From Quadrisphaera sp. RL12-1S (lineage in GTDB: Bacteria > Actinomycetota > Actinomycetes > Actinomycetales > Quadrisphaeraceae), in contig NZ_JACNME010000001.1 in assembly GCF_014270065.1 (NCBI RefSeq), forward strand, positions 186,001 to 250,000: a stretch of 64,000 nt of DNA, in the 5' to 3' direction. Position numbers and translations under genes: made by a program. Every line of letters starts with the position of its first letter. Within the stretch, counting starts at the first letter, position 1. This document shows, in pieces, positions 1 through 64,000 of the stretch. The notes beneath the pieces were generated by a model. The model searched no databases. It saw nothing but the letters and a program-made list of their open reading frames with translations, and was not told the DNA's origin.

Positions 1-40
1 CGGTGGCCGACCACCACCGGCCGCCGTCCCTCAGGGGTGC

Positions 41-1510
41 TCATGCCCCACCCCTGCTCTCTCCTGGCCGTCGACCGGGGGGGTGGGCGTCTCGCCGACC
101 GGGTGGCGGCGCGGCGCGGACCAGCGCGGTGACGGCTCCGCGCAGCTCGGTGAGCGTCGCCGCGCCGTAGCCGAGGACGACGGCCGGCGGCAGGTCGGTG
201 CGGGCCACCGCGTACGCGGCGAGGTCCGCCAGCACGAAGCCGTCAGCCCTTACGGCCGCCACGACGGCGGCGGCGTCCGTCCCCGCGGGCAGCTCGACCA
301 CCACGTGCAGACCGGCTGCCGCCCCGCGGGGGCGCAGGTGGGGGTGCTCGGCCAGGAGCTGGCGCAGGAGGTCGCGGCGGTGGGCGTGGTCGCGGCGCAC
401 CCTGGCCACGTGCCGCCGCAGGCCCCCGCCGGCCAGGTGCGCCGCCAGAGCGCGCTGGAGGACGCCGCTCACGGGGGCGCCGAGGTCCTCGCGGACCGCT
501 GCGAGCGCCCCGCGCAGCCCCGGGGGCGCCAGGAGGTAGCCCGCGCGCAGCCACGGCGAGAGCACCTTGGAGAACGTCCCGAGGTGCACCACCAGCTCGG
601 GGGCCAGCGACGCCAGGGCGGGCAGCGGCGCCGCGCCGTAGCGGAACTCGCCGTCGTAGTCGTCCTCGACGACGACGGCGCCCGCCTGGCGCGCCCAGGC
701 CAGCAGCGCCGCGCGGCGCTCCAGCGGCAGCACACCGCCCCACGGGTACTGGTGGCTGGGGGTGACGAGCACCGCGTCCGCGCCGGAGCTGGGAGCGGGG
801 AGCGCCTCGACGCGCAGGCCGTCGTCGTCGGCGTCCACGGGGAGGAGCTGGGCCCCGAGGCGGCGCAGGCAGCGCGCCGACGAGGGGTACCCCGGGTCCT
901 CGACGACCACGCGCAGGTCGCGGCCGCGCTGGGCGCGCAGGGCGTGGGCGACGAGGGCGAGGCCGTCGCCGGTGCCGGCGGTCACGACCACGTCGGCGGG
1001 GTCGGCGTCGATGCCGCGGGCGGCCCGCAGGTGGGCGGCCACCTGCTCCCGCAGGGACCGCAGCCCGGTGGGCGGTGGCTCGTCGTCGGGGACGACGGCG
1101 AGGGTGGCCTCCCGCCACGCGGTGCGCCACGCCGCGTCGGCCAGGCGGGAGGTGTCCGGCCGCCCGGGGCGCAGGTCCACCGCTGCCGGGACCTCGGGCG
1201 CCGCGACCACCGGCGGGGCAGGCGTCCGCGGCTGCGGGAGCGCGCCGACGTGCTCGCTGACGCGGGTGCCGCTGCCGTGGCGGGCCTCGAGGAAGCCCTC
1301 CCCCGCGAGCTGGTCGTAGGCGGCGGTGACGGTGGCGCGGGACAGGCCCAGCTGCTCGGACAGGCGCCGGGTGGCCGGCAGCTGCGCGCCGGGCGGGAGG
1401 CGACGGTCGCGGACGGCGGCGCGCAGGGCGTCGGCCAGCTGGACGTGCAGCGGCGCGCCGGCCCTGCGCTGCAGGGTGACGGGCAGGTCCAGGTCGGCTG
1501 CGGTGCGCAC
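41..1510 (-). CDS. MocR/PdxR-type GntR-family regulator with aminotransferase-like domain
   Basis: A 489-residue transcription factor of the MocR subfamily. These proteins join a GntR winged helix to a fold-type I aminotransferase domain that senses pyridoxal phosphate or an amino compound. The helix-turn-helix spans about residues 15-82. The aminotransferase-like domain spans about 110-460, with the VVEDDYDGEFRYG motif and the PLP lysine in HLGTFSKVLSPW (Lys315) intact, so cofactor binding is expected. The arginine/proline-rich C-terminal tail is probably disordered. It is transcribed away from a flavin-binding split-barrel gene of the PNPOx superfamily. The intergenic region carries AGTGGACT repeats resembling PdxR sites, which suggests a role in vitamin B6 homeostasis. 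The start is GTG with GAGGAGG just upstream. The family is clear; the PdxR function is inferred. Confidence 0.88.
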   Translation of the reverse strand: MRTAADLDLPVTLQRRAGAPLHVQLADALRAAVRDRRLPPGAQLPATRRLSEQLGLSRATVTAAYDQLAGEGFLEARHGSGTRVSEHVGALPQPRTPAPPVVAAPEVPAAVDLRPGRPDTSRLADAAWRTAWREATLAVVPDDEPPPTGLRSLREQVAAHLRAARGIDADPADVVVTAGTGDGLALVAHALRAQRGRDLRVVVEDPGYPSSARCLRRLGAQLLPVDADDDGLRVEALPAPSSGADAVLVTPSHQYPWGGVLPLERRAALLAWARQAGAVVVEDDYDGEFRYGAAPLPALASLAPELVVHLGTFSKVLSPWLRAGYLLAPPGLRGALAAVREDLGAPVSGVLQRALAAHLAGGGLRRHVARVRRDHAHRRDLLRQLLAEHPHLRPRGAAAGLHVVVELPAGTDAAAVVAAVRADGFVLADLAAYAVARTDLPPAVVLGYGAATLTELRGAVTALVRAAPPPGRRDAHPPGRRPGESRGGA

Positions 1511-1533
1511 GGGCCTCCTCGCGGCAGTGGCTC

Positions 1534-1581
1534 AGTGGACTGCTCGTCCGGGGCTCGAGTGGACTCCCCGGCCGGTCCACT
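1534..1581. promoter_or_regulatory. Candidate MocR/PdxR operator: AGTGGACT repeats
   Basis: Two direct copies of AGTGGACT (1534-1541 and 1558-1565, 24 bp apart) are followed by an inverted half-site GTCCACT (1575-1581). All lie in the 90-bp divergent promoter region between the MocR gene and the flavin-binding gene. As I recall, the PdxR consensus in actinobacteria contains AAAGTGGWCTA, which these resemble. Direct repeats about two helical turns apart fit the dimeric MocR architecture. Confidence 0.6.
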
Positions 1582-1600
1582 GGGCGGCCAGTCTGCTCCT

Positions 1601-2317
1601 GTGACCGCCAGCCCCGCCACCACCGGACCGTCCTCGGCCGAGCTCCCCGTGACCGACCGCACCCGCTTCACGCGCTACGGGCACCGCCAGGTGACCGACC
1701 GCGCCGCGCTGCACGACGTGCTCGACACCGCGCTGGTCGCGCACGTCGCCGTGGTCCGCGAGACTCCTGCGCCGGCCGCCGTCGTCCTGCCGATCGCGTC
1801 GGCGCGCGACGGCGAGTCGCTGCTGCTGCACGGCTCCACCGGCGGCGGCCTGCTGCGCGCGGCGGCCGCCGGGCAGACGGTGACCGCCACGGTGACCGTG
1901 CTCGACGGCGTGGTGTATGCCCGCACAGTGTTCGACAGCTCCATGAACTACCGCTGCGCCGTGGTCTACGGAGTGCCGACCGTGGTGCCGGACGAGGAGA
2001 AGGAGGAGGCACTGCGGGTGCTGTCCGAGCACCTCATGCCCGGCCGGTGGGAGGAGGTGCGCCGCCCGACCCGCCGCGAGCTCGCCGCGACGCTGGTGCT
2101 GCGACTGCCGCTGGACGAGGCCAGCGTCAAGGTCCGCGCCGCCGGCGCCAGCGAGGACGAGGCGGAGGACCCCGGTGCCTGGGCGGGCGTGCTGCCGCTG
2201 CACACCGCGGTGGGCGCGCCCCGCGCCGGTGACGACGTGCCGTCGAGCGTGCCCGTCCCGGCGAGCGTGGCCGCCGGCGCGCAGCGCCTGGCCGGCTGGC
2301 TGCCGCCCTACCGCTGA
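1601..2317 (+). CDS. Pyridoxamine 5'-phosphate oxidase-superfamily flavin-binding protein
   Basis: A protein of about 238 residues with the FMN-binding split-barrel fold of the NimA/COG3467 group (Pyridox_ox_2 type). The N-terminal DRTRFTRYGHRQVTDRA segment, the LLLHGSTGGGLLRA loop, and the middle strands VYARTVFDSSMNYRCAVVYG are typical of this group. Members bind flavin nucleotide and are usually of unknown substrate; some reduce nitroimidazoles. I chose GTG at 1601; GTG at 1649 is an alternative that would begin directly before the conserved TDRTRF segment. It is divergent from the MocR gene and shares its AGTGGACT-bearing promoter region, so it is the likely target of that regulator. The link to B6 metabolism is inferred from family and context, not from catalytic residues. 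Confidence 0.8.
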   Translation: MTASPATTGPSSAELPVTDRTRFTRYGHRQVTDRAALHDVLDTALVAHVAVVRETPAPAAVVLPIASARDGESLLLHGSTGGGLLRAAAAGQTVTATVTVLDGVVYARTVFDSSMNYRCAVVYGVPTVVPDEEKEEALRVLSEHLMPGRWEEVRRPTRRELAATLVLRLPLDEASVKVRAAGASEDEAEDPGAWAGVLPLHTAVGAPRAGDDVPSSVPVPASVAAGAQRLAGWLPPYR

Positions 2318-2338
2318 CCGGCCCCGCCCTCGTTCGGC

Positions 2339-2383
2339 TCAGGGTGGCCCTGGTCCGCTCGGAGTGGACCGGGGCCACCCTGA
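2339..2383. terminator. Bidirectional hairpin terminator
   Basis: An 18-bp stem (2339-2356 with 2366-2383; one G-T wobble) and a 9-base loop lie between two convergent genes. No clear U-tract follows, as is usual in high-G+C actinobacteria. The loop edge and the sequence just downstream (2393-2400) also contain AGTGGAC, the word found at the MocR operator. Confidence 0.7.
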
Positions 2384-2433
2384 GCCACACGAGGAGTGGA
2401 CCGGATCCCCCCAGCGCCGGGGCGTCGGGCGGA

Positions 2434-3252
2434 TCAGGTGGTGGCGGGGCCGGGGTGGATGTCGAGCCGGCGGTCGACCAGGTAGGGGTTGTCGCGGCGG
2501 CCCGCCTCGACGACGGCGGTGTCGACGTCGGCCAGCAGCAGCGTGCTGGACGTGACGTCACCGGGCGGCGCCGCCGCCAGCACCTGGCCGGTCGGGGCCA
2601 CGATGCTGCTCAGCCCCACGAAGGCGAGGTCGACCTCGCGCCCGCAGTGGTTGGCGTACGCCACGTAGACCTGGTTCTCCCAGGCCCGGGCGCGGATGAT
2701 CACGTCGGCGATGAAGGAGAACGGCTCCATCTGGGCGGTCGGCACCGCCACGAGGTGCGCCCCGGCCGCCGCGGCGGCGCGCACCGCCTCGGGGAACTCC
2801 ACGTCGTAGCAGATGAGGACGGCGACCCTGACGCCGCCGACGTCGAACAGCGACACCGGCCGGTCTCCCGGCACGAAGGCGTCGCGCTCGTCCGGGCCGA
2901 ACAGGTGGGTCTTCACGTGGTGCCCCAGCACCTCGCCGTCGGAGCCCACGAGCACAGCGGTGTTGACCACCTGCCCGTCGACCCGCTCCGGCATGCCGAC
3001 CAGCAGCGCGATCCCGTGCCGCCGGGCCACCTCGGCGACTGCCGGCACCAGCTCACCGGCGGCGCGGTCGGCCATCTCCGCCGTCCGCTGCACGCCCAGC
3101 TCGTACCCGGTGAGGAACATCTCCGGTGTCAGCAGCAGACCGGCGCCGGCGTCGGCGGCCTCCGCGGCGCGCTCGTCGAGCTCGGCGAGGTTGGCGGCGA
3201 CGTCCCCCAGGACGCCGGCGGACTGCAGGAGCGCGAGGCGCAGCACGGTCAC
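2434..3252 (-). CDS. Carbon-nitrogen hydrolase (nitrilase superfamily)
   Basis: A 272-residue single-domain amidase-like enzyme. The catalytic triad of the superfamily is visible: Glu44 in LLTPEMFLTGY, Lys114 in HHVKTHLFG and Cys148 in VAVLICYDVEFPE. Such enzymes hydrolyse C-N bonds of amides, carbamoyl compounds or nitriles in the cytosol. The length matches the 260-280-residue norm and no fused glutamine-utilising domain is present. The start is GTG. It stands alone between terminator hairpins, so neighbours give no substrate clue. Substrate unassigned; family certain. Confidence 0.88.
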   Translation of the reverse strand: MTVLRLALLQSAGVLGDVAANLAELDERAAEAADAGAGLLLTPEMFLTGYELGVQRTAEMADRAAGELVPAVAEVARRHGIALLVGMPERVDGQVVNTAVLVGSDGEVLGHHVKTHLFGPDERDAFVPGDRPVSLFDVGGVRVAVLICYDVEFPEAVRAAAAAGAHLVAVPTAQMEPFSFIADVIIRARAWENQVYVAYANHCGREVDLAFVGLSSIVAPTGQVLAAAPPGDVTSSTLLLADVDTAVVEAGRRDNPYLVDRRLDIHPGPATT

Positions 3253-3320
3253 CCCGTCATCCTGCCCCGCCGGTGCGGTGCTGGGGACGGGCCGGTGGCG
3301 AGGACCGCTGCGGCGGGTCC

Positions 3321-3359
3321 GTGATCACGGGCTGCGGTGTGCGGAACGCCCATGATCAC
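3321..3359 (-). terminator. Hairpin downstream of pcrA
   Basis: Arms GTGATCACGGG (3321-3331) and CCCATGATCAC (3349-3359) pair over 11 positions with one mismatch around a 17-base loop. The hairpin begins nine bases past the pcrA stop codon, in front of the co-oriented nitrilase-family gene. It may also act as a palindromic protein site, because GTGATCAC is itself palindromic. Confidence 0.5.
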
Positions 3360-3367
3360 GAAGGGGG

Positions 3368-5818
3368 TCAGAGCTTCTGGACGGGGGCGTAGCGCAGCAG
3401 CAGGCGCTTGGTGCCCTCGCTGCGGAAGTCCACGTGCGCCACGGTCTTGTCGCCCGTGCCCTCGACGGCCACGACCGTGCCCATGCCGAAGGAGTCGTGC
3501 GTGACGCGGTCCCCCGCCGCCAGCGAGATCACCGGCCGCGTGCCCGCGGTGCGCACTCCTGGCGTGCCGGCCAGCTTCGCCTGCGCCGAGGAGTGGCTGC
3601 TGCCGTAGCCACCGGCGTTGTAGGTCGAGCCACCGCGGCCTCCGCCGGCACCGCCGCCCCACCCGGACGCACCCGAGGCCTCGGCGCGCTCCCAGCGGAC
3701 CAGCTCGTGCGGGATCTCGTCGAGGAAGCGCGACGGCGGGAAGTACTGCGGCTGCCCCCACGCGCTGCGGGACGCCGCCCGTGAGATCCGCAGGTAGCGG
3801 CGGGCGCGGGTGATCCCCACGTACGCCAGGCGCCGCTCCTCGGCGAGCTCGTCGTCGTCCGCCAGCGACCGCTGGTGGGGGAACGTGCCGTCCTCCAGGC
3901 CGGTGAGGAAGACGACCGGGAACTCCAGGCCCTTGGCGGTGTGGAGGGTCATCAGCGTGACGACTCCGCTGTCCTCCCCGGCCTCCTCGTCGGCCCCGTC
4001 GGCCACGGCGGAGCCGGGGATCTGGTCGGCGTCGGCCACGAGCGAGACCGTCTCGAGGAAGTCGGCCAGGGTCCCCTCGGGGTTGGCCTGCTCGTACTCG
4101 GCCGCCACGGCCGACAGCTCGGCGAGGTTCTCCACGCGGGACTCGTCCTGCGGGTCGAGGCTGGCGCGCAGCTCGGCGAGCAGCCCGGACCTGTCGAGCA
4201 CGGCCTCGAGCACGGTCGACGGACCGGCGCCGCCCTCGACGACGGTGCGCAGCTCGTCCATGAGGTCGGTGAAGCCGCGGATGCACGTCAGCGAGCGCGC
4301 GGCGATGCCGGGAGCCTCCACGGCCCGCTCCAGCGCCGCGGGGAACCCGATGCGCTCGCGGTCGGCCAGGGCGGCCACGCACGCCTCGGCGCGCTCGCCG
4401 ATGCCGCGCTTGGGCACGTTGAGGATGCGGCGCAGGCTGACGACGTCGTCGGGGTTGGCGAGGGCCCGCAGGTAGGCGAGGGCGTCGCGGACCTCGCGGC
4501 GCTCGTAGAAGCGCGTGCCGCCGACCACCTTGTACGGCATGCCGACGCGCACGAACACCTCCTCCAGCGCCCGCGACTGCGCGTTGGTCCGGTAGAAGAC
4601 GGCCACGTCGCCGTAGCGCACGCCCTCGTCGTCGACGAGCCTGTCGATCTCGGAGGCGACGAAGGCCGCCTCGTCGTGCTCGGCGTCGGCCACGTACCCG
4701 ACGATCTGCTCGCCGGCGCCCTCGGCTGTCCACAGGTTCTTGGGGCGGCGGTCGGAGTTCTTGGCGATGACGGCGTTGGCCGCAGACAGGATCGTCTGGG
4801 TGGAGCGGTAGTTCTGCTCCAGCAGCACGGTCTTCGCGTCCGGGTAGTCCTCCTCGAACTCGACGATGTTGCGGATCGTCGCGCCGCGGAAGGCGTAGAT
4901 GGACTGGTCGGCGTCACCGACGACCGTCAGCTCGGCCTGCGGAACCCCGTCCGGCTGTCCCTCGGGCCCCCAGGTGGCGCCGGGGCCGCCGACCAGCTCG
5001 CGCACGAGCGTGTACTGGGCGTGGTTGGTGTCCTGGTACTCGTCGACGAGCACGTGCCGGAAGCGGCGGCGGTAGTGCTCGGCGACGGCGGGCACGGTCT
5101 GCAGCACCCGGACCGTGGTCATGATGAGGTCGTCGAAGTCGAGCGCGTTGGCCTGCCGCAGCCGCGCCTGGTAGAGCGCGTAGACCTCGGCGAGGATCCG
5201 CTCGGCGTGCGTGCCGTCGGCGGCCTTCGCGGCGTGCGCCTCCGGCGTGACCAGCTCGTTCTTGAGGTTGCTGATCTGCGTGGCCAGCGCGCGGGGGGCG
5301 TAGCGCTTGGGGTCGAGGTCGAGCTCGCGGACGACGAGCGCCAGCAGGCGGCGGGAGTCGTCGGCGTCGTAGATGGAGAAGCTGGACCGCAGCCCGGCAG
5401 CCTCCGCCTCGCGGCGCAGGATCCGCACGCACGCCGAGTGGAAGGTGGAGACCCACATCGAGCGGACGGCGGGACCGACCAGCCCCTCCAGCCGCTCCTT
5501 CATCTCGCCGGCGGCCTTGTTGGTGAAGGTGATCGCCAGCACCTGCCCGGGCCGGGCGCCCCGGGCTGCCACGAGGTGGGCGATGCGGTGCGTGAGCACG
5601 CGCGTCTTGCCCGAGCCGGCGCCGGCGACCAGCAGCAGCGGCGACCCCTCGTGCAGCACGCCCTCGCGCTGGGCGGGGTTGAGCCCCTCCAGCAGGGCCG
5701 CGGGGTCGATCCGGACCACCGGCCTGTCGGCGAGCACGCCCGGGCGCCCGTCGTCCGAGGGCGACCCGGCGGGGGTCTGCGGGACCGGGAGGGGAAGGTC
5801 GTCGAAGAGCGTGCTCAT
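3368..5818 (-). CDS. pcrA: ATP-dependent DNA helicase PcrA/UvrD
   Basis: An 816-residue superfamily 1A 3'-5' helicase used in nucleotide-excision and mismatch-type repair and in clearing blocked replication forks. Walker A is GAGSGKT (residues 66-72), motif II is DEYQDT (259-264), motif III is GDADQSIYAFRGA, and later motifs include TLHTAKGLEFP and VGITRAR. The C-terminus (HDSFGMGTVVAVEG...) is the Tudor-like domain that contacts RNA polymerase in PcrA. A glycine-rich linker (GGGAGGGRGG) precedes it. ATG start; a TAGGCT -10-like box ends nine bases upstream, so the 5' leader would be only a few bases long. Long open frames on the opposite strand here are GC-composition shadows. Confidence 0.96.
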   Translation of the reverse strand: MSTLFDDLPLPVPQTPAGSPSDDGRPGVLADRPVVRIDPAALLEGLNPAQREGVLHEGSPLLLVAGAGSGKTRVLTHRIAHLVAARGARPGQVLAITFTNKAAGEMKERLEGLVGPAVRSMWVSTFHSACVRILRREAEAAGLRSSFSIYDADDSRRLLALVVRELDLDPKRYAPRALATQISNLKNELVTPEAHAAKAADGTHAERILAEVYALYQARLRQANALDFDDLIMTTVRVLQTVPAVAEHYRRRFRHVLVDEYQDTNHAQYTLVRELVGGPGATWGPEGQPDGVPQAELTVVGDADQSIYAFRGATIRNIVEFEEDYPDAKTVLLEQNYRSTQTILSAANAVIAKNSDRRPKNLWTAEGAGEQIVGYVADAEHDEAAFVASEIDRLVDDEGVRYGDVAVFYRTNAQSRALEEVFVRVGMPYKVVGGTRFYERREVRDALAYLRALANPDDVVSLRRILNVPKRGIGERAEACVAALADRERIGFPAALERAVEAPGIAARSLTCIRGFTDLMDELRTVVEGGAGPSTVLEAVLDRSGLLAELRASLDPQDESRVENLAELSAVAAEYEQANPEGTLADFLETVSLVADADQIPGSAVADGADEEAGEDSGVVTLMTLHTAKGLEFPVVFLTGLEDGTFPHQRSLADDDELAEERRLAYVGITRARRYLRISRAASRSAWGQPQYFPPSRFLDEIPHELVRWERAEASGASGWGGGAGGGRGGSTYNAGGYGSSHSSAQAKLAGTPGVRTAGTRPVISLAAGDRVTHDSFGMGTVVAVEGTGDKTVAHVDFRSEGTKRLLLRYAPVQKL

Positions 5819-5895
5819 CGTTCGACGAGCCTACGTCCGACCACCGACACCCGGGGTCGCCCGAGGCCGTCCCCCGCGGGCGTCGGGCAGCGGCC

Positions 5896-6966
5896 TCAGC
5901 CGGCGAGGCGCTGCCCCGGGGCCGAGGCGCCCGTGGCGCTGCCGGCGCGGCGCGCGCCGGGCACCACCTTGCCCGCGGCCCACAGGCGCCGCGCCTCGAA
6001 GGCGGTGTCGGGGTGGTCGGTGAAGATGCCGTCCACCCCGGCGTCCAGGAACGCCAGGTGCTCCACGAGCGCACGCCCGGGCGCGGCCTCCGAGGGCCCC
6101 ACGCGCAGCGACGGCGGCAGGAAGGCGTTCTCGTTGCGCAGCGTCCACACGTGCACGTCCAGGCCCGCGCGGTGCGCGTCGGCCACGAGCGGCGTCACCG
6201 GGCCGAGCGTCCCGTCGGCGCCCACCGGCAGCACCATGTCCTTGCAGGGCGCCAGCACCTGCGCGTAGGTGGAGACCTCGCGCAAGCCCCAGGGCGTGCA
6301 CGCGGCGCGGCCGGCGTCGTCGTCCTCGACCAGCTGGACCAGCGGCACGCGCAGGCCCTCGGCCCGCAGCCGCCGCAGGAACGCTGCCTCGAAGCACTGC
6401 ACCGCCACGGGCGCGTCGGCGGAGTCCAGCCCGAGCCGGCGCAGCTCGGCGATGACCAGCGCGGCGATGTCGAAGCCGTCGGCGGCGTACCGGGAGGGGT
6501 CCTTCACCTCGGCGGTCACCACCACCGCGCGCCCCAGCTCCAGCCGCAGCTGCGCGGCCAGCTCGAGCAGCTCGGCGAAGGTCGGCACCTCGTAGAGGCC
6601 GTCGTAGACGGTGGTGGTGGGGCGCAGGTGCGGGCGCGGCTCCACGGCGCGCAGCGAGCGGAGCTCCTCGAAGGTGAGGTCCTCGGTGAACCAGCCCGTG
6701 ACCACCTCGCCGTCCACCACGCGGGTGGTGCGGCGGGCGGCGAGGTCCGGACGGCTCGCCACGTCGGTGGAGTGCGTCACCTCGCTCTCGTGCCGCAGCA
6801 CCAGCACCCCGTCGCGCGTCGGCACGATGTCCGGCTCGATGCGGTCCGCCCCCAGGCGGGCCGCGAGCTCGTAGGAGGCCAGGGTGTTCTCGGGCCGGTA
6901 CCCGCTGGCGCCGCGGTGTCCGATGACAGACGGGACCCCGCCGACGAGCGGTGCAGCACTGCTCAC
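5896..6966 (-). CDS. Glycerophosphodiester phosphodiesterase
   Basis: A 356-residue GDPD-family TIM-barrel enzyme that hydrolyses glycerophosphodiesters to glycerol 3-phosphate and an alcohol. The signature is present: His17-Arg18 in VIGHRGASGYRPENTLAS, the metal-binding IEPDIVPTRDG (Glu44, Asp46) and His59 in LVLRHE. The C-terminal VDGIFTDHPD strand completes the barrel. No signal peptide is seen, so a cytosolic enzyme of the larger actinobacterial group is likely. The GTG start at 6966 is supported by GAGGAG about 11 bases upstream; an open frame continues further upstream but encodes low-complexity sequence. Product could feed the glycerol 3-phosphate dehydrogenases elsewhere in the window. 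Confidence 0.9.
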   Translation of the reverse strand: MSSAAPLVGGVPSVIGHRGASGYRPENTLASYELAARLGADRIEPDIVPTRDGVLVLRHESEVTHSTDVASRPDLAARRTTRVVDGEVVTGWFTEDLTFEELRSLRAVEPRPHLRPTTTVYDGLYEVPTFAELLELAAQLRLELGRAVVVTAEVKDPSRYAADGFDIAALVIAELRRLGLDSADAPVAVQCFEAAFLRRLRAEGLRVPLVQLVEDDDAGRAACTPWGLREVSTYAQVLAPCKDMVLPVGADGTLGPVTPLVADAHRAGLDVHVWTLRNENAFLPPSLRVGPSEAAPGRALVEHLAFLDAGVDGIFTDHPDTAFEARRLWAAGKVVPGARRAGSATGASAPGQRLAG

Positions 6967-7161
6967 GGAACCCAACTCTCCTCCTCGGACCTGGATGCCC
7001 GCGGGACAACGGATGAACAGGAGGTGCAGAAGTGACGACTTCGCCGCTCCCATCGGCCACCAGCCGCCCGGTGCTGAGCCCACGAGGGACGTCCGGTGCG
7101 CCCGGTGGGGTGGACTCCACCCGGCAGGAGCAGCCCGCCGAGCCCGTCGCGCCGCTGCGCC

Positions 7162-7167
7162 TAGGCT
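7162..7167 (+). promoter_or_regulatory. Leaderless -10 box for the Nudix gene
   Basis: TAGGCT lies exactly six bases before the ATG at 7174. That spacing would place the transcription start at the start codon. No convincing -35 or Shine-Dalgarno sequence is seen. The rest of the 207-base gap (6967-7173) contains only the upstream region of the divergent glycerophosphodiesterase gene. Confidence 0.55.
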
Positions 7168-7173
7168 CCGGGG

Positions 7174-7731
7174 ATGGGCGATCAGGGGCACCGGTCGGGT
7201 CCGCTGGGCGCGCTGCTCGAGCGCGTCCCCCCGGGTCTGCGCGCCAGCGCGCAGACCGCGCTGCTCAGCGCCTTCCGCGTCACCCCCGCCCCCGTGCGGC
7301 GAGCGCTGGTGCGCGCCGGCACCCCCAGCTTCACGGTGGGCGCGGTCTGCGCGGTGGAGCACGAGGGCGCCGTCCTGTTCCTGCGCCAGCCCCACCGGGG
7401 CGGCTGGTCCCTGCCGGGCGGCCTGCTCGACCGCGGCGAGGCGCCGGCCCCGGGCGTGGAGCGCGAGGTGCGCGAGGAGACCGGTCTGCGCGTGCGCGTG
7501 GGCGCGCCCGTGACGGCGCTCGTGGAGCCCCGGGTGCGGCGGGTGGACGTCGTCTACCGGGTGGTCGTCGACGAGCGCCCAGAGGTCGTGCCCGGCGGGG
7601 AGGCCCGTGGCTTCGCCTGGCTGACCCCCGCGGAGGCCTCCCGCGACGCCGACTCCGCCACCCGGTCCATCCTCACCGGCCTGGTCGAGGCCCTCGCCGA
7701 CGGCGCGCGCGGCGGACGGCTCCTCCCCTGA
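7174..7731 (+). CDS. Nudix hydrolase
   Basis: A 185-residue Nudix protein. The full Nudix box runs from Gly83 to Leu105 (GLLDRGE, seven residues, then REVREETGL), with all metal-binding glutamates present. The family hydrolyses nucleoside diphosphates linked to another moiety. About 50 extra N-terminal residues precede the Nudix fold and contain RASAQTALLSAFRVTPAPVR, probably helical. The start is ATG with a six-base gap from a TAGGCT box. It is followed by a nucleotidyltransferase-like gene on the same strand whose start overlaps or lies close to this stop, suggesting a two-gene unit acting on nucleotide sugars. Substrate not assignable. Confidence 0.88.
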   Translation: MGDQGHRSGPLGALLERVPPGLRASAQTALLSAFRVTPAPVRRALVRAGTPSFTVGAVCAVEHEGAVLFLRQPHRGGWSLPGGLLDRGEAPAPGVEREVREETGLRVRVGAPVTALVEPRVRRVDVVYRVVVDERPEVVPGGEARGFAWLTPAEASRDADSATRSILTGLVEALADGARGGRLLP

Positions 7732-7778
7732 GCCGCCCCGCCTCCGCGGACGGCCCGCTGCAGGGGCTGGCGGGCGTA

Positions 7779-8684
7779 GTGCTCGCCGCTGGCGCCGGCA
7801 CCCGCCTGCGCCCCCTCACTGACCAGCTGCCCAAGGCCCTGGTGCCCGTCGGCTGCGTGCCGCTGCTCGACAGCGCGCTGGACCGCCTGGCCGCGGCCCT
7901 CGGCGACGACCGGCCCACCCCGGACCGCGTGGCCGTCAACGCGCACGCGCTCGCGGAGCTGGTGGCGCAGGCCGCGGCCGGCAGGGCCCACCTGAGCCGT
8001 GAGGACCTCCTGCCCGCCGCAGACGAGGACGACGAGCGCGCCGGCGCCCGCCCCGCTGCGCGCCCGGCGCCTCCGGCGCTGGGCCCGTTGACACCGCCTC
8101 CGGCGCTGGGCACGGCCGGGGCGCTGGGGGCGCTGCGGGACTGGCTCGACGGGCGCCCGGTGCTGGTCACCAACGCGGACGCGTGGATGCCCGACGGGCC
8201 GGCCTTGCTCACCGACCTGGTGCGCGGGTGGGACGGTCGGCGCTGCCGCCTGCTGTGCGAGCCCGCCGCGCCCGGCGCCCGCGCCGACTTCCGCACGCCG
8301 GACGGCACCGGGGTCCGCTACGTGGGCTCGTGCGTCCTGCCGGCGCACCTGGTCGCCCGGCTGCGGCCCGTCCCCTCCGGCCTGTACGAGGTCCTCTGGC
8401 GGGAGCTGGCCGCCCAGCCCGGTGACGACGGCCTCGACCTCGCGGTGGTGCCACCCGGCAGCGCGGTCGACTGCGGCACCCCCGCCGACTACCTGCGGGC
8501 CAACCTCCTGGCCACCGGCGGCGAGAGCGCCGTGGACCCGGGCGCCGAGGTCCTCGGACGCGTCGAGCGGTGCGTCGTGTGGCCGGGCGCCGTCGTCGCG
8601 GCCCACGAGCACCTGGTCGAGGTGGTGCGGGCCGGGTCCGCGCGCAGGCCGGTCACGGTGCCCGCCTCCGCGCCGAGCGCCTAA
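7779..8684 (+). CDS. Nucleotidyltransferase-family protein (sugar-1-phosphate NTP transferase-like)
   Basis: The N-terminus has the NTP-transferase signature VVLAAGAGTRLRPLTDQLPKA, in which the lysine and arginine bind the nucleotide. A later segment reads VLVTNADAWMPDG, equivalent to the metal-binding aspartate strand. The C-terminal part ends with AVDPGAEVLGRVERCVVWPGA, resembling a left-handed beta-helix hexapeptide turn. The product is probably cytosolic and activates a sugar or aminoalcohol phosphate. The start is uncertain. No ATG, GTG or TTG precedes the motif in frame after the Nudix stop. GTG 7779 gives about 301 residues but trims the first strand; CTG 7728, overlapping the Nudix TGA, or CTG 7758 would keep it. 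A proline/alanine-rich stretch (residues around 90-110) looks like an inserted linker. Confidence 0.72.
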   Translation: MLAAGAGTRLRPLTDQLPKALVPVGCVPLLDSALDRLAAALGDDRPTPDRVAVNAHALAELVAQAAAGRAHLSREDLLPAADEDDERAGARPAARPAPPALGPLTPPPALGTAGALGALRDWLDGRPVLVTNADAWMPDGPALLTDLVRGWDGRRCRLLCEPAAPGARADFRTPDGTGVRYVGSCVLPAHLVARLRPVPSGLYEVLWRELAAQPGDDGLDLAVVPPGSAVDCGTPADYLRANLLATGGESAVDPGAEVLGRVERCVVWPGAVVAAHEHLVEVVRAGSARRPVTVPASAPSA

Positions 8685-8687
8685 CCT
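8682..8687 (+). promoter_or_regulatory. Leaderless -10 box for the mutarotase gene
   Basis: TAACCT overlaps the TAA stop of the preceding gene and ends six bases before the ATG at 8694. The interval is CCCCCC, with no Shine-Dalgarno sequence. The gene could therefore be read as a leaderless transcript as well as by read-through. Confidence 0.5.
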
Positions 8688-8693
8688 CCCCCC

Positions 8694-9668
8694 ATGACCG
8701 TCCCCGCGTCCGGTGAGCAGCACGAGATCAGCGCCGGCGCGCTGAGGGCGGTGATCACCGAGGTCGGCGGTGCCCTGCGGTCGTACACCGACGGCGGCCG
8801 CGACCTCGTGGTCCCCTTCGACCAGGCCTCCCCCCGCAAGCACTACCGCGGGTCGGTGCTGGCGCCGTGGCCCAACCGCACCGGTGACGGGCGGTGGACC
8901 TGGCGGGGCGCCGAGCAGCAGCTGGCGCTGACCGAGCCCGACCGCGCGTGCGCCCTGCACGGCCTCGTGTGCTGGCAGCCGTGGGACCTGGTGGAGCGCT
9001 CCGCGGACTCCGTGGTGCTCGGCACCACCGTCTGGCCCCAGGCGGGGTACCCGGGGCACCTGGACCTGCGGGTCAGCTACCGGCTCGTGGAGGAGGGGCC
9101 CGACGCCGGCCTCACGTGGGAGCTGGAGGCCACCGGTGTCGGTGACGTGCCGGCGCCCTACGGCACCTCGATCCACCCCTACGTGGTGGCTGGTCCCGGC
9201 CGCGTGGACGACTGGACCTTCGAGCTGTCCGCGGGCGCGACGCTCGCGGTGGACCCCGACCGCCTCCTGCCGCTGCTCGACGACGCGGGCCGCGAGCAGC
9301 TGCGCCCCGTGGACGGCACCGACCTGGACTTCCGCGGCGGCGCCCCGCTGCGCGGGCGCTCCGTGGACGACGCGTACGCGCAGCTGACCGGCCCCGACGC
9401 CGGCACGGCCCGGGTGCTCGCCCCCGACGGCACCGGCGTGGCCGTGCACTGGGACCCGCAGGACTGCCCCTGGGTGCAGGTGCACACCGCCGACCGGCCC
9501 GAGCCCGAGGACGACCGCGTGGGCCTCGCCGTGGAGCCCATGACCTGCCCGCCCGACGCCTTGCGCACCGGCACCGACCTGCGCGTGCTCGAGCGCGGCC
9601 AGAGCACCCGCTCGTGGTGGCGGATCGAGCCGCTGCGCGCCCCGGCGTCCACCGCGGACCCCTCGTGA
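8694..9668 (+). CDS. Aldose 1-epimerase (galactose mutarotase-like)
   Basis: A 324-residue mutarotase-superfamily protein that interconverts alpha and beta anomers of free sugars. Substrate-binding and catalytic elements are visible: VLAPWPNRTGDG (Asn61-Arg62), ALHGLVCWQPW (His89), the catalytic-histidine segment GTSIHPYVV (His161), and the glutamate segment AVEPMTCPPDA near the C-terminus. This arrangement matches the YihR-like actinobacterial group. No signal peptide. Its stop overlaps the start of the gluconokinase gene by GTGA, so the two are translationally coupled and likely serve hexose/gluconate uptake. Confidence 0.9.
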   Translation: MTVPASGEQHEISAGALRAVITEVGGALRSYTDGGRDLVVPFDQASPRKHYRGSVLAPWPNRTGDGRWTWRGAEQQLALTEPDRACALHGLVCWQPWDLVERSADSVVLGTTVWPQAGYPGHLDLRVSYRLVEEGPDAGLTWELEATGVGDVPAPYGTSIHPYVVAGPGRVDDWTFELSAGATLAVDPDRLLPLLDDAGREQLRPVDGTDLDFRGGAPLRGRSVDDAYAQLTGPDAGTARVLAPDGTGVAVHWDPQDCPWVQVHTADRPEPEDDRVGLAVEPMTCPPDALRTGTDLRVLERGQSTRSWWRIEPLRAPASTADPS

Positions 9669-10165
9669 GCCAGCTGGTGGTGGTGATGGGGGTCTCCGGC
9701 AGCGGCAAGACCACCGTCGCCCAGCTGCTCGCGCAGGACCTCGGCTGGACGTTCGCCGAGGCCGACGACTTCCACCCGCCGGCCAACGTCGCGAAGATGG
9801 AGAGCGGGCACCCCCTCACCGACGAGGACCGGTGGCCCTGGCTGCGCTCCCTGCGCGACTGGGCCGACGAGCGGGCCGAGGCCGGCGAGGACGCCGTGGT
9901 GACGTGCTCGGCGCTGAAGCGCAGCTACCGCGACCTGCTGCGCGGGTCGCGCGCGCGGGTGCGCTTCGTCCACCTCGACGGGCCCCCCGAGCTGCTGGCG
10001 CAGCGCATCGGCGGGCGCACCGGCCACTTCATGCCCAGCTCGCTGCTCGGCTCCCAGCTGGAGGCCCTCGAGCCGCTCGGCGCCGACGAGGACGGCGCGG
10101 TGGTCTCGATCGACGCGACACCGCAGGAGTGCGCCCGCGCCGCCGCTGAGGCGCTCGGGCTGTGA
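9665..10165 (+). CDS. gntK: Gluconokinase
   Basis: A 166-residue P-loop kinase that makes 6-phosphogluconate from gluconate and ATP. The P-loop is GVSGSGKT (residues 9-16), followed by the family hallmark ADDFHPPANVAKMESGHPLTDEDRWPW and by CSALKRSYRDLLR. The length is typical of thermoresistant-type GntK. The start is GTG 9665 overlapping the mutarotase stop; an upstream ATG in the same frame would add a tail unlike the family. The stop overlaps the start of the next gene in the same GTGA manner. Confidence 0.93.
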   Translation: MSQLVVVMGVSGSGKTTVAQLLAQDLGWTFAEADDFHPPANVAKMESGHPLTDEDRWPWLRSLRDWADERAEAGEDAVVTCSALKRSYRDLLRGSRARVRFVHLDGPPELLAQRIGGRTGHFMPSSLLGSQLEALEPLGADEDGAVVSIDATPQECARAAAEALGL

Positions 10166-11598
10166 CCTCGGCGCCCGACGTCCCCGCGGCGCCGCCCCCG
10201 GACCCCGCCGCGGGGTCGCGCAGCCTGCGGCTGCTCGTGGCGTTCGCGGCCGTCGTCGTCGCCGTCGCCGGCCTCAAGGCCTTCTCGGGCAGCATCGGAC
10301 CGGCGTTCCTGGCGGTCGTGCTGGTCATCGTGGTGCACCCGCTCGGCGCCCGCGTCCAGCGCCTGGGCTCCTCTCCGTGGGTGCCGCAGTGGGTGGCCAC
10401 GTGGACCGGGGTGGCCGTCAACCTCGTGGTGGTCTACCTCATCGTGGCGGCGCTGGCGGCGTCGCTGGCCTGGTCGGCGGTGGAGCTGGCCACCACGCTG
10501 CCGCAGTACGCGCCCCAGCTCATCGAGCTGCGCGACCAGCTGCTGGACCTGCTCACCCAGATCGGGCTCAACCAGGCCGAGCTCATCCGGATGATCAACA
10601 GCGCCAACCCCTACGAGCTGCTCGGCTACGCGCAGACGCTCGTCTCGGGCCTGGCGTCGGGCCTGACGGACTTCGCGTTCGTGCTGCTGCTGCTGTTCTT
10701 CCTCGTGCTCGACGCCGCTCCGTTCCCCCGGCTGCTGGACCAGGCCTCCGAGCTGCACCGCGACGCCGTGGAGGCGATGCGCACCTTCGCCTCCGGCACC
10801 CGCCGCTACCTCGTGGTCTCCACCGTCTTCGGCGCCATCGTGGCGGTGCTCGACGTGGTGGCGCTGGTGTACCTGGGCGTGCCGCTGGCGCTGCTGTGGG
10901 GCCTGGTCTCGTTCGTCACCAACTACATCGCCAACATCGGCTTCCTGCTCGGCGTGGCCCCGCCGGCGCTGCTCGCGCTGCTCGCCAACGGGCCGGAGAG
11001 CGCGCTGCTGGTGGTGGTCATCTACACGGTCATCAACGTGGTGATCCAGGGCCTCATCCAGCCCAAGATCGTGGGCGGCGCCGTCGGGCTCTCGGCCACG
11101 CTGACGTTCCTGTCGGTGGTGTTCTGGGGCTTCGTGCTGGGCGGGCTGGGGGCGCTGCTCGCGGTGCCGCTGAGCCTGCTGGCCCGCGCGGTGCTGGTCG
11201 ACGCTGACCCCCGCGCCCGCTGGATGCTCCCCCTGGTCGCCGGCAGCACCCGCGGCGTGCCGGTGCGCCGGCCGGCGCTGGCGCACGTCCCCCGTCCGCA
11301 CCTCCCCCAGCGGCACGCGGCACCGGTCCCCGCGCCCGTCCCCGGGGTCACGACGACGACGGACGCCGCGGCTCCGCCCGCTCCCGTCCCGCCGCCCCCG
11401 CCCGCCCAGCCGGTCGAGCCCGCCCAGACGGTCGAGCAGGTCGAGCAGCCCAGCCCGACGTCGGCCGCCGAGGAGTGGACCGGTGTCCCGGCCGAGCAGG
11501 GCTGGCCGCGCGGGCAGGAGGCGGCTCCTGAGGAGGGGAGCAGCCGTCGCGGGTCCCTCGCCAGGCGGCTGCGCTCCGCCGCTGACCGCCTCCGCTGA
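10162..11598 (+). CDS. AI-2E family transporter (PerM/YdiK-like membrane protein)
   Basis: A 478-residue polytopic membrane protein. Hydrophobic segments near the N-terminus (LLVAFAAVVVAVAGL, PAFLAVVLVIVVHPLG and VAVNLVVVYLIVAALAASLAW) and a second cluster around 170-340 match the eight-helix AI-2E exporter fold. The conserved LVSFVTNYIANIGFLLG and NVVIQGLIQPKIVGG motifs are present. Family members act as exporters or ion/proton antiporters; the autoinducer role is shown for only a few. The last ~110 residues are a proline/alanine-rich cytoplasmic tail ending in basic residues. The start overlaps gntK, completing a mutarotase-gntK-transporter operon. Confidence 0.87.
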   Translation: MTSAPDVPAAPPPDPAAGSRSLRLLVAFAAVVVAVAGLKAFSGSIGPAFLAVVLVIVVHPLGARVQRLGSSPWVPQWVATWTGVAVNLVVVYLIVAALAASLAWSAVELATTLPQYAPQLIELRDQLLDLLTQIGLNQAELIRMINSANPYELLGYAQTLVSGLASGLTDFAFVLLLLFFLVLDAAPFPRLLDQASELHRDAVEAMRTFASGTRRYLVVSTVFGAIVAVLDVVALVYLGVPLALLWGLVSFVTNYIANIGFLLGVAPPALLALLANGPESALLVVVIYTVINVVIQGLIQPKIVGGAVGLSATLTFLSVVFWGFVLGGLGALLAVPLSLLARAVLVDADPRARWMLPLVAGSTRGVPVRRPALAHVPRPHLPQRHAAPVPAPVPGVTTTTDAAAPPAPVPPPPPAQPVEPAQTVEQVEQPSPTSAAEEWTGVPAEQGWPRGQEAAPEEGSSRRGSLARRLRSAADRLR

Positions 11599-11662
11599 CC
11601 GCCCCTCGCGACGATCACGCACCTGCGCGCCACGTCCGCGGGGAGCACTGGGGAGCCTCAGA

Positions 11663-11724
11663 CCCGGTGGGCAGGCTCACGCCCGGTTCCGACCCCGGAA
11701 GCGGGCCTCAGCCTGCCCACCGGG
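11663..11724. terminator. Long inverted repeat between convergent genes
   Basis: A perfect 15-bp stem (11663-11677 with 11710-11724) surrounds a 32-base loop that can form a second small hairpin (CCCGG...CCGGAAGCGGG). A third copy of the word GGCCTGCCCACC follows at 11729-11740. It separates the AI-2E transporter from the convergent YdeI-like gene. Confidence 0.65.
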
Positions 11725-11786
11725 GCCCGGCCTGCCCACCCGGCGGCGCGGCCCGAGGCCCACGGCCCTACGACCGGCGCCGCGCG

Positions 11787-12257
11787 TCAGCGGCGGGGCT
11801 TGCCGGCGGCCAGGGCCTCGGCGGCCTGGGTGACGCGCGAGCTGCGCGTCTCGGCCTTCTTGGCGTCCTCCACCCAGCGCACCCACTCCTTGCGGTGGCT
11901 GGGCGCGAGCCCGTCGAAGAAGGCCGTGGCACCGGCCGCCTCCACGGCCGCGGCGAGGTCGTCCGGGACGGCCAGGGGAGCGGGCGCGGACGCCACCTCG
12001 ACGTCGACGTCCACCTCGTCCCCGGCGGCGAGGCCAGCGGCGGTGCGGTGCTCCGACGACAGCGGGACCATCACCGCGCCGCCCATCGAGCCCGGGGTGG
12101 TGGTCCACGAGTACGGCGCCGAGGTCCCGTCAGCACGCGCCACGGTCACCCGCAGCAGCGGTCGCCTCCCGGCCCCCAGGGCGTCGAGCACGTCGGTGGG
12201 GACCTCGAGACCCGTGGCGTTCCCGCGCGGGTTGAGCACGCTGGTGCGGTACCTCAC
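11787..12257 (-). CDS. YdeI/OmpD-associated family protein with DUF1905 domain
   Basis: A 156-residue two-part protein. Residues about 1-90 (RTSVLNPRGNATGLEVPTDV...GAVMVPLSSEHRTAAGLAAGDEVDV) match the DUF1905 beta-barrel. Residues about 95-150 match the OmdA/YdeI helical region with LAPSHRKEWVRWVEDAKKAETR. YdeI-type proteins are linked to resistance to antimicrobial peptides in enterobacteria; the actinobacterial role is unknown. It is cytosolic by appearance. The start codon is GTG with no clear ribosome site. Monocistronic. Confidence 0.85.
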   Translation of the reverse strand: MRYRTSVLNPRGNATGLEVPTDVLDALGAGRRPLLRVTVARADGTSAPYSWTTTPGSMGGAVMVPLSSEHRTAAGLAAGDEVDVDVEVASAPAPLAVPDDLAAAVEAAGATAFFDGLAPSHRKEWVRWVEDAKKAETRSSRVTQAAEALAAGKPRR

Positions 12258-12327
12258 GCAGCGGATGCTGCCCGGCCACCGCGGCCGCCGTCCAGACCCG
12301 GGGGCCTGGCCGGCTGCCGCGAGGAGG

Positions 12328-12681
12328 TCAGTCGGCCTTCGGCAGGCCCCGGCTGCGACCCCACGCCTCAGCTGCCTCGCTGGCCACCACGACGCCTGCC
12401 GTGACGAGCAGCACCGACGGCCAGGCGCCGATCCGCTTGGCGAGCGGGTGGGACCCGCCCATGGCCGCCGTGTACAGCGCGCCGAGCACCGCGGCGCCCA
12501 GCGGCCCGGTGGTCTTCGCCCAGCGCTTGCCGCACCAGGTCCCGGCCAGGCCGAACAGCGTGCCGCCGACCTCCCGCTTCGTCGCGCGGGCGACGGCGAA
12601 GCCGCCGAGGAGCCCGGCTGCGGCCACGACGGAGGGCCGCAGCAGCAGCCCCGTGCTCGTCGTCGAGCTCTTCTCGCTCAT
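12328..12681 (-). CDS. Small conserved-looking membrane protein downstream of guaA
   Basis: A 117-residue protein I do not recognise. It has about four hydrophobic segments (roughly 14-33, 38-52, 57-75 and 87-104) separated by basic residues, and a charged N-terminus. The ATG lies seven bases after the guaA stop with GGGAG upstream, so it is the last gene of the SURF1-DUF3817-guaA operon. Nothing in it indicates a catalytic role. Confidence 0.7.
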   Translation of the reverse strand: MSEKSSTTSTGLLLRPSVVAAAGLLGGFAVARATKREVGGTLFGLAGTWCGKRWAKTTGPLGAAVLGALYTAAMGGSHPLAKRIGAWPSVLLVTAGVVVASEAAEAWGRSRGLPKAD

Positions 12682-12687
12682 GAGCGC

Positions 12688-14325
<1,638 letters not shown>

Positions 14326-14329
<4 letters not shown>

Positions 14330-14727
14330 GCACGAGCTCCAGGGGTCGGGGACACGGAGGGGCCGGAGCGGCCGGCGCGCACGTCGGCGACCACCCGGCG
14401 CTCGGCCCAGAACGACAGGAACGGCACCACGCCGCACAGCACCAGGACGACGAGGCGCCCGAGCGGCCACCGGAGCTTGCTCCACAGGTCGGCCACCGTG
14501 ATGAGGTAGACGAAGTAGATCCAGCCGTGGGCGGTGGCGACGACCCGCCCCAGCGTGCCGGCGTCGGTGATGACGTAGTTGACGAAGACCTCGACGGTGA
14601 GGACGAGCAGCATCCAGCCGGTGATGAGGGCCATGACCCGGTACCGGGTCAGCGAGGCACCCGGATCGCGGTGGACCCGCGGGGCCGGGGCGCTGGCACC
14701 GCCGCGGCGCTGGTCGGCCGTGCTCAC
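14326..14727 (-). CDS. DUF3817 integral membrane protein
   Basis: A 133-residue small membrane protein of the DUF3817 family. Three hydrophobic helices are visible (about 30-52, 62-82, 90-107). The family features [16 protein letters not shown], a [16 protein letters not shown] segment and [24 protein letters not shown] are clear. Its function is unknown. It overlaps SURF1 upstream and guaA downstream through GTGA junctions, so its synthesis is probably coupled to both. Confidence 0.9.
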
Positions 14728-15620
14728 CGGTGCACCTCGGGGGTCTCGGGCTGGAGGGTCGGACGGGCGTCGGGCACGGCCTCATCCTCCCAGGCCCGCA
14801 GCCCTGCTCGGACCGGCCGGTGGGCCGGCTCCGGCCGTCCGGCGGCAGAGCCGCCGCCCGCGTCGTCGTCCTCTCCACCGGCACCGGCGGCCTCGAGCGC
14901 GGCCAGGCGGCGGTCCTCCAGCTCGTCGGCGTGGCGGTCCTTGACGATCTTCCCCCACATGACCAGGGCGAAGGCGGCGAAGAGCCACCACTGGAAGGCG
15001 TAGGAGAGGTTCTGCGGGTCCAGGCGGGGCACGGGCGCCTCGCTGGGCACGGCGGTCAGGACGCCGCCGGGCCCGCTCGCCGGCACCGAGCCGGCGTCAG
15101 CGACGAGGTACCCGGTGTAGAGGCGGCCCGGCCAGGTGTTGACGAGGTCGCCGGAGCTCACGGCGCGCAGCTGGCCGTCCGGTCCGAGGCCCTCGGGCTG
15201 CTCGGACGGCAGCAGCCTGCCGGTGAGCTGCGCGGCGCCCGTCGGCGCCTCGGGCGCGGGCGCGCCGGCGGGCTGCCAGCCGAGGAGCACCGGCAGCAGG
15301 CCGCCGGTGCTGCCGTCCTGCAGCGCCGCGACCACCCACGTGCCGCTGCGGCCGTCGAGCTCGCGGTCGGGCACCTCCTCCACCGGGAGGTCCGCCCACG
15401 CGCCGCTCACCTCCACGCGCTGGTGGTCCGCGTGCCCGGTGAAGTCGGCCGCCGGCCGCAGCACCTCGCCGATCGGGACCACCGTCTCGGTCGGCGAGAC
15501 CCGCGCGTGCTCCTGGGAGCGCCCCAGCTGCCACTCCCCCAGCAGGGAGAAGACCACCGCCGCGGCCACCATGAGCAGGAGGAGCCCCAGGTTGGCGGGT
15601 CTCAGGGCCGTGCGCAGCAC
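14724..15620 (-). CDS. SURF1 family cytochrome oxidase assembly protein
   Basis: A 298-residue membrane protein of the SURF1/Shy1 family, which assists heme insertion or assembly of aa3-type cytochrome c oxidase. The N-terminal helix ([28 protein letters not shown]) carries the WQLGR signature. The large extracytoplasmic domain has the [12 protein letters not shown] and [15 protein letters not shown] segments, and the C-terminal helix follows [26 protein letters not shown] charged cytoplasmic tail of about 70 residues is longer than in the mitochondrial protein but usual in actinobacteria. The GTG start follows a TAGCCT box by six bases. First gene of the operon leading to guaA. Confidence 0.93.
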
Positions 15621-15626
15621 GCCTCC

Positions 15627-15632
15627 AGGCTA
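15627..15632 (-). promoter_or_regulatory. -10 box six bases before the SURF1 start
   Basis: Read on the minus strand, TAGCCT is followed by GGAGGC and then the GTG start. The spacing implies a leaderless transcript, although the GGAGG would serve as a Shine-Dalgarno if transcription began further upstream. Confidence 0.55.
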
Positions 15633-15687
15633 CGGCGCGCGGGACGGTCGACCGTCCCGCGCGGGCCGCGGGGCCAGGAGACCGGCG

Positions 15688-16464
15688 TCAGGAGATGTGG
15701 GAGCCGCCGTTGATGTCGTACGTGGCGCCGGTGATGTACCCGGACTCCTCGCTGAGCAGGAAGGCGAACAGCGCGGCGACGTCCTCGGCGGTGGCCTGTC
15801 GGCCCAGGGGCACGTCGGCGGCCAGCGAGGCCTCCAGCTCGGGGCTGGTCTTGCCGGCGCGGATGTCGGTGGACACGACGCCCGGGGTGACGGAGTTCAC
15901 GGTGACACCGCGGGGGCCGAGCTCGCGGGCCATCGCCCGGGTGAGCCCGAGCACAGCGGCCTTGGCCGCGGAGTAGGGCACGCCGCCGAACACGCCGCCG
16001 CCGCGGATGGCGGAGACCGAGCTCATGGTGACGATGCGGCCGTAGCCGCGCTCGGCCATCCCTGCCGCAGTGCGGCGCGCCACCAGGTAGGTGCCGGTGG
16101 CGTTGACGGCCATGATCCGGTTCCACTCGGCGAGCGTGGTGTCGAAGAAGCGGGTCGGGGAGGTGATGCCGGCGATGGTCGCCAGGCCCGCGATGGCGGG
16201 CATCTCGGCCTCGACGGCCGAGAGCGCCTCGTCGACGGAGGCCTCGTCGGCCACGTCGACCTTGTAGCCGCGCACGACGGCGCCGGTCTCGGCGGCGATG
16301 GCCTCGGCGGTCTCGACGGCGAGGCCGCCGTCGAGGTCGAGGACGGCGACGGCCCAGCCGTCGCGGGCCAGGCGCAGCGCCGTGGCGCGGCCGATGCCGC
16401 GGGGGGAGGCCGCGCCCGTGACGACGGCCGTGCGCGGGGTGGGCTGCGGGGTGGTGGTGCTCAT
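15688..16464 (-). CDS. SDR family NAD(P)-dependent oxidoreductase
   Basis: A 258-residue classical short-chain dehydrogenase. The nucleotide motif is TGAASPRGIG, followed by Asp in VAVLDLDG, which favours NAD over NADP. The catalytic set is Ser at 148-151 (TMSSVSA), Tyr164 and Lys168 (YSAAK), with NAG replaced by IAGI near residue 98. The C-terminal ITGATYDINGGSHIS is typical of the FabG-like subgroup. The ATG at 16464 has GGAGG at the right distance. It is cotranscribed after the TIM-barrel isomerase (62-base gap) from a promoter bearing a GntR-type operator. A sugar-acid or polyol substrate is likely, but unproven. Confidence 0.9.
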   Translation of the reverse strand: MSTTTPQPTPRTAVVTGAASPRGIGRATALRLARDGWAVAVLDLDGGLAVETAEAIAAETGAVVRGYKVDVADEASVDEALSAVEAEMPAIAGLATIAGITSPTRFFDTTLAEWNRIMAVNATGTYLVARRTAAGMAERGYGRIVTMSSVSAIRGGGVFGGVPYSAAKAAVLGLTRAMARELGPRGVTVNSVTPGVVSTDIRAGKTSPELEASLAADVPLGRQATAEDVAALFAFLLSEESGYITGATYDINGGSHIS

Positions 16465-16526
16465 GGTGACCTCCGGCGTCGGTGCGAGTGGACGAGCAGC
16501 GGGACGTGAGTGGCGGTGAGGGCGGG

Positions 16527-17372
16527 TCAGCGGGCGGGGGTGCGCGCCAGCAGGTCGCTGATGAGCTCCCCGGCGGCGAGCGCCGCGGCAGGCCGGTCGG
16601 CGTCGGCGGTGTCGCGCGTCTCCAGCTCCAGGGCGAGGGCGCCGGCGTACCCGGTCTCGTCCAGAGCAGCGACCAGGTCTGCGAAGTCGACCTGCCCGCG
16701 CCCGATGCTGTGGTGGATGTAGCCGGGCTCGGCGTCGCGCAGGTGCACGTGGCGGGTGCGCCCTGCGTGGGCGGCGAGGAACTCGCGCGGGGTGGCGCCA
16801 GAGGCGGTGATGTGGCTCACGTCGCAGACCACCCCGATCGAGGGCGGCAGCTGCGCGAGCAGGGCCGCGGTGCGCTGCAGGTCGTGGGCGAGGCGGAAGT
16901 GGTGCGGTGCCTCGACCCACAGCTCCAGGCCGTGCCGCGCGGCTGCGGCGCCGGCCCGGACCAGCTGGCCGGCGCTGCGCTCGAGGTCGCTGTCCAGGTC
17001 GGTCACCGGCGCGTGGTCCTGGCGGCCGTTGGGCAGCACCAGGGCCCGGGCGCCGATGGTCTGGGCCAGGGTGAGCAGCTGCTCCAGGTGGGCGTCCCGG
17101 GAGCGCTGGGCGGCCTCGTCGAGGACGGCGTTGAGGTCGCCCACGTCGCCGTTGACGGAGACGACGCCCAGGCCGGAGGCCGTCACGACCTCGGCGACGG
17201 CACGCACCGCGGCGTCGTCGAGCTCGTAGGGCACGTGGTCGCAGACACCGGGCAGGGCGCCCAGGTCGATCTGGGTGAAGCCGAGGCCGGCGATGGTGTC
17301 CAGGGCCTCCTGCAGCGGCAGGTGGCGCAGCGTGATGGTCGAGCAGATGACGCGGTGGGCGTCGAGCGACAT
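16527..17372 (-). CDS. Sugar phosphate isomerase/epimerase (TIM barrel)
   Basis: A 281-residue AP-endonuclease-2-type (xylose isomerase-like) TIM barrel. Metal ligands typical of the family are seen: Glu in LWVEAPHHF, Asp-His in VVCDVSHI, His pair in RHVHLRD and the C-terminal Glu in LALELET. Such enzymes isomerise or epimerise keto sugars or act as dehydratases. Start ATG with GAGGAGG upstream; promoter elements TTGACT-17 bp-TAGCAT lie 31 to 59 bases upstream and overlap a palindrome. It heads an operon with the SDR gene and is divergent from the GntR regulator. Substrate unknown; QsuB-type dehydroshikimate dehydratase was considered but the sequence is not close. Confidence 0.85.
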   Translation of the reverse strand: MSLDAHRVICSTITLRHLPLQEALDTIAGLGFTQIDLGALPGVCDHVPYELDDAAVRAVAEVVTASGLGVVSVNGDVGDLNAVLDEAAQRSRDAHLEQLLTLAQTIGARALVLPNGRQDHAPVTDLDSDLERSAGQLVRAGAAAARHGLELWVEAPHHFRLAHDLQRTAALLAQLPPSIGVVCDVSHITASGATPREFLAAHAGRTRHVHLRDAEPGYIHHSIGRGQVDFADLVAALDETGYAGALALELETRDTADADRPAAALAAGELISDLLARTPAR

Positions 17373-17402
17373 GCGGTCCTCCTCGTCGAGGGTGGTGCGA
17401 CG

Positions 17403-17434
17403 ATGCTAGGTGTTCGATTGTTGACAGTCAATCG
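17403..17434 (-). promoter_or_regulatory. Promoter of the isomerase-SDR operon with overlapping GntR operator
   Basis: On the minus strand, -35 TTGACT (17426-17431) and -10 TAGCAT (17403-17408) are 17 bp apart. They overlap an inverted repeat CGATTG-N8-CAATCG (17415-17434) whose core TTGAC-A-GTCAA is palindromic. Binding of the adjacent GntR protein here would block the -35 box. The ten bases TGTTGACAGT (17419-17428) recur before the MHS transporter gene. Confidence 0.75.
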
Positions 17435-17462
17435 TCGCCCCGGCACCCACCCCTTCCGCCGG

Positions 17463-17468
17463 TAGCCT
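17463..17468 (+). promoter_or_regulatory. Leaderless -10 box for the GntR gene
   Basis: TAGCCT ends six bases before the GTG at 17475. No ribosome-binding site is visible. The divergent operator lies about 30 bp upstream, so the regulator could repress or activate its own gene. Confidence 0.55.
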
Positions 17469-17474
17469 CGGCGC

Positions 17475-18179
17475 GTGACCCTCCTCGACGCGCCCGGCCC
17501 CGGACGCCCCTCCGGTCTGCGCCCCGTCGACCGCACCACGCGCCGCGAGCAGATCCTCGAGGTGCTCAGGGCCGCCGTCAGCGACGGCACCCTCGCACCC
17601 GGCGTGCACCTGGCCGAGGTGGAGCTGTCCGAGCAGCTGGGCGTGAGCAGGGGCACCCTGCGGGAGGCGCTGCGCCACCTGCAGCAGGACGGGCTGCTCG
17701 TGCCCGACAACCGCGGCCGGCTCTCGGTGCGCGTGGTCTCCGCCCACGAGGTGGCCGACATCTTCGCCGTCCGCGCAGCCCTCGAGGCCCTGGCCGCCGA
17801 GCAGGTCTGCTCCCGCCAGGACCGCTCGGGCGCGGTCGCCGTCCTCGAGGACCGGCTGGCCGCCATGGCCCAGCCGGCGGCGGACATGGGTGAGCGCGTG
17901 ACGCGGGACCTGGCCTTCCACGAGGCGCTGTGCACGCTCAGCGGCAACGACGTCCTGCACGCCTCCTGGCGCAACGTCTCCGGGCTCGCACGGGCCGCCG
18001 TGACCGCGGCCGGGCCGTCCGCGGCCCTGGCGAACACCGCCGCCGCCCGCCACGCCCCCCTCGTGGCCCTGGTCCGCGACGGAGACGGCGAGGGGGCGCA
18101 GCGCTTCCTGCGCCAGCACATGGCCGAGGCGGCGCAGAACCTGCTCACCCAGATGGGCGACGGCTCCACGCCCTCCTGA
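17475..18179 (+). CDS. GntR-family (FCD/FadR-type) transcriptional regulator
   Basis: A 234-residue regulator. The winged helix-turn-helix spans about residues 20-85 (TRREQILEVLRAAVSDGTLAPG and LSEQLGVSRGTLREALRHLQQDGLL). The FCD ligand-binding domain follows, with VFAVRAALE, DLAFHEALCTLSGN and the terminal HAPLVALVRDGDGEGAQRFLRQHM segments. FCD domains usually bind small organic acids through a metal site. It sits between an isomerase-SDR operon and an MHS transporter gene, both preceded by TGTTGACAGT, so it is the obvious regulator of the set. Probably leaderless. Confidence 0.92.
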   Translation: MTLLDAPGPGRPSGLRPVDRTTRREQILEVLRAAVSDGTLAPGVHLAEVELSEQLGVSRGTLREALRHLQQDGLLVPDNRGRLSVRVVSAHEVADIFAVRAALEALAAEQVCSRQDRSGAVAVLEDRLAAMAQPAADMGERVTRDLAFHEALCTLSGNDVLHASWRNVSGLARAAVTAAGPSAALANTAAARHAPLVALVRDGDGEGAQRFLRQHMAEAAQNLLTQMGDGSTPS

Positions 18180-18249
18180 GCGCCTCCCCGGCACTCACCC
18201 CACAGGCCACCCCCTGGTGACGACGCAGCACGACGATCTTCCTCCGTCT

Positions 18250-18263
18250 TACTGTTGACAGTA
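18250..18263 (+). promoter_or_regulatory. GntR-type operator upstream of the MHS transporter
   Basis: TACTGT-TG-ACAGTA is a perfect 6-2-6 palindrome. It contains TGTTGACAGT, identical to the sequence in the isomerase/GntR intergenic region. It starts 70 bases past the GntR stop and 86 bases before the transporter ATG. No good -10 box can be paired with its TTGACA. The rest of 18180-18335 shows nothing recognisable except the ribosome site AAGGAGA. Confidence 0.7.
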
Positions 18264-18335
18264 GAACGCTGGACCGGGCAGTCTCTGCTCCGCCGCTGGA
18301 TGAGCCGCGGCCCCGTCGCATCGAAGGAGATCGAC

Positions 18336-19688
18336 ATGAGCTCCGCCACCGTCACGAGCACCCCGGTCCTCGGCACCGCGCACCGCAAGCGCGTGGCCAT
18401 CGGCGCCACCGTCGGCACCACCGTCGAGAACTACGACTTCATCGGCTACGGGACCGCCGCTGGCCTGTACTTCGGCCACGCCTTCTTCCCCAGCGAGGAC
18501 CCTCTCACCGCGACGCTGCTCAGCTTCGCCACCCTCGGCGTCGGGTTCGCGGCCCGTCCGATCGGCGGCATCGTGGGCGGCTACCTCGGCGACAAGGTGG
18601 GCCGCAAGCCCGTCCTCATCGGGTCCCTGCTCGTCATGGGCCTGGCCACGTTCGCCATCGGACTGCTGCCGACCTACGCGACGGTCGGCGCACTGGCTCC
18701 GGTGCTCCTCGTCATCGTCAGGATCATCCAGGGCCTCGCGTTCGGCGCTGAGTGGGGCGGCGCCATCCTCATGACCTACGAGCACGCGCCGTGGAAGAAG
18801 AAGGGCCAGTACGGGGCCATCCCCCAGGCCGGCTTCCCGCTCGGGCTGCTCCTGGCCAACCTCGCCTTCCTGGCCTCCTCCCCGCTCCCCGGCGACTGGG
18901 CCTGGCGCGTGCCGTTCCTGCTGTCCGCCCTGCTCATCGGTGCCGGCATCTACATCCGCCTGCGCATCACCGAGAGCCCGGAGTTCGAGACCGCCAAGGA
19001 GGACGGTGAGCTCGAGTCGAACCCGCTGCGCACCGTCATCACCCGCGACTGGCGCAACCTGCTGCGCGCCTTCGGCATGCGCATCGCCGAGACCGCCGGC
19101 TACGCCGTCGCCATCACCTACCTGACGGCGTACGTCCGCGACAGCGGCTTCGCCAGCACCTCGCAGACCATCCTGGCGCTGGTCATCGCCGCCCTGCTCG
19201 GCTTCCCCGCCACGCTGCTCTGGGGGCGCCTCACCGACCGCGTGGGCCGCAAGCCCGTGTACCTGTTCGGCACCGCAGTCATGGTGGTCATGGGCGTGCC
19301 GTTCTTCCTCCTGGTGCAGTCCGGAGAGCTGCTCCTGGTCGTCGCCGTCTTCGTCATCAGCTTCGCGGTGGTCCAGAACTGCCTCGCCGGCACGCAGTCC
19401 GCGTGGTTCCCGGAGCTCTTCAGCACGGGCACCCGCTCCTCGGGCGCATCGCTCGCCTACCAGCTCGCGGCCGTCATCTCCGGCTTCACCGCCTTCTGGT
19501 GCGTGAGCCTGTTCGACGCCTTCGGCTGGACCGGCCCCGCGGTGCTCTACAGCGCGTACGGCCTCGTCGGCCTGGTCGCGGCGCTGAGCACCCGCGAGAC
19601 GTTCGGCGCCCGCCGTCGCCGCGAGGTCGACGAGGCCACGGCTGCCGCCGAGCCGATGACGACGACGCCCTCGCCGGCGTCCGCCTGA
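18336..19688 (+). CDS. MHS-family MFS transporter (shikimate/alpha-ketoglutarate/proline-type symporter)
   Basis: A 450-residue, twelve-helix major facilitator of the metabolite:H+ symporter family. The family marks are TTVENYDFIGYGTAAGLYFG at the first helix, GYLGDKVGRKPVL between helices 2 and 3, RIIQGLAFGAEWGGA in helix 4, and RLTDRVGRKPVYL after helix 8. Members import organic acids, shikimate, proline or betaine. ATG at 18336 follows AAGGAGA by five bases; the in-frame GTG at 18255 lies inside the operator and is unlikely. It belongs to the GntR-controlled set with the SDR and isomerase genes, which points to a sugar acid or cyclic acid as substrate. Confidence 0.9.
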   Translation: MSSATVTSTPVLGTAHRKRVAIGATVGTTVENYDFIGYGTAAGLYFGHAFFPSEDPLTATLLSFATLGVGFAARPIGGIVGGYLGDKVGRKPVLIGSLLVMGLATFAIGLLPTYATVGALAPVLLVIVRIIQGLAFGAEWGGAILMTYEHAPWKKKGQYGAIPQAGFPLGLLLANLAFLASSPLPGDWAWRVPFLLSALLIGAGIYIRLRITESPEFETAKEDGELESNPLRTVITRDWRNLLRAFGMRIAETAGYAVAITYLTAYVRDSGFASTSQTILALVIAALLGFPATLLWGRLTDRVGRKPVYLFGTAVMVVMGVPFFLLVQSGELLLVVAVFVISFAVVQNCLAGTQSAWFPELFSTGTRSSGASLAYQLAAVISGFTAFWCVSLFDAFGWTGPAVLYSAYGLVGLVAALSTRETFGARRRREVDEATAAAEPMTTTPSPASA

Positions 19689-19692
19689 CGGC

Positions 19693-19721
19693 AGCGGTCC
19701 GCCCCGCCGGGGCGGACCGCT
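19693..19721 (+). terminator. Hairpin terminator after the MHS transporter
   Basis: A perfect 13-bp stem (19693-19705 with 19709-19721) with a three-base GCC loop begins four bases after the stop codon. Confidence 0.8.
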
Positions 19722-19788
19722 GGCGCGGGCACCGACCCGCGCCGGGGACAGCCTGGTCCTGCAGGCCCCCGCACCCCTAGAGTGCTGC

Positions 19789-19817
19789 GTGCACACTTGT
19801 TCCGAAATCTTGTGCAC
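19789..19817 (+). promoter_or_regulatory. Candidate SorC operator upstream of the tetrulose kinase gene
   Basis: Inverted halves GTGCACA (19789-19795) and TGTGCAC (19811-19817) are separated by 15 bases, so their centres are 22 bp (two helical turns) apart. A weak -10 box TAGAGT lies just upstream (19778-19783), so the site covers the expected transcription start, as a repressor site would. A related GCACA-GA-TGTGC site precedes the dehydrogenase gene of the same locus. Confidence 0.6.
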
Positions 19818-19842
19818 TCAGCCCGGACACGTGAGGACGAGG

Positions 19843-21618
19843 ATGACCCGCCTGTTCAACGACCCGTCAGCGTTCGCCGAAGACGCCAAGGCCGGCTTCT
19901 GCGACGCCTTCGCCGCCTACGTGGTCGACGTGCCCGGCGGCGTGGTCCGCCGCCGTCGCACCCGCGCGGGCAAGGTCGCCGTCGTCGTCGGCGGCGGATC
20001 GGGGCACTACCCCGCCTTCGCCGGCATCGTCGGGCCCGGGTACGCCGACGGGGCGGTGATGGGCAACGTGTTCACCTCCCCCTCCGCGGCCGAGGCCGCC
20101 GCGGTGGGCCGGGCCGCCTCGGGTGGGGCGGGGGTGCTGCTGACCACCGGCAACTACGCCGGGGACGTGCTGAACTTCGGCCTGGCCGTGGAGCGCCTGG
20201 AGGCTGAGGGCATCCCCGCGCGGTACGTGGCGGTCACTGACGACGTCGCCTCGGTCGGCAAGGGCGCCGACGGCAGGCGCCGCGGCATCGCCGGGGACGT
20301 GCCGGTGTTCAAGTGCGCCAGCGCCGCCGCCGAGGAGGGCATGTCCCTGGACGAGGTCGTGCGCGTGGCGGAGAAGACCAACGAGCGCACCCGCACCCTC
20401 GGGGTGGCCTTCGGCGGGTGCACGCTGCCGGGCGCTGAGGGGCCGCTGTTCACCGTCCCGGAGGGCCGGATGAGCGTGGGCCTGGGCATCCACGGGGAGG
20501 CGGGCATCGAGGAGGTGGACCTGCCGAGCGCTGCTGAGCTGGCCCGGACCCTGGTGGAGGGGGTGCTCGGTGATGCCCCCGAGGGCGTCGGCGTGGAGGG
20601 GGCGCGGGTGACGGCGCTGCTGAACGGGTTGGGCAACACCAAGTACGAAGAGCTGTTCGTGGTGTGGAAGGACGTCGCCCGTCTGCTGGGCGAGCGGGGC
20701 CTGGTGGTGGTCGAGCCTGAGGTCGGTGAGCTGGTGACCAGCTTGGACATGGCCGGGTGCTCCCTGACGCTGACGTGGCTGGATGAGGAGCTGGAGCGGC
20801 TGTGGGCCGCGCCCGCCGACACCCCGGCCTACCGCAAGGGCCGGCTCGTCCAGGGCGCCCAGGAGGCTGAGGACGCGGACGGCGAGGACGGCTCCGCCGG
20901 CGCGGTGCGCAGCGACGACGAGGCCGCGGCCGACGCCGAGGCGCCGCCGCTGTCGGCGGGGCCGGCCGATGAGGGCTCGCGCGCCGCCGGCGCCGTGGTG
21001 GCCGACGCGCTGGCCGCGATCGCCGACAGGATGGCGCAGGCCGAGGACGAGCTCGGGCGCATCGACGCCGTCGCCGGCGACGGCGACCACGGCCGGGGCA
21101 TGGTCCGCGGTTCGGCTGCTGCCCGCGACGCTGCTCGCGCTGCTGTGGACGCCGGCGCCGGTGCCGGCACCGTGCTGCAGGCCGCCGGCGATGAGTGGGC
21201 GGCCCGCGCCGGCGGCACCTCGGGGGTGCTGTGGGGGGAGCTTCTGGGCGCCCTCGCCAGGCGCGTCGGTGACGACGCCGCCCCCGACGCCGCTGCGGTG
21301 GCCGCGGGGGTCCGCGCCGGCTACGAGCGCCTCGGGGAGCTCGGCGGCGCCAAGCCCGGTGACAAGACGATGCTGGATGCGCTCGGTCCCTTCTGCGACG
21401 CCCTGGACACTGGGGTCGCCGAGGGGCAGCGGCTGCGCGAGGCCTGGGCACGGGCGGCCGACCGGGCGGCGCGGGCCGCGGACGAGACGAAGGACCTCAC
21501 GCCCAAGGTGGGGCGCGCCCGGCCGCTGGCCGAGCGCAGCAAGGGCACCCCGGACGCGGGCGCCGTCAGCCTGGGCATGGTGGCCCAGGTGGTCGCCGGC
21601 GTCCTCGCGGACCGCTGA
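19843..21618 (+). CDS. Dihydroxyacetone kinase family protein (DhaK-DhaL fusion; probable tetrulose kinase)
   Basis: A 591-residue ATP-dependent kinase. The DhaK domain (about 1-335) has VGGGSGHYPAFAGIVGPGYADG (GGGSGH at 50-55) and the histidine that forms the hemiaminal with the keto substrate (His217 in LGIHGEAG). The DhaL ATP-binding domain starts near residue 385 and has GDGDHG (412-417). An acidic linker joins them (about 341-380). Homologues in Mycobacterium phosphorylate D- or L-erythrulose. Here the gene precedes an RpiB-type isomerase and lies near an erythritol/L-threitol-type dehydrogenase, so erythrulose is the likely substrate rather than dihydroxyacetone. ATG 19843 is preceded by GAGGACGAGG. 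Confidence 0.87.
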   Translation: MTRLFNDPSAFAEDAKAGFCDAFAAYVVDVPGGVVRRRRTRAGKVAVVVGGGSGHYPAFAGIVGPGYADGAVMGNVFTSPSAAEAAAVGRAASGGAGVLLTTGNYAGDVLNFGLAVERLEAEGIPARYVAVTDDVASVGKGADGRRRGIAGDVPVFKCASAAAEEGMSLDEVVRVAEKTNERTRTLGVAFGGCTLPGAEGPLFTVPEGRMSVGLGIHGEAGIEEVDLPSAAELARTLVEGVLGDAPEGVGVEGARVTALLNGLGNTKYEELFVVWKDVARLLGERGLVVVEPEVGELVTSLDMAGCSLTLTWLDEELERLWAAPADTPAYRKGRLVQGAQEAEDADGEDGSAGAVRSDDEAAADAEAPPLSAGPADEGSRAAGAVVADALAAIADRMAQAEDELGRIDAVAGDGDHGRGMVRGSAAARDAARAAVDAGAGAGTVLQAAGDEWAARAGGTSGVLWGELLGALARRVGDDAAPDAAAVAAGVRAGYERLGELGGAKPGDKTMLDALGPFCDALDTGVAEGQRLREAWARAADRAARAADETKDLTPKVGRARPLAERSKGTPDAGAVSLGMVAQVVAGVLADR

Positions 21619-21669
21619 GCGGGGCCAGGACGGGTACAGGACCCGCACGACGAGCAGGAGGAGATCGAC

Positions 21670-22203
21670 GTGGCTGAGCAGTCGCAGAAGCTGAGGATCG
21701 TCGTCGGCAGCGACGACGCGGGGTTCGACTACAAGGAGGTCCTCAAGAAGGACCTGCAGGGCGATGAGCGCGTCTCGGAGGTCACCGACGTCGGCGTGGA
21801 CGCCGAGGGCGACACCGCCTACCCCCACGTCGCCGTCGCGGCGGCCCGTCTGGTCCGAGACGGCAAGGCCGACCGGGCGCTGCTGGTGTGCGGCACCGGC
21901 TTGGGCGTGGCGATCAGCGCCAACAAGGTGCCCGGCATCCGGGCGGTGACCGCGCACGACAGCTTCTCGGTGGAGCGCGCGGTGCTGAGCAACGACGCCC
22001 AGGTGCTGTGCTTCGGCCAGCGCGTGGTGGGGATCGAGCTGGCCCGGCGCCTGGCGCGGGAGTGGCTGGGGTACACCTTCGACACCTCCAGCGCCTCAGC
22101 GGCGAAGGTCGCGGCCATCACCGAGTACGAGCACGACGGCGCCGACGGGCAGCGGTCCCTCGAGGACGCCGAGCGAGAGGCCGCAGCGGCCGACCGCGTC
22201 TGA
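21670..22203 (+). CDS. RpiB/LacAB-family sugar-phosphate isomerase (probable D-erythrulose 4-phosphate isomerase)
   Basis: A 177-residue RpiB-type aldose-ketose isomerase. The catalytic cysteine is Cys74 in [16 protein letters not shown]. The usual SDHAG motif reads SDDAG (14-18), a His-to-Asp change seen here directly; it argues for a substrate other than ribose 5-phosphate. In Mycobacterium smegmatis, RpiB homologues of threitol/erythritol loci (DerI) convert D-erythrulose 4-phosphate to D-erythrose 4-phosphate, which enters central metabolism. The gene follows the kinase by 51 bases (GTG start with GGAGGAG). A charged tail of about 25 residues extends past the family core. Confidence 0.87.
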
Positions 22204-22210
22204 CGACCGG

Positions 22211-22250
22211 AGCGCCGCCCCGGCCGGGTCCGCCCGGCCGGGGCGGCGCT
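22211..22250. terminator. Bidirectional hairpin terminator
   Basis: A perfect 18-bp stem (22211-22228 with 22233-22250) with a TCCG tetraloop fills nearly the whole gap between the convergent isomerase and SorC genes. Confidence 0.9.
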
Positions 22251-23246
22251 TCACGTGCTGGCGGAGGCCAGGAGGGTCGCCGTAGCGACGTCGGTCACGA
22301 GCTGCTTGAAGTAGCCGGCCCGCGCTCCCGCCGAGATGCCGGCGACCTTCTCCGCGCCGCTGGCGACCGCGATCGTCACGGGGATGCGGCGCAGCATCTC
22401 CAGGGGGATGGCGACGAGGCGGTCACTGCCGGGGAACTCGACCGGCTCGCCGTCGCGGTCGAAGAACCGCGAGCAGAGGTCACCGACAGCCCGGTCGAGG
22501 GCCGCGCTGTGCGCCGGCACGAAGTGGGGCAGGGACACGCGCTGCTGGGGGGGCGCACCGATGCCCATGACGGCGGCCCGAGCCGTGCCCCAGGTGTCGA
22601 CGACGCGCCGGATGCTCGGGTCCTCCAGCAGCTCCTCGCGCAGTGCGGCGCTGGGCAGCGCTGGGGCGTAGAGGAAGGCGGGGTTCCCCTGCACCGCGGC
22701 GGCGAACGCCCGGATGATCTCGTTGGTCTGGTACCAGGGCTCGGGCTCCAGCTGCCCGCCCACGGTGGGGGCGACCAGCACCCCCGGCATCGGCGGGAGC
22801 TCTCCGTGGGCGGCCGCGTAGACCATCCGGCCGCTCGAGAGCAGCAGGACGTCGCCCGCGGCCAGGCGCGCCCCCCGGAGGGCAGCGGCGAGCGGCGGTG
22901 CCATCGCGGTGGACAGGACGCTGGGCGGCGCGCCCGGCGGCGGCCCGGAGTAGAGGTGCACCTCGTCCAGGCCGAGAGCCCTGGCGACGGCCACGGCCAG
23001 GTCGCCGTCGGGCCTCCCGGAGGGCTGCCTGACCTCGATCGAGACGATCCCGCGACGACGCGCCTCGGCGAGCTGGCGGCTCACTGTGGCGCGGCTCGTG
23101 CGGTGGCGCTGGGCGATCTCGGCCTGCGTGGCGTCCTTGAGGTAGTACTCCACGGCCACGGCGTAGAGCAGCTCGTCGGGGCTGCCCCCGGGCCCCTCGG
23201 CCACGCCTGCGCTCACGACCAGCGATCCTGGCACGCGGGACGCCAT
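22251..23246 (-). CDS. SorC/DeoR-type sugar-binding transcriptional regulator
   Basis: A 331-residue SorC-family regulator. The N-terminal helix-turn-helix reads YYLKDATQAEIAQRHRTSRATVSRQLAEARRRGIV (about residues 35-70). The following sugar-phosphate-binding domain has VAPTVGGQLEPEPWYQTNEIIRAFA and ends with VASGAEKVAGISAGARAGYFKQLVTD, a typical effector site. It is convergent with the kinase-isomerase pair and divergent from the dehydrogenase, so it is the probable local regulator responding to a tetrulose phosphate. ATG 23246 is chosen; the open frame upstream runs through the operator and promoter region. Confidence 0.9.
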   Translation of the reverse strand: MASRVPGSLVVSAGVAEGPGGSPDELLYAVAVEYYLKDATQAEIAQRHRTSRATVSRQLAEARRRGIVSIEVRQPSGRPDGDLAVAVARALGLDEVHLYSGPPPGAPPSVLSTAMAPPLAAALRGARLAAGDVLLLSSGRMVYAAAHGELPPMPGVLVAPTVGGQLEPEPWYQTNEIIRAFAAAVQGNPAFLYAPALPSAALREELLEDPSIRRVVDTWGTARAAVMGIGAPPQQRVSLPHFVPAHSAALDRAVGDLCSRFFDRDGEPVEFPGSDRLVAIPLEMLRRIPVTIAVASGAEKVAGISAGARAGYFKQLVTDVATATLLASAST

Positions 23247-23276
23247 GAACGGGAGACCAGATCGTGATGTTCTTTT

Positions 23277-23318
23277 GCACAGATGTGCTGGACATGGGTG
23301 CAGGGGCGTGTCTAGTGT
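23277..23318 (+). promoter_or_regulatory. Dehydrogenase promoter with SorC-type palindrome
   Basis: GCACA-GA-TGTGC (23277-23288) is a perfect palindrome directly upstream of a -35 box TGGACA (23289-23294). After 18 bp comes the -10 box TAGTGT (23313-23318). The position suits an activator, or a repressor of the divergent regulator gene. Its halves match the GTGCACA sites before the kinase gene. Confidence 0.65.
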
Positions 23319-23370
23319 CCTCGCCAGACGGGCCGGTGAGGACGCTGGCCCCGACGACGAGGAGGTCGTG

Positions 23371-24462
23371 ATGACGACCGAGACCATGCAGGCGGTCGTC
23401 TGCCACGGCCCCGAGGACTACCGGCTCGAGCAGGTGCCCCGCCCGTCGCTGCCCGAGGGCGGTGCCCTCGTCCGCGTCGAGGCCGTGGGCATCTGCGCGT
23501 CCGACCTGAAGTGCTACCACGGCGCCGCGAAGTTCTGGGGTGACGAGCACCGCTCCCCCTGGGCCGAGAAGGGCCGCATCCCGGGTCACGAGCTCGTCGG
23601 CGAGGTCGTCGAGATCACCGACGAGGCCGCGGCGCGCTGGGGCGTGGCCGTCGGGGACCGGGTGGTCAGCGAGCAGATCGTCCCCGACTGGGACTGCCGC
23701 TACTGCCTGCGCGGGGCGTACCACATGTGCGCCACGCACGACATGTACGGCTTCAAGGGCTACGACGGCGCCATGGCGGAGTTCATCGCCTTCCCGGCCA
23801 AGGCGCTCGTGCACAAGATCTCCAAGGACCTCCCCCCGGCGCACGCGGCCTTCGCGGAGCCGCTGTCGTGCGCGCTGCACGCGGTGGAGCGCGCCGACAT
23901 CCAGTTCGAGGACGTCGTGGTGGTCGCCGGCTGCGGGCCGATCGGCCTGGGCATGATCGCTGGCGCCAAGGCGAAGGGCGCCGCGACCGTCGTCGCCCTC
24001 GACGCCATCGCCAGCAAGCTCGACCTCGCCCGCGCCGCCGGGGCCGACGTGGTCCTCGACATCACCCAGGACGACATCTACGCCGCCGTGCGGGACCTCA
24101 CCGGCGGCTTCGGCGCCGACGTCTACCTGGAGGGCACGGGCCACCCGGCGGCGGTCAAGCAGGGCCTGAACCTGCTGCGCAAGCTGGGGACCTACGTGGA
24201 GTACGGCGTCTTCGGCTCCGAGGCCAGCGCCGACTGGTCGATCATCAGCGACGACAAGGAGCTCGACGTGCGCGGCGCGCACCTCGGCCCGCACACCTGG
24301 CCCAAGGCCGTCCAGATGATCGAGTCCGGGGTGCTGCCCCTGGAGGACATCTGCACCCACCAGCTGCCGCTCTCGCGGTTCCAGGAGGGCCTGGACCTCG
24401 TCGGCAGCGGCGCGTCGTCGGTCAAGGTCTCCCTCATCCCGGACTCCAGCTACACCGGCTGA
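23371..24462 (+). CDS. Zinc-binding alcohol dehydrogenase, erythritol/L-threitol dehydrogenase type
   Basis: A 363-residue medium-chain dehydrogenase. The catalytic zinc site is Cys42 in GICASDLKCYHG with the GHE motif at 72-74. The structural zinc loop keeps Cys109, Cys112 and Cys120, but the first expected cysteine (about 106) is Asp. The Rossmann motif is VVAGCGPIGLG. The sequence resembles EltD of mycobacterial polyol loci, which oxidises erythritol or L-threitol to L-erythrulose with NAD. GGAGG lies six bases before the ATG at 23371. It is followed by a strong hairpin, then the DUF2291-ABC operon. Other polyols remain possible. Confidence 0.85.
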   Translation: MTTETMQAVVCHGPEDYRLEQVPRPSLPEGGALVRVEAVGICASDLKCYHGAAKFWGDEHRSPWAEKGRIPGHELVGEVVEITDEAAARWGVAVGDRVVSEQIVPDWDCRYCLRGAYHMCATHDMYGFKGYDGAMAEFIAFPAKALVHKISKDLPPAHAAFAEPLSCALHAVERADIQFEDVVVVAGCGPIGLGMIAGAKAKGAATVVALDAIASKLDLARAAGADVVLDITQDDIYAAVRDLTGGFGADVYLEGTGHPAAVKQGLNLLRKLGTYVEYGVFGSEASADWSIISDDKELDVRGAHLGPHTWPKAVQMIESGVLPLEDICTHQLPLSRFQEGLDLVGSGASSVKVSLIPDSSYTG

Positions 24463-24474
24463 CCTCCGAGGTCC

Positions 24475-24507
24475 CTCCGTCGTCCGGCTGCCAGCCGGAC
24501 GACGGAG
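24475..24507 (+). terminator. Hairpin between dehydrogenase and DUF2291 genes
   Basis: A perfect 15-bp stem (24475-24489 with 24493-24507) with a GCC loop. It lies 12 bases past the dehydrogenase stop and 61 bases before the next start, so it could end that transcript or act as a partial terminator lowering transporter expression. Confidence 0.75.
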
Positions 24508-24568
24508 CACCCCTGCCCGCGCGACCCCACCCCCGCCACCCCCGCACCCGTTCCGAGGAGGCCGAGCC

Positions 24569-25261
24569 ATGAGCACCGCCACACCTCCGGCGACGCAGCC
24601 GTCCGCGCCCCGCGCCGCCCGCCGTCCGTCCACCCCCCGCCGTCGGGGCCGCCTGGTGGTCGTCGGCGCGGTGCTCGTCGTCGTCGTCGCCGCGGCGCTG
24701 AGCACCAAGGTGGTCTCCAACACCTCCGAGACCCTCGCGGGCCCGGCCGCCTTCGACGCGGCCACCTACGGCGAGAAGCAGTTCCCCGCGGTCCAGTCCT
24801 ACGTCTCCGAGAAGGCCGTCGACGCCGCCCAGCTGGCCACCGCGCTGCAGTCGGACCCCGGCGCGGCCACCAAGTACGGGGTGGCCAGCAGCAGCGGCAT
24901 CGGTGCGGTGGTGCCGGTCAAGTTCACCGGCACGGTCGGCGCTCCCGACCAGACGGGGCTGCCCGTCGTCACGGTCCCGGGCGTGCCCGAGGGCTACCTC
25001 GTGCACGTGCAGCTCGGCCCGGCCATCAACGGCACGGACCTGCGCGACGTCACCGGGAAGGTCTCCCTGAACGACTTCGAGAACCAGATCCAGTACCAGG
25101 ACGCCGGCGCGGCGCTCAACGACCAGCTCAAGAAGGTGGTGCTCGCCCCGCTGGGCGGGCAGGACCTCACCGGCAAGACCATCACCGCCACGGGCGTGGT
25201 GACGCTCATCAACCCCAAGAGCTGGAACGTCACCCCGGCCTCGCTCGAGGTCCAGAAGTGA
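24569..25261 (+). CDS. DUF2291 family membrane-anchored protein
   Basis: A 230-residue protein of unknown function. A basic, proline-rich N-terminus is followed by one transmembrane helix (about 28-45, RLVVVGAVLVVVVAAAL), leaving the rest outside the membrane. No lipobox cysteine is present. The family regularly accompanies ribose-type ABC transporters of polyols and sugars. Here its stop overlaps the ATPase start (GTGA), so it is coupled to the importer. It may assist the binding protein or the permease. ATG with GAGGAGG upstream. Confidence 0.85.
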   Translation: MSTATPPATQPSAPRAARRPSTPRRRGRLVVVGAVLVVVVAAALSTKVVSNTSETLAGPAAFDAATYGEKQFPAVQSYVSEKAVDAAQLATALQSDPGAATKYGVASSSGIGAVVPVKFTGTVGAPDQTGLPVVTVPGVPEGYLVHVQLGPAINGTDLRDVTGKVSLNDFENQIQYQDAGAALNDQLKKVVLAPLGGQDLTGKTITATGVVTLINPKSWNVTPASLEVQK

Positions 25262-26799
25262 CGGCCGGCCCGGCCGCGGGGCCCGCGGCCGACGAGGTCG
25301 TCCTGTCCGCGCACGACGTCGTCAAGACCTACGGCGCGACCCGGGCCCTCAAGGGCGTCGCCTTCGACGTCCACCGCGGACGCGTCACCACGCTGTTCGG
25401 CGAGAACGGCGCTGGCAAGTCGACGCTGATGAAGATCCTGTCGGGGGTCACCCAGCCCACGTCGGGCCAGATCGTCCTGGACGGCGAGCCCGTCGAGATC
25501 ACCAGCACGGTCGACGCCCGCGAGCGCGGCATCTCCATCATCCACCAGGAGCTCAGCCTCGCCCCGAACCTCAGCGTCCGCGACAACCTCTTCATGGGCC
25601 GCGAGCTGCGCGGTCCGGCGGGCGTCGACTTCGCCGAGGAGACCCGCCAGGCGCGCGCGGTGCTGGCCGAGCTGGGCCAGGCGATCGACCCCGCCACCCC
25701 GGTCGCCGACCTGCGCGTCGGGCAGCAGCAGCTGGTGGAGATCGCCCGGGCGCTGCTGGTCGACTCGCGCATCCTCATCATGGACGAGCCCACGTCGGCG
25801 CTGTCGGCCTCCGAGGTCGAGGTGCTCTTCGGCGTCGTGCGCGACCTCACCTCCAGGGGCGTGTCGATCGTCTACATCTCCCACCACCTCGAGGAGGCCC
25901 TCGAGATCACCGACTACGCCGTCGTCCTGCGCGACGGCGCCATCACGGCGGCCGCGCACCGCTCCCAGATCGACCTCGAGTGGGTCGTGCGGCAGATGGT
26001 GGGCGACTCCTACGACCTCGGGACCCCGCCCACCGGGTACGAGCTGACCACCCCCGCCCTCGAGGTCGAGCAGGTCAGCGTCACCGACGTCGAGAACCCC
26101 GAGCGCTCCGTGGTGGACCGCGTCTCGCTGACCGTGAGGGCCGGCGAGGTGGTGTGCCTGTACGGGCTCATGGGCGCCGGGCGCACCGAGCTCCTCGAGG
26201 CCCTGGCGGGCCGGGTGCCCACCACCGGGGGGCGGGTGCTGCTCAAGGGCGAGGACGTGGCGGGGCTGAGCATCGCCCAGCGCATCGAGCGCGGCCTGGG
26301 CCTCGTGCCCGAGGACCGCCAGCGCGACGGGCTCGTCCAGACCATGAGCGTCGGGCAGAACCTGTCCCTGGCGTCCCTGCGCTCCTTCGTGCGCGGCGCG
26401 GTGGTCTCGCGGCGCGGCGAGCGCTCGGTGGTGGAGGAGGGCATCCGCAGCGTGCGGGTCAAGACCGCTGGCGGCGGGGCCCCGATCGGCTCCCTGTCCG
26501 GCGGCAACCAGCAGAAGGTCGTCATCGGCAAGGTGCTGGCCACCAGCCCCGACGTGATCCTGCTCGACGAGCCCAGCCGCGGCATCGACATCGGCGCCAA
26601 GGGGGAGGTCTTCCGCCTCCTCGCCGAGAAGGCGCGCGACGGGCTCGCGGTCGTCTACTCCACCTCCGAGCTCAACGAGTGCTTCGCCATCGCCCACCGG
26701 ATCGTCGTGCTCTCGCGGGGCCGCATCGCGGCGGAGTTCGGACCCGACGCCCGCAAGGAACAGATCATGGCCGCCTCCGGCGAGGCGACCACCCACTGA
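25258..26799 (+). CDS. Sugar/polyol ABC transporter ATP-binding protein (RbsA-type, two NBDs)
   Basis: A 513-residue protein with two fused nucleotide-binding domains. The first has a canonical Walker A (GENGAGKST), LRVGQQQLVEIARALL signature and DEPTSAL. The second has the degenerate Walker A GLMGAGRTELL and keeps the signature LSGGNQQKVVIGK and LDEPSRGIDIGAKGEV, as usual in this family. It energises import by the permease encoded next. The GTG start overlaps the DUF2291 stop. Substrate inferred as erythritol or threitol from the surrounding genes. Confidence 0.95.
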   Translation: MTAGPAAGPAADEVVLSAHDVVKTYGATRALKGVAFDVHRGRVTTLFGENGAGKSTLMKILSGVTQPTSGQIVLDGEPVEITSTVDARERGISIIHQELSLAPNLSVRDNLFMGRELRGPAGVDFAEETRQARAVLAELGQAIDPATPVADLRVGQQQLVEIARALLVDSRILIMDEPTSALSASEVEVLFGVVRDLTSRGVSIVYISHHLEEALEITDYAVVLRDGAITAAAHRSQIDLEWVVRQMVGDSYDLGTPPTGYELTTPALEVEQVSVTDVENPERSVVDRVSLTVRAGEVVCLYGLMGAGRTELLEALAGRVPTTGGRVLLKGEDVAGLSIAQRIERGLGLVPEDRQRDGLVQTMSVGQNLSLASLRSFVRGAVVSRRGERSVVEEGIRSVRVKTAGGGAPIGSLSGGNQQKVVIGKVLATSPDVILLDEPSRGIDIGAKGEVFRLLAEKARDGLAVVYSTSELNECFAIAHRIVVLSRGRIAAEFGPDARKEQIMAASGEATTH

Positions 26800-26857
26800 T
26801 CGCGGCCCCGGGCGCTGCCCGCCCCGCGCACCCCCTCGCCGTCGAGGAAGGACTCCC

Positions 26858-27982
26858 ATGAGCTCGCCCACCGCCACCGCCACCGCACCCGCGCGGCGGC
26901 GCACCGACCTCGGTGCGCTGCTGCTGGAGGGCCGCGCCTTCCTGGCGCTCGTCGCGATCTTCGTGATCTTCTCCGCGCTCGCGCCGAACGCCTACCCCAC
27001 CGTCTCCAACGTCCTGGTCATGGCCTCGCACGTCGCGATCTACGCGCTGCTGGCGATGGGCATGCTGCTGGTCATCCTCAACGGCGGCATCGACCTGTCC
27101 GTGGGCTCGACGCTGGGGATGGCCGGCATGATCGCCGGGTTCCTCATGAAGGGCGTCGACCTGTCCCCCTTCGGCGTGGCGGTCACGCTCTTCCCGCCGG
27201 TGTGGGTGGTGGCGCTCGCGGCGATCGGCGTCGGCGCCCTCATCGGGCTGGTCAACGGCGTGCTGGTCGCCCGCTTCAACGTCGCGCCGTTCGTCGCGAC
27301 GCTGGGCACGCTCTACGCCGTCCGCGGCCTGGCCAGCCTCATGACCAACGGCCTCACCTACAACTCCTTCGGGGGTGACCCGGCCCTCGGCAACACCGGC
27401 TTCGCCTGGCTCGGCTTCAACCGCATCGCCACGGTGCCGATCGGGGTGCTGGTCATGGTGGCCGTCGCCGTCGTGCTCTCGGGGGTGCTGAACCGCTCCG
27501 TGTTCGGCCGCTGGCTCTACGCCTCCGGCGGCAACGAGCGCGCCGCCGAGCTGTCGGGTGTCCCCGTCAAGCGCGTCAAGGTCTGGGTGTACGTCATGTC
27601 GGGCGTCACCGCCGCCATCGCCGGCCTCATCCTCACCTCGCAGCTGACGTCGGCGGGTCCCACCGCCGGCACCACCTACGAGCTGACCGCCATCGCCGCC
27701 GTCGTCATCGGCGGCGCGGCCCTCTCCGGTGGTCGGGGCACCGTGCGCGGCACGCTGCTCGGCGCCTTCGTCATCGGCTTCCTCTCCGACGGCCTGGTCA
27801 TCGTCGGCGTCTCGGTCTACTGGCAGACCGTCTTCACCGGCGCCGTCATCGTCGGCGCGGTCCTGCTGAACTCGGTGCAGTACCGCGGCCGGCGCCCCGC
27901 CGTCCCCTCCGCCGGCGCCGGTGGCACAGGCCAGGCGCCCCCTCCGACCGCGCCGAAGCCCTCCTCCGCCGCGGCGGTGTGA
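26858..27982 (+). CDS. Sugar/polyol ABC transporter permease (RbsC-type)
   Basis: A 374-residue membrane protein with about ten helices, one of a presumed homodimer. The family segments MLLVILNGGIDLSVGSTLGMAG and AAVVIGGAALSGGRGTVRGTLLGA are both present. A proline/alanine-rich C-terminal tail of about 30 residues is disordered. GAGGAAGG lies just upstream of the ATG. It is the third gene of the DUF2291-ATPase-permease-binding protein operon. Confidence 0.94.
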   Translation: MSSPTATATAPARRRTDLGALLLEGRAFLALVAIFVIFSALAPNAYPTVSNVLVMASHVAIYALLAMGMLLVILNGGIDLSVGSTLGMAGMIAGFLMKGVDLSPFGVAVTLFPPVWVVALAAIGVGALIGLVNGVLVARFNVAPFVATLGTLYAVRGLASLMTNGLTYNSFGGDPALGNTGFAWLGFNRIATVPIGVLVMVAVAVVLSGVLNRSVFGRWLYASGGNERAAELSGVPVKRVKVWVYVMSGVTAAIAGLILTSQLTSAGPTAGTTYELTAIAAVVIGGAALSGGRGTVRGTLLGAFVIGFLSDGLVIVGVSVYWQTVFTGAVIVGAVLLNSVQYRGRRPAVPSAGAGGTGQAPPPTAPKPSSAAAV

Positions 27983-28027
27983 GGACCGCCTCCCCACCGG
28001 GGCCCCGGGACCTCCCCTCGCCCACCC

Positions 28028-28065
28028 CAGCCACACCTCAGCCACACCTCAGCCACACCTCAGCC
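28028..28065. repeat. Tandem 11-bp repeat before the binding-protein gene
   Basis: The unit CAGCCACACCT occurs three times in perfect tandem, followed by CAGCC. It fills part of the 117-base gap between permease and binding-protein genes. Similar 11-bp arrays of different sequence occur at 34554 and 40711. Confidence 0.85.
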
Positions 28066-28099
28066 GTCGGTGACGCCGGCACCCTCTGGAAGGAACACC

Positions 28100-29113
28100 A
28101 TGAAGCGCAGGTCCCTGCTCGCCGCCGCCGGCGGTTCCGTGCTCACCCTGGCCCTGGCCGCCTGCGGCGGTGGCAGCACCAGCGCCCCCGCGGCCTCCGC
28201 GGGAGCCAGCTCCACCTCCGCGGGCAGCTCCAAGGCCGGCGGCCTCATCACGATCATCGTGAACAACCCCTCCAACCCGTACTGGGCCGCCGAGGGCGAC
28301 TCCGCCAAGGCCGCTGCCGAGGCGCTGGGCTACAAGGCCACGGTCGCGGCGCACCGCGGCGACACGAACACCGAGAGCCAGCTGGTCGACACCGCCATCT
28401 CCAGCGGGTCCGTCGCCCTCCTGCTCGACCCGGCCAACGCCGACGGCTCCGTGGGCGCGGTGCAGAAGGCCGCCTCGGCGGGGATCCCCGTCTTCCTCAT
28501 CAACGCCGAGATCAACAAGACCGGCATCGCCAAGGCCCAGCTGGTCTCCAACAACGCCCAGGGCGCCGCCCTCGGCGCCCAGCAGTGGGCCCAGCTGGTG
28601 GGCCAGGACGCCCAGTACGCGGAGCTGCTGGGCGCTCCCAGCGACAACAACGCCGCCACGCGCTCCAACGGCTACAAGACGGTGCTGTCGCAGTACCCGG
28701 GCCTGAAGAAGGTCGCGGAGCAGGTCGCCAACTGGGACCGCACCCAGGGCCACGACAAGATGCAGGCGATGCTCCAGGCCAACCCGGGTGTCAACGCGGT
28801 GATCTCGGGCAACGACGAGATGGCGCTCGGCGCGATCGCGGCGCTGCAGGAGTCCGGCCAGATCGGCCAGATGAAGGCCGTCGGCGGCTTCGACGGCTCT
28901 CCGGACGCCGTCGCCGCCATCAAGGCGGGCACCCTCTCCTACACGGTGCTGCAGCCGGTCGTGACGTTCTCCAAGGAGGCCGTCAAGCAGGCCGACTCCT
29001 TCCTCAAGACCGGCAAGACCGGCGTCGACGCGGAGAAGCAGGCGTTCGACTGCACGCTCATCACCAAGGACAACGTCGACAAGTACACGGCCCCCTTCAC
29101 GATGTCCTCGTGA
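28100..29113 (+). CDS. Sugar/polyol ABC transporter substrate-binding lipoprotein
   Basis: A 337-residue type I periplasmic-binding-protein-like lipoprotein. A signal peptide with lipobox LAAC places the lipidated Cys at residue 22; the RR pair at 3-4 leaves a Tat route open. The mature part has IVNNPSNPYWAAEGDSAKAAAEALG, INAEINKTG and GNDEMALGAIAALQESG, as in ribose- and polyol-binding proteins. ATG 28100 has AAGGA upstream; an earlier in-frame GTG would bury the signal peptide. With the preceding ATPase and permease it forms the complete importer of the C4-polyol locus. Confidence 0.93.
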   Translation: MKRRSLLAAAGGSVLTLALAACGGGSTSAPAASAGASSTSAGSSKAGGLITIIVNNPSNPYWAAEGDSAKAAAEALGYKATVAAHRGDTNTESQLVDTAISSGSVALLLDPANADGSVGAVQKAASAGIPVFLINAEINKTGIAKAQLVSNNAQGAALGAQQWAQLVGQDAQYAELLGAPSDNNAATRSNGYKTVLSQYPGLKKVAEQVANWDRTQGHDKMQAMLQANPGVNAVISGNDEMALGAIAALQESGQIGQMKAVGGFDGSPDAVAAIKAGTLSYTVLQPVVTFSKEAVKQADSFLKTGKTGVDAEKQAFDCTLITKDNVDKYTAPFTMSS

Positions 29114-29140
29114 TCCGCCGGTGACCCGCCGGTGACGGCG

Positions 29141-29193
29141 GCCGCAGGGCCGGTGGGACCCGCTCAGCGAGCGCGTCCCACCGGCCCTGCGGC
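29141..29193. terminator. Bidirectional hairpin terminator
   Basis: A perfect 19-bp stem (29141-29159 with 29175-29193) with a 15-base loop lies between the convergent binding-protein and glpK genes. It is preceded by short repeats of CCGCCGGTGAC. Confidence 0.88.
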
Positions 29194-29211
29194 GCTCGTG
29201 CGCCCCGGCCG

Positions 29212-30729
29212 TCAGTCGTCGTCGTCGTCGACCCAGTCCAGGGTGCGCTGCACGGCCTTGCCCCACTTGCGGTAGTACCTGTCGGCCTGGGCGCGGTCCA
29301 TGGCCGGCTCCCAGCGCTTGTCCTCGGCCCACTGGGCGGTCAGCTCGTCCTCGTCGGCCCAGAAGCCCACCGCGAGACCGGCCGCGTACGCGGCCCCCAG
29401 GGCCGTGGTCTCGGCGATCTTCGGGCGGACCACCGGCACGCCCAGCACGTCGGCCTGGAACTGCATCAGCAGCTCGTTGGCGATCATGCCGCCGTCCACG
29501 CGCAGCTCGGTGAGGTCGACCCCGGAGTCGGCGTTCATCGCCTCCAGCACCTCGCGGGTCTGGTAGGCCGTGGCCTCCAGCACGGCGCGCGCCAGGTGGC
29601 CGCGGTTGACGTACCGCGTCAGCCCGACGATCGCCCCGCGCGCGTCCGAGCGCCAGTGCGGGGCGAACAGGCCCGAGAACGCCGGCACGAAGTAGGCACC
29701 GCCGTTGTCCTCGACCGAGCGGGCGACCGCCTCGATCTCCCCCGCGCCGCCGATCATCCGCAGGTTGTCGCGCACCCACTGCACCAGCGAGCCCGTGACC
29801 GCGATGGAGCCCTCCAGCGCGTAGACGGGCTTGCGGTCCCCGATCTGGTAGCACAGCGTGGTGAGCAGGCCGTTCTTGCTGGGCACGGCCTCCTCGCCGG
29901 TGTTGAGCAGCATGAAGTTGCCCGTGCCGTAGGTGTTCTTGGCCATGCCCTTGGTGAAGCAGACCTGCCCGAAGGTCGCCGCCTGCTGGTCACCCAGCGA
30001 CCCGGCGATCGGCACGCCCGCCAGCAGGCCCTGCGCGCGGGCCTTCCCGTAGACCTCCGAGTTGGACACGATCCGCGGCAGCATCGAGACCGGGATGGTC
30101 ATCTCCGCGGCGATGTCCTCGTCCCAGCTCAGCGACCGGTAGTCCATGAGCATCGTGCGCGAGGCGTTGGAGACGTCGGTGATGTGCAGGCCACCGTCGA
30201 CCCCGCCGGTCATGTTCCAGATCAGCCAGGTCTCGATGGTGCCCATGAGCAGGTCACCGGCCTCGGCCCTGTCGCGGGCGCCGTCGACGTTGTCGAGGAT
30301 CCACTTCACCTTGGGCCCGGCGAAGTAGGTGGCCAGGGGCAGCCCGACCCTGTCCTTGTAGCGCTCCGCTCCCCCGCCCAGGTCGCCCAGCTCGCGCACG
30401 GTCCTGTCGGTGCGGGTGTCCTGCCAGACGATGGCGTTGCAGACGGGCTTGCCGGTCGTCCGGTCCCAGACCACCGCGGTCTCGCGCTGGTTGGTGATGC
30501 CGACGGCGGCGATGTCGCCGGAGCTGACGTTCCCCTTGCCGAGGGCCTGCCCGACCACCTCGCGGGTGTTGGACCAGATCTCCTCGGCGTCGTGCTCGAC
30601 CCACCCGGCGCGCGGGAAGATCTGCTGGTGCTCCTTCTGGCCGACGGCCACGACCTTCCCGTCGTGGTCGAACAGCATGCAGCGGGTGCTCGTGGTGCCC
30701 TGGTCGATGGCGGCGATGACACTGGCCAC
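29212..30729 (-). CDS. glpK: Glycerol kinase
   Basis: A 505-residue FGGY-family kinase making sn-glycerol 3-phosphate. Diagnostic segments are [18 protein letters not shown] near the N-terminus, the ADP/substrate motif QDTRTD, and the FGGY-type stretch [22 protein letters not shown] with [19 protein letters not shown]. The length is typical. The start is GTG with AGGAGG seven bases upstream. It is the last gene of the minus-strand unit glpD-glpF-glpK. The C-terminus ends in an Asp-rich tail. Confidence 0.97.
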
Positions 30730-30800
30730 GTCGTTCCTCCTGTGCGTCGTTGCAGGTCCGGGGATGTTGAGTCAGGTGTCCGCCAGTCGTGGCGGGGGTC

Positions 30801-31526
30801 TCAGAAGACCTGGGAGACCAGTCCGGCGAGCACGCCGCCGATGATCGGTCCCACCACCGGGACCCACGAGTAGCCCCAGTCGTTGCCGCCCTTGTGCCGG
30901 ATCGGCAGGACGGCGTGGGCCAGGCGCGGGCCGAGGTCGCGGGCGGGGTTGATGGCGTAGCCGGTGGGGCCTCCGAGGGAGGCGCCGATCGCCACCACGA
31001 GCAGCGCCACGTTGAGCGGGCCGACCTGGGTGGGCGTGTTGCCGAGCTGGAGGATCACGTAGACGAGGGTGAAGGTGGCGATCACCTCGGTGACGAGGTT
31101 CCAGCCGTGGCTGCGGATCTCCGGGCCGGTGGAGAAGGTGCCGAGCACGAGACCGGCGTCCTCCTCGGCGTCGTAGTGCTTGCGGTAGACCAGCCAGGCG
31201 AGGACGGCGCCGACGAAGGCCCCCACCATCTCCGCCACGAGGTAGACGACGGTGCTGGCGAAGGTCACCGGCACGTCCGGGGCGTACTCGGACGCTCCCG
31301 AGGACAGCAGCCCCAGGGTCACGGCGGGGTTGAGGTGGGCGCCGGAGCGCCAGGCGACGAAGACGCCGACGAAGACGGCCAGGCCCCAGCCGAAGCTGAC
31401 GAGCAGCCAGTCGGCGCCCCGTCCCTTGGTCCGTGCGAGCAGCACGTTGGCGACCACGCCGACGCCGAAGAGCGTCAGCATCGCCGTCCCGAAGACCTCG
31501 GAGAAGAAGACGCTGGTGAGTGACAC
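30801..31526 (-). CDS. glpF: MIP-family glycerol facilitator (aquaglyceroporin)
   Basis: A 241-residue six-helix channel. Both NPA boxes are present: SGAHLNPAVTLG and GYAINPARDLGPRLAH. The aspartate after the second NPAR is the mark of glycerol-conducting members. It lies between glpD and glpK on the same strand, as expected for glycerol uptake. GTG start at 31526 with GAGAGG about ten bases upstream. The 112-base gap to glpD holds GC-rich imperfect palindromes but no clear promoter. Confidence 0.94.
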   Translation of the reverse strand: MSLTSVFFSEVFGTAMLTLFGVGVVANVLLARTKGRGADWLLVSFGWGLAVFVGVFVAWRSGAHLNPAVTLGLLSSGASEYAPDVPVTFASTVVYLVAEMVGAFVGAVLAWLVYRKHYDAEEDAGLVLGTFSTGPEIRSHGWNLVTEVIATFTLVYVILQLGNTPTQVGPLNVALLVVAIGASLGGPTGYAINPARDLGPRLAHAVLPIRHKGGNDWGYSWVPVVGPIIGGVLAGLVSQVF

Positions 31527-31638
31527 GGTCGGACCTCTCTGTCCCGGTCGGCCCCGCGCCGCACGCGCGGCGCGGGGGTTCCTTCTGGTGGTACCCCTCT
31601 CGGGTGGGTGTCGGGTGCTCGCAGGCACCCTCCTGCGG

Positions 31639-33405
31639 TCAGGCGCCCTCGGCCACCGGAAGCGGCCGGATCTCCGGCGCGCGCAGGCGGGCGCGCTCCG
31701 CTGAGGCGTCGTCGGGCTCGACCTCGGCGGCCCGCTCGGCGGCGACCCGCTCGAGGTAGGTGGCCACCTCCTGCTCGACCTGCTCGGCGCTCCACCCCAG
31801 GGGTCCGGCCATGAGCTCGGCGGCGGAGCGCGCGGACGCCGTGCCCCGGTCGGCCTGCTCGTAGGACAGCCGCGTACGGCGGGTGAGCACGTCCTCCAGG
31901 TGCAGGGCGCCCTCGTGGGTGGCGGCGTAGACGACCTCGGCCCGCAGGTGGTGCGGCGCGCCCTCCAGCGGCTCGCCGAGGGACGGGTCGGCGTCCACGA
32001 GGGCGAGCACCTCGTCGACCAGGGAGCCGTAGCGGTGCAGCAGGTGGACGACGCGCTCCTCGCTCCAGCCGCGGGAGGCGGCCAGGCGGTGGCGCTGGTT
32101 CCAGCGGACCGCGTAGCCGTCCGCACCGGCCAGGGGCAGCTGGCCGGTGAGCGAGGCGGGGACCTCGCCGCCGGGGGTCCCCGGGTCGCCCGGGGCCCTG
32201 TCGGCCAGGGCGACGTCGACGACGTCGCGGGCCATCACCCGGTACGTCGTGTACTTGCCCCCGGCGATGACCGTCAGGCCGGGGCGCACGGTGGCGGTGG
32301 TGTGCTCGCGGGAGACCTTCGTGGTGGCCGAGCCGTCGGAGGAGACCGGCTGGATGAGCGGGCGCAGCCCCGTCCAGACGCCCAGCACGTCGTCGCGGGT
32401 GAGCGGGCGCCGCAGCACGGCGTTGGCCTGGTCCAGCAGGTAGTCGACGTCGGCGGCGCTGGCCACCGGGTGGTCCTTCGCGAGGTCCCAGGGGGTGTCC
32501 GTGGTCCCGATGACCCAGTGCGTGGTCCACGGGATGATGAAGAGCACGCTCTTCTCGGTCTTGAGGATGAAGCCGTCCTCACCGGCCACGGCGTCCCGGG
32601 GGACGACGACGTGCACGCCCTTCGAGGCCCGCACCTGCAGGCCCTGCGCGCGGAACAGCTCCTGGGTCGCCTCGGTCCACACGCCGGTCGCTCCGATGAC
32701 GTGCCGGGCGCGGACCTGCAGCTCGCGGCCGGTCTCCAGGTCCACCGCGGTGACCCCGGCCACGCGGCCGCCCTCCTCGAGGTACCCGGTGACGCTGACC
32801 CGGCTCGCGGCGGCCACCCCGTGCCCGGCGGCGGTGCGCACGAGCACCTCGACGAAGCGCGCGTCGTCGACCTTGGCGTCGTAGTAGCGGATGGCGCCGA
32901 CGGCGGCGTCGGGGCGCAGCGACGGCGCGACGCGGGCCAGGGCGCGGTGCGACAGGTGGCGGTGCAGCGGCACGCCGCGCCCACCGATCCGGCCGAAGAC
33001 CCCGGCGAGGGCGTCGTAGAGGGCGATGCCGGCGCCCACGTAGGCGCGCTCCCAGACCCGGTGCTGCAGCGGGTACAGGAAGGGCACCGGGTGGACCAGG
33101 TGCGGGGCGAGCCGACCCACCAGGAGGCCGCGCTCCTGCAGGGCCTCGTGCACGAGCGCGAAGTCGAGCATCTCCAGGTACCGCAGACCGCCGTGCACGA
33201 GCTTGCTGGCGCGGCTGGAGGTCCCGGAGGCCCAGTCGCGCTGCTCGAGGAGGCCCACCGACAGCCCGCGGCTCGCCGCGTCGAGGGCTGCCCCCGCTCC
33301 GGTGACCCCGCCGCCGATGACGAGGACGTCGAGGACCTCGCCGCGCAGGCGCTCCAGGGCGCGCTCCCGGGCGGCCGGTGACAGGGCGGTGGTGGAGGAC
33401 GTCAT
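31639..33405 (-). CDS. glpD: Glycerol-3-phosphate dehydrogenase/oxidase (FAD), copy 1
   Basis: A 588-residue FAD-dependent enzyme oxidising sn-glycerol 3-phosphate to dihydroxyacetone phosphate at the membrane. The FAD-binding motif is VLVIGGGVTGAGAALDAASRG near residue 28. Further marks are LEQRDWASGTSSRASKLVHGGLRYLE, KGVHVVVPRDA, and AGGKYTTYRVMARDVV. The C-terminal GlpO/GlpD cap follows. The ATG at 33405 has GGTCCCGCC and GAGAGG upstream. It heads the glpD-glpF-glpK unit and is divergent from a SorC regulator with a GTGCAC-type operator. Confidence 0.94.
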   Translation of the reverse strand: MTSSTTALSPAARERALERLRGEVLDVLVIGGGVTGAGAALDAASRGLSVGLLEQRDWASGTSSRASKLVHGGLRYLEMLDFALVHEALQERGLLVGRLAPHLVHPVPFLYPLQHRVWERAYVGAGIALYDALAGVFGRIGGRGVPLHRHLSHRALARVAPSLRPDAAVGAIRYYDAKVDDARFVEVLVRTAAGHGVAAASRVSVTGYLEEGGRVAGVTAVDLETGRELQVRARHVIGATGVWTEATQELFRAQGLQVRASKGVHVVVPRDAVAGEDGFILKTEKSVLFIIPWTTHWVIGTTDTPWDLAKDHPVASAADVDYLLDQANAVLRRPLTRDDVLGVWTGLRPLIQPVSSDGSATTKVSREHTTATVRPGLTVIAGGKYTTYRVMARDVVDVALADRAPGDPGTPGGEVPASLTGQLPLAGADGYAVRWNQRHRLAASRGWSEERVVHLLHRYGSLVDEVLALVDADPSLGEPLEGAPHHLRAEVVYAATHEGALHLEDVLTRRTRLSYEQADRGTASARSAAELMAGPLGWSAEQVEQEVATYLERVAAERAAEVEPDDASAERARLRAPEIRPLPVAEGA

Positions 33406-33495
33406 GGCGGGACCTCTCCGTCGTGGGCCGTCGACCTCGAGCGGCCCGTGGTGTCCTCTCGACCCTGGCGCCGTGGGCCCCGGCGGGGCAATCTG

Positions 33496-33511
33496 GTGCA
33501 CGGACGTGCAC
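33496..33511. promoter_or_regulatory. Operator in the glpD/SorC divergent promoter region
   Basis: GTGCAC-GGAC-GTGCAC is a 16-base element made of two palindromic hexamers. It lies in the 155-base gap between the divergent glpD and SorC genes. A perfect copy occurs inside the SorC coding region at 33723-33738. Confidence 0.65.
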
Positions 33512-33560
33512 GCCGCGACGAGGCGGCGGGAGCGGTCCGCGAGCGGAGGGGTGGAGCCGG

Positions 33561-34529
33561 GTGGCCGATGACGAGCGTCTCGAGCGCGTGGCCCGGAAGT
33601 ACTACGTGAGCAGGGCGACCATGGAGTCGATCGCTTCCGAGGAGGGGGTCTCCCGCTCGACGGTGTCACGCATGCTCGAGGCCGCTCGCGCCGCCGGCAT
33701 CGTCTCGATCCAGGTCACCCCGGTGCACGGACGTGCACAGGCGGTGGAGCAGGAGGTGGCCCAGCGCTTCGGCGTCTCGGCGCGGGTGGTGCCCCTCCCG
33801 GAGGGGGTCGGCGCCGTCGAACGGCTCCACCACGTAGCGCGCGCGACGGGCAGGGTGCTGGACCGGTCCGTGGGCGCCGGCATGATCGTCGGGGTGGCGT
33901 GGGGCACCACCACCAGCGCCGTCAGCGAGCACCTCCTGGCCCGCCCCCTGAGCGACGTCCAGGTGGTGCAGCTCAACGGCGCCATGAACACCCTCAGCAC
34001 CGGCGTCGGCTACGGCAGCGACGTCCTGGGCCGCTTCGCGAGCGCGTGGGACGCCCAGGTCCACCACTTCCCCGTGCCCGCCTTCTTCGACCACGTCGAG
34101 ACCCGCAGGGCCATGTGGCGCGAGCGCAGCGTCCAGCGCGTGCTGCGCCTCCAGCACGCCGCCGACGTCGCCCTGTTCGGCATCGGGGCGGTGGGGGGAG
34201 CGGTGCCCAGCCGGGTGTGGGCGGAGGGGTACCTCACCGGTCCTGACCGCGCCGCCCTCACCGCGGCGGCCGTCGGCGACGTCTGCACGGTCTTCCTGCG
34301 CGCCGACGGCTCCTGGGAGGGGCTGCCCCTCAACGCCCGCTCCTCGGGCCCGGTCCCCCCGGTGCTGCGGCGCATCCCGCGCCGCATCTGCGCCGTCGCC
34401 GACGAGGCCAAGGTGCCGGGACTGCTGGCCGCCCTCGCAGCGGGCGTGGTCACCGACCTGGTGCTCGACGAGAGGACGGCGCGGGAGCTGCTCCTGGCAC
34501 GGCCCGTGGCGCGCCGGGGCGGCAGCTGA
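33561..34529 (+). CDS. SorC-family sugar-binding transcriptional regulator
   Basis: A 322-residue SorC regulator. The helix-turn-helix is at the N-terminus (RVARKYYVSRATMESIASEEGVSRSTVSRMLEAARAAGIV, about 8-48). The effector domain has GMIVGVAWGTTTSAVSEHL and VQLNGAMNTLSTGVGYGSDVLGRFA, typical of sugar-phosphate sensing. It faces the glp operon and precedes a second glpD-type gene and an RbtT-type transporter, so it probably controls one or both in response to a polyol phosphate. The GTG at 33561 gives the family-like N-terminus. The operator copy within codons for VHGRAQ is unusual. Confidence 0.9.
   Translation: MADDERLERVARKYYVSRATMESIASEEGVSRSTVSRMLEAARAAGIVSIQVTPVHGRAQAVEQEVAQRFGVSARVVPLPEGVGAVERLHHVARATGRVLDRSVGAGMIVGVAWGTTTSAVSEHLLARPLSDVQVVQLNGAMNTLSTGVGYGSDVLGRFASAWDAQVHHFPVPAFFDHVETRRAMWRERSVQRVLRLQHAADVALFGIGAVGGAVPSRVWAEGYLTGPDRAALTAAAVGDVCTVFLRADGSWEGLPLNARSSGPVPPVLRRIPRRICAVADEAKVPGLLAALAAGVVTDLVLDERTARELLLARPVARRGGS
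33723..33738. promoter_or_regulatory. Intragenic copy of the SorC operator
   Basis: The same 16 bases as at 33496-33511 (17 identical counting the preceding G), 227 bp downstream and inside the regulator gene. A pair of identical sites flanking the promoter suggests DNA looping and autoregulation. Confidence 0.6.
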
Positions 34530-34553
34530 GGAGGGCCGGGGTCCGCCGGAACC

Positions 34554-34608
34554 GACCGGGAGCCGACCGGGAGCCGACCGGGAGCCGACCGGGAGCCGAC
34601 CGGGAGCC
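34554..34608. repeat. Tandem 11-bp repeat before the second glpD
   Basis: GACCGGGAGCC is repeated five times without error, then CGGGAGCCGG. It ends 34 bases before a possible -10 box TACGCT (34643-34648) of the downstream gene, so it abuts the expected -35 region. One unit per helical turn suggests a protein-binding array or a slippage product. Confidence 0.9.
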
Positions 34609-34715
34609 CGGGAGCCGGACTGCGACCGCCGGGCCCCCGACCTACGCTGGCGCCACCTGGGCGGGCCCCTCCCGGCACCGCCCCCCGGTTCTGACAGCGC
34701 GAGGGAGCGATCGCC

Positions 34716-36431
34716 ATGACGGCTGCGACGCAGATGAGCACGCTGGGTCCGGAGTACCGGGAGCGGTCCTGGCAGGCCCTCGGCGAGGCCCCGTTCGACG
34801 TGCTCGTCATCGGCGGCGGCGTCACCGGCGCCGGTGTGGCCCTCGACGCCGCGACGCGCGGGCTGCGCACGGCCGTGGTGGAGCAGCGCGACTGGGCCTC
34901 GGGCACGTCCTCGCGCTCGTCCAAGCTCTTCCACGGCGGCCTGCGCTACCTGGAGCAGCTGAACTTCTCGCTGGTGCGCGAGGCGCTGAAGGAGCGCGAG
35001 CTGATGCTCACGCGCATCTGTCCGCACCTGGTGAAGCCGGTCTCGTTCCTCTACCCGCTCAACCACCGGATCTGGGAGCGGCCGTACATGGCGGCCGGCC
35101 TGACCATGTACGACACCATGGGCGGCGCGCGCTCGGTGCCGGGCTTCAAGAGCCTCACCCGCCGCGGCGCGCTCCGCCTGGCGCCTGGCCTGAAGCCCGA
35201 CGCCTTCGTGGGCGCGATGCGCTACTACGACGCCCAGGCCGACGACGCCCGCCACACCCTCGCCGTCGTGCGCACCGCAGCCCACTACGGCGCGGTGGTG
35301 CGCAACAGCACCGAGGTGGTGTCCCTGCTGCACGAGGGCGACCGGATCGTCGGGGCCACGGTGCGCGACGTCGAGACCGGCCAGACCACCGACGTCCGGG
35401 CGACGGTGGTCATCAACTGCACCGGCGTGTGGACCGACGACATGCAGCACCTCGCCGGCGGCCGCGGGCGGTTCCGGGTGCGCGCCTCCAAGGGCGTGCA
35501 CATCGTCGTCCCCCGGGACCGGTTCGCCTCCGAGACCGGGCTGATCCTGCGCACCGAGAAGTCGGTGCTCTTCTTCATCCCGTGGGGCACCCGGTGGATC
35601 ATCGGGACCACGGACACCGACTGGTCGCTCGACAGGGCGCACCCCGCGGCCACCCGGGCCGACATCGACTACATCCTCGAGCACGCGAACACGGTGCTGC
35701 GGACCCCGCTGACCCGCGACGACGTCCGCGGGGTCTACGCGGGCCTGCGGCCGCTGCTGGCCGGGGAGTCCGAGGGGACGAGCACGCTGTCGCGCGAGCA
35801 CGCGGTCGCCCGCCCGCAGCCCGGCCTGGTGTCCATCGCGGGCGGCAAGTACACGACGTACCGCGTCATGGCGGCCGACGCCGTCGACGCGGCCAGGGCC
35901 GACCTCGGCTCCCAGGTGCCGCCGTCGGTCACCGAGCACGTCCCGCTGCTCGGCGCGGACGGGTACCACGCGCTGGTGAACCAGGTCCCCTCCCTCGCCC
36001 AGCGGTACCGGGTCCCGGAGCACCGCGTGCTGCACCTGCTGAACCGGTACGGGGCCGAGGCGCTGGACCTGCTGGAGCTGGGTCGCGAGACGCCGGACCT
36101 GCTGCAGCCGCTGGAGGGCGCCGAGGACTACCTGCGCGTGGAGGTCGTCCACGCCGCCACGCACGAGGGCGCCCTCCACCTCGACGACCTGCTCGCGCGC
36201 CGCACCCGCATGTCCATCGAGTACGGCCACCGCGGCGTCGGCTCGGCGCAGGCGGTGGCCGACCTCGTGGCGCCCGTGCTCGGCTGGGACGCGGACCGGG
36301 TGGCCGAGGAGGTCCGCAGCTACAGCGAGCGCGTGGCCGCGGAGCGGGCCAGCCAGGAGCTCCCGGACGACGAGGCCGCCGACGCCGCCCGCCGCGAGGC
36401 ACCCGACTCGCGGCCGCTGCTCAACGCCTGA
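34716..36431 (+). CDS. Glycerol-3-phosphate dehydrogenase/oxidase-family FAD enzyme, copy 2
   Basis: A 571-residue paralogue of the glpD product upstream. The FAD motif is VLVIGGGVTGAGVALDAATRG (about residue 29), with LYPLNHRIWERPYMAAGLTMYD, SKGVHIVVPRDRF and AGGKYTTYRVMAADAV conserved. Sequence differences from copy 1 are spread over the whole length, so it is not a recent duplicate. It is followed by a polyol transporter gene and sits outside the glp operon. It may serve glycerol 3-phosphate under other conditions, or another polyol phosphate such as erythritol 4-phosphate. ATG with GCGAGGGAG upstream. Confidence 0.9.
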   Translation: MTAATQMSTLGPEYRERSWQALGEAPFDVLVIGGGVTGAGVALDAATRGLRTAVVEQRDWASGTSSRSSKLFHGGLRYLEQLNFSLVREALKERELMLTRICPHLVKPVSFLYPLNHRIWERPYMAAGLTMYDTMGGARSVPGFKSLTRRGALRLAPGLKPDAFVGAMRYYDAQADDARHTLAVVRTAAHYGAVVRNSTEVVSLLHEGDRIVGATVRDVETGQTTDVRATVVINCTGVWTDDMQHLAGGRGRFRVRASKGVHIVVPRDRFASETGLILRTEKSVLFFIPWGTRWIIGTTDTDWSLDRAHPAATRADIDYILEHANTVLRTPLTRDDVRGVYAGLRPLLAGESEGTSTLSREHAVARPQPGLVSIAGGKYTTYRVMAADAVDAARADLGSQVPPSVTEHVPLLGADGYHALVNQVPSLAQRYRVPEHRVLHLLNRYGAEALDLLELGRETPDLLQPLEGAEDYLRVEVVHAATHEGALHLDDLLARRTRMSIEYGHRGVGSAQAVADLVAPVLGWDADRVAEEVRSYSERVAAERASQELPDDEAADAARREAPDSRPLLNA

Positions 36432-36444
36432 CGAGCACGCCGAG

Positions 36445-36479
36445 GGGAGGCGGCGGCCCGCCGGGTCGCCGCCTCCCCC
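36445..36479 (+). terminator. Hairpin terminator after the second glpD-type gene
   Basis: A perfect 12-bp stem (36445-36456 with 36468-36479) and an 11-base loop, starting 13 bases after the stop codon. It separates this gene from the RbtT-type transporter gene. Confidence 0.75.
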
Positions 36480-36571
36480 TGCGCGTGCCACGGTGGCGGT
36501 GCGCGGAGCTGCCAGCGCCGCGCACCCAGGTGGAGAGCACCGAGGGCGAGCGCGGCGAGGGGGCCACGGCG

Positions 36572-37891
36572 ATGGCAGGCAGCAGCCGGACGACGGTGGG
36601 CGGTCCCACGGCACCGCCCCTGAACGACCCGCGCGAGACGCGCCTGGACCGGGTCGGCATCCCGCACGTGCTCCGCTGGGGGTTCGCGGCGGTCATCGTC
36701 TTCATGACCGGCAACGCGGTGGAGACCAACTTCATCGCCCCCCACCTGGCCCAGGCGCTCGGCTCGCAGGGCGCGGCGGCCGCCACCATCATCTCCGCGT
36801 ACGGCCTGGCGGCGCTGCTGGGCTCCTACCTCGCGGGGGCGCTGTCCGACCTGCTCGGACCCCACCGGGTGATGACGCTCGGCTTCGCGGTGTGGGTGGT
36901 CTTCGAGGTGCTCTTCCTGCTGTCGCTGCAGACCGGGAACCTGCCCGCGATCGCCGCGACGTACTTCGTCCGCGGGTTCGGCTACCCGCTCTTCGCCTTC
37001 GCCTTCCTCGTGTGGATCAACGCGGTGGCACCGCGGGAGCGGGCGGGCACCGCCGTCGGCTGGTTCTACGTGATGTTCACCGGCGGGCTGCCCACGCTCG
37101 GGGCGCTGGTGGCGATCGCCGCCATCCCCGCCTTCGGGGGCGGCTACCAGGGCGAGACCGGCGCCATGTGGCTGTCGATCGCGCTCGTGGTGGCCGGCTA
37201 CGCGCTGACGTTCCTCGTGCGCGAGCCCCACGGGCGCCGGCGGCTGGTCTCACGGGAGGAGTCGACAGGGGCGGTGCTCGGCAGCGGCGTCAAGCTCGCG
37301 GCGCAGGAGCCGAAGGTCCTCGTGGGCTTCCTCGTCCGCATCATCAACACCGCACCGCAGTACGGGATGTTCGTCATCCTGCCGGGCGTCATCGGCGGGT
37401 CCCTGGGCTGGTCGCAGTCCCAGTGGCTGCTGATGAGCAGCATCGTCTACGCCTCCAACATCGCCTTCAACGCCGTCTTCGGCGCCATCGGCGACCGCTG
37501 GGGCTGGGTGCGCACCGTGCGGTGGTTCGGCGTGCTCGGCTCCGCCATCGGCCTGCTGCTGTGGTGGTACGTGCCGCACGCGGTGGCGCCCGGCTCCGAC
37601 TGGGGCTACGCGCTCTCGGTGGCGGCCGGAGTGGTCTTCGGCATCCTCCTGGCGGGCTTCGTCCCGCTGGGCGCGATCCTGCCGCAGCTCACCGAGCGCA
37701 AGGGGGCGGCGATGGCCGTGTACACGACGGCCGCCGGTGGGGCCGCCTTCCTGGGGGCCGCCGTGGTCGCGCTGGTGCGGCCGTGGGGCGGCGACGCCGG
37801 CACCGTGTGGGCCTTCGTGGTCCTCTACGGCGTGGCGTTCGTGCTGTGCCACTGGCTCCGGGTGGAGCAGCCGAAGGACGCCCACCACTGA
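36572..37891 (+). CDS. RbtT/DalT/CsbX-type MFS polyol transporter
   Basis: A 439-residue major facilitator with twelve helices. The N-terminal RLDRVGIPHVLRWGFAAVIVFMTGNAVETNFIAP and the ALSDLLGPHRVMTLGF and NAVAPRERAGTAVGWFYVMFTGGLPT segments resemble ribitol/D-arabinitol/D-tagatose-type permeases. Substrate is probably a polyol. ATG 36572 with GCGAGGGGG about ten bases upstream; longer in-frame starts lie inside the previous gene. Context: SorC regulator, glpD paralogue and this permease on one strand, consistent with a second polyol module. Convergent with guaB3. Confidence 0.85.
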   Translation: MAGSSRTTVGGPTAPPLNDPRETRLDRVGIPHVLRWGFAAVIVFMTGNAVETNFIAPHLAQALGSQGAAAATIISAYGLAALLGSYLAGALSDLLGPHRVMTLGFAVWVVFEVLFLLSLQTGNLPAIAATYFVRGFGYPLFAFAFLVWINAVAPRERAGTAVGWFYVMFTGGLPTLGALVAIAAIPAFGGGYQGETGAMWLSIALVVAGYALTFLVREPHGRRRLVSREESTGAVLGSGVKLAAQEPKVLVGFLVRIINTAPQYGMFVILPGVIGGSLGWSQSQWLLMSSIVYASNIAFNAVFGAIGDRWGWVRTVRWFGVLGSAIGLLLWWYVPHAVAPGSDWGYALSVAAGVVFGILLAGFVPLGAILPQLTERKGAAMAVYTTAAGGAAFLGAAVVALVRPWGGDAGTVWAFVVLYGVAFVLCHWLRVEQPKDAHH

Positions 37892-37906
37892 CCCCTGCCA
37901 CCAGCG

Positions 37907-37936
37907 CCCGCGACCACCGGGGCCGGTGGTCGCGGG
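37907..37936. terminator. Bidirectional hairpin terminator
   Basis: A 13-bp stem (37907-37919 with 37924-37936) with a four-base loop lies between the convergent transporter and guaB3 genes. Confidence 0.8.
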
Positions 37937-37957
37937 GGCAGCGGCCGGGGGCGCCGG

Positions 37958-39109
37958 TCAGGTCGGCTGGTAGGGGCTGACGACCACCTCGACGCGCTGG
38001 AACTCCTTGAGGTCGGAGTAGCCCGTGGTGGCCATCGCCCGGCGCAGGGCGCCGAGGAGGTTGGTGGTGCCGTCGGGGGTGGTGCCGGGACCGACGAGGA
38101 TCTCCTCGAGCGAGCCCACGGTGCCCACCTTGACGCGGCGGCCGCGCGGCAGGTCGGCGTGGTGCGCCTCGGGACCCCAGTGCCAGCCGCCGCCGGGGGC
38201 CTCGGTGGCGCGGGCGAGCGCGGCACCGAGCATCACGGCGTCAGCGCCGCAGGCGACGGCCTTGACCACGTCGCCGGAGCGGCCCATGCCGCCGTCGGCG
38301 ATGACGTGCACGTAGCGGCCCCCGGACTCGTCGAGGTAGTCGCGCCGGGCGGCGGCCACGTCGGCGATGGCCGTGGCCATGGGGGCGTGGACGCCGAGGG
38401 CGCCGCGCGTGGTGTGCGCCGCTCCCCCGCCGAAGCCCACGAGGACGCCGGCGGCACCTGTGCGCATGAGGTGCAGGGCGGCGGTGTACGTCGAGGCGCC
38501 ACCCACGATGACGGGCACCTCGAGCTCGTAGATGAACTGCTTGAGGTTCAGCGGCGGCGCGTCGGCCTCGCTGGCGGCGACGTGCTCGGCGGACACCGTC
38601 GTGCCGCGGATCACGAAGAGGTCCACCCCGGCGTCGACGACGGTCTTCCACAGCTGCGCGGTGCGCTGCGGCGACAGCGCCCCGGCCACCACCACGCCGG
38701 CGTCGCGCACCTGCCGCAGCCGCTGGGCCACGAGGTCGGGGTCGATGGGGGCGCTGTAGATCTGCTGCATCCGCCGGGTCACGGCGGTGCTGTCGGCGGA
38801 GGCGCCGTCGCTGAGGGCCGCCACCTCCGCCAGCAGGGGGCGCGGGTCCTCGTAGCGGGTCCACAGGCCCTCGAGGTCGAGCACGCCGAGCCCACCGAGC
38901 CGGCCGATGGCGATGGCGGTCTCGGGGCTCACCACGGAGTCCATCGGCGCCGAGATCACGGGCATCGCGAAGTGGTAGGCGTCGATCTGCCAGGAGACGC
39001 TCACCAGCTCCGGGTCGCGGGTGCGCCGGCTCGGGACGACGGCGACGTCGTCCAGCGAGTAGGCGCGCCGGCCGCGCTTGCCGCGCCCGATCTCGATCTC
39101 GTAGGCCAT
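37958..39109 (-). CDS. guaB3: GuaB3 family IMP dehydrogenase-related protein
   Basis: A 383-residue TIM-barrel paralogue of IMP dehydrogenase found in actinobacteria, without CBS domains. It has AYSLDDVAVVPSRRTRDPELV, VISAPMDSVVSPETAIAIGRLGG and IADGGMGRSGDVVKAVACGADAVMLG. The loop that carries the catalytic cysteine in IMPDH (SICTTR) reads AAHTTR, so the nucleophile is replaced by His. Its biochemical role in this phylum is uncertain; it may be regulatory or a GMP-reductase-like enzyme. It follows guaB by 37 bases with GAGGAG before the ATG and is probably cotranscribed. Confidence 0.93.
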   Translation of the reverse strand: MAYEIEIGRGKRGRRAYSLDDVAVVPSRRTRDPELVSVSWQIDAYHFAMPVISAPMDSVVSPETAIAIGRLGGLGVLDLEGLWTRYEDPRPLLAEVAALSDGASADSTAVTRRMQQIYSAPIDPDLVAQRLRQVRDAGVVVAGALSPQRTAQLWKTVVDAGVDLFVIRGTTVSAEHVAASEADAPPLNLKQFIYELEVPVIVGGASTYTAALHLMRTGAAGVLVGFGGGAAHTTRGALGVHAPMATAIADVAAARRDYLDESGGRYVHVIADGGMGRSGDVVKAVACGADAVMLGAALARATEAPGGGWHWGPEAHHADLPRGRRVKVGTVGSLEEILVGPGTTPDGTTNLLGALRRAMATTGYSDLKEFQRVEVVVSPYQPT

Positions 39110-39146
39110 GGGGCTCCTCGCTGCTCAGCAGGTGGTGGTCGGCTTC

Positions 39147-40823
<1,677 letters not shown>

Positions 40824-40843
40824 TCATGAGATCCCCATGGACC

Positions 40844-40882
40844 GGTCAAGAGCTGGTCAAGGAACCGGGGCCGATGGTCAAG
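40844..40882. promoter_or_regulatory. Three direct GGTCAAG repeats upstream of the APC permease
   Basis: GGTCAAG occurs at 40844-40850, 40855-40861 and 40876-40882, at intervals of 11 and 21 bp, so the copies face one side of the helix. Such spacing suggests a regulator-binding region. The rest of 40667-41023 shows the guaB promoter, the 11-bp array, and a ribosome site GAGGAGGGA before the permease. Confidence 0.4.
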
Positions 40883-41023
40883 CGGGGGCAAAGGAACCCC
40901 AGGGCCCGGGGAAGACCCAGCGAACTCGCAGGTCAGCGCCTTGTCAGACCCCTCTCAGGCTCGGACCATCAGCCGCTGAGGAGGGGCGCCCGCGGGGCGG
41001 CCCGCACACCCGAGGAGGGAACG

Positions 41024-42679
41024 ATGACCAGCTCCACCGCCGCACCACCGGGGGCGCCGAGGCGGGTCCTCAAGCGCGAGATCGGCGCGATCGGCATGCT
41101 CTGGGCCTCGGTCGGCTCGATCATCGGCTCGGGCTGGCTCTTCGGCGCCCAGAACGGGCTGACAGCGGCCGGCCCCGCGGCGGTCATCGCCTGGGTCATC
41201 GGCGGGGTCGCCGTCCTCGTCCTGGCACTCATCCACGCCGAGCTCGGCGGCATGTACCCCGTCTCCGGGGGCTCGGCGCGGTTCCCGCACTACGCCTTCG
41301 GAGGCGCGGCGGGCGCCTCCTTCGGCTGGTACGCCTGGCTGCAGACGGCCACCGTGGCGCCGATCGAGGTCTCGGCGATGATCAACTACGCGAAGCACTA
41401 CTCCTTCGCCAGCGGCTGGCTCACCGCGGACAAGACCCTCACCGCGAGCGGCCTGGTCGTCGCGATCCTCCTCATGGCCGTCATCAGCTCCATCAACTTC
41501 CTGGGCGTGCGCGCGCTGGCGCTGACCAACAGCACGGCGACGTGGTGGAAGGTGGCGGTCCCCCTGGTCGCCATCTTCGCCATCGCGATGGCGGGCGGAG
41601 GCCTGCACACGGGCAACTTCACCGCCGCGGACGGCTTCGCCCCCGGCGGCCTGCAGGGCGTCCTCGGCGCCGTCTCCACCAGCGGCATCATCTTCAGCTA
41701 CCTGGGCTTCGAGCAGGCCGACCAGCTGGCGGGCGAGAGCACCAACCCCAAGCGCGACGTCCCGCTGGCCATCATCGGCTCGGTGGTCATCGGCGTGGTC
41801 GTCTACGTGGCGCTGCAGGTGGTCTTCCTGCTCGCCCTGCCCGCCAGCTCCATCGGCTCCACGTGGGCGCAGACCACCGGTGACGTGGTCGGCGCCTTCA
41901 CCGGCCCCTGGGCGCAGCTCGCCTCCCTCGTGGGCCTGGGCTGGCTCGCCGCCGTGCTCTACGCCGACGCGATCATCTCCCCCGGGGGCACCGGCCTCAT
42001 CTACACCGCGGCGACCAGCCGCGTCAGCTACGGCCTGGCGCGCAACGGCTACGTGCCCACCGCCTTCGAGCGCCTGAACGCCAACGGCGTGCCGTGGGTC
42101 GGCGTCATCGTCAGCTTCGTCATCGGCTGCGTCTGCTTCCTGCCGTTCCCGAGCTGGCAGTCCCTCGTGGGCCTCATCACCTCGGCCAGCGTGCTCATGT
42201 ACGCCGGCGCGCCGCTCGCGCTGGCGGTCTTCCGCAAGCGCCTGCCGGAGGTGGAGCGCCCCTACCGGCTGCCGGGTGCGGCCGTGCTGGCGCCGCTGGG
42301 CTTCGTCATCTCCGACCTGATCATCCTGTGGTCGGGGTGGGACACGGACTGGAAGCTCGCCGTCGCGATCGTCATCGGCTACGTGATCCTCTTCGTCAGC
42401 CGCGCCGGGGGCTTCACGAGCCACCGCCCGCCGCTGCACTGGCGCTCGGCGCAGTGGCTGCCCGTGTGGCTGGTCGGCATGCTGCTCATCACCTTCGCCT
42501 CCACCTACGGAGGGCAGGGCTGGCTCGACCTGTCCGTGAGCCTCGTGGTGACGGCGGTGTTCAGCCTGGCCATCCACTACTGGGCCGTGGCGGTCTCGCT
42601 GCCCGCCGAGGAGATCCGCGCCATGATCGACCAGGTCGCCGCCGAGGAGGACGCGCTGCCGTCGCTGCCGTCCCACTGA
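41024..42679 (+). CDS. APC-family amino acid/polyamine permease
   Basis: A 551-residue membrane protein with about twelve to fourteen helices. The first helix has the unwound GSIIGSGWLFG motif of the APC superfamily, followed by AAVIAWVIGGVAVLVLALIHAELGGMYP. The region GIIFSYLGFEQADQLAGE matches helix 6 of the family. Substrate unknown; amino acids or amines are typical. The ATG is preceded by GAGGAGGGA. It is monocistronic and ends at a strong hairpin. Confidence 0.9.
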   Translation: MTSSTAAPPGAPRRVLKREIGAIGMLWASVGSIIGSGWLFGAQNGLTAAGPAAVIAWVIGGVAVLVLALIHAELGGMYPVSGGSARFPHYAFGGAAGASFGWYAWLQTATVAPIEVSAMINYAKHYSFASGWLTADKTLTASGLVVAILLMAVISSINFLGVRALALTNSTATWWKVAVPLVAIFAIAMAGGGLHTGNFTAADGFAPGGLQGVLGAVSTSGIIFSYLGFEQADQLAGESTNPKRDVPLAIIGSVVIGVVVYVALQVVFLLALPASSIGSTWAQTTGDVVGAFTGPWAQLASLVGLGWLAAVLYADAIISPGGTGLIYTAATSRVSYGLARNGYVPTAFERLNANGVPWVGVIVSFVIGCVCFLPFPSWQSLVGLITSASVLMYAGAPLALAVFRKRLPEVERPYRLPGAAVLAPLGFVISDLIILWSGWDTDWKLAVAIVIGYVILFVSRAGGFTSHRPPLHWRSAQWLPVWLVGMLLITFASTYGGQGWLDLSVSLVVTAVFSLAIHYWAVAVSLPAEEIRAMIDQVAAEEDALPSLPSH

Positions 42680-42709
42680 CGGCTGCACCACCTCACGACG
42701 ACGACGACA

Positions 42710-42740
42710 AGGCCCGGCACCCCCGAGGGGGGCCGGGCCT
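42710..42740. terminator. Bidirectional hairpin terminator
   Basis: AGGCCCGGC (42710-42718) pairs with GCCGGGCCT (42732-42740); the intervening CCCC/GGGG bases extend the stem. Flanking CGACGA/TCGTCG bases can lengthen it further. It lies between the convergent permease and bldM-like genes. Confidence 0.85.
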
Positions 42741-42777
42741 CGTCGTGACGCCGGTCGAGGGCCGACCGGCGGGTGGG

Positions 42778-43392
42778 TCAGTGGACCATGCCCAGGCGGA
42801 AGCCCTTGGCCACGGCCTGGGCGCGGTCAGCGGCGTCCAGCTTGCGGAACAGGCGGCGCGCGTGGGTCTTCACGGTGTCCTCGGACAGGAAGAGCTGCTT
42901 GCCGATCTCGGCGTTGCTGCGCCCCTCGCCCATGCCGGTGAGCACCTGCAGCTCGCGCTCGGTCAGCGCGGGGGTGGCGCCGGCCTCGGTGCGGCGGGCG
43001 CCTCGGCCGCGCACGCCGGCCTCGCTGATGGCGCCGATGACGGCGGCCACCAGCTCGGAGCGGGTGGCGTCCTTGACCACGTAGCCGCGGGCGCCGGCGG
43101 CGACGGCGCGCGCCACGCCCTCGACGTCCTCGGCCACGGTCAGCATGAGCACGCCGGCACCGGGGTGGCGCGCCAGCAGGCGGCGGGCGGCCTCGACCCC
43201 GCCGATGCCGGGCATGCGGACGTCCATGAGCACGAGCGCGGGGCGCTCGACCGGCCAGCGGGCGAGCACCTCCTCACCGGAGCTGGCGCCGATCACGCGC
43301 CCCACCCCGGCCACGCCCGCGACCGCTCGCCGCAGGTTCTCCCGCACCAGCGGGGAGTCGTCGCAGACCATGACCGTCGCCATCGCAGACAC
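42778..43392 (-). CDS. BldM-like NarL/LuxR-type orphan response regulator
   Basis: A 204-residue response regulator. The receiver domain (about 4-120) has the acidic pair VCDDSPLVREN, phospho-site region LVLMDVRMPGIGG, Thr in MLTVAED and Lys in YVVKDAT. The LuxR-type DNA-binding domain (about 140-200) has LTERELQVLTGMGEGRSNAEIGKQLFLSEDTVKTHARRLFRKL. The whole sequence closely resembles Streptomyces BldM, a regulator of aerial growth and sporulation, and the neighbourhood (guaB, whiD-like, groEL) matches that locus. No sensor kinase is nearby. GTG 43392 is chosen because GGAGG lies eight bases upstream; ATG 43383 is the family-like alternative. Confidence 0.88.
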   Translation of the reverse strand: MSAMATVMVCDDSPLVRENLRRAVAGVAGVGRVIGASSGEEVLARWPVERPALVLMDVRMPGIGGVEAARRLLARHPGAGVLMLTVAEDVEGVARAVAAGARGYVVKDATRSELVAAVIGAISEAGVRGRGARRTEAGATPALTERELQVLTGMGEGRSNAEIGKQLFLSEDTVKTHARRLFRKLDAADRAQAVAKGFRLGMVH

Positions 43393-43520
43393 CGTCGCCA
43401 CCTCCGTGTGCGCCGACCCGTGCGGTCGGCTGTCCTGGAGGTGTCATCGGCACGGATCGGGCGGACCTGAGAGCTAGCGGGGCTGCGACCCCGGCCGGCG
43501 CGGACCCAGCTGCGGCGGGC

Positions 43521-44564
43521 TCAGGGCTCGGTGGCCTCGAGCAGCACCTCCAGCGCGGCGGGCAGGGCGGGGGCCCGCAGCGCCGCACGGCCGGCCGGCA
43601 GCTGCGCGAGGGACCAGCCCGGCCCGGACAGCACGAGGCGCACCGGGTGCCGCAGGCGCGGCAGCGGGCCCAGCTGGGCCGCGGCGTCGGCCACCGGCTC
43701 CTCGGCGTGCACGAGGACGGCGGCCGGACCCGTGCGCCGCACGGCGGCCGCCACGGCCTCGCGGGGCAGCCCGGGGGCCAGGACCCACGGCCGGACGCCG
43801 TGGGCGGCCACGGCGGCGGCCAGGACGTGCAGGGGCAGGGAGTCCGTCTCGCCCTCGGCGGCGGCGAGGAGCACGACGGCGGTGGTGCGCTCCGGGGGGC
43901 GCCGCAGCGCCCGCAGCGCCTCCAGGGTCGCGGCGGTGAGCAGCACCTCGGAGTCGACGCCCGGCCCGGTCGCCTCCCAGCGGCGCGCCAGGGCGACCCT
44001 GGCCGGCTGCACGACCTCCTCCCACGCCCGCAGGGGGCCCTTGGAGGAGCAGGCGGCCAGCACGGCCGCCGCGGCGCCGGGAGCGTCACCCGCCAGCACC
44101 GCGCGCTGCAGGGCTCCCTGCCCCGCGGGCGAGGGGCGCCGCGTCAGCGGGGTGCGGTCAGCGGGGAGCACGGCGCTCCAGACGCCGAGGTCGGCGGTCA
44201 GGGCCACCAGCGCCGGCACGTCCCCCGTGGTCGGGGCCTCGTCGTGGTCCTCGGCGTCGTGGAGGTCAGAGCCCTCACCGGCCGCTGACGCCAGCGCCAT
44301 CGCAGCGTCGGTCGGATCGGTGGCCAGTGCGGTGGCAGCCGCCGTGACGGGCGGCACGCCCTCCAGCGTCAGCCGGCGCATGACCACCAGTCGGGCGAGG
44401 TCCTCGGGGGTGTAGCGGCGGTGCGAGCCGGTCTCGTGCTCGCTGGGGCCCAGGCCGTAGCGGCGGGCCCACGTCCGCAGGGTCGCGGGGGCGACGCCGA
44501 GGCGCCGCGCGGCGGCCGCGACGCCCAGCGACACGCCCGAGGGGGCGGCGTTGGGGGTGGGCAC
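43521..44564 (-). CDS. MerR-family regulator with cobalamin-binding-like domain lacking the key residues
   Basis: A 347-residue protein. The MerR helix-turn-helix spans about 12-80 (VAPATLRTWARRYGLGPSEHETGSHRRYTPEDLARL). The C-terminal half has the helix bundle plus Rossmann-like layout of B12-dependent CarH/LitR regulators. The helix-bundle Trp is kept (ARRWEATG), but the usual Glu-His pair reads Glu-Val (GVDSEVLLTA). The loop that should be GExHxxG reads GETDSLP, so the lower cobalamin ligand histidine is absent. It is therefore probably B12-independent. It lies between bldM-like and whiD-like genes, as a similar gene does in Streptomyces. Confidence 0.82.
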   Translation of the reverse strand: MPTPNAAPSGVSLGVAAAARRLGVAPATLRTWARRYGLGPSEHETGSHRRYTPEDLARLVVMRRLTLEGVPPVTAAATALATDPTDAAMALASAAGEGSDLHDAEDHDEAPTTGDVPALVALTADLGVWSAVLPADRTPLTRRPSPAGQGALQRAVLAGDAPGAAAAVLAACSSKGPLRAWEEVVQPARVALARRWEATGPGVDSEVLLTAATLEALRALRRPPERTTAVVLLAAAEGETDSLPLHVLAAAVAAHGVRPWVLAPGLPREAVAAAVRRTGPAAVLVHAEEPVADAAAQLGPLPRLRHPVRLVLSGPGWSLAQLPAGRAALRAPALPAALEVLLEATEP

Positions 44565-44700
44565 CCCGCCAGTGTGGTCGGGTGGTCATGACGTCGCCAC
44601 CGCGCCCCCCGCGCAGCACCCGGGAGGACGCCGACCGACCGTCGCGCCCCGCGCGGTGGCGCCCTGCGCCACATCACACGAACGGCCCAGTGCCAGGTCC

Positions 44701-44729
44701 TTGAACAACCTCTGACGCGGTTGTAGTGT
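44701..44729 (+). promoter_or_regulatory. Promoter of the whiD-like gene with inverted repeat
   Basis: -35 TTGAAC (44701-44706), 17-bp spacer, -10 TAGTGT (44724-44729). A perfect inverted repeat ACAACC-N8-GGTTGT (44705-44724) fills the spacer, a place where a regulator dimer would control the promoter. The predicted leader is about 145 bases. The remainder of the 316-base gap 44565-44880 shows only GC-rich sequence with imperfect palindromes. Confidence 0.6.
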
Positions 44730-44880
44730 CGTCTTCAACGAGCCCGGGCCACCGCGAGGTGGCTCTGAGCACGGAGTACCCCACCCGGCGCGGATCCACA
44801 CCCGCACCGGAGGGGGTGCACCCGCACGCTGCACCGGCTCCCCAGAACACCACGCACCACCACGCCTTCCGGAGGAACCC

Positions 44881-45213
44881 ATGGCTGAGATCTCGCGCCT
44901 CCCCGGCCCCGTCGCCGACATCTGGGAGTGGCAGCTGCAGGGCTCGTGCCGCGAGCACGACACCAACCTGTTCTTCCACCCCGAGGGCGAGCGCGGCCCG
45001 GCCCGCCGCAACCGCGACGCCGCCGCCGTGGCCATCTGCTCCGCCTGCCCGGTCGTCGAGGACTGCCGCCAGCACGCCCTCACCGTGCGCGAGCCCTACG
45101 GCGTCTGGGGCGGCCTCACCGAGGACGACCGCGAGCGCATCTACGCGGCCCAGCGCTCCCGCCGCACCCCGAACACCGTGGTCGCCGAGACGCGCATCGC
45201 CGAGGTCGGCTGA
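44881..45213 (+). CDS. whiD: WhiB-family iron-sulfur transcription factor, WhiD/WhiB3-like
   Basis: A 110-residue Wbl protein. Four cysteines bind the 4Fe-4S cluster: one in LQGSCREHD and three in ICSACPVVEDC. The beta-turn motif YGVWGGLTEDDRERI follows, then a basic C-terminus (RSRRTPN) for DNA contact. The start MAEISRLPGPVADIWEWQLQ matches the WhiD/WhiB3 subgroup, which acts with the principal sigma factor in sporulation and redox responses. Synteny with bldM-like, guaB and groEL supports the assignment. ATG with GGAGGA upstream; a perfect terminator hairpin follows. Confidence 0.92.
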   Translation: MAEISRLPGPVADIWEWQLQGSCREHDTNLFFHPEGERGPARRNRDAAAVAICSACPVVEDCRQHALTVREPYGVWGGLTEDDRERIYAAQRSRRTPNTVVAETRIAEVG

Positions 45214-45224
45214 CCGCAGAGCTC

Positions 45225-45266
45225 ACGACGAGGGCCCCGGACCTGCTGGTCCGGGGCCCTCGTCGT
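45225..45266 (+). terminator. Hairpin terminator after the whiD-like gene
   Basis: A perfect 19-bp stem (45225-45243 with 45248-45266) with a TGCT loop, twelve bases after the stop codon. Confidence 0.92.
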
Positions 45267-45378
45267 CGCCCGCCCGCGTCGTCAGGGCCGGGCAAGGGGG
45301 GTGCACGGTGCCCGCTGGGTGGCCTGGCTGCCGGGCGCAGGCACCGCACCCGGGCACGAGCCCACCCCGTGGGCAGCA

Positions 45379-45414
45379 GGCCACCTCGCTGGCCACCTCG
45401 CTGGCCACCTCGCT
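45379..45414. repeat. Tandem 12-bp repeat
   Basis: GGCCACCTCGCT is repeated three times exactly in the 297-base gap between the convergent whiD-like and groEL genes. Apart from the two terminators the rest of the gap shows nothing recognisable. Confidence 0.8.
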
Positions 45415-45444
45415 GGTCACCGCGGAGCGGTCCCGGACGCGGCA

Positions 45445-45475
45445 GAGCCCCCCGGACCAGCGGTCCGGGGGGCTC
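45445..45475 (-). terminator. Hairpin terminator after groEL
   Basis: A perfect 14-bp stem (45445-45458 with 45462-45475) with an AGC loop lies 35 bases past the groEL stop codon. Confidence 0.85.
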
Positions 45476-45510
45476 CGACGTGCGCCCGGTCACCCGGGCG
45501 GAGCGTCAGC

Positions 45511-47253
<1,743 letters not shown>

Positions 47254-47282
47254 TCAGAGGTCGATCAGATCTGCGGTGTCGC

Positions 47283-47576
47283 TCAGGCGACGACGGCGAG
47301 CACGTCGCGCGCCGAGAGCACGAGCAGCTCCTGGCCGCCGTACTTCACCTCGGTGCCGCCGTACTTGGAGTAGATGACCTTGTCGCCGACCTTGACGTCG
47401 AGCGGCACGCGGTTGCCGTTGTCGTCGATGCGGCCCGGGCCCACGCTCAGGACCTCGCCCTCCTGGGGCTTCTCCTTGGCGGTGTCCGGGATGACGAGGC
47501 CGGATGCGGTGGTCTGCTCGGCGTCGAGGGGCTTGACGACGATGCGGTCCTCGAGCGGCTTGATGGAGACCGACAC
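47283..47576 (-). CDS. groES: Co-chaperonin GroES
   Basis: A 97-residue Hsp10. It has [20 protein letters not shown], the mobile loop [20 protein letters not shown] and the roof/base segments [25 protein letters not shown]. The start is GTG with GGGGAGG upstream. First gene of the groES-groEL unit. Confidence 0.97.
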
Positions 47577-47670
47577 GGGCGGACCTCCCCTTCGCTGGTG
47601 GTGCGGAACGGACGGATGCGCGCGCCGGGGGCCGGTGCGTCGTCGCGGGTGCCGCTCCGACCTCGGGCGC

Positions 47671-47695
47671 TGGCACTCTCACAGGGAGAGTGCCA
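47671..47695 (-). promoter_or_regulatory. CIRCE operator 1 (HrcA site) of groES
   Basis: TGGCACTC-N9-GAGTGCCA, a perfect CIRCE-type inverted repeat. It covers the expected transcription start of the groES promoter, so HrcA binding would repress it. Confidence 0.95.
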
Positions 47696-47701
47696 AGAAG
47701 G

Positions 47702-47731
47702 ACAGTAGTGAGGCCGTCAGCACTCGGTCAA
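47702..47731 (-). promoter_or_regulatory. groES promoter
   Basis: On the minus strand, -35 TTGACC (47726-47731), an 18-bp spacer, and -10 TACTGT (47702-47707). The -35 box lies within the spacer of the upstream CIRCE element. Confidence 0.75.
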
Positions 47732-47742
47732 CCCGAGTGCCA
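47719..47742 (-). promoter_or_regulatory. CIRCE operator 2
   Basis: AGCACTC-N9-GAGTGCC with a flanking A forms a second CIRCE element, 24 bp upstream of the first and overlapping the -35 box. Two CIRCE copies before groES are known in Streptomyces. Confidence 0.92.
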
Positions 47743-47766
47743 GCCCGCCCCGCCGAGGACGCCCGC

Positions 47767-49356
47767 TCAGACCAGCGAGCAGACGGTCTTGCCCTCGAGG
47801 TAGCCCGCCAGCCCCTCCATCCCGTTCTCCACGCCCCACCCGGACGTCCGCCGGCCGCCCTTGACGAGCTCCGGGGAGAACACCGCGTGGCAGTTCACCC
47901 ACACCGTCCCCGCGCGCACGCCGTCGACCACCCGCTGCGCGGTGCGCAGGTCGCGCGTCCACACGCTGGCGGCCAGGCCGTAGTCGGTGTCGTCGGCCGC
48001 GGCGACCACCTCCTCGAGGTCGTCGAACGGCGCCACGACCACCACGGGGCCGAAGACCTCCTCGCGCACCAGCGGCGAGGAGGGGTCGGCCCCGACGACG
48101 ACGGCGGGCGCGAAGAAGCAGCCGCCGCCGGAGGCGTCCTCCACCGGACCACCGCCGCCCACGACCTGCGCCCCGGCAGCGACGCCGTCGGCCAGGCGCT
48201 GGGCCACCCGCTCCGCGTGCGCGGGGCTCGCGAGCGGCCCGAGCTGGGAGGAGGGGTGCAGCCCGTGCCCGAGCGCCTGCGCCGCGGCCTGCGCGGCGAG
48301 CGCCTCGACGAAGGCGTCGTGCGCGGCGCGCTGCACGTAGACGCGCGACCCGGCCACGCACACCTGGCCGGAGTTGGCGAAGACGCCGCGCGCCACGCCA
48401 GGCACCGCGGAGGCCATGTCGGCGTCGGCCATGACGACGGCCGGCGACTTGCCGCCCAGCTCCAGGGTGAGCCGGGGCAGGTGGCCGCCGGGACGCCCGG
48501 CGGACCTCACGAGAGCGCGCCCGGTGGCGGTGGAACCGGTGAAGGCCACCTTGTCGACGCCCGCGTGCTCCGCGAGCGCCGCCCCGACCGCGCCGCCGCC
48601 GGTCAGCAGCGACACGACCCCGCGGGGCAGGCCCGCCTCCCCCAGGGCGCGGACCACGAGCTGGACCAGCCGCACGGACGTCAGCGGGGTGTCCTCAGCG
48701 GGCTTGAGGACGACGACGCACCCGGCCGCCAGCGCTGGCGCCACCTTCATGGCGGCCATGAGCAGGGGCGAGTTCCACGGCGTGATCGCGGCGACCACGC
48801 CCACGGGCTCCAGCACGGTGCTCGCGACGAGGCGCGTCCCCGGCGCCGCGTACGGGGGCAGCGGCGCCGAGGGACGGAACGTCGTGCCGGTGACCTTGGT
48901 GGCGGCTCCCGCGAAGTAGCGGAACTGCTCGGCGGCGCCGGCCACCTCCCCGCGGGCCGTGGCGAGGGTCTTGCCCTGGTCGAGCACCTCCAGCTGTGCG
49001 AGCTCCTCGGCGTGCTCGGCCAGCAGGTCCGCCACCCGCCACAGCAGGCGGCCGCGCGCCGAGGGCGTCGCCGCCCACCAGGAGGTGCTGCCCCGGTCGT
49101 CGAGGACGGCCCGGGCCGCCTCGACGGCGGGTCCCACGTCCTCGGCGCAGGCCTCGGCCACCTCGGCGAGCACCGCCCTGGTGGCCGGGTCGCGAGTGGT
49201 CCGGCGCTCCCCGGTCGCGGCGGGGTGCCACTGCCCCGCGGTGAACAGCCCCGCCGGCTCGGAGCACCACGCGTCGAGCAGGGCCCGCACGGGGGTGGAG
49301 ACGGCCTCCGCCGGCGCGCGGCCACCGTCGACCAGGGCCGCGGGCGCAGCGCTCAC
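47767..49356 (-). CDS. Aldehyde dehydrogenase family protein
   Basis: A 529-residue NAD(P)-dependent aldehyde dehydrogenase. The oxyanion Asn195 is in TPWNSPLL, the general-base Glu299 in LTLELGGKSP, and the nucleophile Cys333 in GQVCVAGSRVY. The C-terminal GWGVENGMEGLAGYLEGKTV is typical of betaine/phenylacetaldehyde-type members. It is the last gene of a six-gene minus-strand operon; its GTG start overlaps the amidohydrolase stop. An N-terminal extension of about 30 residues precedes the usual fold. Likely oxidises an aldehyde made by the GMC or thiamine-diphosphate enzymes of the same operon. Confidence 0.93.
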   Translation of the reverse strand: MSAAPAALVDGGRAPAEAVSTPVRALLDAWCSEPAGLFTAGQWHPAATGERRTTRDPATRAVLAEVAEACAEDVGPAVEAARAVLDDRGSTSWWAATPSARGRLLWRVADLLAEHAEELAQLEVLDQGKTLATARGEVAGAAEQFRYFAGAATKVTGTTFRPSAPLPPYAAPGTRLVASTVLEPVGVVAAITPWNSPLLMAAMKVAPALAAGCVVVLKPAEDTPLTSVRLVQLVVRALGEAGLPRGVVSLLTGGGAVGAALAEHAGVDKVAFTGSTATGRALVRSAGRPGGHLPRLTLELGGKSPAVVMADADMASAVPGVARGVFANSGQVCVAGSRVYVQRAAHDAFVEALAAQAAAQALGHGLHPSSQLGPLASPAHAERVAQRLADGVAAGAQVVGGGGPVEDASGGGCFFAPAVVVGADPSSPLVREEVFGPVVVVAPFDDLEEVVAAADDTDYGLAASVWTRDLRTAQRVVDGVRAGTVWVNCHAVFSPELVKGGRRTSGWGVENGMEGLAGYLEGKTVCSLV

Positions 49357-50735
49357 CAGGCCACCTCCGGGAGACCGTGCTCGGCCACCCACGCGGCGCG
49401 GCGCTCGAAGAGGCCGGGCGCGGCGGCTCGGGCGTCGTCGACGAGCTCGCCGAGGTCGGCGTGCACGAGCGCCCCGTCGCGGACGACCGGGGCGCCGTCC
49501 ACCCAGACGTGGTCGACGTCGGACCCGCGCACGGCGTGCACGAGGTTGTGGTGGACGTTGAGCAGCGGCCCCGAGGTGACCAGCGGGGTCATGCGCGGGG
49601 TGCGGGAGCGCACGGCCACGACGTCGGCCTTCTTGCCGACCTCCAGGGAGCCCAGGTCGGCCTCGCGCCCCAGGGCCCGCGCGCCGCCGGTGGTGCCGAG
49701 GGCGAAGGCGTCCCAGCTGGGCAGGGCCGCGGCGTCGAGGTCGCGCAGCTTGGCCAGCAGCGAGGCGGCCTTGAGCTCCTCGAACACGTCGAGGTTGTTG
49801 TTCTCCTTCTCCCCGTCGGTCCCCAGGCCGACGGCGACGCCCGCGGCCAGCAGCTCGCGCACGCGGGCTGTGCCGCTGGCGAGCTTCATGTTGCTGACCG
49901 GGTTGTGCACCACGCCGACGCCGCGGTCGGCCAGCAGGGAGATCTCGTCGTCGTCGAGCCAGACCGCGTGGGCCAGCACGGTGCGCGGGGCGTCGAGCAT
50001 CCCGAGGCGCTCCAGGGCGCGCACCGGGCGTGCGCCGTAGCGCCGCTCGAACTCGGCGACCTCGTCGCGCGACTCGCTGCAGTGCGTGTAGAGGCCGGTG
50101 CCGAGGTCGTGCGCCATCGCGACAGCTCGGCGCTGCGCGGCCTCCACGGCGTAGAAGGGGTGCTCCAGCCCCACCCAGACCTCGATCCGCCCGGCGGCGC
50201 CGCCGTGGTGGTCGGCGGCGAGCCGCTCGACGTCGTCGAGGGTGTCGAAGAAGTCGTGCCGCGGGTGCTCCGCGGCGTACGGGACCGCCACCAGCCGGTT
50301 GCCGAGCAGCTCCGCGGCCCGCGCGCCGCCGTGCAGGAACCGCCACATGTCGACGACGGTGGTGGTGCCCGCCAGCAGGCCCTCGGCGTAGCAGAGGCGG
50401 GCGGCCACCTCGGCCTCGCGGGCGGTGAGCACCCGGTGCATGGGGTCGATGTGGACCCTCAGCCACTCCCACACGGGCAGCTCCTCGGCGGTGCCGCGCA
50501 GCAGGCCCGAGTGGTGGTGGGCGTTGATGAGACCGGGCAGGAGCACGTGGTCGGGCAGGTCCTCCACGGCGGCGCCGGGGTGCTCCGCGAGGACGGCGGC
50601 CAGCACCTCCTCGCGCGGGCCGACAGCGGTGATGCGGTCTCCGACCAGCGCCACGGCGCCGTCGGCGAGCACGGTGTGCGCGGCGTCCCCCACGACGACG
50701 ACGCCCGCGGCCAGCACGCGCACCTGCGCGCTCAC
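49353..50735 (-). CDS. Amidohydrolase family deaminase/chlorohydrolase-like enzyme (SsnA/TrzN/AtzB group)
   Basis: A 460-residue metal-dependent hydrolase. The metal ligands are His73 and His75 in LLPGLINAHHHSG, His in GTGLYTHCSESRDE, His in VLAHAVWLDDDE and Asp in GLGTDGEKENNN. The group deaminates or dechlorinates purines, pterins, triazines and S-adenosylhomocysteine. It is coupled by GTGA overlaps to the GMC oxidoreductase before it and the aldehyde dehydrogenase after it. A nitrogen heterocycle or amine substrate is likely but not determined by sequence. Confidence 0.88.
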   Translation of the reverse strand: MSAQVRVLAAGVVVVGDAAHTVLADGAVALVGDRITAVGPREEVLAAVLAEHPGAAVEDLPDHVLLPGLINAHHHSGLLRGTAEELPVWEWLRVHIDPMHRVLTAREAEVAARLCYAEGLLAGTTTVVDMWRFLHGGARAAELLGNRLVAVPYAAEHPRHDFFDTLDDVERLAADHHGGAAGRIEVWVGLEHPFYAVEAAQRRAVAMAHDLGTGLYTHCSESRDEVAEFERRYGARPVRALERLGMLDAPRTVLAHAVWLDDDEISLLADRGVGVVHNPVSNMKLASGTARVRELLAAGVAVGLGTDGEKENNNLDVFEELKAASLLAKLRDLDAAALPSWDAFALGTTGGARALGREADLGSLEVGKKADVVAVRSRTPRMTPLVTSGPLLNVHHNLVHAVRGSDVDHVWVDGAPVVRDGALVHADLGELVDDARAAAPGLFERRAAWVAEHGLPEVAW

Positions 50736-52285
50736 GGTCGCACCGCCCAGGGTGCGAGCAGGTCGGCCAGGCGCTCGGCCAGCGCGACGACGGGCGCGAG
50801 GGTGTTGCACGTCGGCACGGTGGGGAACGCCGACGCGTCGGCCACCCGCAGGCCGTCCACACCGCGGACGCGGAGCTCGGGGTCGAGCACGGCGCGCTCG
50901 TCGTCCTCGCGCCCCATCGCCGCGGTGCCGCAGGCGTGGAAGAAGGTGGTGCAGGCCAGGCTCATGAACTCCTCCAGGTCGGTGTCGCTCGTGGTGGGGC
51001 CGGCGGACGGCAGCGGCGCCAGGCGCTGCGCGCCCAGGGCCGCGAAGACCGGGCCGTCGGCCAGCTCCAGCACGTCGCGCAGGCCCTGCCGCAGGGCCGC
51101 GCGGTCCGCCGGGTCGGCGAGGAGACCCGGGTGCAGGTCCACGGCCCCGCCGGGCGCCAGGTCGCGGACCACCAGGTGCCCGCGGCTGCGGGACCCCATC
51201 AGCCCGACGCCCAGCCCCACCAGGTGCGGGTCGGCCCTGTCGAGCTGGTGGGCTGCGGCCACCGCGGGGGTGGCGCACGCCGCCTGCGTGACGAAGCAGT
51301 GCAGGTCGGGCGCGTCGCTGCGCGGGGAGCCGCTGCGCCAGTTCCACACCGCGCCGCCGCCGTTGTCGCGCACGGGCCCCCGGGGTCCGCGCAGCCGCAG
51401 CGTCACGCCCTCCAGCAGCGGGTGGTCCTGCAGCTCCCGCCCGACGCCGGGGACGGCGCTGACCACGGGCACGCCGAGCCGCGCGAGGTCCGCGGGGTCG
51501 CCGACCCCGGAGGCCAGGAGCAGGCGCGGGGTCTCGACGGCTCCGCCGCACAGCACCACCTCACCGTCCCCGGCCACCGCCGTCCGCACCGCCCGCCCGC
51601 CGACGAGGTGGACGACGGCGACGGCCCGGCCGCGCCGCACCTCGACGCGCAGCACCGGGCTTCCCGTGAGGACCGTGAGCGACCCGCTGCCCGGCACCTG
51701 CGCGAGCGGCGGCAGCTCGCGCAGGTAGGCGCGTGAGGTGCTCCACCGCCGCGAGGCCCGCCCGCCAGCGCCGTCGTCCTCCGAGGTGGCGGTGAGCTCG
51801 GCGAGCTCGGCGAGCCCGCCCACCCCCTGCCTGCCGGCCGCCTCCACGGCGTCCACCAGTGCGGTGGCCACGGGGTGCGGGTCGCGCGGGCGCTCCACGC
51901 GCAGCACGCCCTCGGCGCGCGCCAGGCACGGCGCGAGGTCGGCCCAGGCCCATCCCGGAACGCCCCAGCCGTCGTAGTCGCTCGGGTGGCCGCGGTACCA
52001 GAGCATCGCGTTGGTGCTGCTCGACCCGCCGAGCACGCGCCCGCGCGGCAGCGGGATCCGCCGCCCCGCCACCTGCGGCGACGGCGCGTAGGCGAGTCCC
52101 CAGTCGAGCTCACCCCCGAGCATCGCCGGCCACGCGCCGGCGTCGGCGACGTCCTCGCGGCCGGTGTCGTCGGGGCCCGCCTCGAGGAGCAGGACCGCCG
52201 CGCCGCGCTCGGCCAGGCGGCGGGCCACCACGCAGCCCGCTCCCCCACCGCCGACCACCACGTGGTCGTACCCGGGGCCTGGCAT
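50732..52285 (-). CDS. GMC family FAD-dependent oxidoreductase
   Basis: A 517-residue glucose-methanol-choline oxidoreductase. FAD-binding starts at residue 6 (YDHVVVGGGGAGCVVARRLAERG), followed by RGRVLGGSSSTNAMLWYRGHP and the second signature VVLCGGAVETPRLLLASGVG. The catalytic histidine region is TTFFHACGTAAMG and the end is PTCNTLAPVVALAERLADLL. It oxidises an alcohol to an aldehyde or ketone. The ATG overlaps the upstream stop by one base (TGATG). It is probably the alcohol-oxidising step of the operon. Confidence 0.92.
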   Translation of the reverse strand: MPGPGYDHVVVGGGGAGCVVARRLAERGAAVLLLEAGPDDTGREDVADAGAWPAMLGGELDWGLAYAPSPQVAGRRIPLPRGRVLGGSSSTNAMLWYRGHPSDYDGWGVPGWAWADLAPCLARAEGVLRVERPRDPHPVATALVDAVEAAGRQGVGGLAELAELTATSEDDGAGGRASRRWSTSRAYLRELPPLAQVPGSGSLTVLTGSPVLRVEVRRGRAVAVVHLVGGRAVRTAVAGDGEVVLCGGAVETPRLLLASGVGDPADLARLGVPVVSAVPGVGRELQDHPLLEGVTLRLRGPRGPVRDNGGGAVWNWRSGSPRSDAPDLHCFVTQAACATPAVAAAHQLDRADPHLVGLGVGLMGSRSRGHLVVRDLAPGGAVDLHPGLLADPADRAALRQGLRDVLELADGPVFAALGAQRLAPLPSAGPTTSDTDLEEFMSLACTTFFHACGTAAMGREDDERAVLDPELRVRGVDGLRVADASAFPTVPTCNTLAPVVALAERLADLLAPWAVRP

Positions 52286-52965
52286 CAGTTGTGCTCGCTC
52301 GGGCCCATGATCGTCACGCCCTCGGTCGCCTCGACGTGCCGCACGAACCGGTAGGTGTCCTCCCGGCCGTCGCTGTGCTTGCGGCGCACCACGGGGTGCC
52401 CCGCTGCCGCGTGGCCCTCCGGGGACGTGTCGACCTTGGCGACGACCACGTGCGGGGCGGCGGTGTCGGCGAGGCCCGCCGCGCACGCCGCGGCGAACGC
52501 CTCGACGTCGCGGACCGTGCTCGCGCGCACCACGCCCGCGCCCCGGGCGATGGCCGCGAGGTCGACGGTCCCGGAGGAGGTGTGCGTGCGCGGTCCGCCG
52601 ATGGACTGGTACCGCTCGTTGTCCCACACGACCACCAGCAGGTTGCCCGGCTGCTCGTTGCCCAGGGTGGCCAGCACGCCGAGGTTGAACAGCAGGCCGC
52701 CGTCGGTGTCGAGGGAGACCACCCGCCGGTGCGGCAGACCTGCCGCCAGGCCGAGCGCCTGCGGCGTCACGCAGCCGAGCTGCTGCTGGAACAGGCTGGC
52801 CTCGCGCAGGTGCGGGGCCGCGGTGTACCACTCGTCGACGGCGCCGCCGAGGGAGAGCACCACCAGCTCGTCGGACAGCAGTGCCGCGAGCGCCTCCATG
52901 GCGGAGAAGCGCGTCATCGCCGACGCCGGCTCCCGCACCACCGGGCCGCTCACCGGGCTGGTCAT
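52285..52965 (-). CDS. Thiamine-diphosphate-dependent enzyme, C-terminal (TPP-binding) subunit
   Basis: A 226-residue subunit holding the TPP-binding domain. The cofactor motif reads LDTDGGLLFNLG (the usual GDG is TDG) and ends with VVWDNERYQSIGG, so the Mg-binding Asp and Asn are kept. It resembles the beta subunit of sulfopyruvate/phosphonopyruvate decarboxylases. It overlaps the gene for the partner subunit by ATGA and the GMC gene by one base. An upstream in-frame extension exists but the overlapping ATG at 52965 is preferred. With its partner it should act on a 2-oxo acid or an equivalent acyl compound. Confidence 0.87.
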   Translation of the reverse strand: MTSPVSGPVVREPASAMTRFSAMEALAALLSDELVVLSLGGAVDEWYTAAPHLREASLFQQQLGCVTPQALGLAAGLPHRRVVSLDTDGGLLFNLGVLATLGNEQPGNLLVVVWDNERYQSIGGPRTHTSSGTVDLAAIARGAGVVRASTVRDVEAFAAACAAGLADTAAPHVVVAKVDTSPEGHAAAGHPVVRRKHSDGREDTYRFVRHVEATEGVTIMGPSEHN

Positions 52966-53462
52966 CGGACCGTGCCCCCGCCGAGCACGACCGCCGAGTG
53001 CTGGTAGGCCGAGTACGACCACTCGTAGGCGTCCACCACGGCCTGCTCGATGCCGGCCTCCTCACGCACCACGCGGTAGGGGATGCGCAGCGCCGCGAGC
53101 ATCGGCTCCATCGTGATCCCGTGGGGAACCGCCCACCAGTTGTTCTCGCCCAGCTCCCCGCGGTAGCTCATGACCATGACCACGGGGATGCCGGAGCCCA
53201 GGCCCATCCGGGCCAGCGGCTCGGCGGCCGCGCGCAGCCCGGAGTTCTCCATGCACAGCACGGCGCGCTTCCCCGAGAGGAACACCCCGCCGCACACGGC
53301 GGCGCCCTCGCCCTCGTTGGTGCAGGGGATGGTGCGGATGCCCGGGTGGGCGTCCAGCGCCGGGTACAGAGGCTTGAGCAGCGAGTCGGGCAGGTAGCTG
53401 GCGATGGTGACGCCGGCGCGCTCCAGCCCGGCGATCACCGCTTGGACGGCGGTCGGGGTCAT
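52962..53462 (-). CDS. Thiamine-diphosphate-dependent enzyme, N-terminal subunit (ComD-like)
   Basis: A 166-residue subunit with the pyrimidine-binding domain of TPP enzymes. The catalytic glutamate lies in IPCTNEGEGAAVCGGVFLSGK. LPDSLLKPLYPALDAHPGIRT and VMVMSYRGELGENNWWAVPHG match the sulfopyruvate decarboxylase alpha-like family. It needs the C-terminal subunit encoded by the next, overlapping gene. A three-copy 12-bp repeat separates it from the flavin monooxygenase gene upstream. Confidence 0.87.
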   Translation of the reverse strand: MTPTAVQAVIAGLERAGVTIASYLPDSLLKPLYPALDAHPGIRTIPCTNEGEGAAVCGGVFLSGKRAVLCMENSGLRAAAEPLARMGLGSGIPVVMVMSYRGELGENNWWAVPHGITMEPMLAALRIPYRVVREEAGIEQAVVDAYEWSYSAYQHSAVVLGGGTVR

Positions 53463-53472
53463 CGGTCTCCTC

Positions 53473-53508
53473 GGGTGCTGGTCGGGGTGCTGGTCGGGGT
53501 GCTGGTCG
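53473..53508. repeat. Tandem 12-bp repeat within the catabolic operon
   Basis: GGGTGCTGGTCG occurs three times in tandem in the 48-base gap between the monooxygenase and thiamine-diphosphate subunit genes, the only non-overlapping junction in the operon. Confidence 0.85.
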
Positions 53509-53510
53509 GT

Positions 53511-54848
53511 TCAGAACTCGGTGAGGTGGCCGCGCAGGGTGGCGGCGGTGTAGCGGCTGCGCACCAGCCCGCGCCGCTGCAGCACCGGCACCAGGCCCTC
53601 GGTGACCTGGACGACGTAGTGGCGCGAGAGCCGGTGGAACGGCGTGGTGACGAGGAAGCCGTCCCCGCCGACCTCCTCGGCCGCGGCCTCCAGCTGGTCG
53701 GCCACGTGCTCGGGGGTGCCCACGAGGTCGAGGGAGGAGTTGGTGCTCGCGTCGGCAGCGAGCTCGCGCAGCGGCTTGGCGCTGGGCCGGCCCTCACCGT
53801 CGAGCTGGGCGAACTTGGCCAGCGTGCCGAGCGAGCCGCGAGCCGAGCCCGCCAGCAGCTGCTCGGGAGGAGGCAGGGGCGCGTCGAGGTCGAGCGCGGT
53901 GAGGTCGACGCCGGTGTAGGCACTGAACTTCGCCAGCGTCGTCGCGAGCGCGGTCGGGTGCGCCGCCGAGCGCGCCAGGGCCGCCCGGGCCTCCTCCTCG
54001 GTCTCGCCGAGCACCGGGGCCACGAGGAAGAGCACCCTCAGCTCGTCGGGGTCGCGCCCGGCCTCGGCGGCGAGGCGACGCACGTCGTCACGGGCGGCCT
54101 TCATGGCCACCGGCCCGCTGGCCACCGCGAGCACGAGGTCGGCGTTGCGCGCGGCGAAGGCCCGCCCGGTGGGCGACCCGCCGGCCTGGCAGTAGACGGG
54201 TCGCCCCTGCGGGGACCTGACCGTGGTGAGCGGACCCGCCACCGGGTAGCGCGGGCCGGGCGCGTCGACGGCGTGCACGCGGGTGTGGTCGGCGTAGGTG
54301 TGGCTGGCGCGGTCCATGACGACGGCGCCCTCGTCCCAGCTGTCCAGGAGCGCCGTGACCACGTCCACGTGCTCCTGTGCCGCGGCGTACCGCTCGTCGC
54401 GGTCCGGCAGGGCGGCCAGGCCGGCGTTGCGGGCCTCGGCGTCGTCGGTGCTCGTGACGATGTTCCACCCGGTGCGCCCGCCGGAGAGGGAGTCGAGCGT
54501 GGAGACCAGCCGCGCCAGCAGGAACGGCGGGTAGAGCAGCGTCGACAGGGTCGTGACCACGCCCAGGTGCTGCGTCGCGGCGGCCATGAGGGCCGACAGC
54601 GGGGCGGGGTCGTGCCGCGGGGCCCGCACACCGGTGCGCAGCAGCAGCTCTCGGGTGCCGCCGGCCTCCGCGGAGACGGCGAGGGAGTCCTCCAGCAGCA
54701 CCAGGTCGAAGCAGGCCCGCTCCAGCGCCCGGGCCAGGTCGGTGTGGAAGGCGCCGTCCCACGGGGTCCCACCGGCGGACGCGAAGGGGGCGTCCCACTC
54801 GTCGGGGCCGAAGTGCGTGAACCACCCGAGGTGGAAGGGCCGTGCCAC
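53511..54848 (-). CDS. LLM-class flavin-dependent monooxygenase (NtaA/SnaA/DszA group)
   Basis: A 445-residue FMNH2-dependent monooxygenase with the luciferase-like TIM barrel. Diagnostic segments are FHLGWFTHFGPDEWD, ARLVSTLDSLSGGRTGWNIVTS and QAGGSPTGRAFAARNADLVL. Members cleave C-N or C-S bonds of chelators, sulfonates or thiophenes and need a flavin reductase, which is not encoded nearby. The GTG at 54848 gives the conserved start. First gene of the six-gene operon, so oxygenation is probably the entry reaction. Divergent from the methyltransferase gene across a 249-base gap (54849-55097) in which I see no clear regulatory motif. Confidence 0.9.
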   Translation of the reverse strand: MARPFHLGWFTHFGPDEWDAPFASAGGTPWDGAFHTDLARALERACFDLVLLEDSLAVSAEAGGTRELLLRTGVRAPRHDPAPLSALMAAATQHLGVVTTLSTLLYPPFLLARLVSTLDSLSGGRTGWNIVTSTDDAEARNAGLAALPDRDERYAAAQEHVDVVTALLDSWDEGAVVMDRASHTYADHTRVHAVDAPGPRYPVAGPLTTVRSPQGRPVYCQAGGSPTGRAFAARNADLVLAVASGPVAMKAARDDVRRLAAEAGRDPDELRVLFLVAPVLGETEEEARAALARSAAHPTALATTLAKFSAYTGVDLTALDLDAPLPPPEQLLAGSARGSLGTLAKFAQLDGEGRPSAKPLRELAADASTNSSLDLVGTPEHVADQLEAAAEEVGGDGFLVTTPFHRLSRHYVVQVTEGLVPVLQRRGLVRSRYTAATLRGHLTEF

Positions 54849-55097
54849 CGCTGCTCGCTCCCGTCCACGCAGCACGCCCCGGTCGGGGGCTGCACGTCGT
54901 CCGACCACCGGCCCTCGCACCCGGTGGCGGAACAGCGCCCGTCGGCCGCGGGTGCGGCCGGGGCGGCGCAGGGGAGCTGCGCGCCGCCGATGGTGCCCGC
55001 AGCGGGGCGGCCGTGGGTTGCGGGCGTGTTACGGACGGCGCGGAGCGCACCCGGACCGCTGGCGGCCCGCCGCCACCGCGGCTGCGAGGATCGGGGC

Positions 55098-56402
55098 GTG
55101 CCGCAGGGACCCGCTGACGCGTCGTCGTCGTCCGACTCCCCCGCGGCGGCGAGCGTGGCCCCGCTCCTGCGGCCCGAGGGGTGGGCGCTGCTGGAGGCGC
55201 TGCCGCCCTACGCCGGCCCTGACGCGGCGATGGCCCTGGGCGAGCGGCTGCGCGCCGAGGGCGCCGAGCCGCAGCTGGTGGCCGCCGCGATGACGCAGTC
55301 GCGGCTGCGGGCGAAGGGCGAGGCCAAGTTCGGGCCCTTCGCCGACGGCATGCTCTTCACCGCTGAGGGCCTGGAGCAGGCGACGCGGCTGCAGGTGGCC
55401 GCCCACCACGCGCAGCGCTTCCGCGACGCCGGGTGCACCCGGGTGGCCGACCTCGGCTGCGGCGTCGGCGGTGACGCCATGGCCCTGGCCTCCCTCGGCC
55501 TGGGCGTGCTCGCCGTCGACAGGGACGAGGCCACCGCCGCCGTCGCCACCGTGAACCTCAGGCACTGGCCCGAGGCGCAGGTCCACCGCGCCGACGTCCT
55601 CGACGTCATCACCGAGCTGGGGCGGGACGGCTCGGTGGACGGCGCCTGGCTCGACCCGGCCCGGCGCACCGCCGCGGGACGGCGCGTCCTCGACCCCCAC
55701 CGCGCATCGCCGCCGTGGAGCGCCGTGCTCGACGTCGCCCGGCGCGTGCCCGCCACGGGCGTCAAGCTCGCCCCCGGCGTCCCGCGCGACATCGCCGCTG
55801 GCTCCGGGCTGCCCGCTGAGGTGCAGTGGGTCTCCGTCGACGGCGACGTGGTCGAGGCGGCGTGCTGGTTCGGGCCGCTCGCGCGACCGGGCCGGGCGGC
55901 GAGCGCGCTGGTGCTGCGCTCCGCCGAGCGCGGCGGCACCGCGACCCTCGTCGACGACGACGACCTGCCCGTCCCGCCCGCGGTGGCCTCGCCGGAGGGT
56001 GTCGGCACCTACCTGTACGACCCGGACGGCGCCGTCGTGCGCTCCGGGCTCGTCGGGCAGGTGGCGGCGCTGGTGGGAGGGTCGCTGCTGGACCCGAGCA
56101 TCGCCTACGTGACCTCCGACCGGCTCGTGGCGACCCCGCTGGCCCGCGCCTTCGCGGTGGAGGAGGTCTGGCCGTTCGGGCTGAAGGCGCTGCGCACCCG
56201 CCTGCGGATGCGCGGCGTCGGCGCCGTGGAGGTGCTCAAGCGGGGCAGCGCGGTCGACGTCGAGCAGCTGCGCCGCTCCCTGCGCCTGGAGGGGGCGCGC
56301 CAGGCGACCCTCGTGCTGACCAGGGTGGCGGGGCGCCAGCACGTGCTGCTGTGCCGCCCGGTGGCGACGTCCGTGACGACGGCGGGACCGCCCTCCTCCT
56401 GA
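55098..56402 (+). CDS. Class I SAM-dependent methyltransferase with THUMP-like C-terminal domain
   Basis: A 434-residue protein. The SAM-binding motif is RVADLGCGVGGDAMALASLGLGVLAVDRDE (about residues 115-145), with acidic residues closing the next strand, and LDPARRT in the position of motif IV. The C-terminal part (about 350-430, LKRGSAVDVEQLRRSLRL...) matches the THUMP-like domain of actinobacterial rRNA/tRNA methyltransferase-like proteins. GTG start with GAGGA upstream. It stands between the catabolic operon and the importer operon but is probably unrelated to either. Confidence 0.85.
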   Translation: MPQGPADASSSSDSPAAASVAPLLRPEGWALLEALPPYAGPDAAMALGERLRAEGAEPQLVAAAMTQSRLRAKGEAKFGPFADGMLFTAEGLEQATRLQVAAHHAQRFRDAGCTRVADLGCGVGGDAMALASLGLGVLAVDRDEATAAVATVNLRHWPEAQVHRADVLDVITELGRDGSVDGAWLDPARRTAAGRRVLDPHRASPPWSAVLDVARRVPATGVKLAPGVPRDIAAGSGLPAEVQWVSVDGDVVEAACWFGPLARPGRAASALVLRSAERGGTATLVDDDDLPVPPAVASPEGVGTYLYDPDGAVVRSGLVGQVAALVGGSLLDPSIAYVTSDRLVATPLARAFAVEEVWPFGLKALRTRLRMRGVGAVEVLKRGSAVDVEQLRRSLRLEGARQATLVLTRVAGRQHVLLCRPVATSVTTAGPPSS

Positions 56403-56573
56403 TGGCGACCGGCGCCGGGACCTGGAAACAGCCCCGTAACGCAGCCGTCCTCCTAGCGACGCACAGCGCTCCTAGCGTCCCCGCTCGTCGACCGCGAGCT
56501 GGCAGGAGCTGGCAGCGCGCGGTCCCTCACGCCCCGCGGAGGTTCCGCGAGCGCCACGACCCCGGGAGGCCCC

Positions 56574-57731
56574 GTGCCGTCGATCGACCGCCACCACCAG
56601 CAGCTCGTCCGCAGCGCCCTGGGGCGACGCTCCTTCCTGCGGATGGCGGGGCTCGCAGGGCTGGGCGTGGCCGGCGCCAGCACCCTGGCCGCCTGCGGCG
56701 GCTCCTCCACCGGGGCCTCCGGCGGCGGGTCGAGCAGCGGCGGCTCCGCCGACCACGGCGACCTGGCGATCCAGCTCTCCTGGATCAAGAACATCGAGTT
56801 CGCCGGTGAGTTCTTCGCCGACTCCAAGGGCTACTACAAGGACGCCGGGTTCTCGAGCGTCAACCTCATCGCGGGCGGTTCCGCCGGCACCAGCGCGGAG
56901 GCAGCTGTCACCTCCGGCAAGGCGCTCGTGGGCCTGTCCTCCCCCACGCTCACCGCCCCGGCCATCAACGAGGGCGCACCTCTGAAGATCATCGGGACGA
57001 CGTTCCAGAAGAACGCGTTCTGCATCGTCTCGCTCGACTCCAACCCCATCCCCGACCCGGCGGCGATGAAGGGCAAGAAGATCGGCGTGCAGTCCGGCGG
57101 CAACGAGCAGATCTTCTCCGGTCTGCTCAAGGCCAACGGCATCGACCCGAGCTCGCTGACCATCGTCCCCGTGCAGTACGACCCGACCGTGGTGACCACC
57201 GGCGAGGTCGACGGCTTCATGGCCTACCTCACCAACGAGCCGATCCTCCTGCAGGGCAAGCGCTTCAAGACCGTGCAGTTCGCCTTCGCCGACCACGGCC
57301 TGCCGCTGGTCACGGAGACCTTCACCGTGGCGCAGCAGACCATCGAGGAGGACCGCGACAAGCTCAAGGCCTTCCTCAAGGCGGAGGTCCTCGGGTGGAC
57401 GGACGCGCTGAACAACCCCGACGAGGGCGCCAAGCTCGCGGTGGACCAGTACGGCAAGGAGCTCAAGCTCAACCTCGAGGAGCAGCTCAAGGAGATCAAC
57501 GCGCAGGCCACCCTCATCGTCACGGACGACACCGTGAAGAACGGCCTGTTCACCATGACCGACGAGCTCATCGCCACCAACATCGAGTCGCTCGCCACGG
57601 CCGGCACCACGATCACGGCCGAGAAGCTGTTCGACCTCTCGCTCTTGGAGGAGGTCTACTCCGAGGACCCGTCGCTGGTCACCGGACCCACCCTGACGCC
57701 CGAGGCCGCCGCCTCGGCCGCTCCCGCCTGA
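56574..57731 (+). CDS. ABC transporter substrate-binding lipoprotein, NMT1/THI5-like
   Basis: A 385-residue binding protein of the ThiY/TauA fold. A twin-arginine signal (RRSFLRM, 18-24) leads to the lipobox LAAC with Cys41, suggesting a Tat-exported lipoprotein. The mature start LAIQLSWIKNIEFAGEFFADSKGYYKDAGF is very close to pyrimidine-precursor (HMP)-binding proteins. An adenine-deaminase-type gene follows after a hairpin, then the ATPase and permeases, so a purine or related base is the likely ligand. GTG start with GGAGG nearby. The upstream gap 56403-56573 holds two copies of TCCTAGCG but no recognised riboswitch. Confidence 0.9.
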   Translation: MPSIDRHHQQLVRSALGRRSFLRMAGLAGLGVAGASTLAACGGSSTGASGGGSSSGGSADHGDLAIQLSWIKNIEFAGEFFADSKGYYKDAGFSSVNLIAGGSAGTSAEAAVTSGKALVGLSSPTLTAPAINEGAPLKIIGTTFQKNAFCIVSLDSNPIPDPAAMKGKKIGVQSGGNEQIFSGLLKANGIDPSSLTIVPVQYDPTVVTTGEVDGFMAYLTNEPILLQGKRFKTVQFAFADHGLPLVTETFTVAQQTIEEDRDKLKAFLKAEVLGWTDALNNPDEGAKLAVDQYGKELKLNLEEQLKEINAQATLIVTDDTVKNGLFTMTDELIATNIESLATAGTTITAEKLFDLSLLEEVYSEDPSLVTGPTLTPEAAASAAPA

Positions 57732-57746
57732 CAGCCAGCCCCGCTC

Positions 57747-57780
57747 GCGGTGGCCGGCGCGTCCGCGCGCCGGCCACCGC
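57747..57780 (+). terminator. Intercistronic hairpin after the binding-protein gene
   Basis: A perfect 15-bp stem (57747-57761 with 57766-57780) with a TCCG loop, 15 bases after the stop. Such hairpins often stabilise the abundant binding-protein mRNA and reduce transcription into later genes. Confidence 0.8.
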
Positions 57781-57809
57781 GGAGGGGGCCCGTCCCCGGA
57801 GGGACCCGC

Positions 57810-58817
57810 ATGGACGCAGCCCTGCTGCCCAAGGCCGAGCTCCACGTGCACGTCGAGGGCACGCTCGAGCCGGAGCTCGTCGTCGAGCTGGCCCAGCGCC
57901 ACGGCGTGGCGCTGCCCACCACCGACCCCGCGGCGCTGCGGGCGGCCCGGCGCTTCACCGACCTGCAGTCCTTCCTCGACCAGTACTACGAGGCGGCGGA
58001 GCTGCTGCGCACCGAGCAGGACTTCCACGACCTCATGGCCGCCTACCTCGCCCGCGCCGAGCGGGCCGGGGTCCGCCGCGCCGAGGTGTTCCTCGACCCC
58101 CAGCACCACACCGAGCGCGGCGTGCCGCTGGAGGCCGTCTTCGACGGGCTCAGCGCCGCGGCGGCCGCGAGCCCCGTGTCGGTCGACCTCGTCCCCTGCT
58201 TCCTGCGCCACCTCGGGCCCGACGCCGCCCTCGAGGCGCTGCGCACGTGGCTGCCCCACCGCGAGCACTTCGTCGGCGTGGGCCTGGACTCCACCGAGGT
58301 CGGCAACCCGCCGGCCGCCTACGCCCCCGCGTACGCCGTGGCCGCCGCCGAGGGGCTGCACCGCACGGCGCACGTCGGCGAGGAGGGCACCGCCGCCGAC
58401 GTCGCCGAGGCCCTCGACACCCTCGGCATCGAGCGGCTCGACCACGGCAACCACTGCCTCGACGACGGCGAGGTGGTCGCCCGGCTGCGCGACACCGGCA
58501 CACCGCTGACGGTGTGCCCGCTGAGCAACGTGGCGCTGCGGGTGGTCAACGCGCTGGAGGACCACCCGCTCCCGGCGATGCTGGCGGCGGGCCTGCAGGT
58601 GAGCGTCAACAGCGACGACCCCGCCTACTTCGGCGGGTACGTCGACGACAACTACCGGGCCCTGCGCGACGTCGTCGGCCTCACCGACGACCAGCTCACC
58701 GCCCTGGCGCTGGCCTCCTTCGACGCCAGCTTCGCCGAGCCCGCCGCCAAGGACGCCTGGCGCGCCGAGGTGCGCGCTGCCGCGTCCGCGCCGCTGGCCT
58801 CCCCCACCGCCAGCTGA
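57810..58817 (+). CDS. Adenine deaminase-type member of the adenosine/AMP deaminase family
   Basis: A 335-residue zinc hydrolase. Metal and substrate residues appear in LPKAELHVHVEGTLEPEL, RTAHVGEEG, RLDHGNHCLDD and VSVNSDDPAYFGGYVDDNY. The NSDDPAYFGGY and LSNVALRV segments and the spacing match Aah1/PA0148-type adenine deaminases rather than adenosine deaminase. It should convert adenine to hypoxanthine. GGAGGGA precedes the ATG at 57810. The gene lies inside the transporter operon, between binding protein and ATPase, which links import to purine salvage. Confidence 0.88.
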   Translation: MDAALLPKAELHVHVEGTLEPELVVELAQRHGVALPTTDPAALRAARRFTDLQSFLDQYYEAAELLRTEQDFHDLMAAYLARAERAGVRRAEVFLDPQHHTERGVPLEAVFDGLSAAAAASPVSVDLVPCFLRHLGPDAALEALRTWLPHREHFVGVGLDSTEVGNPPAAYAPAYAVAAAEGLHRTAHVGEEGTAADVAEALDTLGIERLDHGNHCLDDGEVVARLRDTGTPLTVCPLSNVALRVVNALEDHPLPAMLAAGLQVSVNSDDPAYFGGYVDDNYRALRDVVGLTDDQLTALALASFDASFAEPAAKDAWRAEVRAAASAPLASPTAS

Positions 58818-58832
58818 CAGCTGAGGAGCACC

Positions 58833-59677
<845 letters not shown>

Positions 59678-59678
<1 letters not shown>

Positions 59679-60511
59679 TGGCCGCCGGGCTCGAAGGCGC
59701 TGCTCCCCCCACCGAGCAGGAGCTCGAGGCGCGCGCCACGCGCTCCGTCGAGCGCCCCCGCTGGCTGGCCGGCGTCCTCGGCGTCGTCGGCATCCTCGCG
59801 CTGTGGTCCCTGCTCGCCGTCACGGTCTTCGCAGGCGGCGGCGGCGTGCCCACCCCGTGGGCCGTCGTCGCGACGATGGGCGCGGACGGCTGGGCCCTGT
59901 ACGGCCCCAACTCCCTCGTCACGGTGAGCAGCGCCGCGCAGGGCTTCCTGTGGGGCAACGCCCTAGCGCTGCTCCTCGCGGGCGCCGTCCTCGTGGTCCC
60001 CCAGCTCGACGGCCTGGTCACGCAGCTGGGCGTCATCAGCTACTGCATCCCGCTGACCGCCATCGGCCCGATCATCCAGATCGTCTTCGGGGGCAGGTCC
60101 ACCTCGATCTTCCTGGCCGCGGTGGCCGTCTTCTTCACCACGCTCATCGGCTCGCTGCTGGGCCTGCGCGCCGCGGACCGCACGAGCATCGACCTCGTGG
60201 CCGCGTACGGCGGCAGCCGGCTGCAGCTGCTGCTGAAGGTGCGCCTCATCTCGGCGCTGCCGAGCCTGCTCGCCGCGCTGATGATCGCGGCTCCCGCCGC
60301 CATGCTCGGCGCGATCATCGGCGAGTACCTCGGAGGGGTCGACAGCGGCCTCGGCGTGGCCCTCACCAACGCCCAGCAGCAGTTCGACGTGCCCCGCACC
60401 TGGGGGCTCGCCATCGCCACCGGCGCCATCGCCGGCGCCGGCTACCTCGTCTTCAGCCTCGTCTCGCGGGTCGTCACGCCGTGGTCGGCCGGACAGGAGG
60501 GCACCTCGTGA
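59678..60511 (+). CDS. ABC transporter permease (NitT/TauT type), first
   Basis: A 277-residue membrane protein with about six helices. The EAA-type loop is LVAAYGGSRLQLLLKVRLISALPSLLAALMIAAP, which contacts the ATPase. A charged N-terminal tail precedes helix 1. It overlaps the next permease gene by GTGA. Confidence 0.92.
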
Positions 60512-61437
60512 GCGCACCCACCGGCACCTCGGACCCCACCGACGCGCGCGACGCCGCCGACCTCACCACCCCACCACCCGCAGGCAGTCCCGTGCCGACG
60601 CCGTCCACCAGCTCCGCGGGCGAGTCCGTGCGCCCCGCCGGCCACGTCGTCGGGACGGCGCTCTGGCGCGCGTTCAGGCCGCTGCTCGTGTCCGCCGTCG
60701 TCGCCCTGGTGGTGTGGTGGGGGGCCCTCGCCGCCTTCGACATCAGCCCCTTCATCGGCAAGACTCCGCAGGACGTGTGGGCCTACCTCCTCACCGACCC
60801 CGACGCCGCGACCAACCGCGCGACCATCGCAGGGCCGCTGGGCGTCACCCTGCAGCACGCCCTCGTCGGGTTCGTCGCCGGCATGGCGGCGGCGCTGGTG
60901 GTGGGCGCCGCGTTCGTCGTCGCGCGCTCGCTCGAGCAGTCGCTCATGCCCATCGCCATGCTGCTGCGCTCGGTGCCGCTGGTCGCGATGACCCCGATCA
61001 TCGTGCTCGTCGCCGGACGCGGGCTCGGGTCCATCGCGGTGATGGGCGGCATCGTCGTCTTCTTCCCCGCCCTGGTGAACGTCGTCCAGGGCCTGCGGTC
61101 GGTGCCGCCGACCTCGCGCGACCTCGTGCACGCCTACGGCGGCTCCGACCTCGCGGTGATGCGGCGGGTCGGCATCCCCACCGCGATGCCGGCGATCTTC
61201 GCCGCCGCCCGCATCTCCGTGCCCGGCGCGCTCACCGGCGCGCTGGTGGTGGAGTGGCTGGCCACCGGCAACGGGATCGGCTCGCAGATCCTCAAGGCCA
61301 TCGGCGGCTTCCGCTACGACGAGGTGTGGGCGCTCATCGTGGCCGTCACGGCCGCCTCCGTGGTGCTCTACACGCTGGTCGGCCTGCTGGAGGGGCTGGT
61401 GCTGGCGCGGTACGCCCCGCACCGCCTCGCGACGTGA
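60508..61437 (+). CDS. ABC transporter permease (NitT/TauT type), second
   Basis: A 309-residue membrane protein. The EAA-type loop is LVHAYGGSDLAVMRRVGIPTAMPAIFAAARISVPGALTGALVVEW. A proline/serine-rich N-terminal tail of about 45 residues precedes the first helix. Together with the preceding permease it forms a heterodimeric channel. Overlaps the first permease by GTGA. Confidence 0.93.
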   Translation: MSAPTGTSDPTDARDAADLTTPPPAGSPVPTPSTSSAGESVRPAGHVVGTALWRAFRPLLVSAVVALVVWWGALAAFDISPFIGKTPQDVWAYLLTDPDAATNRATIAGPLGVTLQHALVGFVAGMAAALVVGAAFVVARSLEQSLMPIAMLLRSVPLVAMTPIIVLVAGRGLGSIAVMGGIVVFFPALVNVVQGLRSVPPTSRDLVHAYGGSDLAVMRRVGIPTAMPAIFAAARISVPGALTGALVVEWLATGNGIGSQILKAIGGFRYDEVWALIVAVTAASVVLYTLVGLLEGLVLARYAPHRLAT

Positions 61438-61467
61438 GCGGCGGCGCGTCCTGACAGGGTGGGCGGC

Positions 61468-62445
61468 GTGACCGCATCCGCCCGCGGCGCGCGACGGCGC
61501 GTCGTCCTCGACACCGACCTGGGCACCGACGTCGACGACGCCCTCGCTCTCGCCCTGCTGCTCGGCTCCCCCGAGGTGGAGCTGCTCGGGGTCACCACCG
61601 TCTACGGCGACACCGGCCTGCGCGCGCGCGCCACCTCCCGGCTGCTCGAGCTGGCCGGGGTGCCGGGCCCGGCGGCACCCGGGGGCCTGCCCGTGCGCGC
61701 GGGTGCGGCCGCGCCGCTGTCCGGGACGCCGGTGTGGTGGGCCGGCCACGAGGGCACCCTCCTGGGGGACCTCACGACGGCGACGACGACCCCGCCGGCG
61801 CCCGGCCGCTCCGCCGCCGAGGACGCCGCCGACTGGCTCGCCGCCACGGCCGCCTCGGCACCGGGCGGGGTGGACCTGCTCGCCATCGGCCCGCTGACGC
61901 AGGTGGCGACGGCCCTGCGCCACCACCCGGAGCTGGCGTCCCACCTGCGCTCGCTCGTGGTCATGGGTGGCCGCTGGGACGGGGCGCTCACCCCCGAGGG
62001 GCTCCTGGAGGACGAGCACAACCTCCGCAGCGACGCGGTCGCGGCCGCTGAGGTCCTGACCAGCGGCGCCACCACGCTCGTCGTCGGCCTGGAGGTCACC
62101 CAGCAGGTGCGGCTGGAGCCGGGCGACGTCGAGCGCATCGCCGCGGCCGGGCCGCTGGGCGCCGCCCTGGCGGCCCAGGTGCGCCAGTGGTGGGAGTTCT
62201 GGGACGAGCCGTGGGGAGTCCCGCACGACCCGGTGACCGCGCTGCTGCTCGTGCAGCCGGAGCTGCTCGAGCTCGGCCCGCCGGGTCGCGTCGAGGTCCA
62301 CGACCGCGGCGCGGTGGTGCACCACCCCGACCCGGCGGGCACCGTGCGGGTCGCGCTCGGCGTGGACGCGGAGCGGGCGGCGGCAGCGGTCGTCCGGCGC
62401 GTGCTGGCCGGCTGCCACCGCGCCGGCGGCCGGGAGCGGGCCTGA
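61468..62445 (+). CDS. Nucleoside hydrolase (inosine-uridine preferring family)
   Basis: A nucleoside hydrolase of about 325 residues that cleaves the N-glycosidic bond of ribonucleosides. The calcium-binding DTDLGTDVDDALALAL motif at the N-terminus is intact. VTTVYGDT, VMGGRWDGALTPEG and EHNLRSDAVAAAEVL also match, although the C-terminal catalytic His region is less obvious. I prefer GTG 61468, with AGGGTGGG about seven bases upstream; GTG 61459 adds three residues. It follows the second permease by 30 bases and probably belongs to the same transcript. Confidence 0.9.
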   Translation: MTASARGARRRVVLDTDLGTDVDDALALALLLGSPEVELLGVTTVYGDTGLRARATSRLLELAGVPGPAAPGGLPVRAGAAAPLSGTPVWWAGHEGTLLGDLTTATTTPPAPGRSAAEDAADWLAATAASAPGGVDLLAIGPLTQVATALRHHPELASHLRSLVVMGGRWDGALTPEGLLEDEHNLRSDAVAAAEVLTSGATTLVVGLEVTQQVRLEPGDVERIAAAGPLGAALAAQVRQWWEFWDEPWGVPHDPVTALLLVQPELLELGPPGRVEVHDRGAVVHHPDPAGTVRVALGVDAERAAAAVVRRVLAGCHRAGGRERA

Positions 62446-62471
62446 GCCCCCCACGGCTGGCGACCGCCACC

Positions 62472-62477
62472 TAGCCT
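62472..62477 (+). promoter_or_regulatory. Leaderless -10 box for the adenosine deaminase gene
   Basis: TAGCCT ends six bases before the ATG at 62484. No Shine-Dalgarno sequence is present in the interval. Confidence 0.55.
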
Positions 62478-62483
62478 GCGCGC

Positions 62484-63470
62484 ATGACCGCGCGAGACCT
62501 CCGCCTGCTCCCCAAGGCCTCCCTGCACACCCACCTGGAGGGCTGCATGCGCCCTTCGACGCTGGCGGAGCTGGCGGCCGGGTACGGCATCCCCGTGCCG
62601 GAGACCCGCGGCTACGGGAACTTCGGCGCCTTCGCCGGCCTGTACGACGCCGCGGCGCAGTGCATCAAGACCGAGGACGACCTGCGCCGCGTGGTGCGCG
62701 AGGTGGTCGAGGACGCCGCCGCCGACGGTGCGGTGTGGGTGGAGCCGCAGCTGTGGCCGCACTACGAGAGCCCGCAGCTGGCCGACGCCGGTCAGATCCT
62801 CGACGTCGCCCTCGACGAGGGCCGCTCGACGGCGGCGCGCCTGGGCGTGGGCTTCGGGCTGATGGTGACGGCCATCCGGGTGCTGCCGCCCGAGGACGCG
62901 GAGGAGCTCGCGGAGCTGGCCGTGACCCGGGTCGACCACGGCGTGGTCTCGTTCGGCCTGGCCCACGACGAGGTGCTCGGCCCGCCGGCGCCCTTCGCCC
63001 GCGCCTTCGCGGTGGCGCGCGCCGGGGGTCTGGTCGCGGCTCCGCACGCCGGGGAGCTGCTCGGGCCTGACAGCGTCCGCTCCGCCCTGGACGACCTCGG
63101 GGCCGGCCGGATCGCGCACGGCGTGCGCGCCGTGGAGGACCCGGCGCTCGTCGAGCGCCTGGCGGCCGAGCGCGTGTGCCTGGACGTCTGCCCCACCTCC
63201 AACGTCCTGCTCGGGGTGGTCCCCTCCCTCGCCGAGCACCCCCTGCGCCGGCTCCTGGACGCCGGAGTGCCCTGCTCGGTCAACACCGACGACTCCCTGC
63301 TCTTCGGTCCCGGCCTGCTGGAGGAGTACGAGACGGCCCGCACGGTGCTGGGCCTCGACGACGCGCAGCTCGCCGCCGTGGCGCGCAGCGGCATCGAGGC
63401 CGCCGCGCACGCCCCCGCGACCCTGGTCAGCGGGGCGCTGGAGCGCGTGGAGGCGTGGCTGGCCGGCTGA
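62484..63470 (+). CDS. add: Adenosine deaminase
   Basis: A 328-residue zinc enzyme deaminating adenosine to inosine. The ligands and catalytic residues are visible: LPKASLHTHLEGCMRPSTL, AAPHAGELLGPDSV (catalytic Glu), RIAHGVRAVEDPALV, CPTSNVLLGV and CSVNTDDSLLFG. It differs clearly from the adenine-deaminase-type gene at 57810, so the window encodes both base- and nucleoside-specific enzymes. It follows the nucleoside hydrolase with a 38-base gap and may have its own leaderless promoter. Confidence 0.92.
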   Translation: MTARDLRLLPKASLHTHLEGCMRPSTLAELAAGYGIPVPETRGYGNFGAFAGLYDAAAQCIKTEDDLRRVVREVVEDAAADGAVWVEPQLWPHYESPQLADAGQILDVALDEGRSTAARLGVGFGLMVTAIRVLPPEDAEELAELAVTRVDHGVVSFGLAHDEVLGPPAPFARAFAVARAGGLVAAPHAGELLGPDSVRSALDDLGAGRIAHGVRAVEDPALVERLAAERVCLDVCPTSNVLLGVVPSLAEHPLRRLLDAGVPCSVNTDDSLLFGPGLLEEYETARTVLGLDDAQLAAVARSGIEAAAHAPATLVSGALERVEAWLAG

Positions 63471-63474
63471 GCGG

Positions 63475-63520
63475 GTCCGCAGGGGGCTGGTCGGTGGACA
63501 CCGGCCAGCCCCCTGCGGAC
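63475..63520 (+). terminator. Hairpin terminator after adenosine deaminase
   Basis: A perfect 16-bp stem (63475-63490 with 63505-63520) and a 14-base loop that can close further, four bases after the stop codon. Confidence 0.88.
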
Positions 63521-63539
63521 GAGCGTCCCGGGTGGTAGT

Positions 63540-63553
63540 TTCGGTCCACCGAA
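63540..63553. promoter_or_regulatory. Palindromic operator TTCGG-N4-CCGAA, copy 1
   Basis: Embedded in the longer perfect palindrome GTTTCGGT-CC-ACCGAAAC (63538-63555). It lies 48 bases before the start of the small membrane protein gene. Two more copies lie at 63852 and 63903. Confidence 0.75.
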
Positions 63554-63602
63554 ACCCGGGCGGCACCACCGCCGCCCGAGCCGTCGTCGAGGAGGGCTCC
63601 CG

Positions 63603-63815
63603 GTGTCCACCGCTGTCGTCGTGCTCGCCGTCGCGCTCGCCGCCCCGGTGCTGCTGCTCACCCTGGCCCTCGCCGTCGCGGCCGCCCTGCCGGCCCTGCG
63701 CCCCCGGCTGCGCGCCCGCGCGCCGCGGGTGCTGCGCGAGCCGGTCGACCTCGCCGGAGCTCACGCGGACGTGGAGCGCCAGGCCCCGGAGTGGGCCGCG
63801 GCCCTGCGCTCCTGA
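63603..63815 (+). CDS. Small single-pass membrane protein, unknown function
   Basis: A 70-residue protein I do not recognise. One hydrophobic helix (about residues 3-28) is followed by an arginine-rich segment and an acidic/alanine-rich cytoplasmic end with VERQAPEWAAALRS. GTG start with GAGGAGGG about six bases upstream. It lies between copy 1 and copies 2-3 of the palindrome, so it is probably controlled by the same regulator. Confidence 0.6.
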   Translation: MSTAVVVLAVALAAPVLLLTLALAVAAALPALRPRLRARAPRVLREPVDLAGAHADVERQAPEWAAALRS

Positions 63816-63851
63816 ACCTTCCCGGACGCGCCCGCCGGTCGCGTCCGCGGT

Positions 63852-63865
63852 TTCGGCCGGCCGAA
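63852..63865. promoter_or_regulatory. Palindromic operator TTCGG-N4-CCGAA, copy 2
   Basis: TTCGGCCGGCCGAA is a perfect palindrome, 36 bases after the stop of the small membrane protein gene and 51 bp (start to start) before copy 3. Confidence 0.65.
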
Positions 63866-63902
63866 GTCCCCGCGGGCGTTCGCCCAGGTCAGTGGCCTTC
63901 TT

Positions 63903-63949
63903 TTCGGGCGACCGAACTGCTTGGCCCCCGCCGCAGGACCCGCTAGCGT
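63903..63949 (+). promoter_or_regulatory. Operator copy 3 and rightward promoter at the window edge
   Basis: TTCGG-GCGA-CCGAA (63903-63916) lies four bases before -35 TTGGCC (63921-63926). After 17 bp comes -10 TAGCGT (63944-63949). The promoter reads out of the window; an ATG at 63994 could be the start of the controlled gene, but too little follows to call it. Confidence 0.7.
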
Positions 63950-64000
63950 CGTCATCGGCCCGCCGCGCGGGCCACCACGACTCGTCCTGACCGATGGCGG

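Follow-up and report, generated by a model that had tools for sequence, protein, structure and literature searches.

The Operon and Its Surroundings

The window analysed here, a stretch of 64,000 nucleotides from Quadrisphaera sp. RL12-1S, carries at 54848–47767 six minus-strand genes encoding an LLM monooxygenase, the two subunits of a thiamine diphosphate (ThDP) enzyme (TPPa and TPPb), a GMC oxidoreductase, an amidohydrolase (AH2) and an aldehyde dehydrogenase (ALDH) (Table 1). All these open reading frames, listed in the preliminary description, were found, and four of the five junctions overlap: ATGA (52962–52965), TGATG (52285), GTGA (50732–50735) and GTGA (49353–49356). The LLM–TPPa junction, a 48 bp gap, is the only one without overlap. 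Third-codon GC was 96–98% in the four operon genes measured in frame, and an Rfam search of the window and seven loci returned no riboswitch.

Table 1. Genes of the operon and of the region upstream of it.
Feature	Position	Strand	Evidence
LLM monooxygenase, NtaA/DmoA family (oxygenase slot)	53511..54848	-	445 aa, GTG start; TIGR03860 (NtaA/DmoA FMN-dependent monooxygenase), 382.4 bits, cut-off 279.7
TPPa, ThDP-enzyme alpha subunit	52962..53462	-	166 aa; PF02776; AzcB is the nearest solved relative
TPPb, ThDP-enzyme beta subunit	52285..52965	-	226 aa; PF02775; DTDG motif in common with AzcC
GMC alcohol oxidase/dehydrogenase	50732..52285	-	517 aa; PF00732 and PF05199
AH2 amidohydrolase, predicted deaminase of an aminopyrimidine-type ring	49353..50735	-	460 aa, GTG start; PF01979
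Aldehyde dehydrogenase (ALDH)	47767..49356	-	529 aa, GTG start; PF00171, 499 bits
Methyltransferase-like gene (SAM-dependent), resident, between two inserts	55100..56402 (limits approximate)	+	adjoins groES in G004/G005 too
ABC transporter substrate-binding protein, SsuA/THI5-like	56574..57731	+	absent from the G004/G005 order; 51–53% relatives adjoin the operon in L149
ADA1, adenosine/adenine-deaminase family	57750..58817	+	start motif HVHVEGTLEPE; TIGR01430, 320 bits, cut-off 216
ABC transporter ATPase, same block as ADA1	58833..59678	+	72% relative in L149
ABC transporter permease, same block as ADA1	59803..61437	+	42% relative in L149
Nucleoside hydrolase, resident	61459..62445	+	adjoins the methyltransferase in G004/G005
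ADA2, second adenosine-deaminase-family protein	62484..63470	+	TIGR01430, 275.7 bits

The operon was present in three of the five Quadrisphaera congeners, with the six genes in unchanged order and 84–99% identity, and five of the six have orthologs that cluster in dozens of genomes from two phyla; the grouping is thus beyond chance. Quadrisphaera granulorum is one operon carrier (L040). The six genes had been described as one operon, probably catabolic, a view borne out by the overlaps, the order kept in the congeners and the clusters elsewhere. A lack of conservation in relatives had been named as evidence against the grouping; when this was checked, the grouping turned out to be conserved.

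The operon-free congeners (G004 and G005) showed the order groEL-groES-methyltransferase-nucleoside hydrolase. In the Quadrisphaera comparison, the block of transporter and adenine-deaminase-like genes at 56574–61437 was present only together with the operon, with the methyltransferase between them. Since these genes occur only with the operon, the functional unit exceeds the six genes and includes them. The best matches of ADA1 in G004 and G005 were only 35% and 47% identical, respectively, and a Subtercola locus (L203) carries relatives of LLM, AH2 and ADA1 in one row. ADA2 is probably of the same origin as the operon-linked block; no match to it was found in loci L143 and L144. The methyltransferase-like gene, compared by using a minus-frame translation as the probe, is not part of the pathway. 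The nucleoside hydrolase was set aside as an operon member, as it is a resident gene present in the operon-free congeners.

Distribution, Exchangeable Oxygenases and Purine Neighbours

About 80 bacteria from soil, plants and the sea carry relatives of the operon. Orthologs of the ThDP pair adjoin those of the GMC enzyme, the amidohydrolase (54–66% identity to AH2) and the aldehyde dehydrogenase (53–62%) in most of 87 loci, mainly from Rhizobiales and Rhodobacterales. Within the pathway, the ThDP pair is conserved best. Horizontal transfer seems to have carried the pathway through Alphaproteobacteria and Actinobacteria, among them isolates from nodules, crown galls and marine habitats.

The oxygenase slot was occupied by a split Rieske system in 69 loci, by LLM enzymes of one lineage in nine, by the LLM lineage of the window in two and by a single-chain Rieske protein in another two. 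The LLM enzyme of the window is about 31% identical to those in the same slot of Microbacteriaceae and Blastococcus, which show 60–66% identity to one another's representative, and the two LLM groups are placed apart in the ThDP tree. The LLM gene is therefore a replaceable part that does not define the pathway, and deaminase types are swapped across loci as well. The rhizobial version combines an oxygenase subunit that lacks a Rieske domain with a separate Rieske protein and with a GST-like protein. The Rieske parts resemble SxtT and, weakly (E 2e-8), the N-demethylase NdmA. Neighbourhoods of LLM relatives in other bacteria indicated no single substrate.

A short version of the cluster (L036, L103, L111) consists of a transporter, a nucleoside-deaminase-type gene and TPPa/TPPb. 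At E<=1e-80, AH2 had no match in the genomes of L103 and L111, nor did any GMC protein there exceed 45% identity, as would be expected if oxidation came first and deamination directly preceded decarboxylation. In the full versions L063, L066 and L085, AH2 lies outside the cluster, elsewhere in the genome (62–65% identity).

Purine-type neighbours were frequent, with a BMP (nucleoside-type) transporter in 62 loci, a xanthine-dehydrogenase-like gene in 55 and an AdeC-like gene in 49. The latter may not act on adenine, as it scores 348 bits against an equivalog cut-off of 472.5. In addition, several clusters contain 8-oxoguanine-deaminase-like genes, and L074 carries a gene that is uricase-like in sequence. 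Deaminases, a transporter, and xanthine dehydrogenase or urate genes are thus linked to the core genes, as in a purine catabolic cluster; in the window itself, the purine-linked genes are the ADA genes and the transporter only. A nitrogen- or sulfur-containing substrate had been suggested before: the neighbourhood favours a nitrogen heterocycle and points to purines, whereas sulfonates and simple amines found no support.

The ThDP Pair

The two small adjacent subunits, overlapping by 4 bp, correspond to the N-half and C-half of a ThDP decarboxylase, an architecture of the AzcB/AzcC type. AzcB/AzcC, a ThDP-dependent alpha-imino acid decarboxylase from Streptomyces (PDB 9u8q, 9u8r, 9u8s), is the nearest solved relative, with 33–40% identity and the same signatures in both subunits. 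Structural comparison of TPPa likewise ranked it first (Z 21.1, rmsd 2.4 Å over 158 residues; Foldseek E 8.8e-13, 33% identity), with RhiEF behind. The catalytic Glu, the ThDP motif and the GE-NWW-PH-TM and DTDG signatures of AzcB/AzcC are all present in the pair. The full motif R-G-x-x-G-E-x-N-W-W-x-x-P-H-x-x-T-M is common to TPPa and AzcB and was not seen in RhiE or seven other compared paralogs, and the DTDG of TPPb and AzcC stands against DGDG in RhiF. E50 and N107–W110 of TPPa were invariant in 22 orthologs. The signature loop of TPPa falls in a low-confidence region of the structure model.

The preliminary description had assumed a ComDE-like decarboxylation of 2-oxo acids. The pair, however, falls below the ComD and ComE cut-offs (TPPa, 84 against 147.95 bits, TIGR03845; TPPb, 88.4 against 221.5 bits, TIGR03846). 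Because its nearest relative decarboxylates an alpha-imino acid, TPPa/TPPb probably releases CO2 from a ring carboxylate instead of acting on 2-oxo acids in the manner of ComDE. Two other activities, glyoxylate carboligase and formaldehyde condensation, were also considered and discarded, as they fit neither the AzcB signature nor the short version.

The GMC Enzyme and AH2

The GMC protein scored below the cut-offs for choline dehydrogenase BetA (TIGR01810, 226/732 bits) and mycofactocin-linked MftG (TIGR03970, 202/387), and among its relatives of solved structure are HMF oxidase and pyridoxine 4-oxidase. AH2 was likewise below the curated SsnA and N-ethylammeline chlorohydrolase cut-offs (TIGR03314, 161/455; PRK07203, 160/444; PRK06038, 292/609 bits), with 5'-deoxyadenosine deaminase as its nearest NCBIfam. 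The family labels given earlier were right overall, but the ThDP pair scores below the ComDE cut-offs, and the SsnA/TrzN type has to be replaced by the 5'-deoxyadenosine/MTA-deaminase group. In Acinetobacter, an AH2 ortholog lies in a urate/allantoin cluster, adjoining urate hydroxylase and allantoicase. As this cluster has two Rieske proteins and no ThDP pair in the stretch shown, AH2 appears to serve without decarboxylation too.

Proposed Pathway and Alternatives

On balance, we lean towards the operon being the side-chain-removing part of the catabolism of an amino-substituted purine-type ring, and the substrate would most likely be an adenine with a carbon side chain on a C=N carbon. The LLM monooxygenase would turn the side chain into an alcohol, which, judging by their families, the GMC enzyme would oxidise to the aldehyde and ALDH to the ring carboxylate. 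AH2 would remove the ring amino group, as its family and context suggest, and TPPa/TPPb, a putative ThDP-dependent alpha-imino-acid (heterocycle) decarboxylase going by its sequence and structure relatives, would release the carboxylate as CO2. The bare purine could then enter the general purine degradation route, where the ADA-type deaminases at 57750–63470 would take any amino group left over, and the divergent ABC transporter would import the compound. The earlier scheme of oxygenation, deamination and conversion of the side chain to an acid is thus kept as predicted steps, except that the acid would not be the end point and would be decarboxylated by the ThDP pair.

Among possible substrates, we propose that 2-methyladenine fits best and pterins second. 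2-Methyladenine is the base moiety of m2A, a modification found widely in bacterial RNA. As a tentative suggestion, the operon might catabolise 2-methyladenine from decaying m2A-containing rRNA and tRNA through hydroxymethyl, formyl and carboxyl stages followed by ThDP-dependent purine decarboxylation; it might, no less tentatively, be for purines what the thymine to iso-orotate to uracil route is for pyrimidines, its own first oxygenase having been replaced several times. Methyl hydroxylation is a less familiar reaction for the LLM family than C-N, C-S or ring cleavage, with the alkane hydroxylase LadA as an exception.

A pterin or folate pathway is unlikely. The LLM or Rieske enzyme would free or oxidise the C6 chain, GMC and ALDH would take 6-hydroxymethylpterin to pterin-6-carboxylate, the deaminase would yield lumazine-6-carboxylate and the ThDP pair lumazine, whose ring an XDH-like enzyme would hydroxylate. 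Since C6 of pterin belongs to a C=N bond, the 6-carboxylate is an alpha-imino acid, and XDH-like and 8-oxoguanine-deaminase-like genes occur in many loci. The environmental occurrence of 6-carboxypterin would account for the short version with its transporter, deaminase and ThDP pair; to our knowledge, an importable ring carboxylate, as that version would need, is known for pterins (6-carboxypterin) and not for adenines. McNutt reportedly described a route from pteridines to xanthine-8-carboxylate, which would also explain the nearby purine genes. However, AdeC-like proteins, ADA1 and AH2 belong to adenine/4-aminopyrimidine-type families, whereas pterin has a 2-amino-4-oxo ring, and both the BMP transporters and the urate genes indicate purines. 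Rather unlikely is the dealkylation of an N-substituted adenine such as a cytokinin, in which the LLM or Rieske enzyme would free adenine and an aldehyde, the chain being processed by GMC, the ThDP pair and ALDH and the adenine deaminated by ADA1/AdeC. NtaA-type enzymes do cleave C-N bonds, the Rieske parts show the resemblance to SxtT and NdmA noted above, and a 44% relative of the window LLM adjoins the cytokinin (fas) operon of R. fascians, such relatives (E<=1e-90) being uncommon (6 of 296 other genomes). The fas neighbourhood may nevertheless be a coincidence, as other LLM relatives adjoin creatininase, peptide transporters or TenA, and neither an alpha-imino-acid-type ThDP decarboxylase nor AH2 would have a clear job.

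Catabolism of the thiamine pyrimidine (HMP), with GMC and ALDH oxidising the 5-hydroxymethyl group, the deaminase taking the 4-amino group and the oxygenase attacking the ring, seems very unlikely. SsuA/THI5-like binding proteins are found in actinobacterial and short versions, and TenA does occur in clusters together with LLM, ALDH, an AH2 relative and a GMC-like gene (L170, L121); the AH2 relatives in these TenA-linked clusters, however, are only 38–39% identical, and the neighbourhoods of the examined TPPa loci showed no recognisable TenA, thiaminase or formylaminopyrimidine deformylase. In addition, a carboxylate at C5 would not be an alpha-imino acid, and the purine genes would be left unexplained. 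Least probable is a ComDE-like pathway in which the ThDP pair makes an aldehyde from sulfo-, phosphono- or another pyruvate and ALDH oxidises it: ALDH genes do follow more distant, plasmid-borne TPP pairs, but TPPa/TPPb has the AzcB signature and no RhiE loop, and it scores below the cut-offs for decarboxylases of sulfopyruvate and phosphonopyruvate. Two other candidates were rejected. Most genes could be explained by stepwise shortening of a hydroxy-acid chain like that of eritadenine, but the ThDP relatives favour ring carboxylates and we know of no precedent for GMC enzymes acting on 2-hydroxy acids; t6A breakdown leaves the GMC enzyme unexplained.

If the preferred purine side-chain reading is true, the operon would exemplify a general means of stripping carbon side chains off N-heterocycles, and a modified purine or pteridine, the breakdown of which is so far not understood, would acquire a catabolic fate. 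With the oxygenase exchanged repeatedly between two Rieske forms and two LLM lineages while the rest stays constant, the loci offer a good natural test of each enzyme's step.

Comparison with Known Systems

No matching operon turned up in the literature searched, nor did a pathway for cytokinins, eritadenine or pterins, in agreement with the earlier statement that no described pathway with this gene set was known. ThDP-dependent decarboxylation of a heteroaromatic ring was reported as new as recently as 2025, for LumK/LumL of riboflavin catabolism, which act on a quinoxaline carboxylate after LumM takes the amino group (PMC12746152); these enzymes provide the precedent for the chemistry proposed for TPPa/TPPb. 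The lumichrome lum cluster of Nocardioides simplex from that report resembles the pathway proposed for the operon in its two-subunit ThDP heterocycle decarboxylase acting after a deaminating hydrolase and in the oxidation from hydroxymethyl through formyl to carboxyl, and the rhizobial version in its xanthine-oxidase-like and Rieske enzymes. In contrast, it includes the P450 LumU, the hydrolases LumH/LumI and the dioxygenase LumE, whereas no P450, ring-opening hydrolase or catechol dioxygenase was recognised in the window or census, a comparison made by description only; the neighbours of the operon are, unlike those of lum, purine genes. A search of 390 genomes of the class with an AzcB fragment for a Lum-like cluster found nothing closer than TPPa itself. 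The operon appears, from its gene content, to place a related ThDP pair in a purine context, with a five-gene core and an exchangeable oxygenase, for which no matching described pathway was found. RhiEF and ComDE (phosphonopyruvate and sulfopyruvate decarboxylases) share the two-subunit ThDP architecture, but TPPa/TPPb misses their curated cut-offs and differs in the signature loop.

The N2,N2-dimethylguanine hydrolases NdmH and the AtzB group (PMC13054789) are amidohydrolases acting on alkylated purines, like the role proposed for AH2. AH2, however, belongs to a different branch, near 5'-deoxyadenosine deaminase. Finally, the Rieske-less subunit, Rieske protein and GST-like protein of the rhizobial version presumably recall NdmC/D/E of the caffeine N-demethylase NdmABCDE, whereas the window has an LLM enzyme.

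The Operon and Its Conservation

The six minus-strand ORFs were checked in the window and agree in order, strand and overlaps with the preliminary description. Profile matches assigned them to an LLM monooxygenase (NtaA/DmoA family), proteins representing the N-half (TPPa) and C-half (TPPb) of a ThDP enzyme, a GMC oxidoreductase, an amidohydrolase (AH2) and an aldehyde dehydrogenase (ALDH). Downstream, the same strand carries groES and groEL. TPPa of Quadrisphaera granulorum DSM 44889 is 97% identical to that of the window, whose genome is thus a Quadrisphaera.

Features of the window and of compared loci from other genomes (L-numbers)
Feature	Locus	Position	Remark
Methyltransferase-like gene	window		upstream of operon, divergent
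ABC transporter	window	56574-57731, 58833-59678, 59803-61437	upstream, divergent
Adenosine-deaminase-family genes ADA1, ADA2	window	57750-58817, 62484-63470	upstream, divergent
Nucleoside hydrolase	window	61459-62445	upstream, divergent
Fixed block	Rhizobiales, Rhodobacterales		BMP transporter, Rieske-only protein, GST-like protein, AdeC-like gene, LysR, TPPa, TPPb, GMC, AH2, Rieske-less oxygenase subunit, xanthine-dehydrogenase-like pair, ALDH
Small ORF	L034	7394-7633	~80-90 aa
NtaA/DmoA monooxygenase	L152 (Rhodococcus fascians pFiD188)	6209-10296	immediately after fas cytokinin operon, same strand
VanA_C-only Rieske-less subunit, Rieske-only protein, GST-like protein	L087	5851-7154, 14137-15003	in most rhizobial loci
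Short version	L036 (Hyphomicrobiales bacterium UR115, plasmid)	8330-11103	
Short version	L103, L111 (Pelagibacterium montanilacus, Rhodoplanes elegans)	around 10001	
Odd-motif adenosine-deaminase-like proteins	L063, L066, L117	13580-14776, 7480-8502, 5159-6205	
8-Oxoguanine-deaminase/AtzB-group or guanine-deaminase amidohydrolases	L034, L116	1-1275, 12836-14197	cluster-adjacent
AH2 ortholog (55%) among catabolic genes	L120 (Acinetobacter sp. NCu2D-2 plasmid)	1-13851	BMP transporter, two single-chain Rieske proteins, nucleoside deaminase, urate hydroxylase HpxO, allantoicase
TenA-like protein, THI5-like transporter, AH2 relative (39%), two LLM genes, ALDH, GMC-like gene	L170 (actinobacterial)	5532-16574	

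One pass over 84,980 genomes with two peptide patterns from TPPa gave 125 relatives, a count covering those that carry these patterns; 80 loci were kept, and adding the window, five loci on plasmids and one more genome brought the number compared to 87. The operon is real and its core conserved: TPPa is adjoined by TPPb in 86 loci, GMC in 81, AH2 in 71 and ALDH in 69 (script thresholds; some loci end at contig ends), and in Rhizobiales and Rhodobacterales the core lies inside a fixed block. Of the six-family co-occurrence proposed as a check in the preliminary description, that of the ThDP pair, GMC, amidohydrolase and ALDH was found in most loci. That description knew of no described pathway with this gene set, and no counterpart was found in the literature searched. 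A small ORF without Pfam match is conserved beside the Rieske protein, with similar ORFs in 34 loci.

Within the genus, operon and upstream block occur in three of five congeners, in unchanged order and with 79–99% identity, and both are absent from the other two (L143, L144), the operon and the transporter-ADA1 block being confined to the same genomes. In L143 and L144, the groEL-groES, methyltransferase and nucleoside hydrolase genes lie side by side, which places the operon between groES and the methyltransferase gene, and the transporter-ADA1 block between the latter and the nucleoside hydrolase gene; ADA1 has no ortholog-level match there (best, 35% and 47%). Gain in one lineage and loss in the other are formally indistinguishable, but gain is favoured, as TPPa is also absent from the remaining sampled members of the family. 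Beyond the genus, TPPa identity does not exceed 80%, and the closest relatives there belong to other orders and phyla, indicating that the operon apparently spread by horizontal transfer.

The ThDP Pair

The pair had been described as a ComDE-like decarboxylase of 2-oxo acids. By sequence and predicted fold, it groups instead with AzcB/AzcC, a solved Streptomyces pair whose PDB titles read 'thiamine pyrophosphate (TPP)-dependent alpha-imino acid decarboxylase', which alters the pathway first proposed. The best structural match of the TPPa AlphaFold model (mean pLDDT 78; two loops below 50, one of them, 107–116, holding the signature) was AzcB, followed by RhiE of the phosphonopyruvate decarboxylase RhiEF. 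Sequence comparison revealed a loop, RGxxGExNWWxxPHxxTM, common to TPPa and AzcB, not found in RhiE nor in seven other paralogs compared, and invariant at N107-N108-W109-W110 in 22 orthologs; TPPb and AzcC share DTDG. Scores against the models for sulfopyruvate and phosphonopyruvate decarboxylases fell below their cut-offs.

In lumichrome catabolism, the two-subunit ThDP enzyme LumK/LumL decarboxylates a heteroaromatic carboxylate mimicking a 2-oxo acid, LumM converts an amino to an oxo group beforehand, and companion oxidases turn hydroxymethyl into carboxyl (PMC12746152). The likeness to the operon lies in the chemistry as described.

Oxygenase and Deaminase Slots

We infer that one O2-dependent step was filled repeatedly, for the same purpose, by unrelated enzymes. 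A split Rieske system is present in 69 loci, a single-chain Rieske protein (346–348 aa) immediately upstream of TPPa in two Pseudonocardia loci, and an LLM gene in nine Microbacteriaceae/Blastococcus loci. These nine LLMs are 60–66% identical to their Blastococcus member and about 31% to that of Quadrisphaera, another lineage with closer relatives elsewhere (Salipiger, 53%; R. fascians, 44%, the pFiD188 gene). In a quick, single-model TPPa+TPPb tree, the two LLM groups stand apart (support at least 95 each), and Rhodococcus falls among Alphaproteobacteria (support 100). The rhizobial set of Rieske-less subunit, Rieske-only and GST-like proteins is reminiscent of NdmC/NdmD/NdmE of caffeine demethylation.

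Some Microbacteriaceae clusters lack AH2, which is encoded elsewhere in the tested genomes (62–65% identity); in Subtercola (L203) it is lined up with a second LLM gene and a relative of ADA1, facing the same kind of transporter. A short version contains only an SsuA-like transporter, a nucleoside-deaminase-type gene and TPPa/TPPb; a genome search found neither AH2 nor a close GMC in the genomes of L103 and L111. The simplest reading is that oxidation precedes deamination and ThDP decarboxylation comes last, the short version starting from a ring carboxylate.

Adenosine-deaminase-like proteins adjoining the operon in Microbacteriaceae have HCHFVS, HCHFAS or HCHLIA as start motif, not HxHLEG/HxHLDG, and may act on an unusual substrate. 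Some of the cluster-adjacent amidohydrolases may be the N2,N2-dimethylguanine hydrolases of PMC13054789.

Candidate Substrates

A nitrogen- or sulfur-containing substrate had been supposed; neighbouring purine genes make a purine-type N-heterocycle likely. Many loci carry BMP transporter, AdeC-like, xanthine-dehydrogenase-like and 8-oxoguanine-deaminase-like genes, L074 has sequences read as uricase-like and hydroxyisourate-hydrolase-like, and the Acinetobacter cluster holding an AH2 ortholog looks like one for catabolism of N-methylated purines. In addition, ADA1, whose motif HVHVEGTLEPE we take to be of adenine-deaminase type, and the transporter are tied to the operon in Quadrisphaera.

As candidate we propose 2-methyladenine, a naturally occurring adenine whose carbon substituent sits on a C=N carbon and which derives from m2A of rRNA and tRNA; it would give each gene a role. 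Pterins come second, accounting better for the short version but worse for the adenine-type deaminases. Cytokinins or other N-alkyl adenines would offer no reaction for the ThDP enzyme. The actinobacterial L170 cluster possibly serves thiamine-pyrimidine catabolism.
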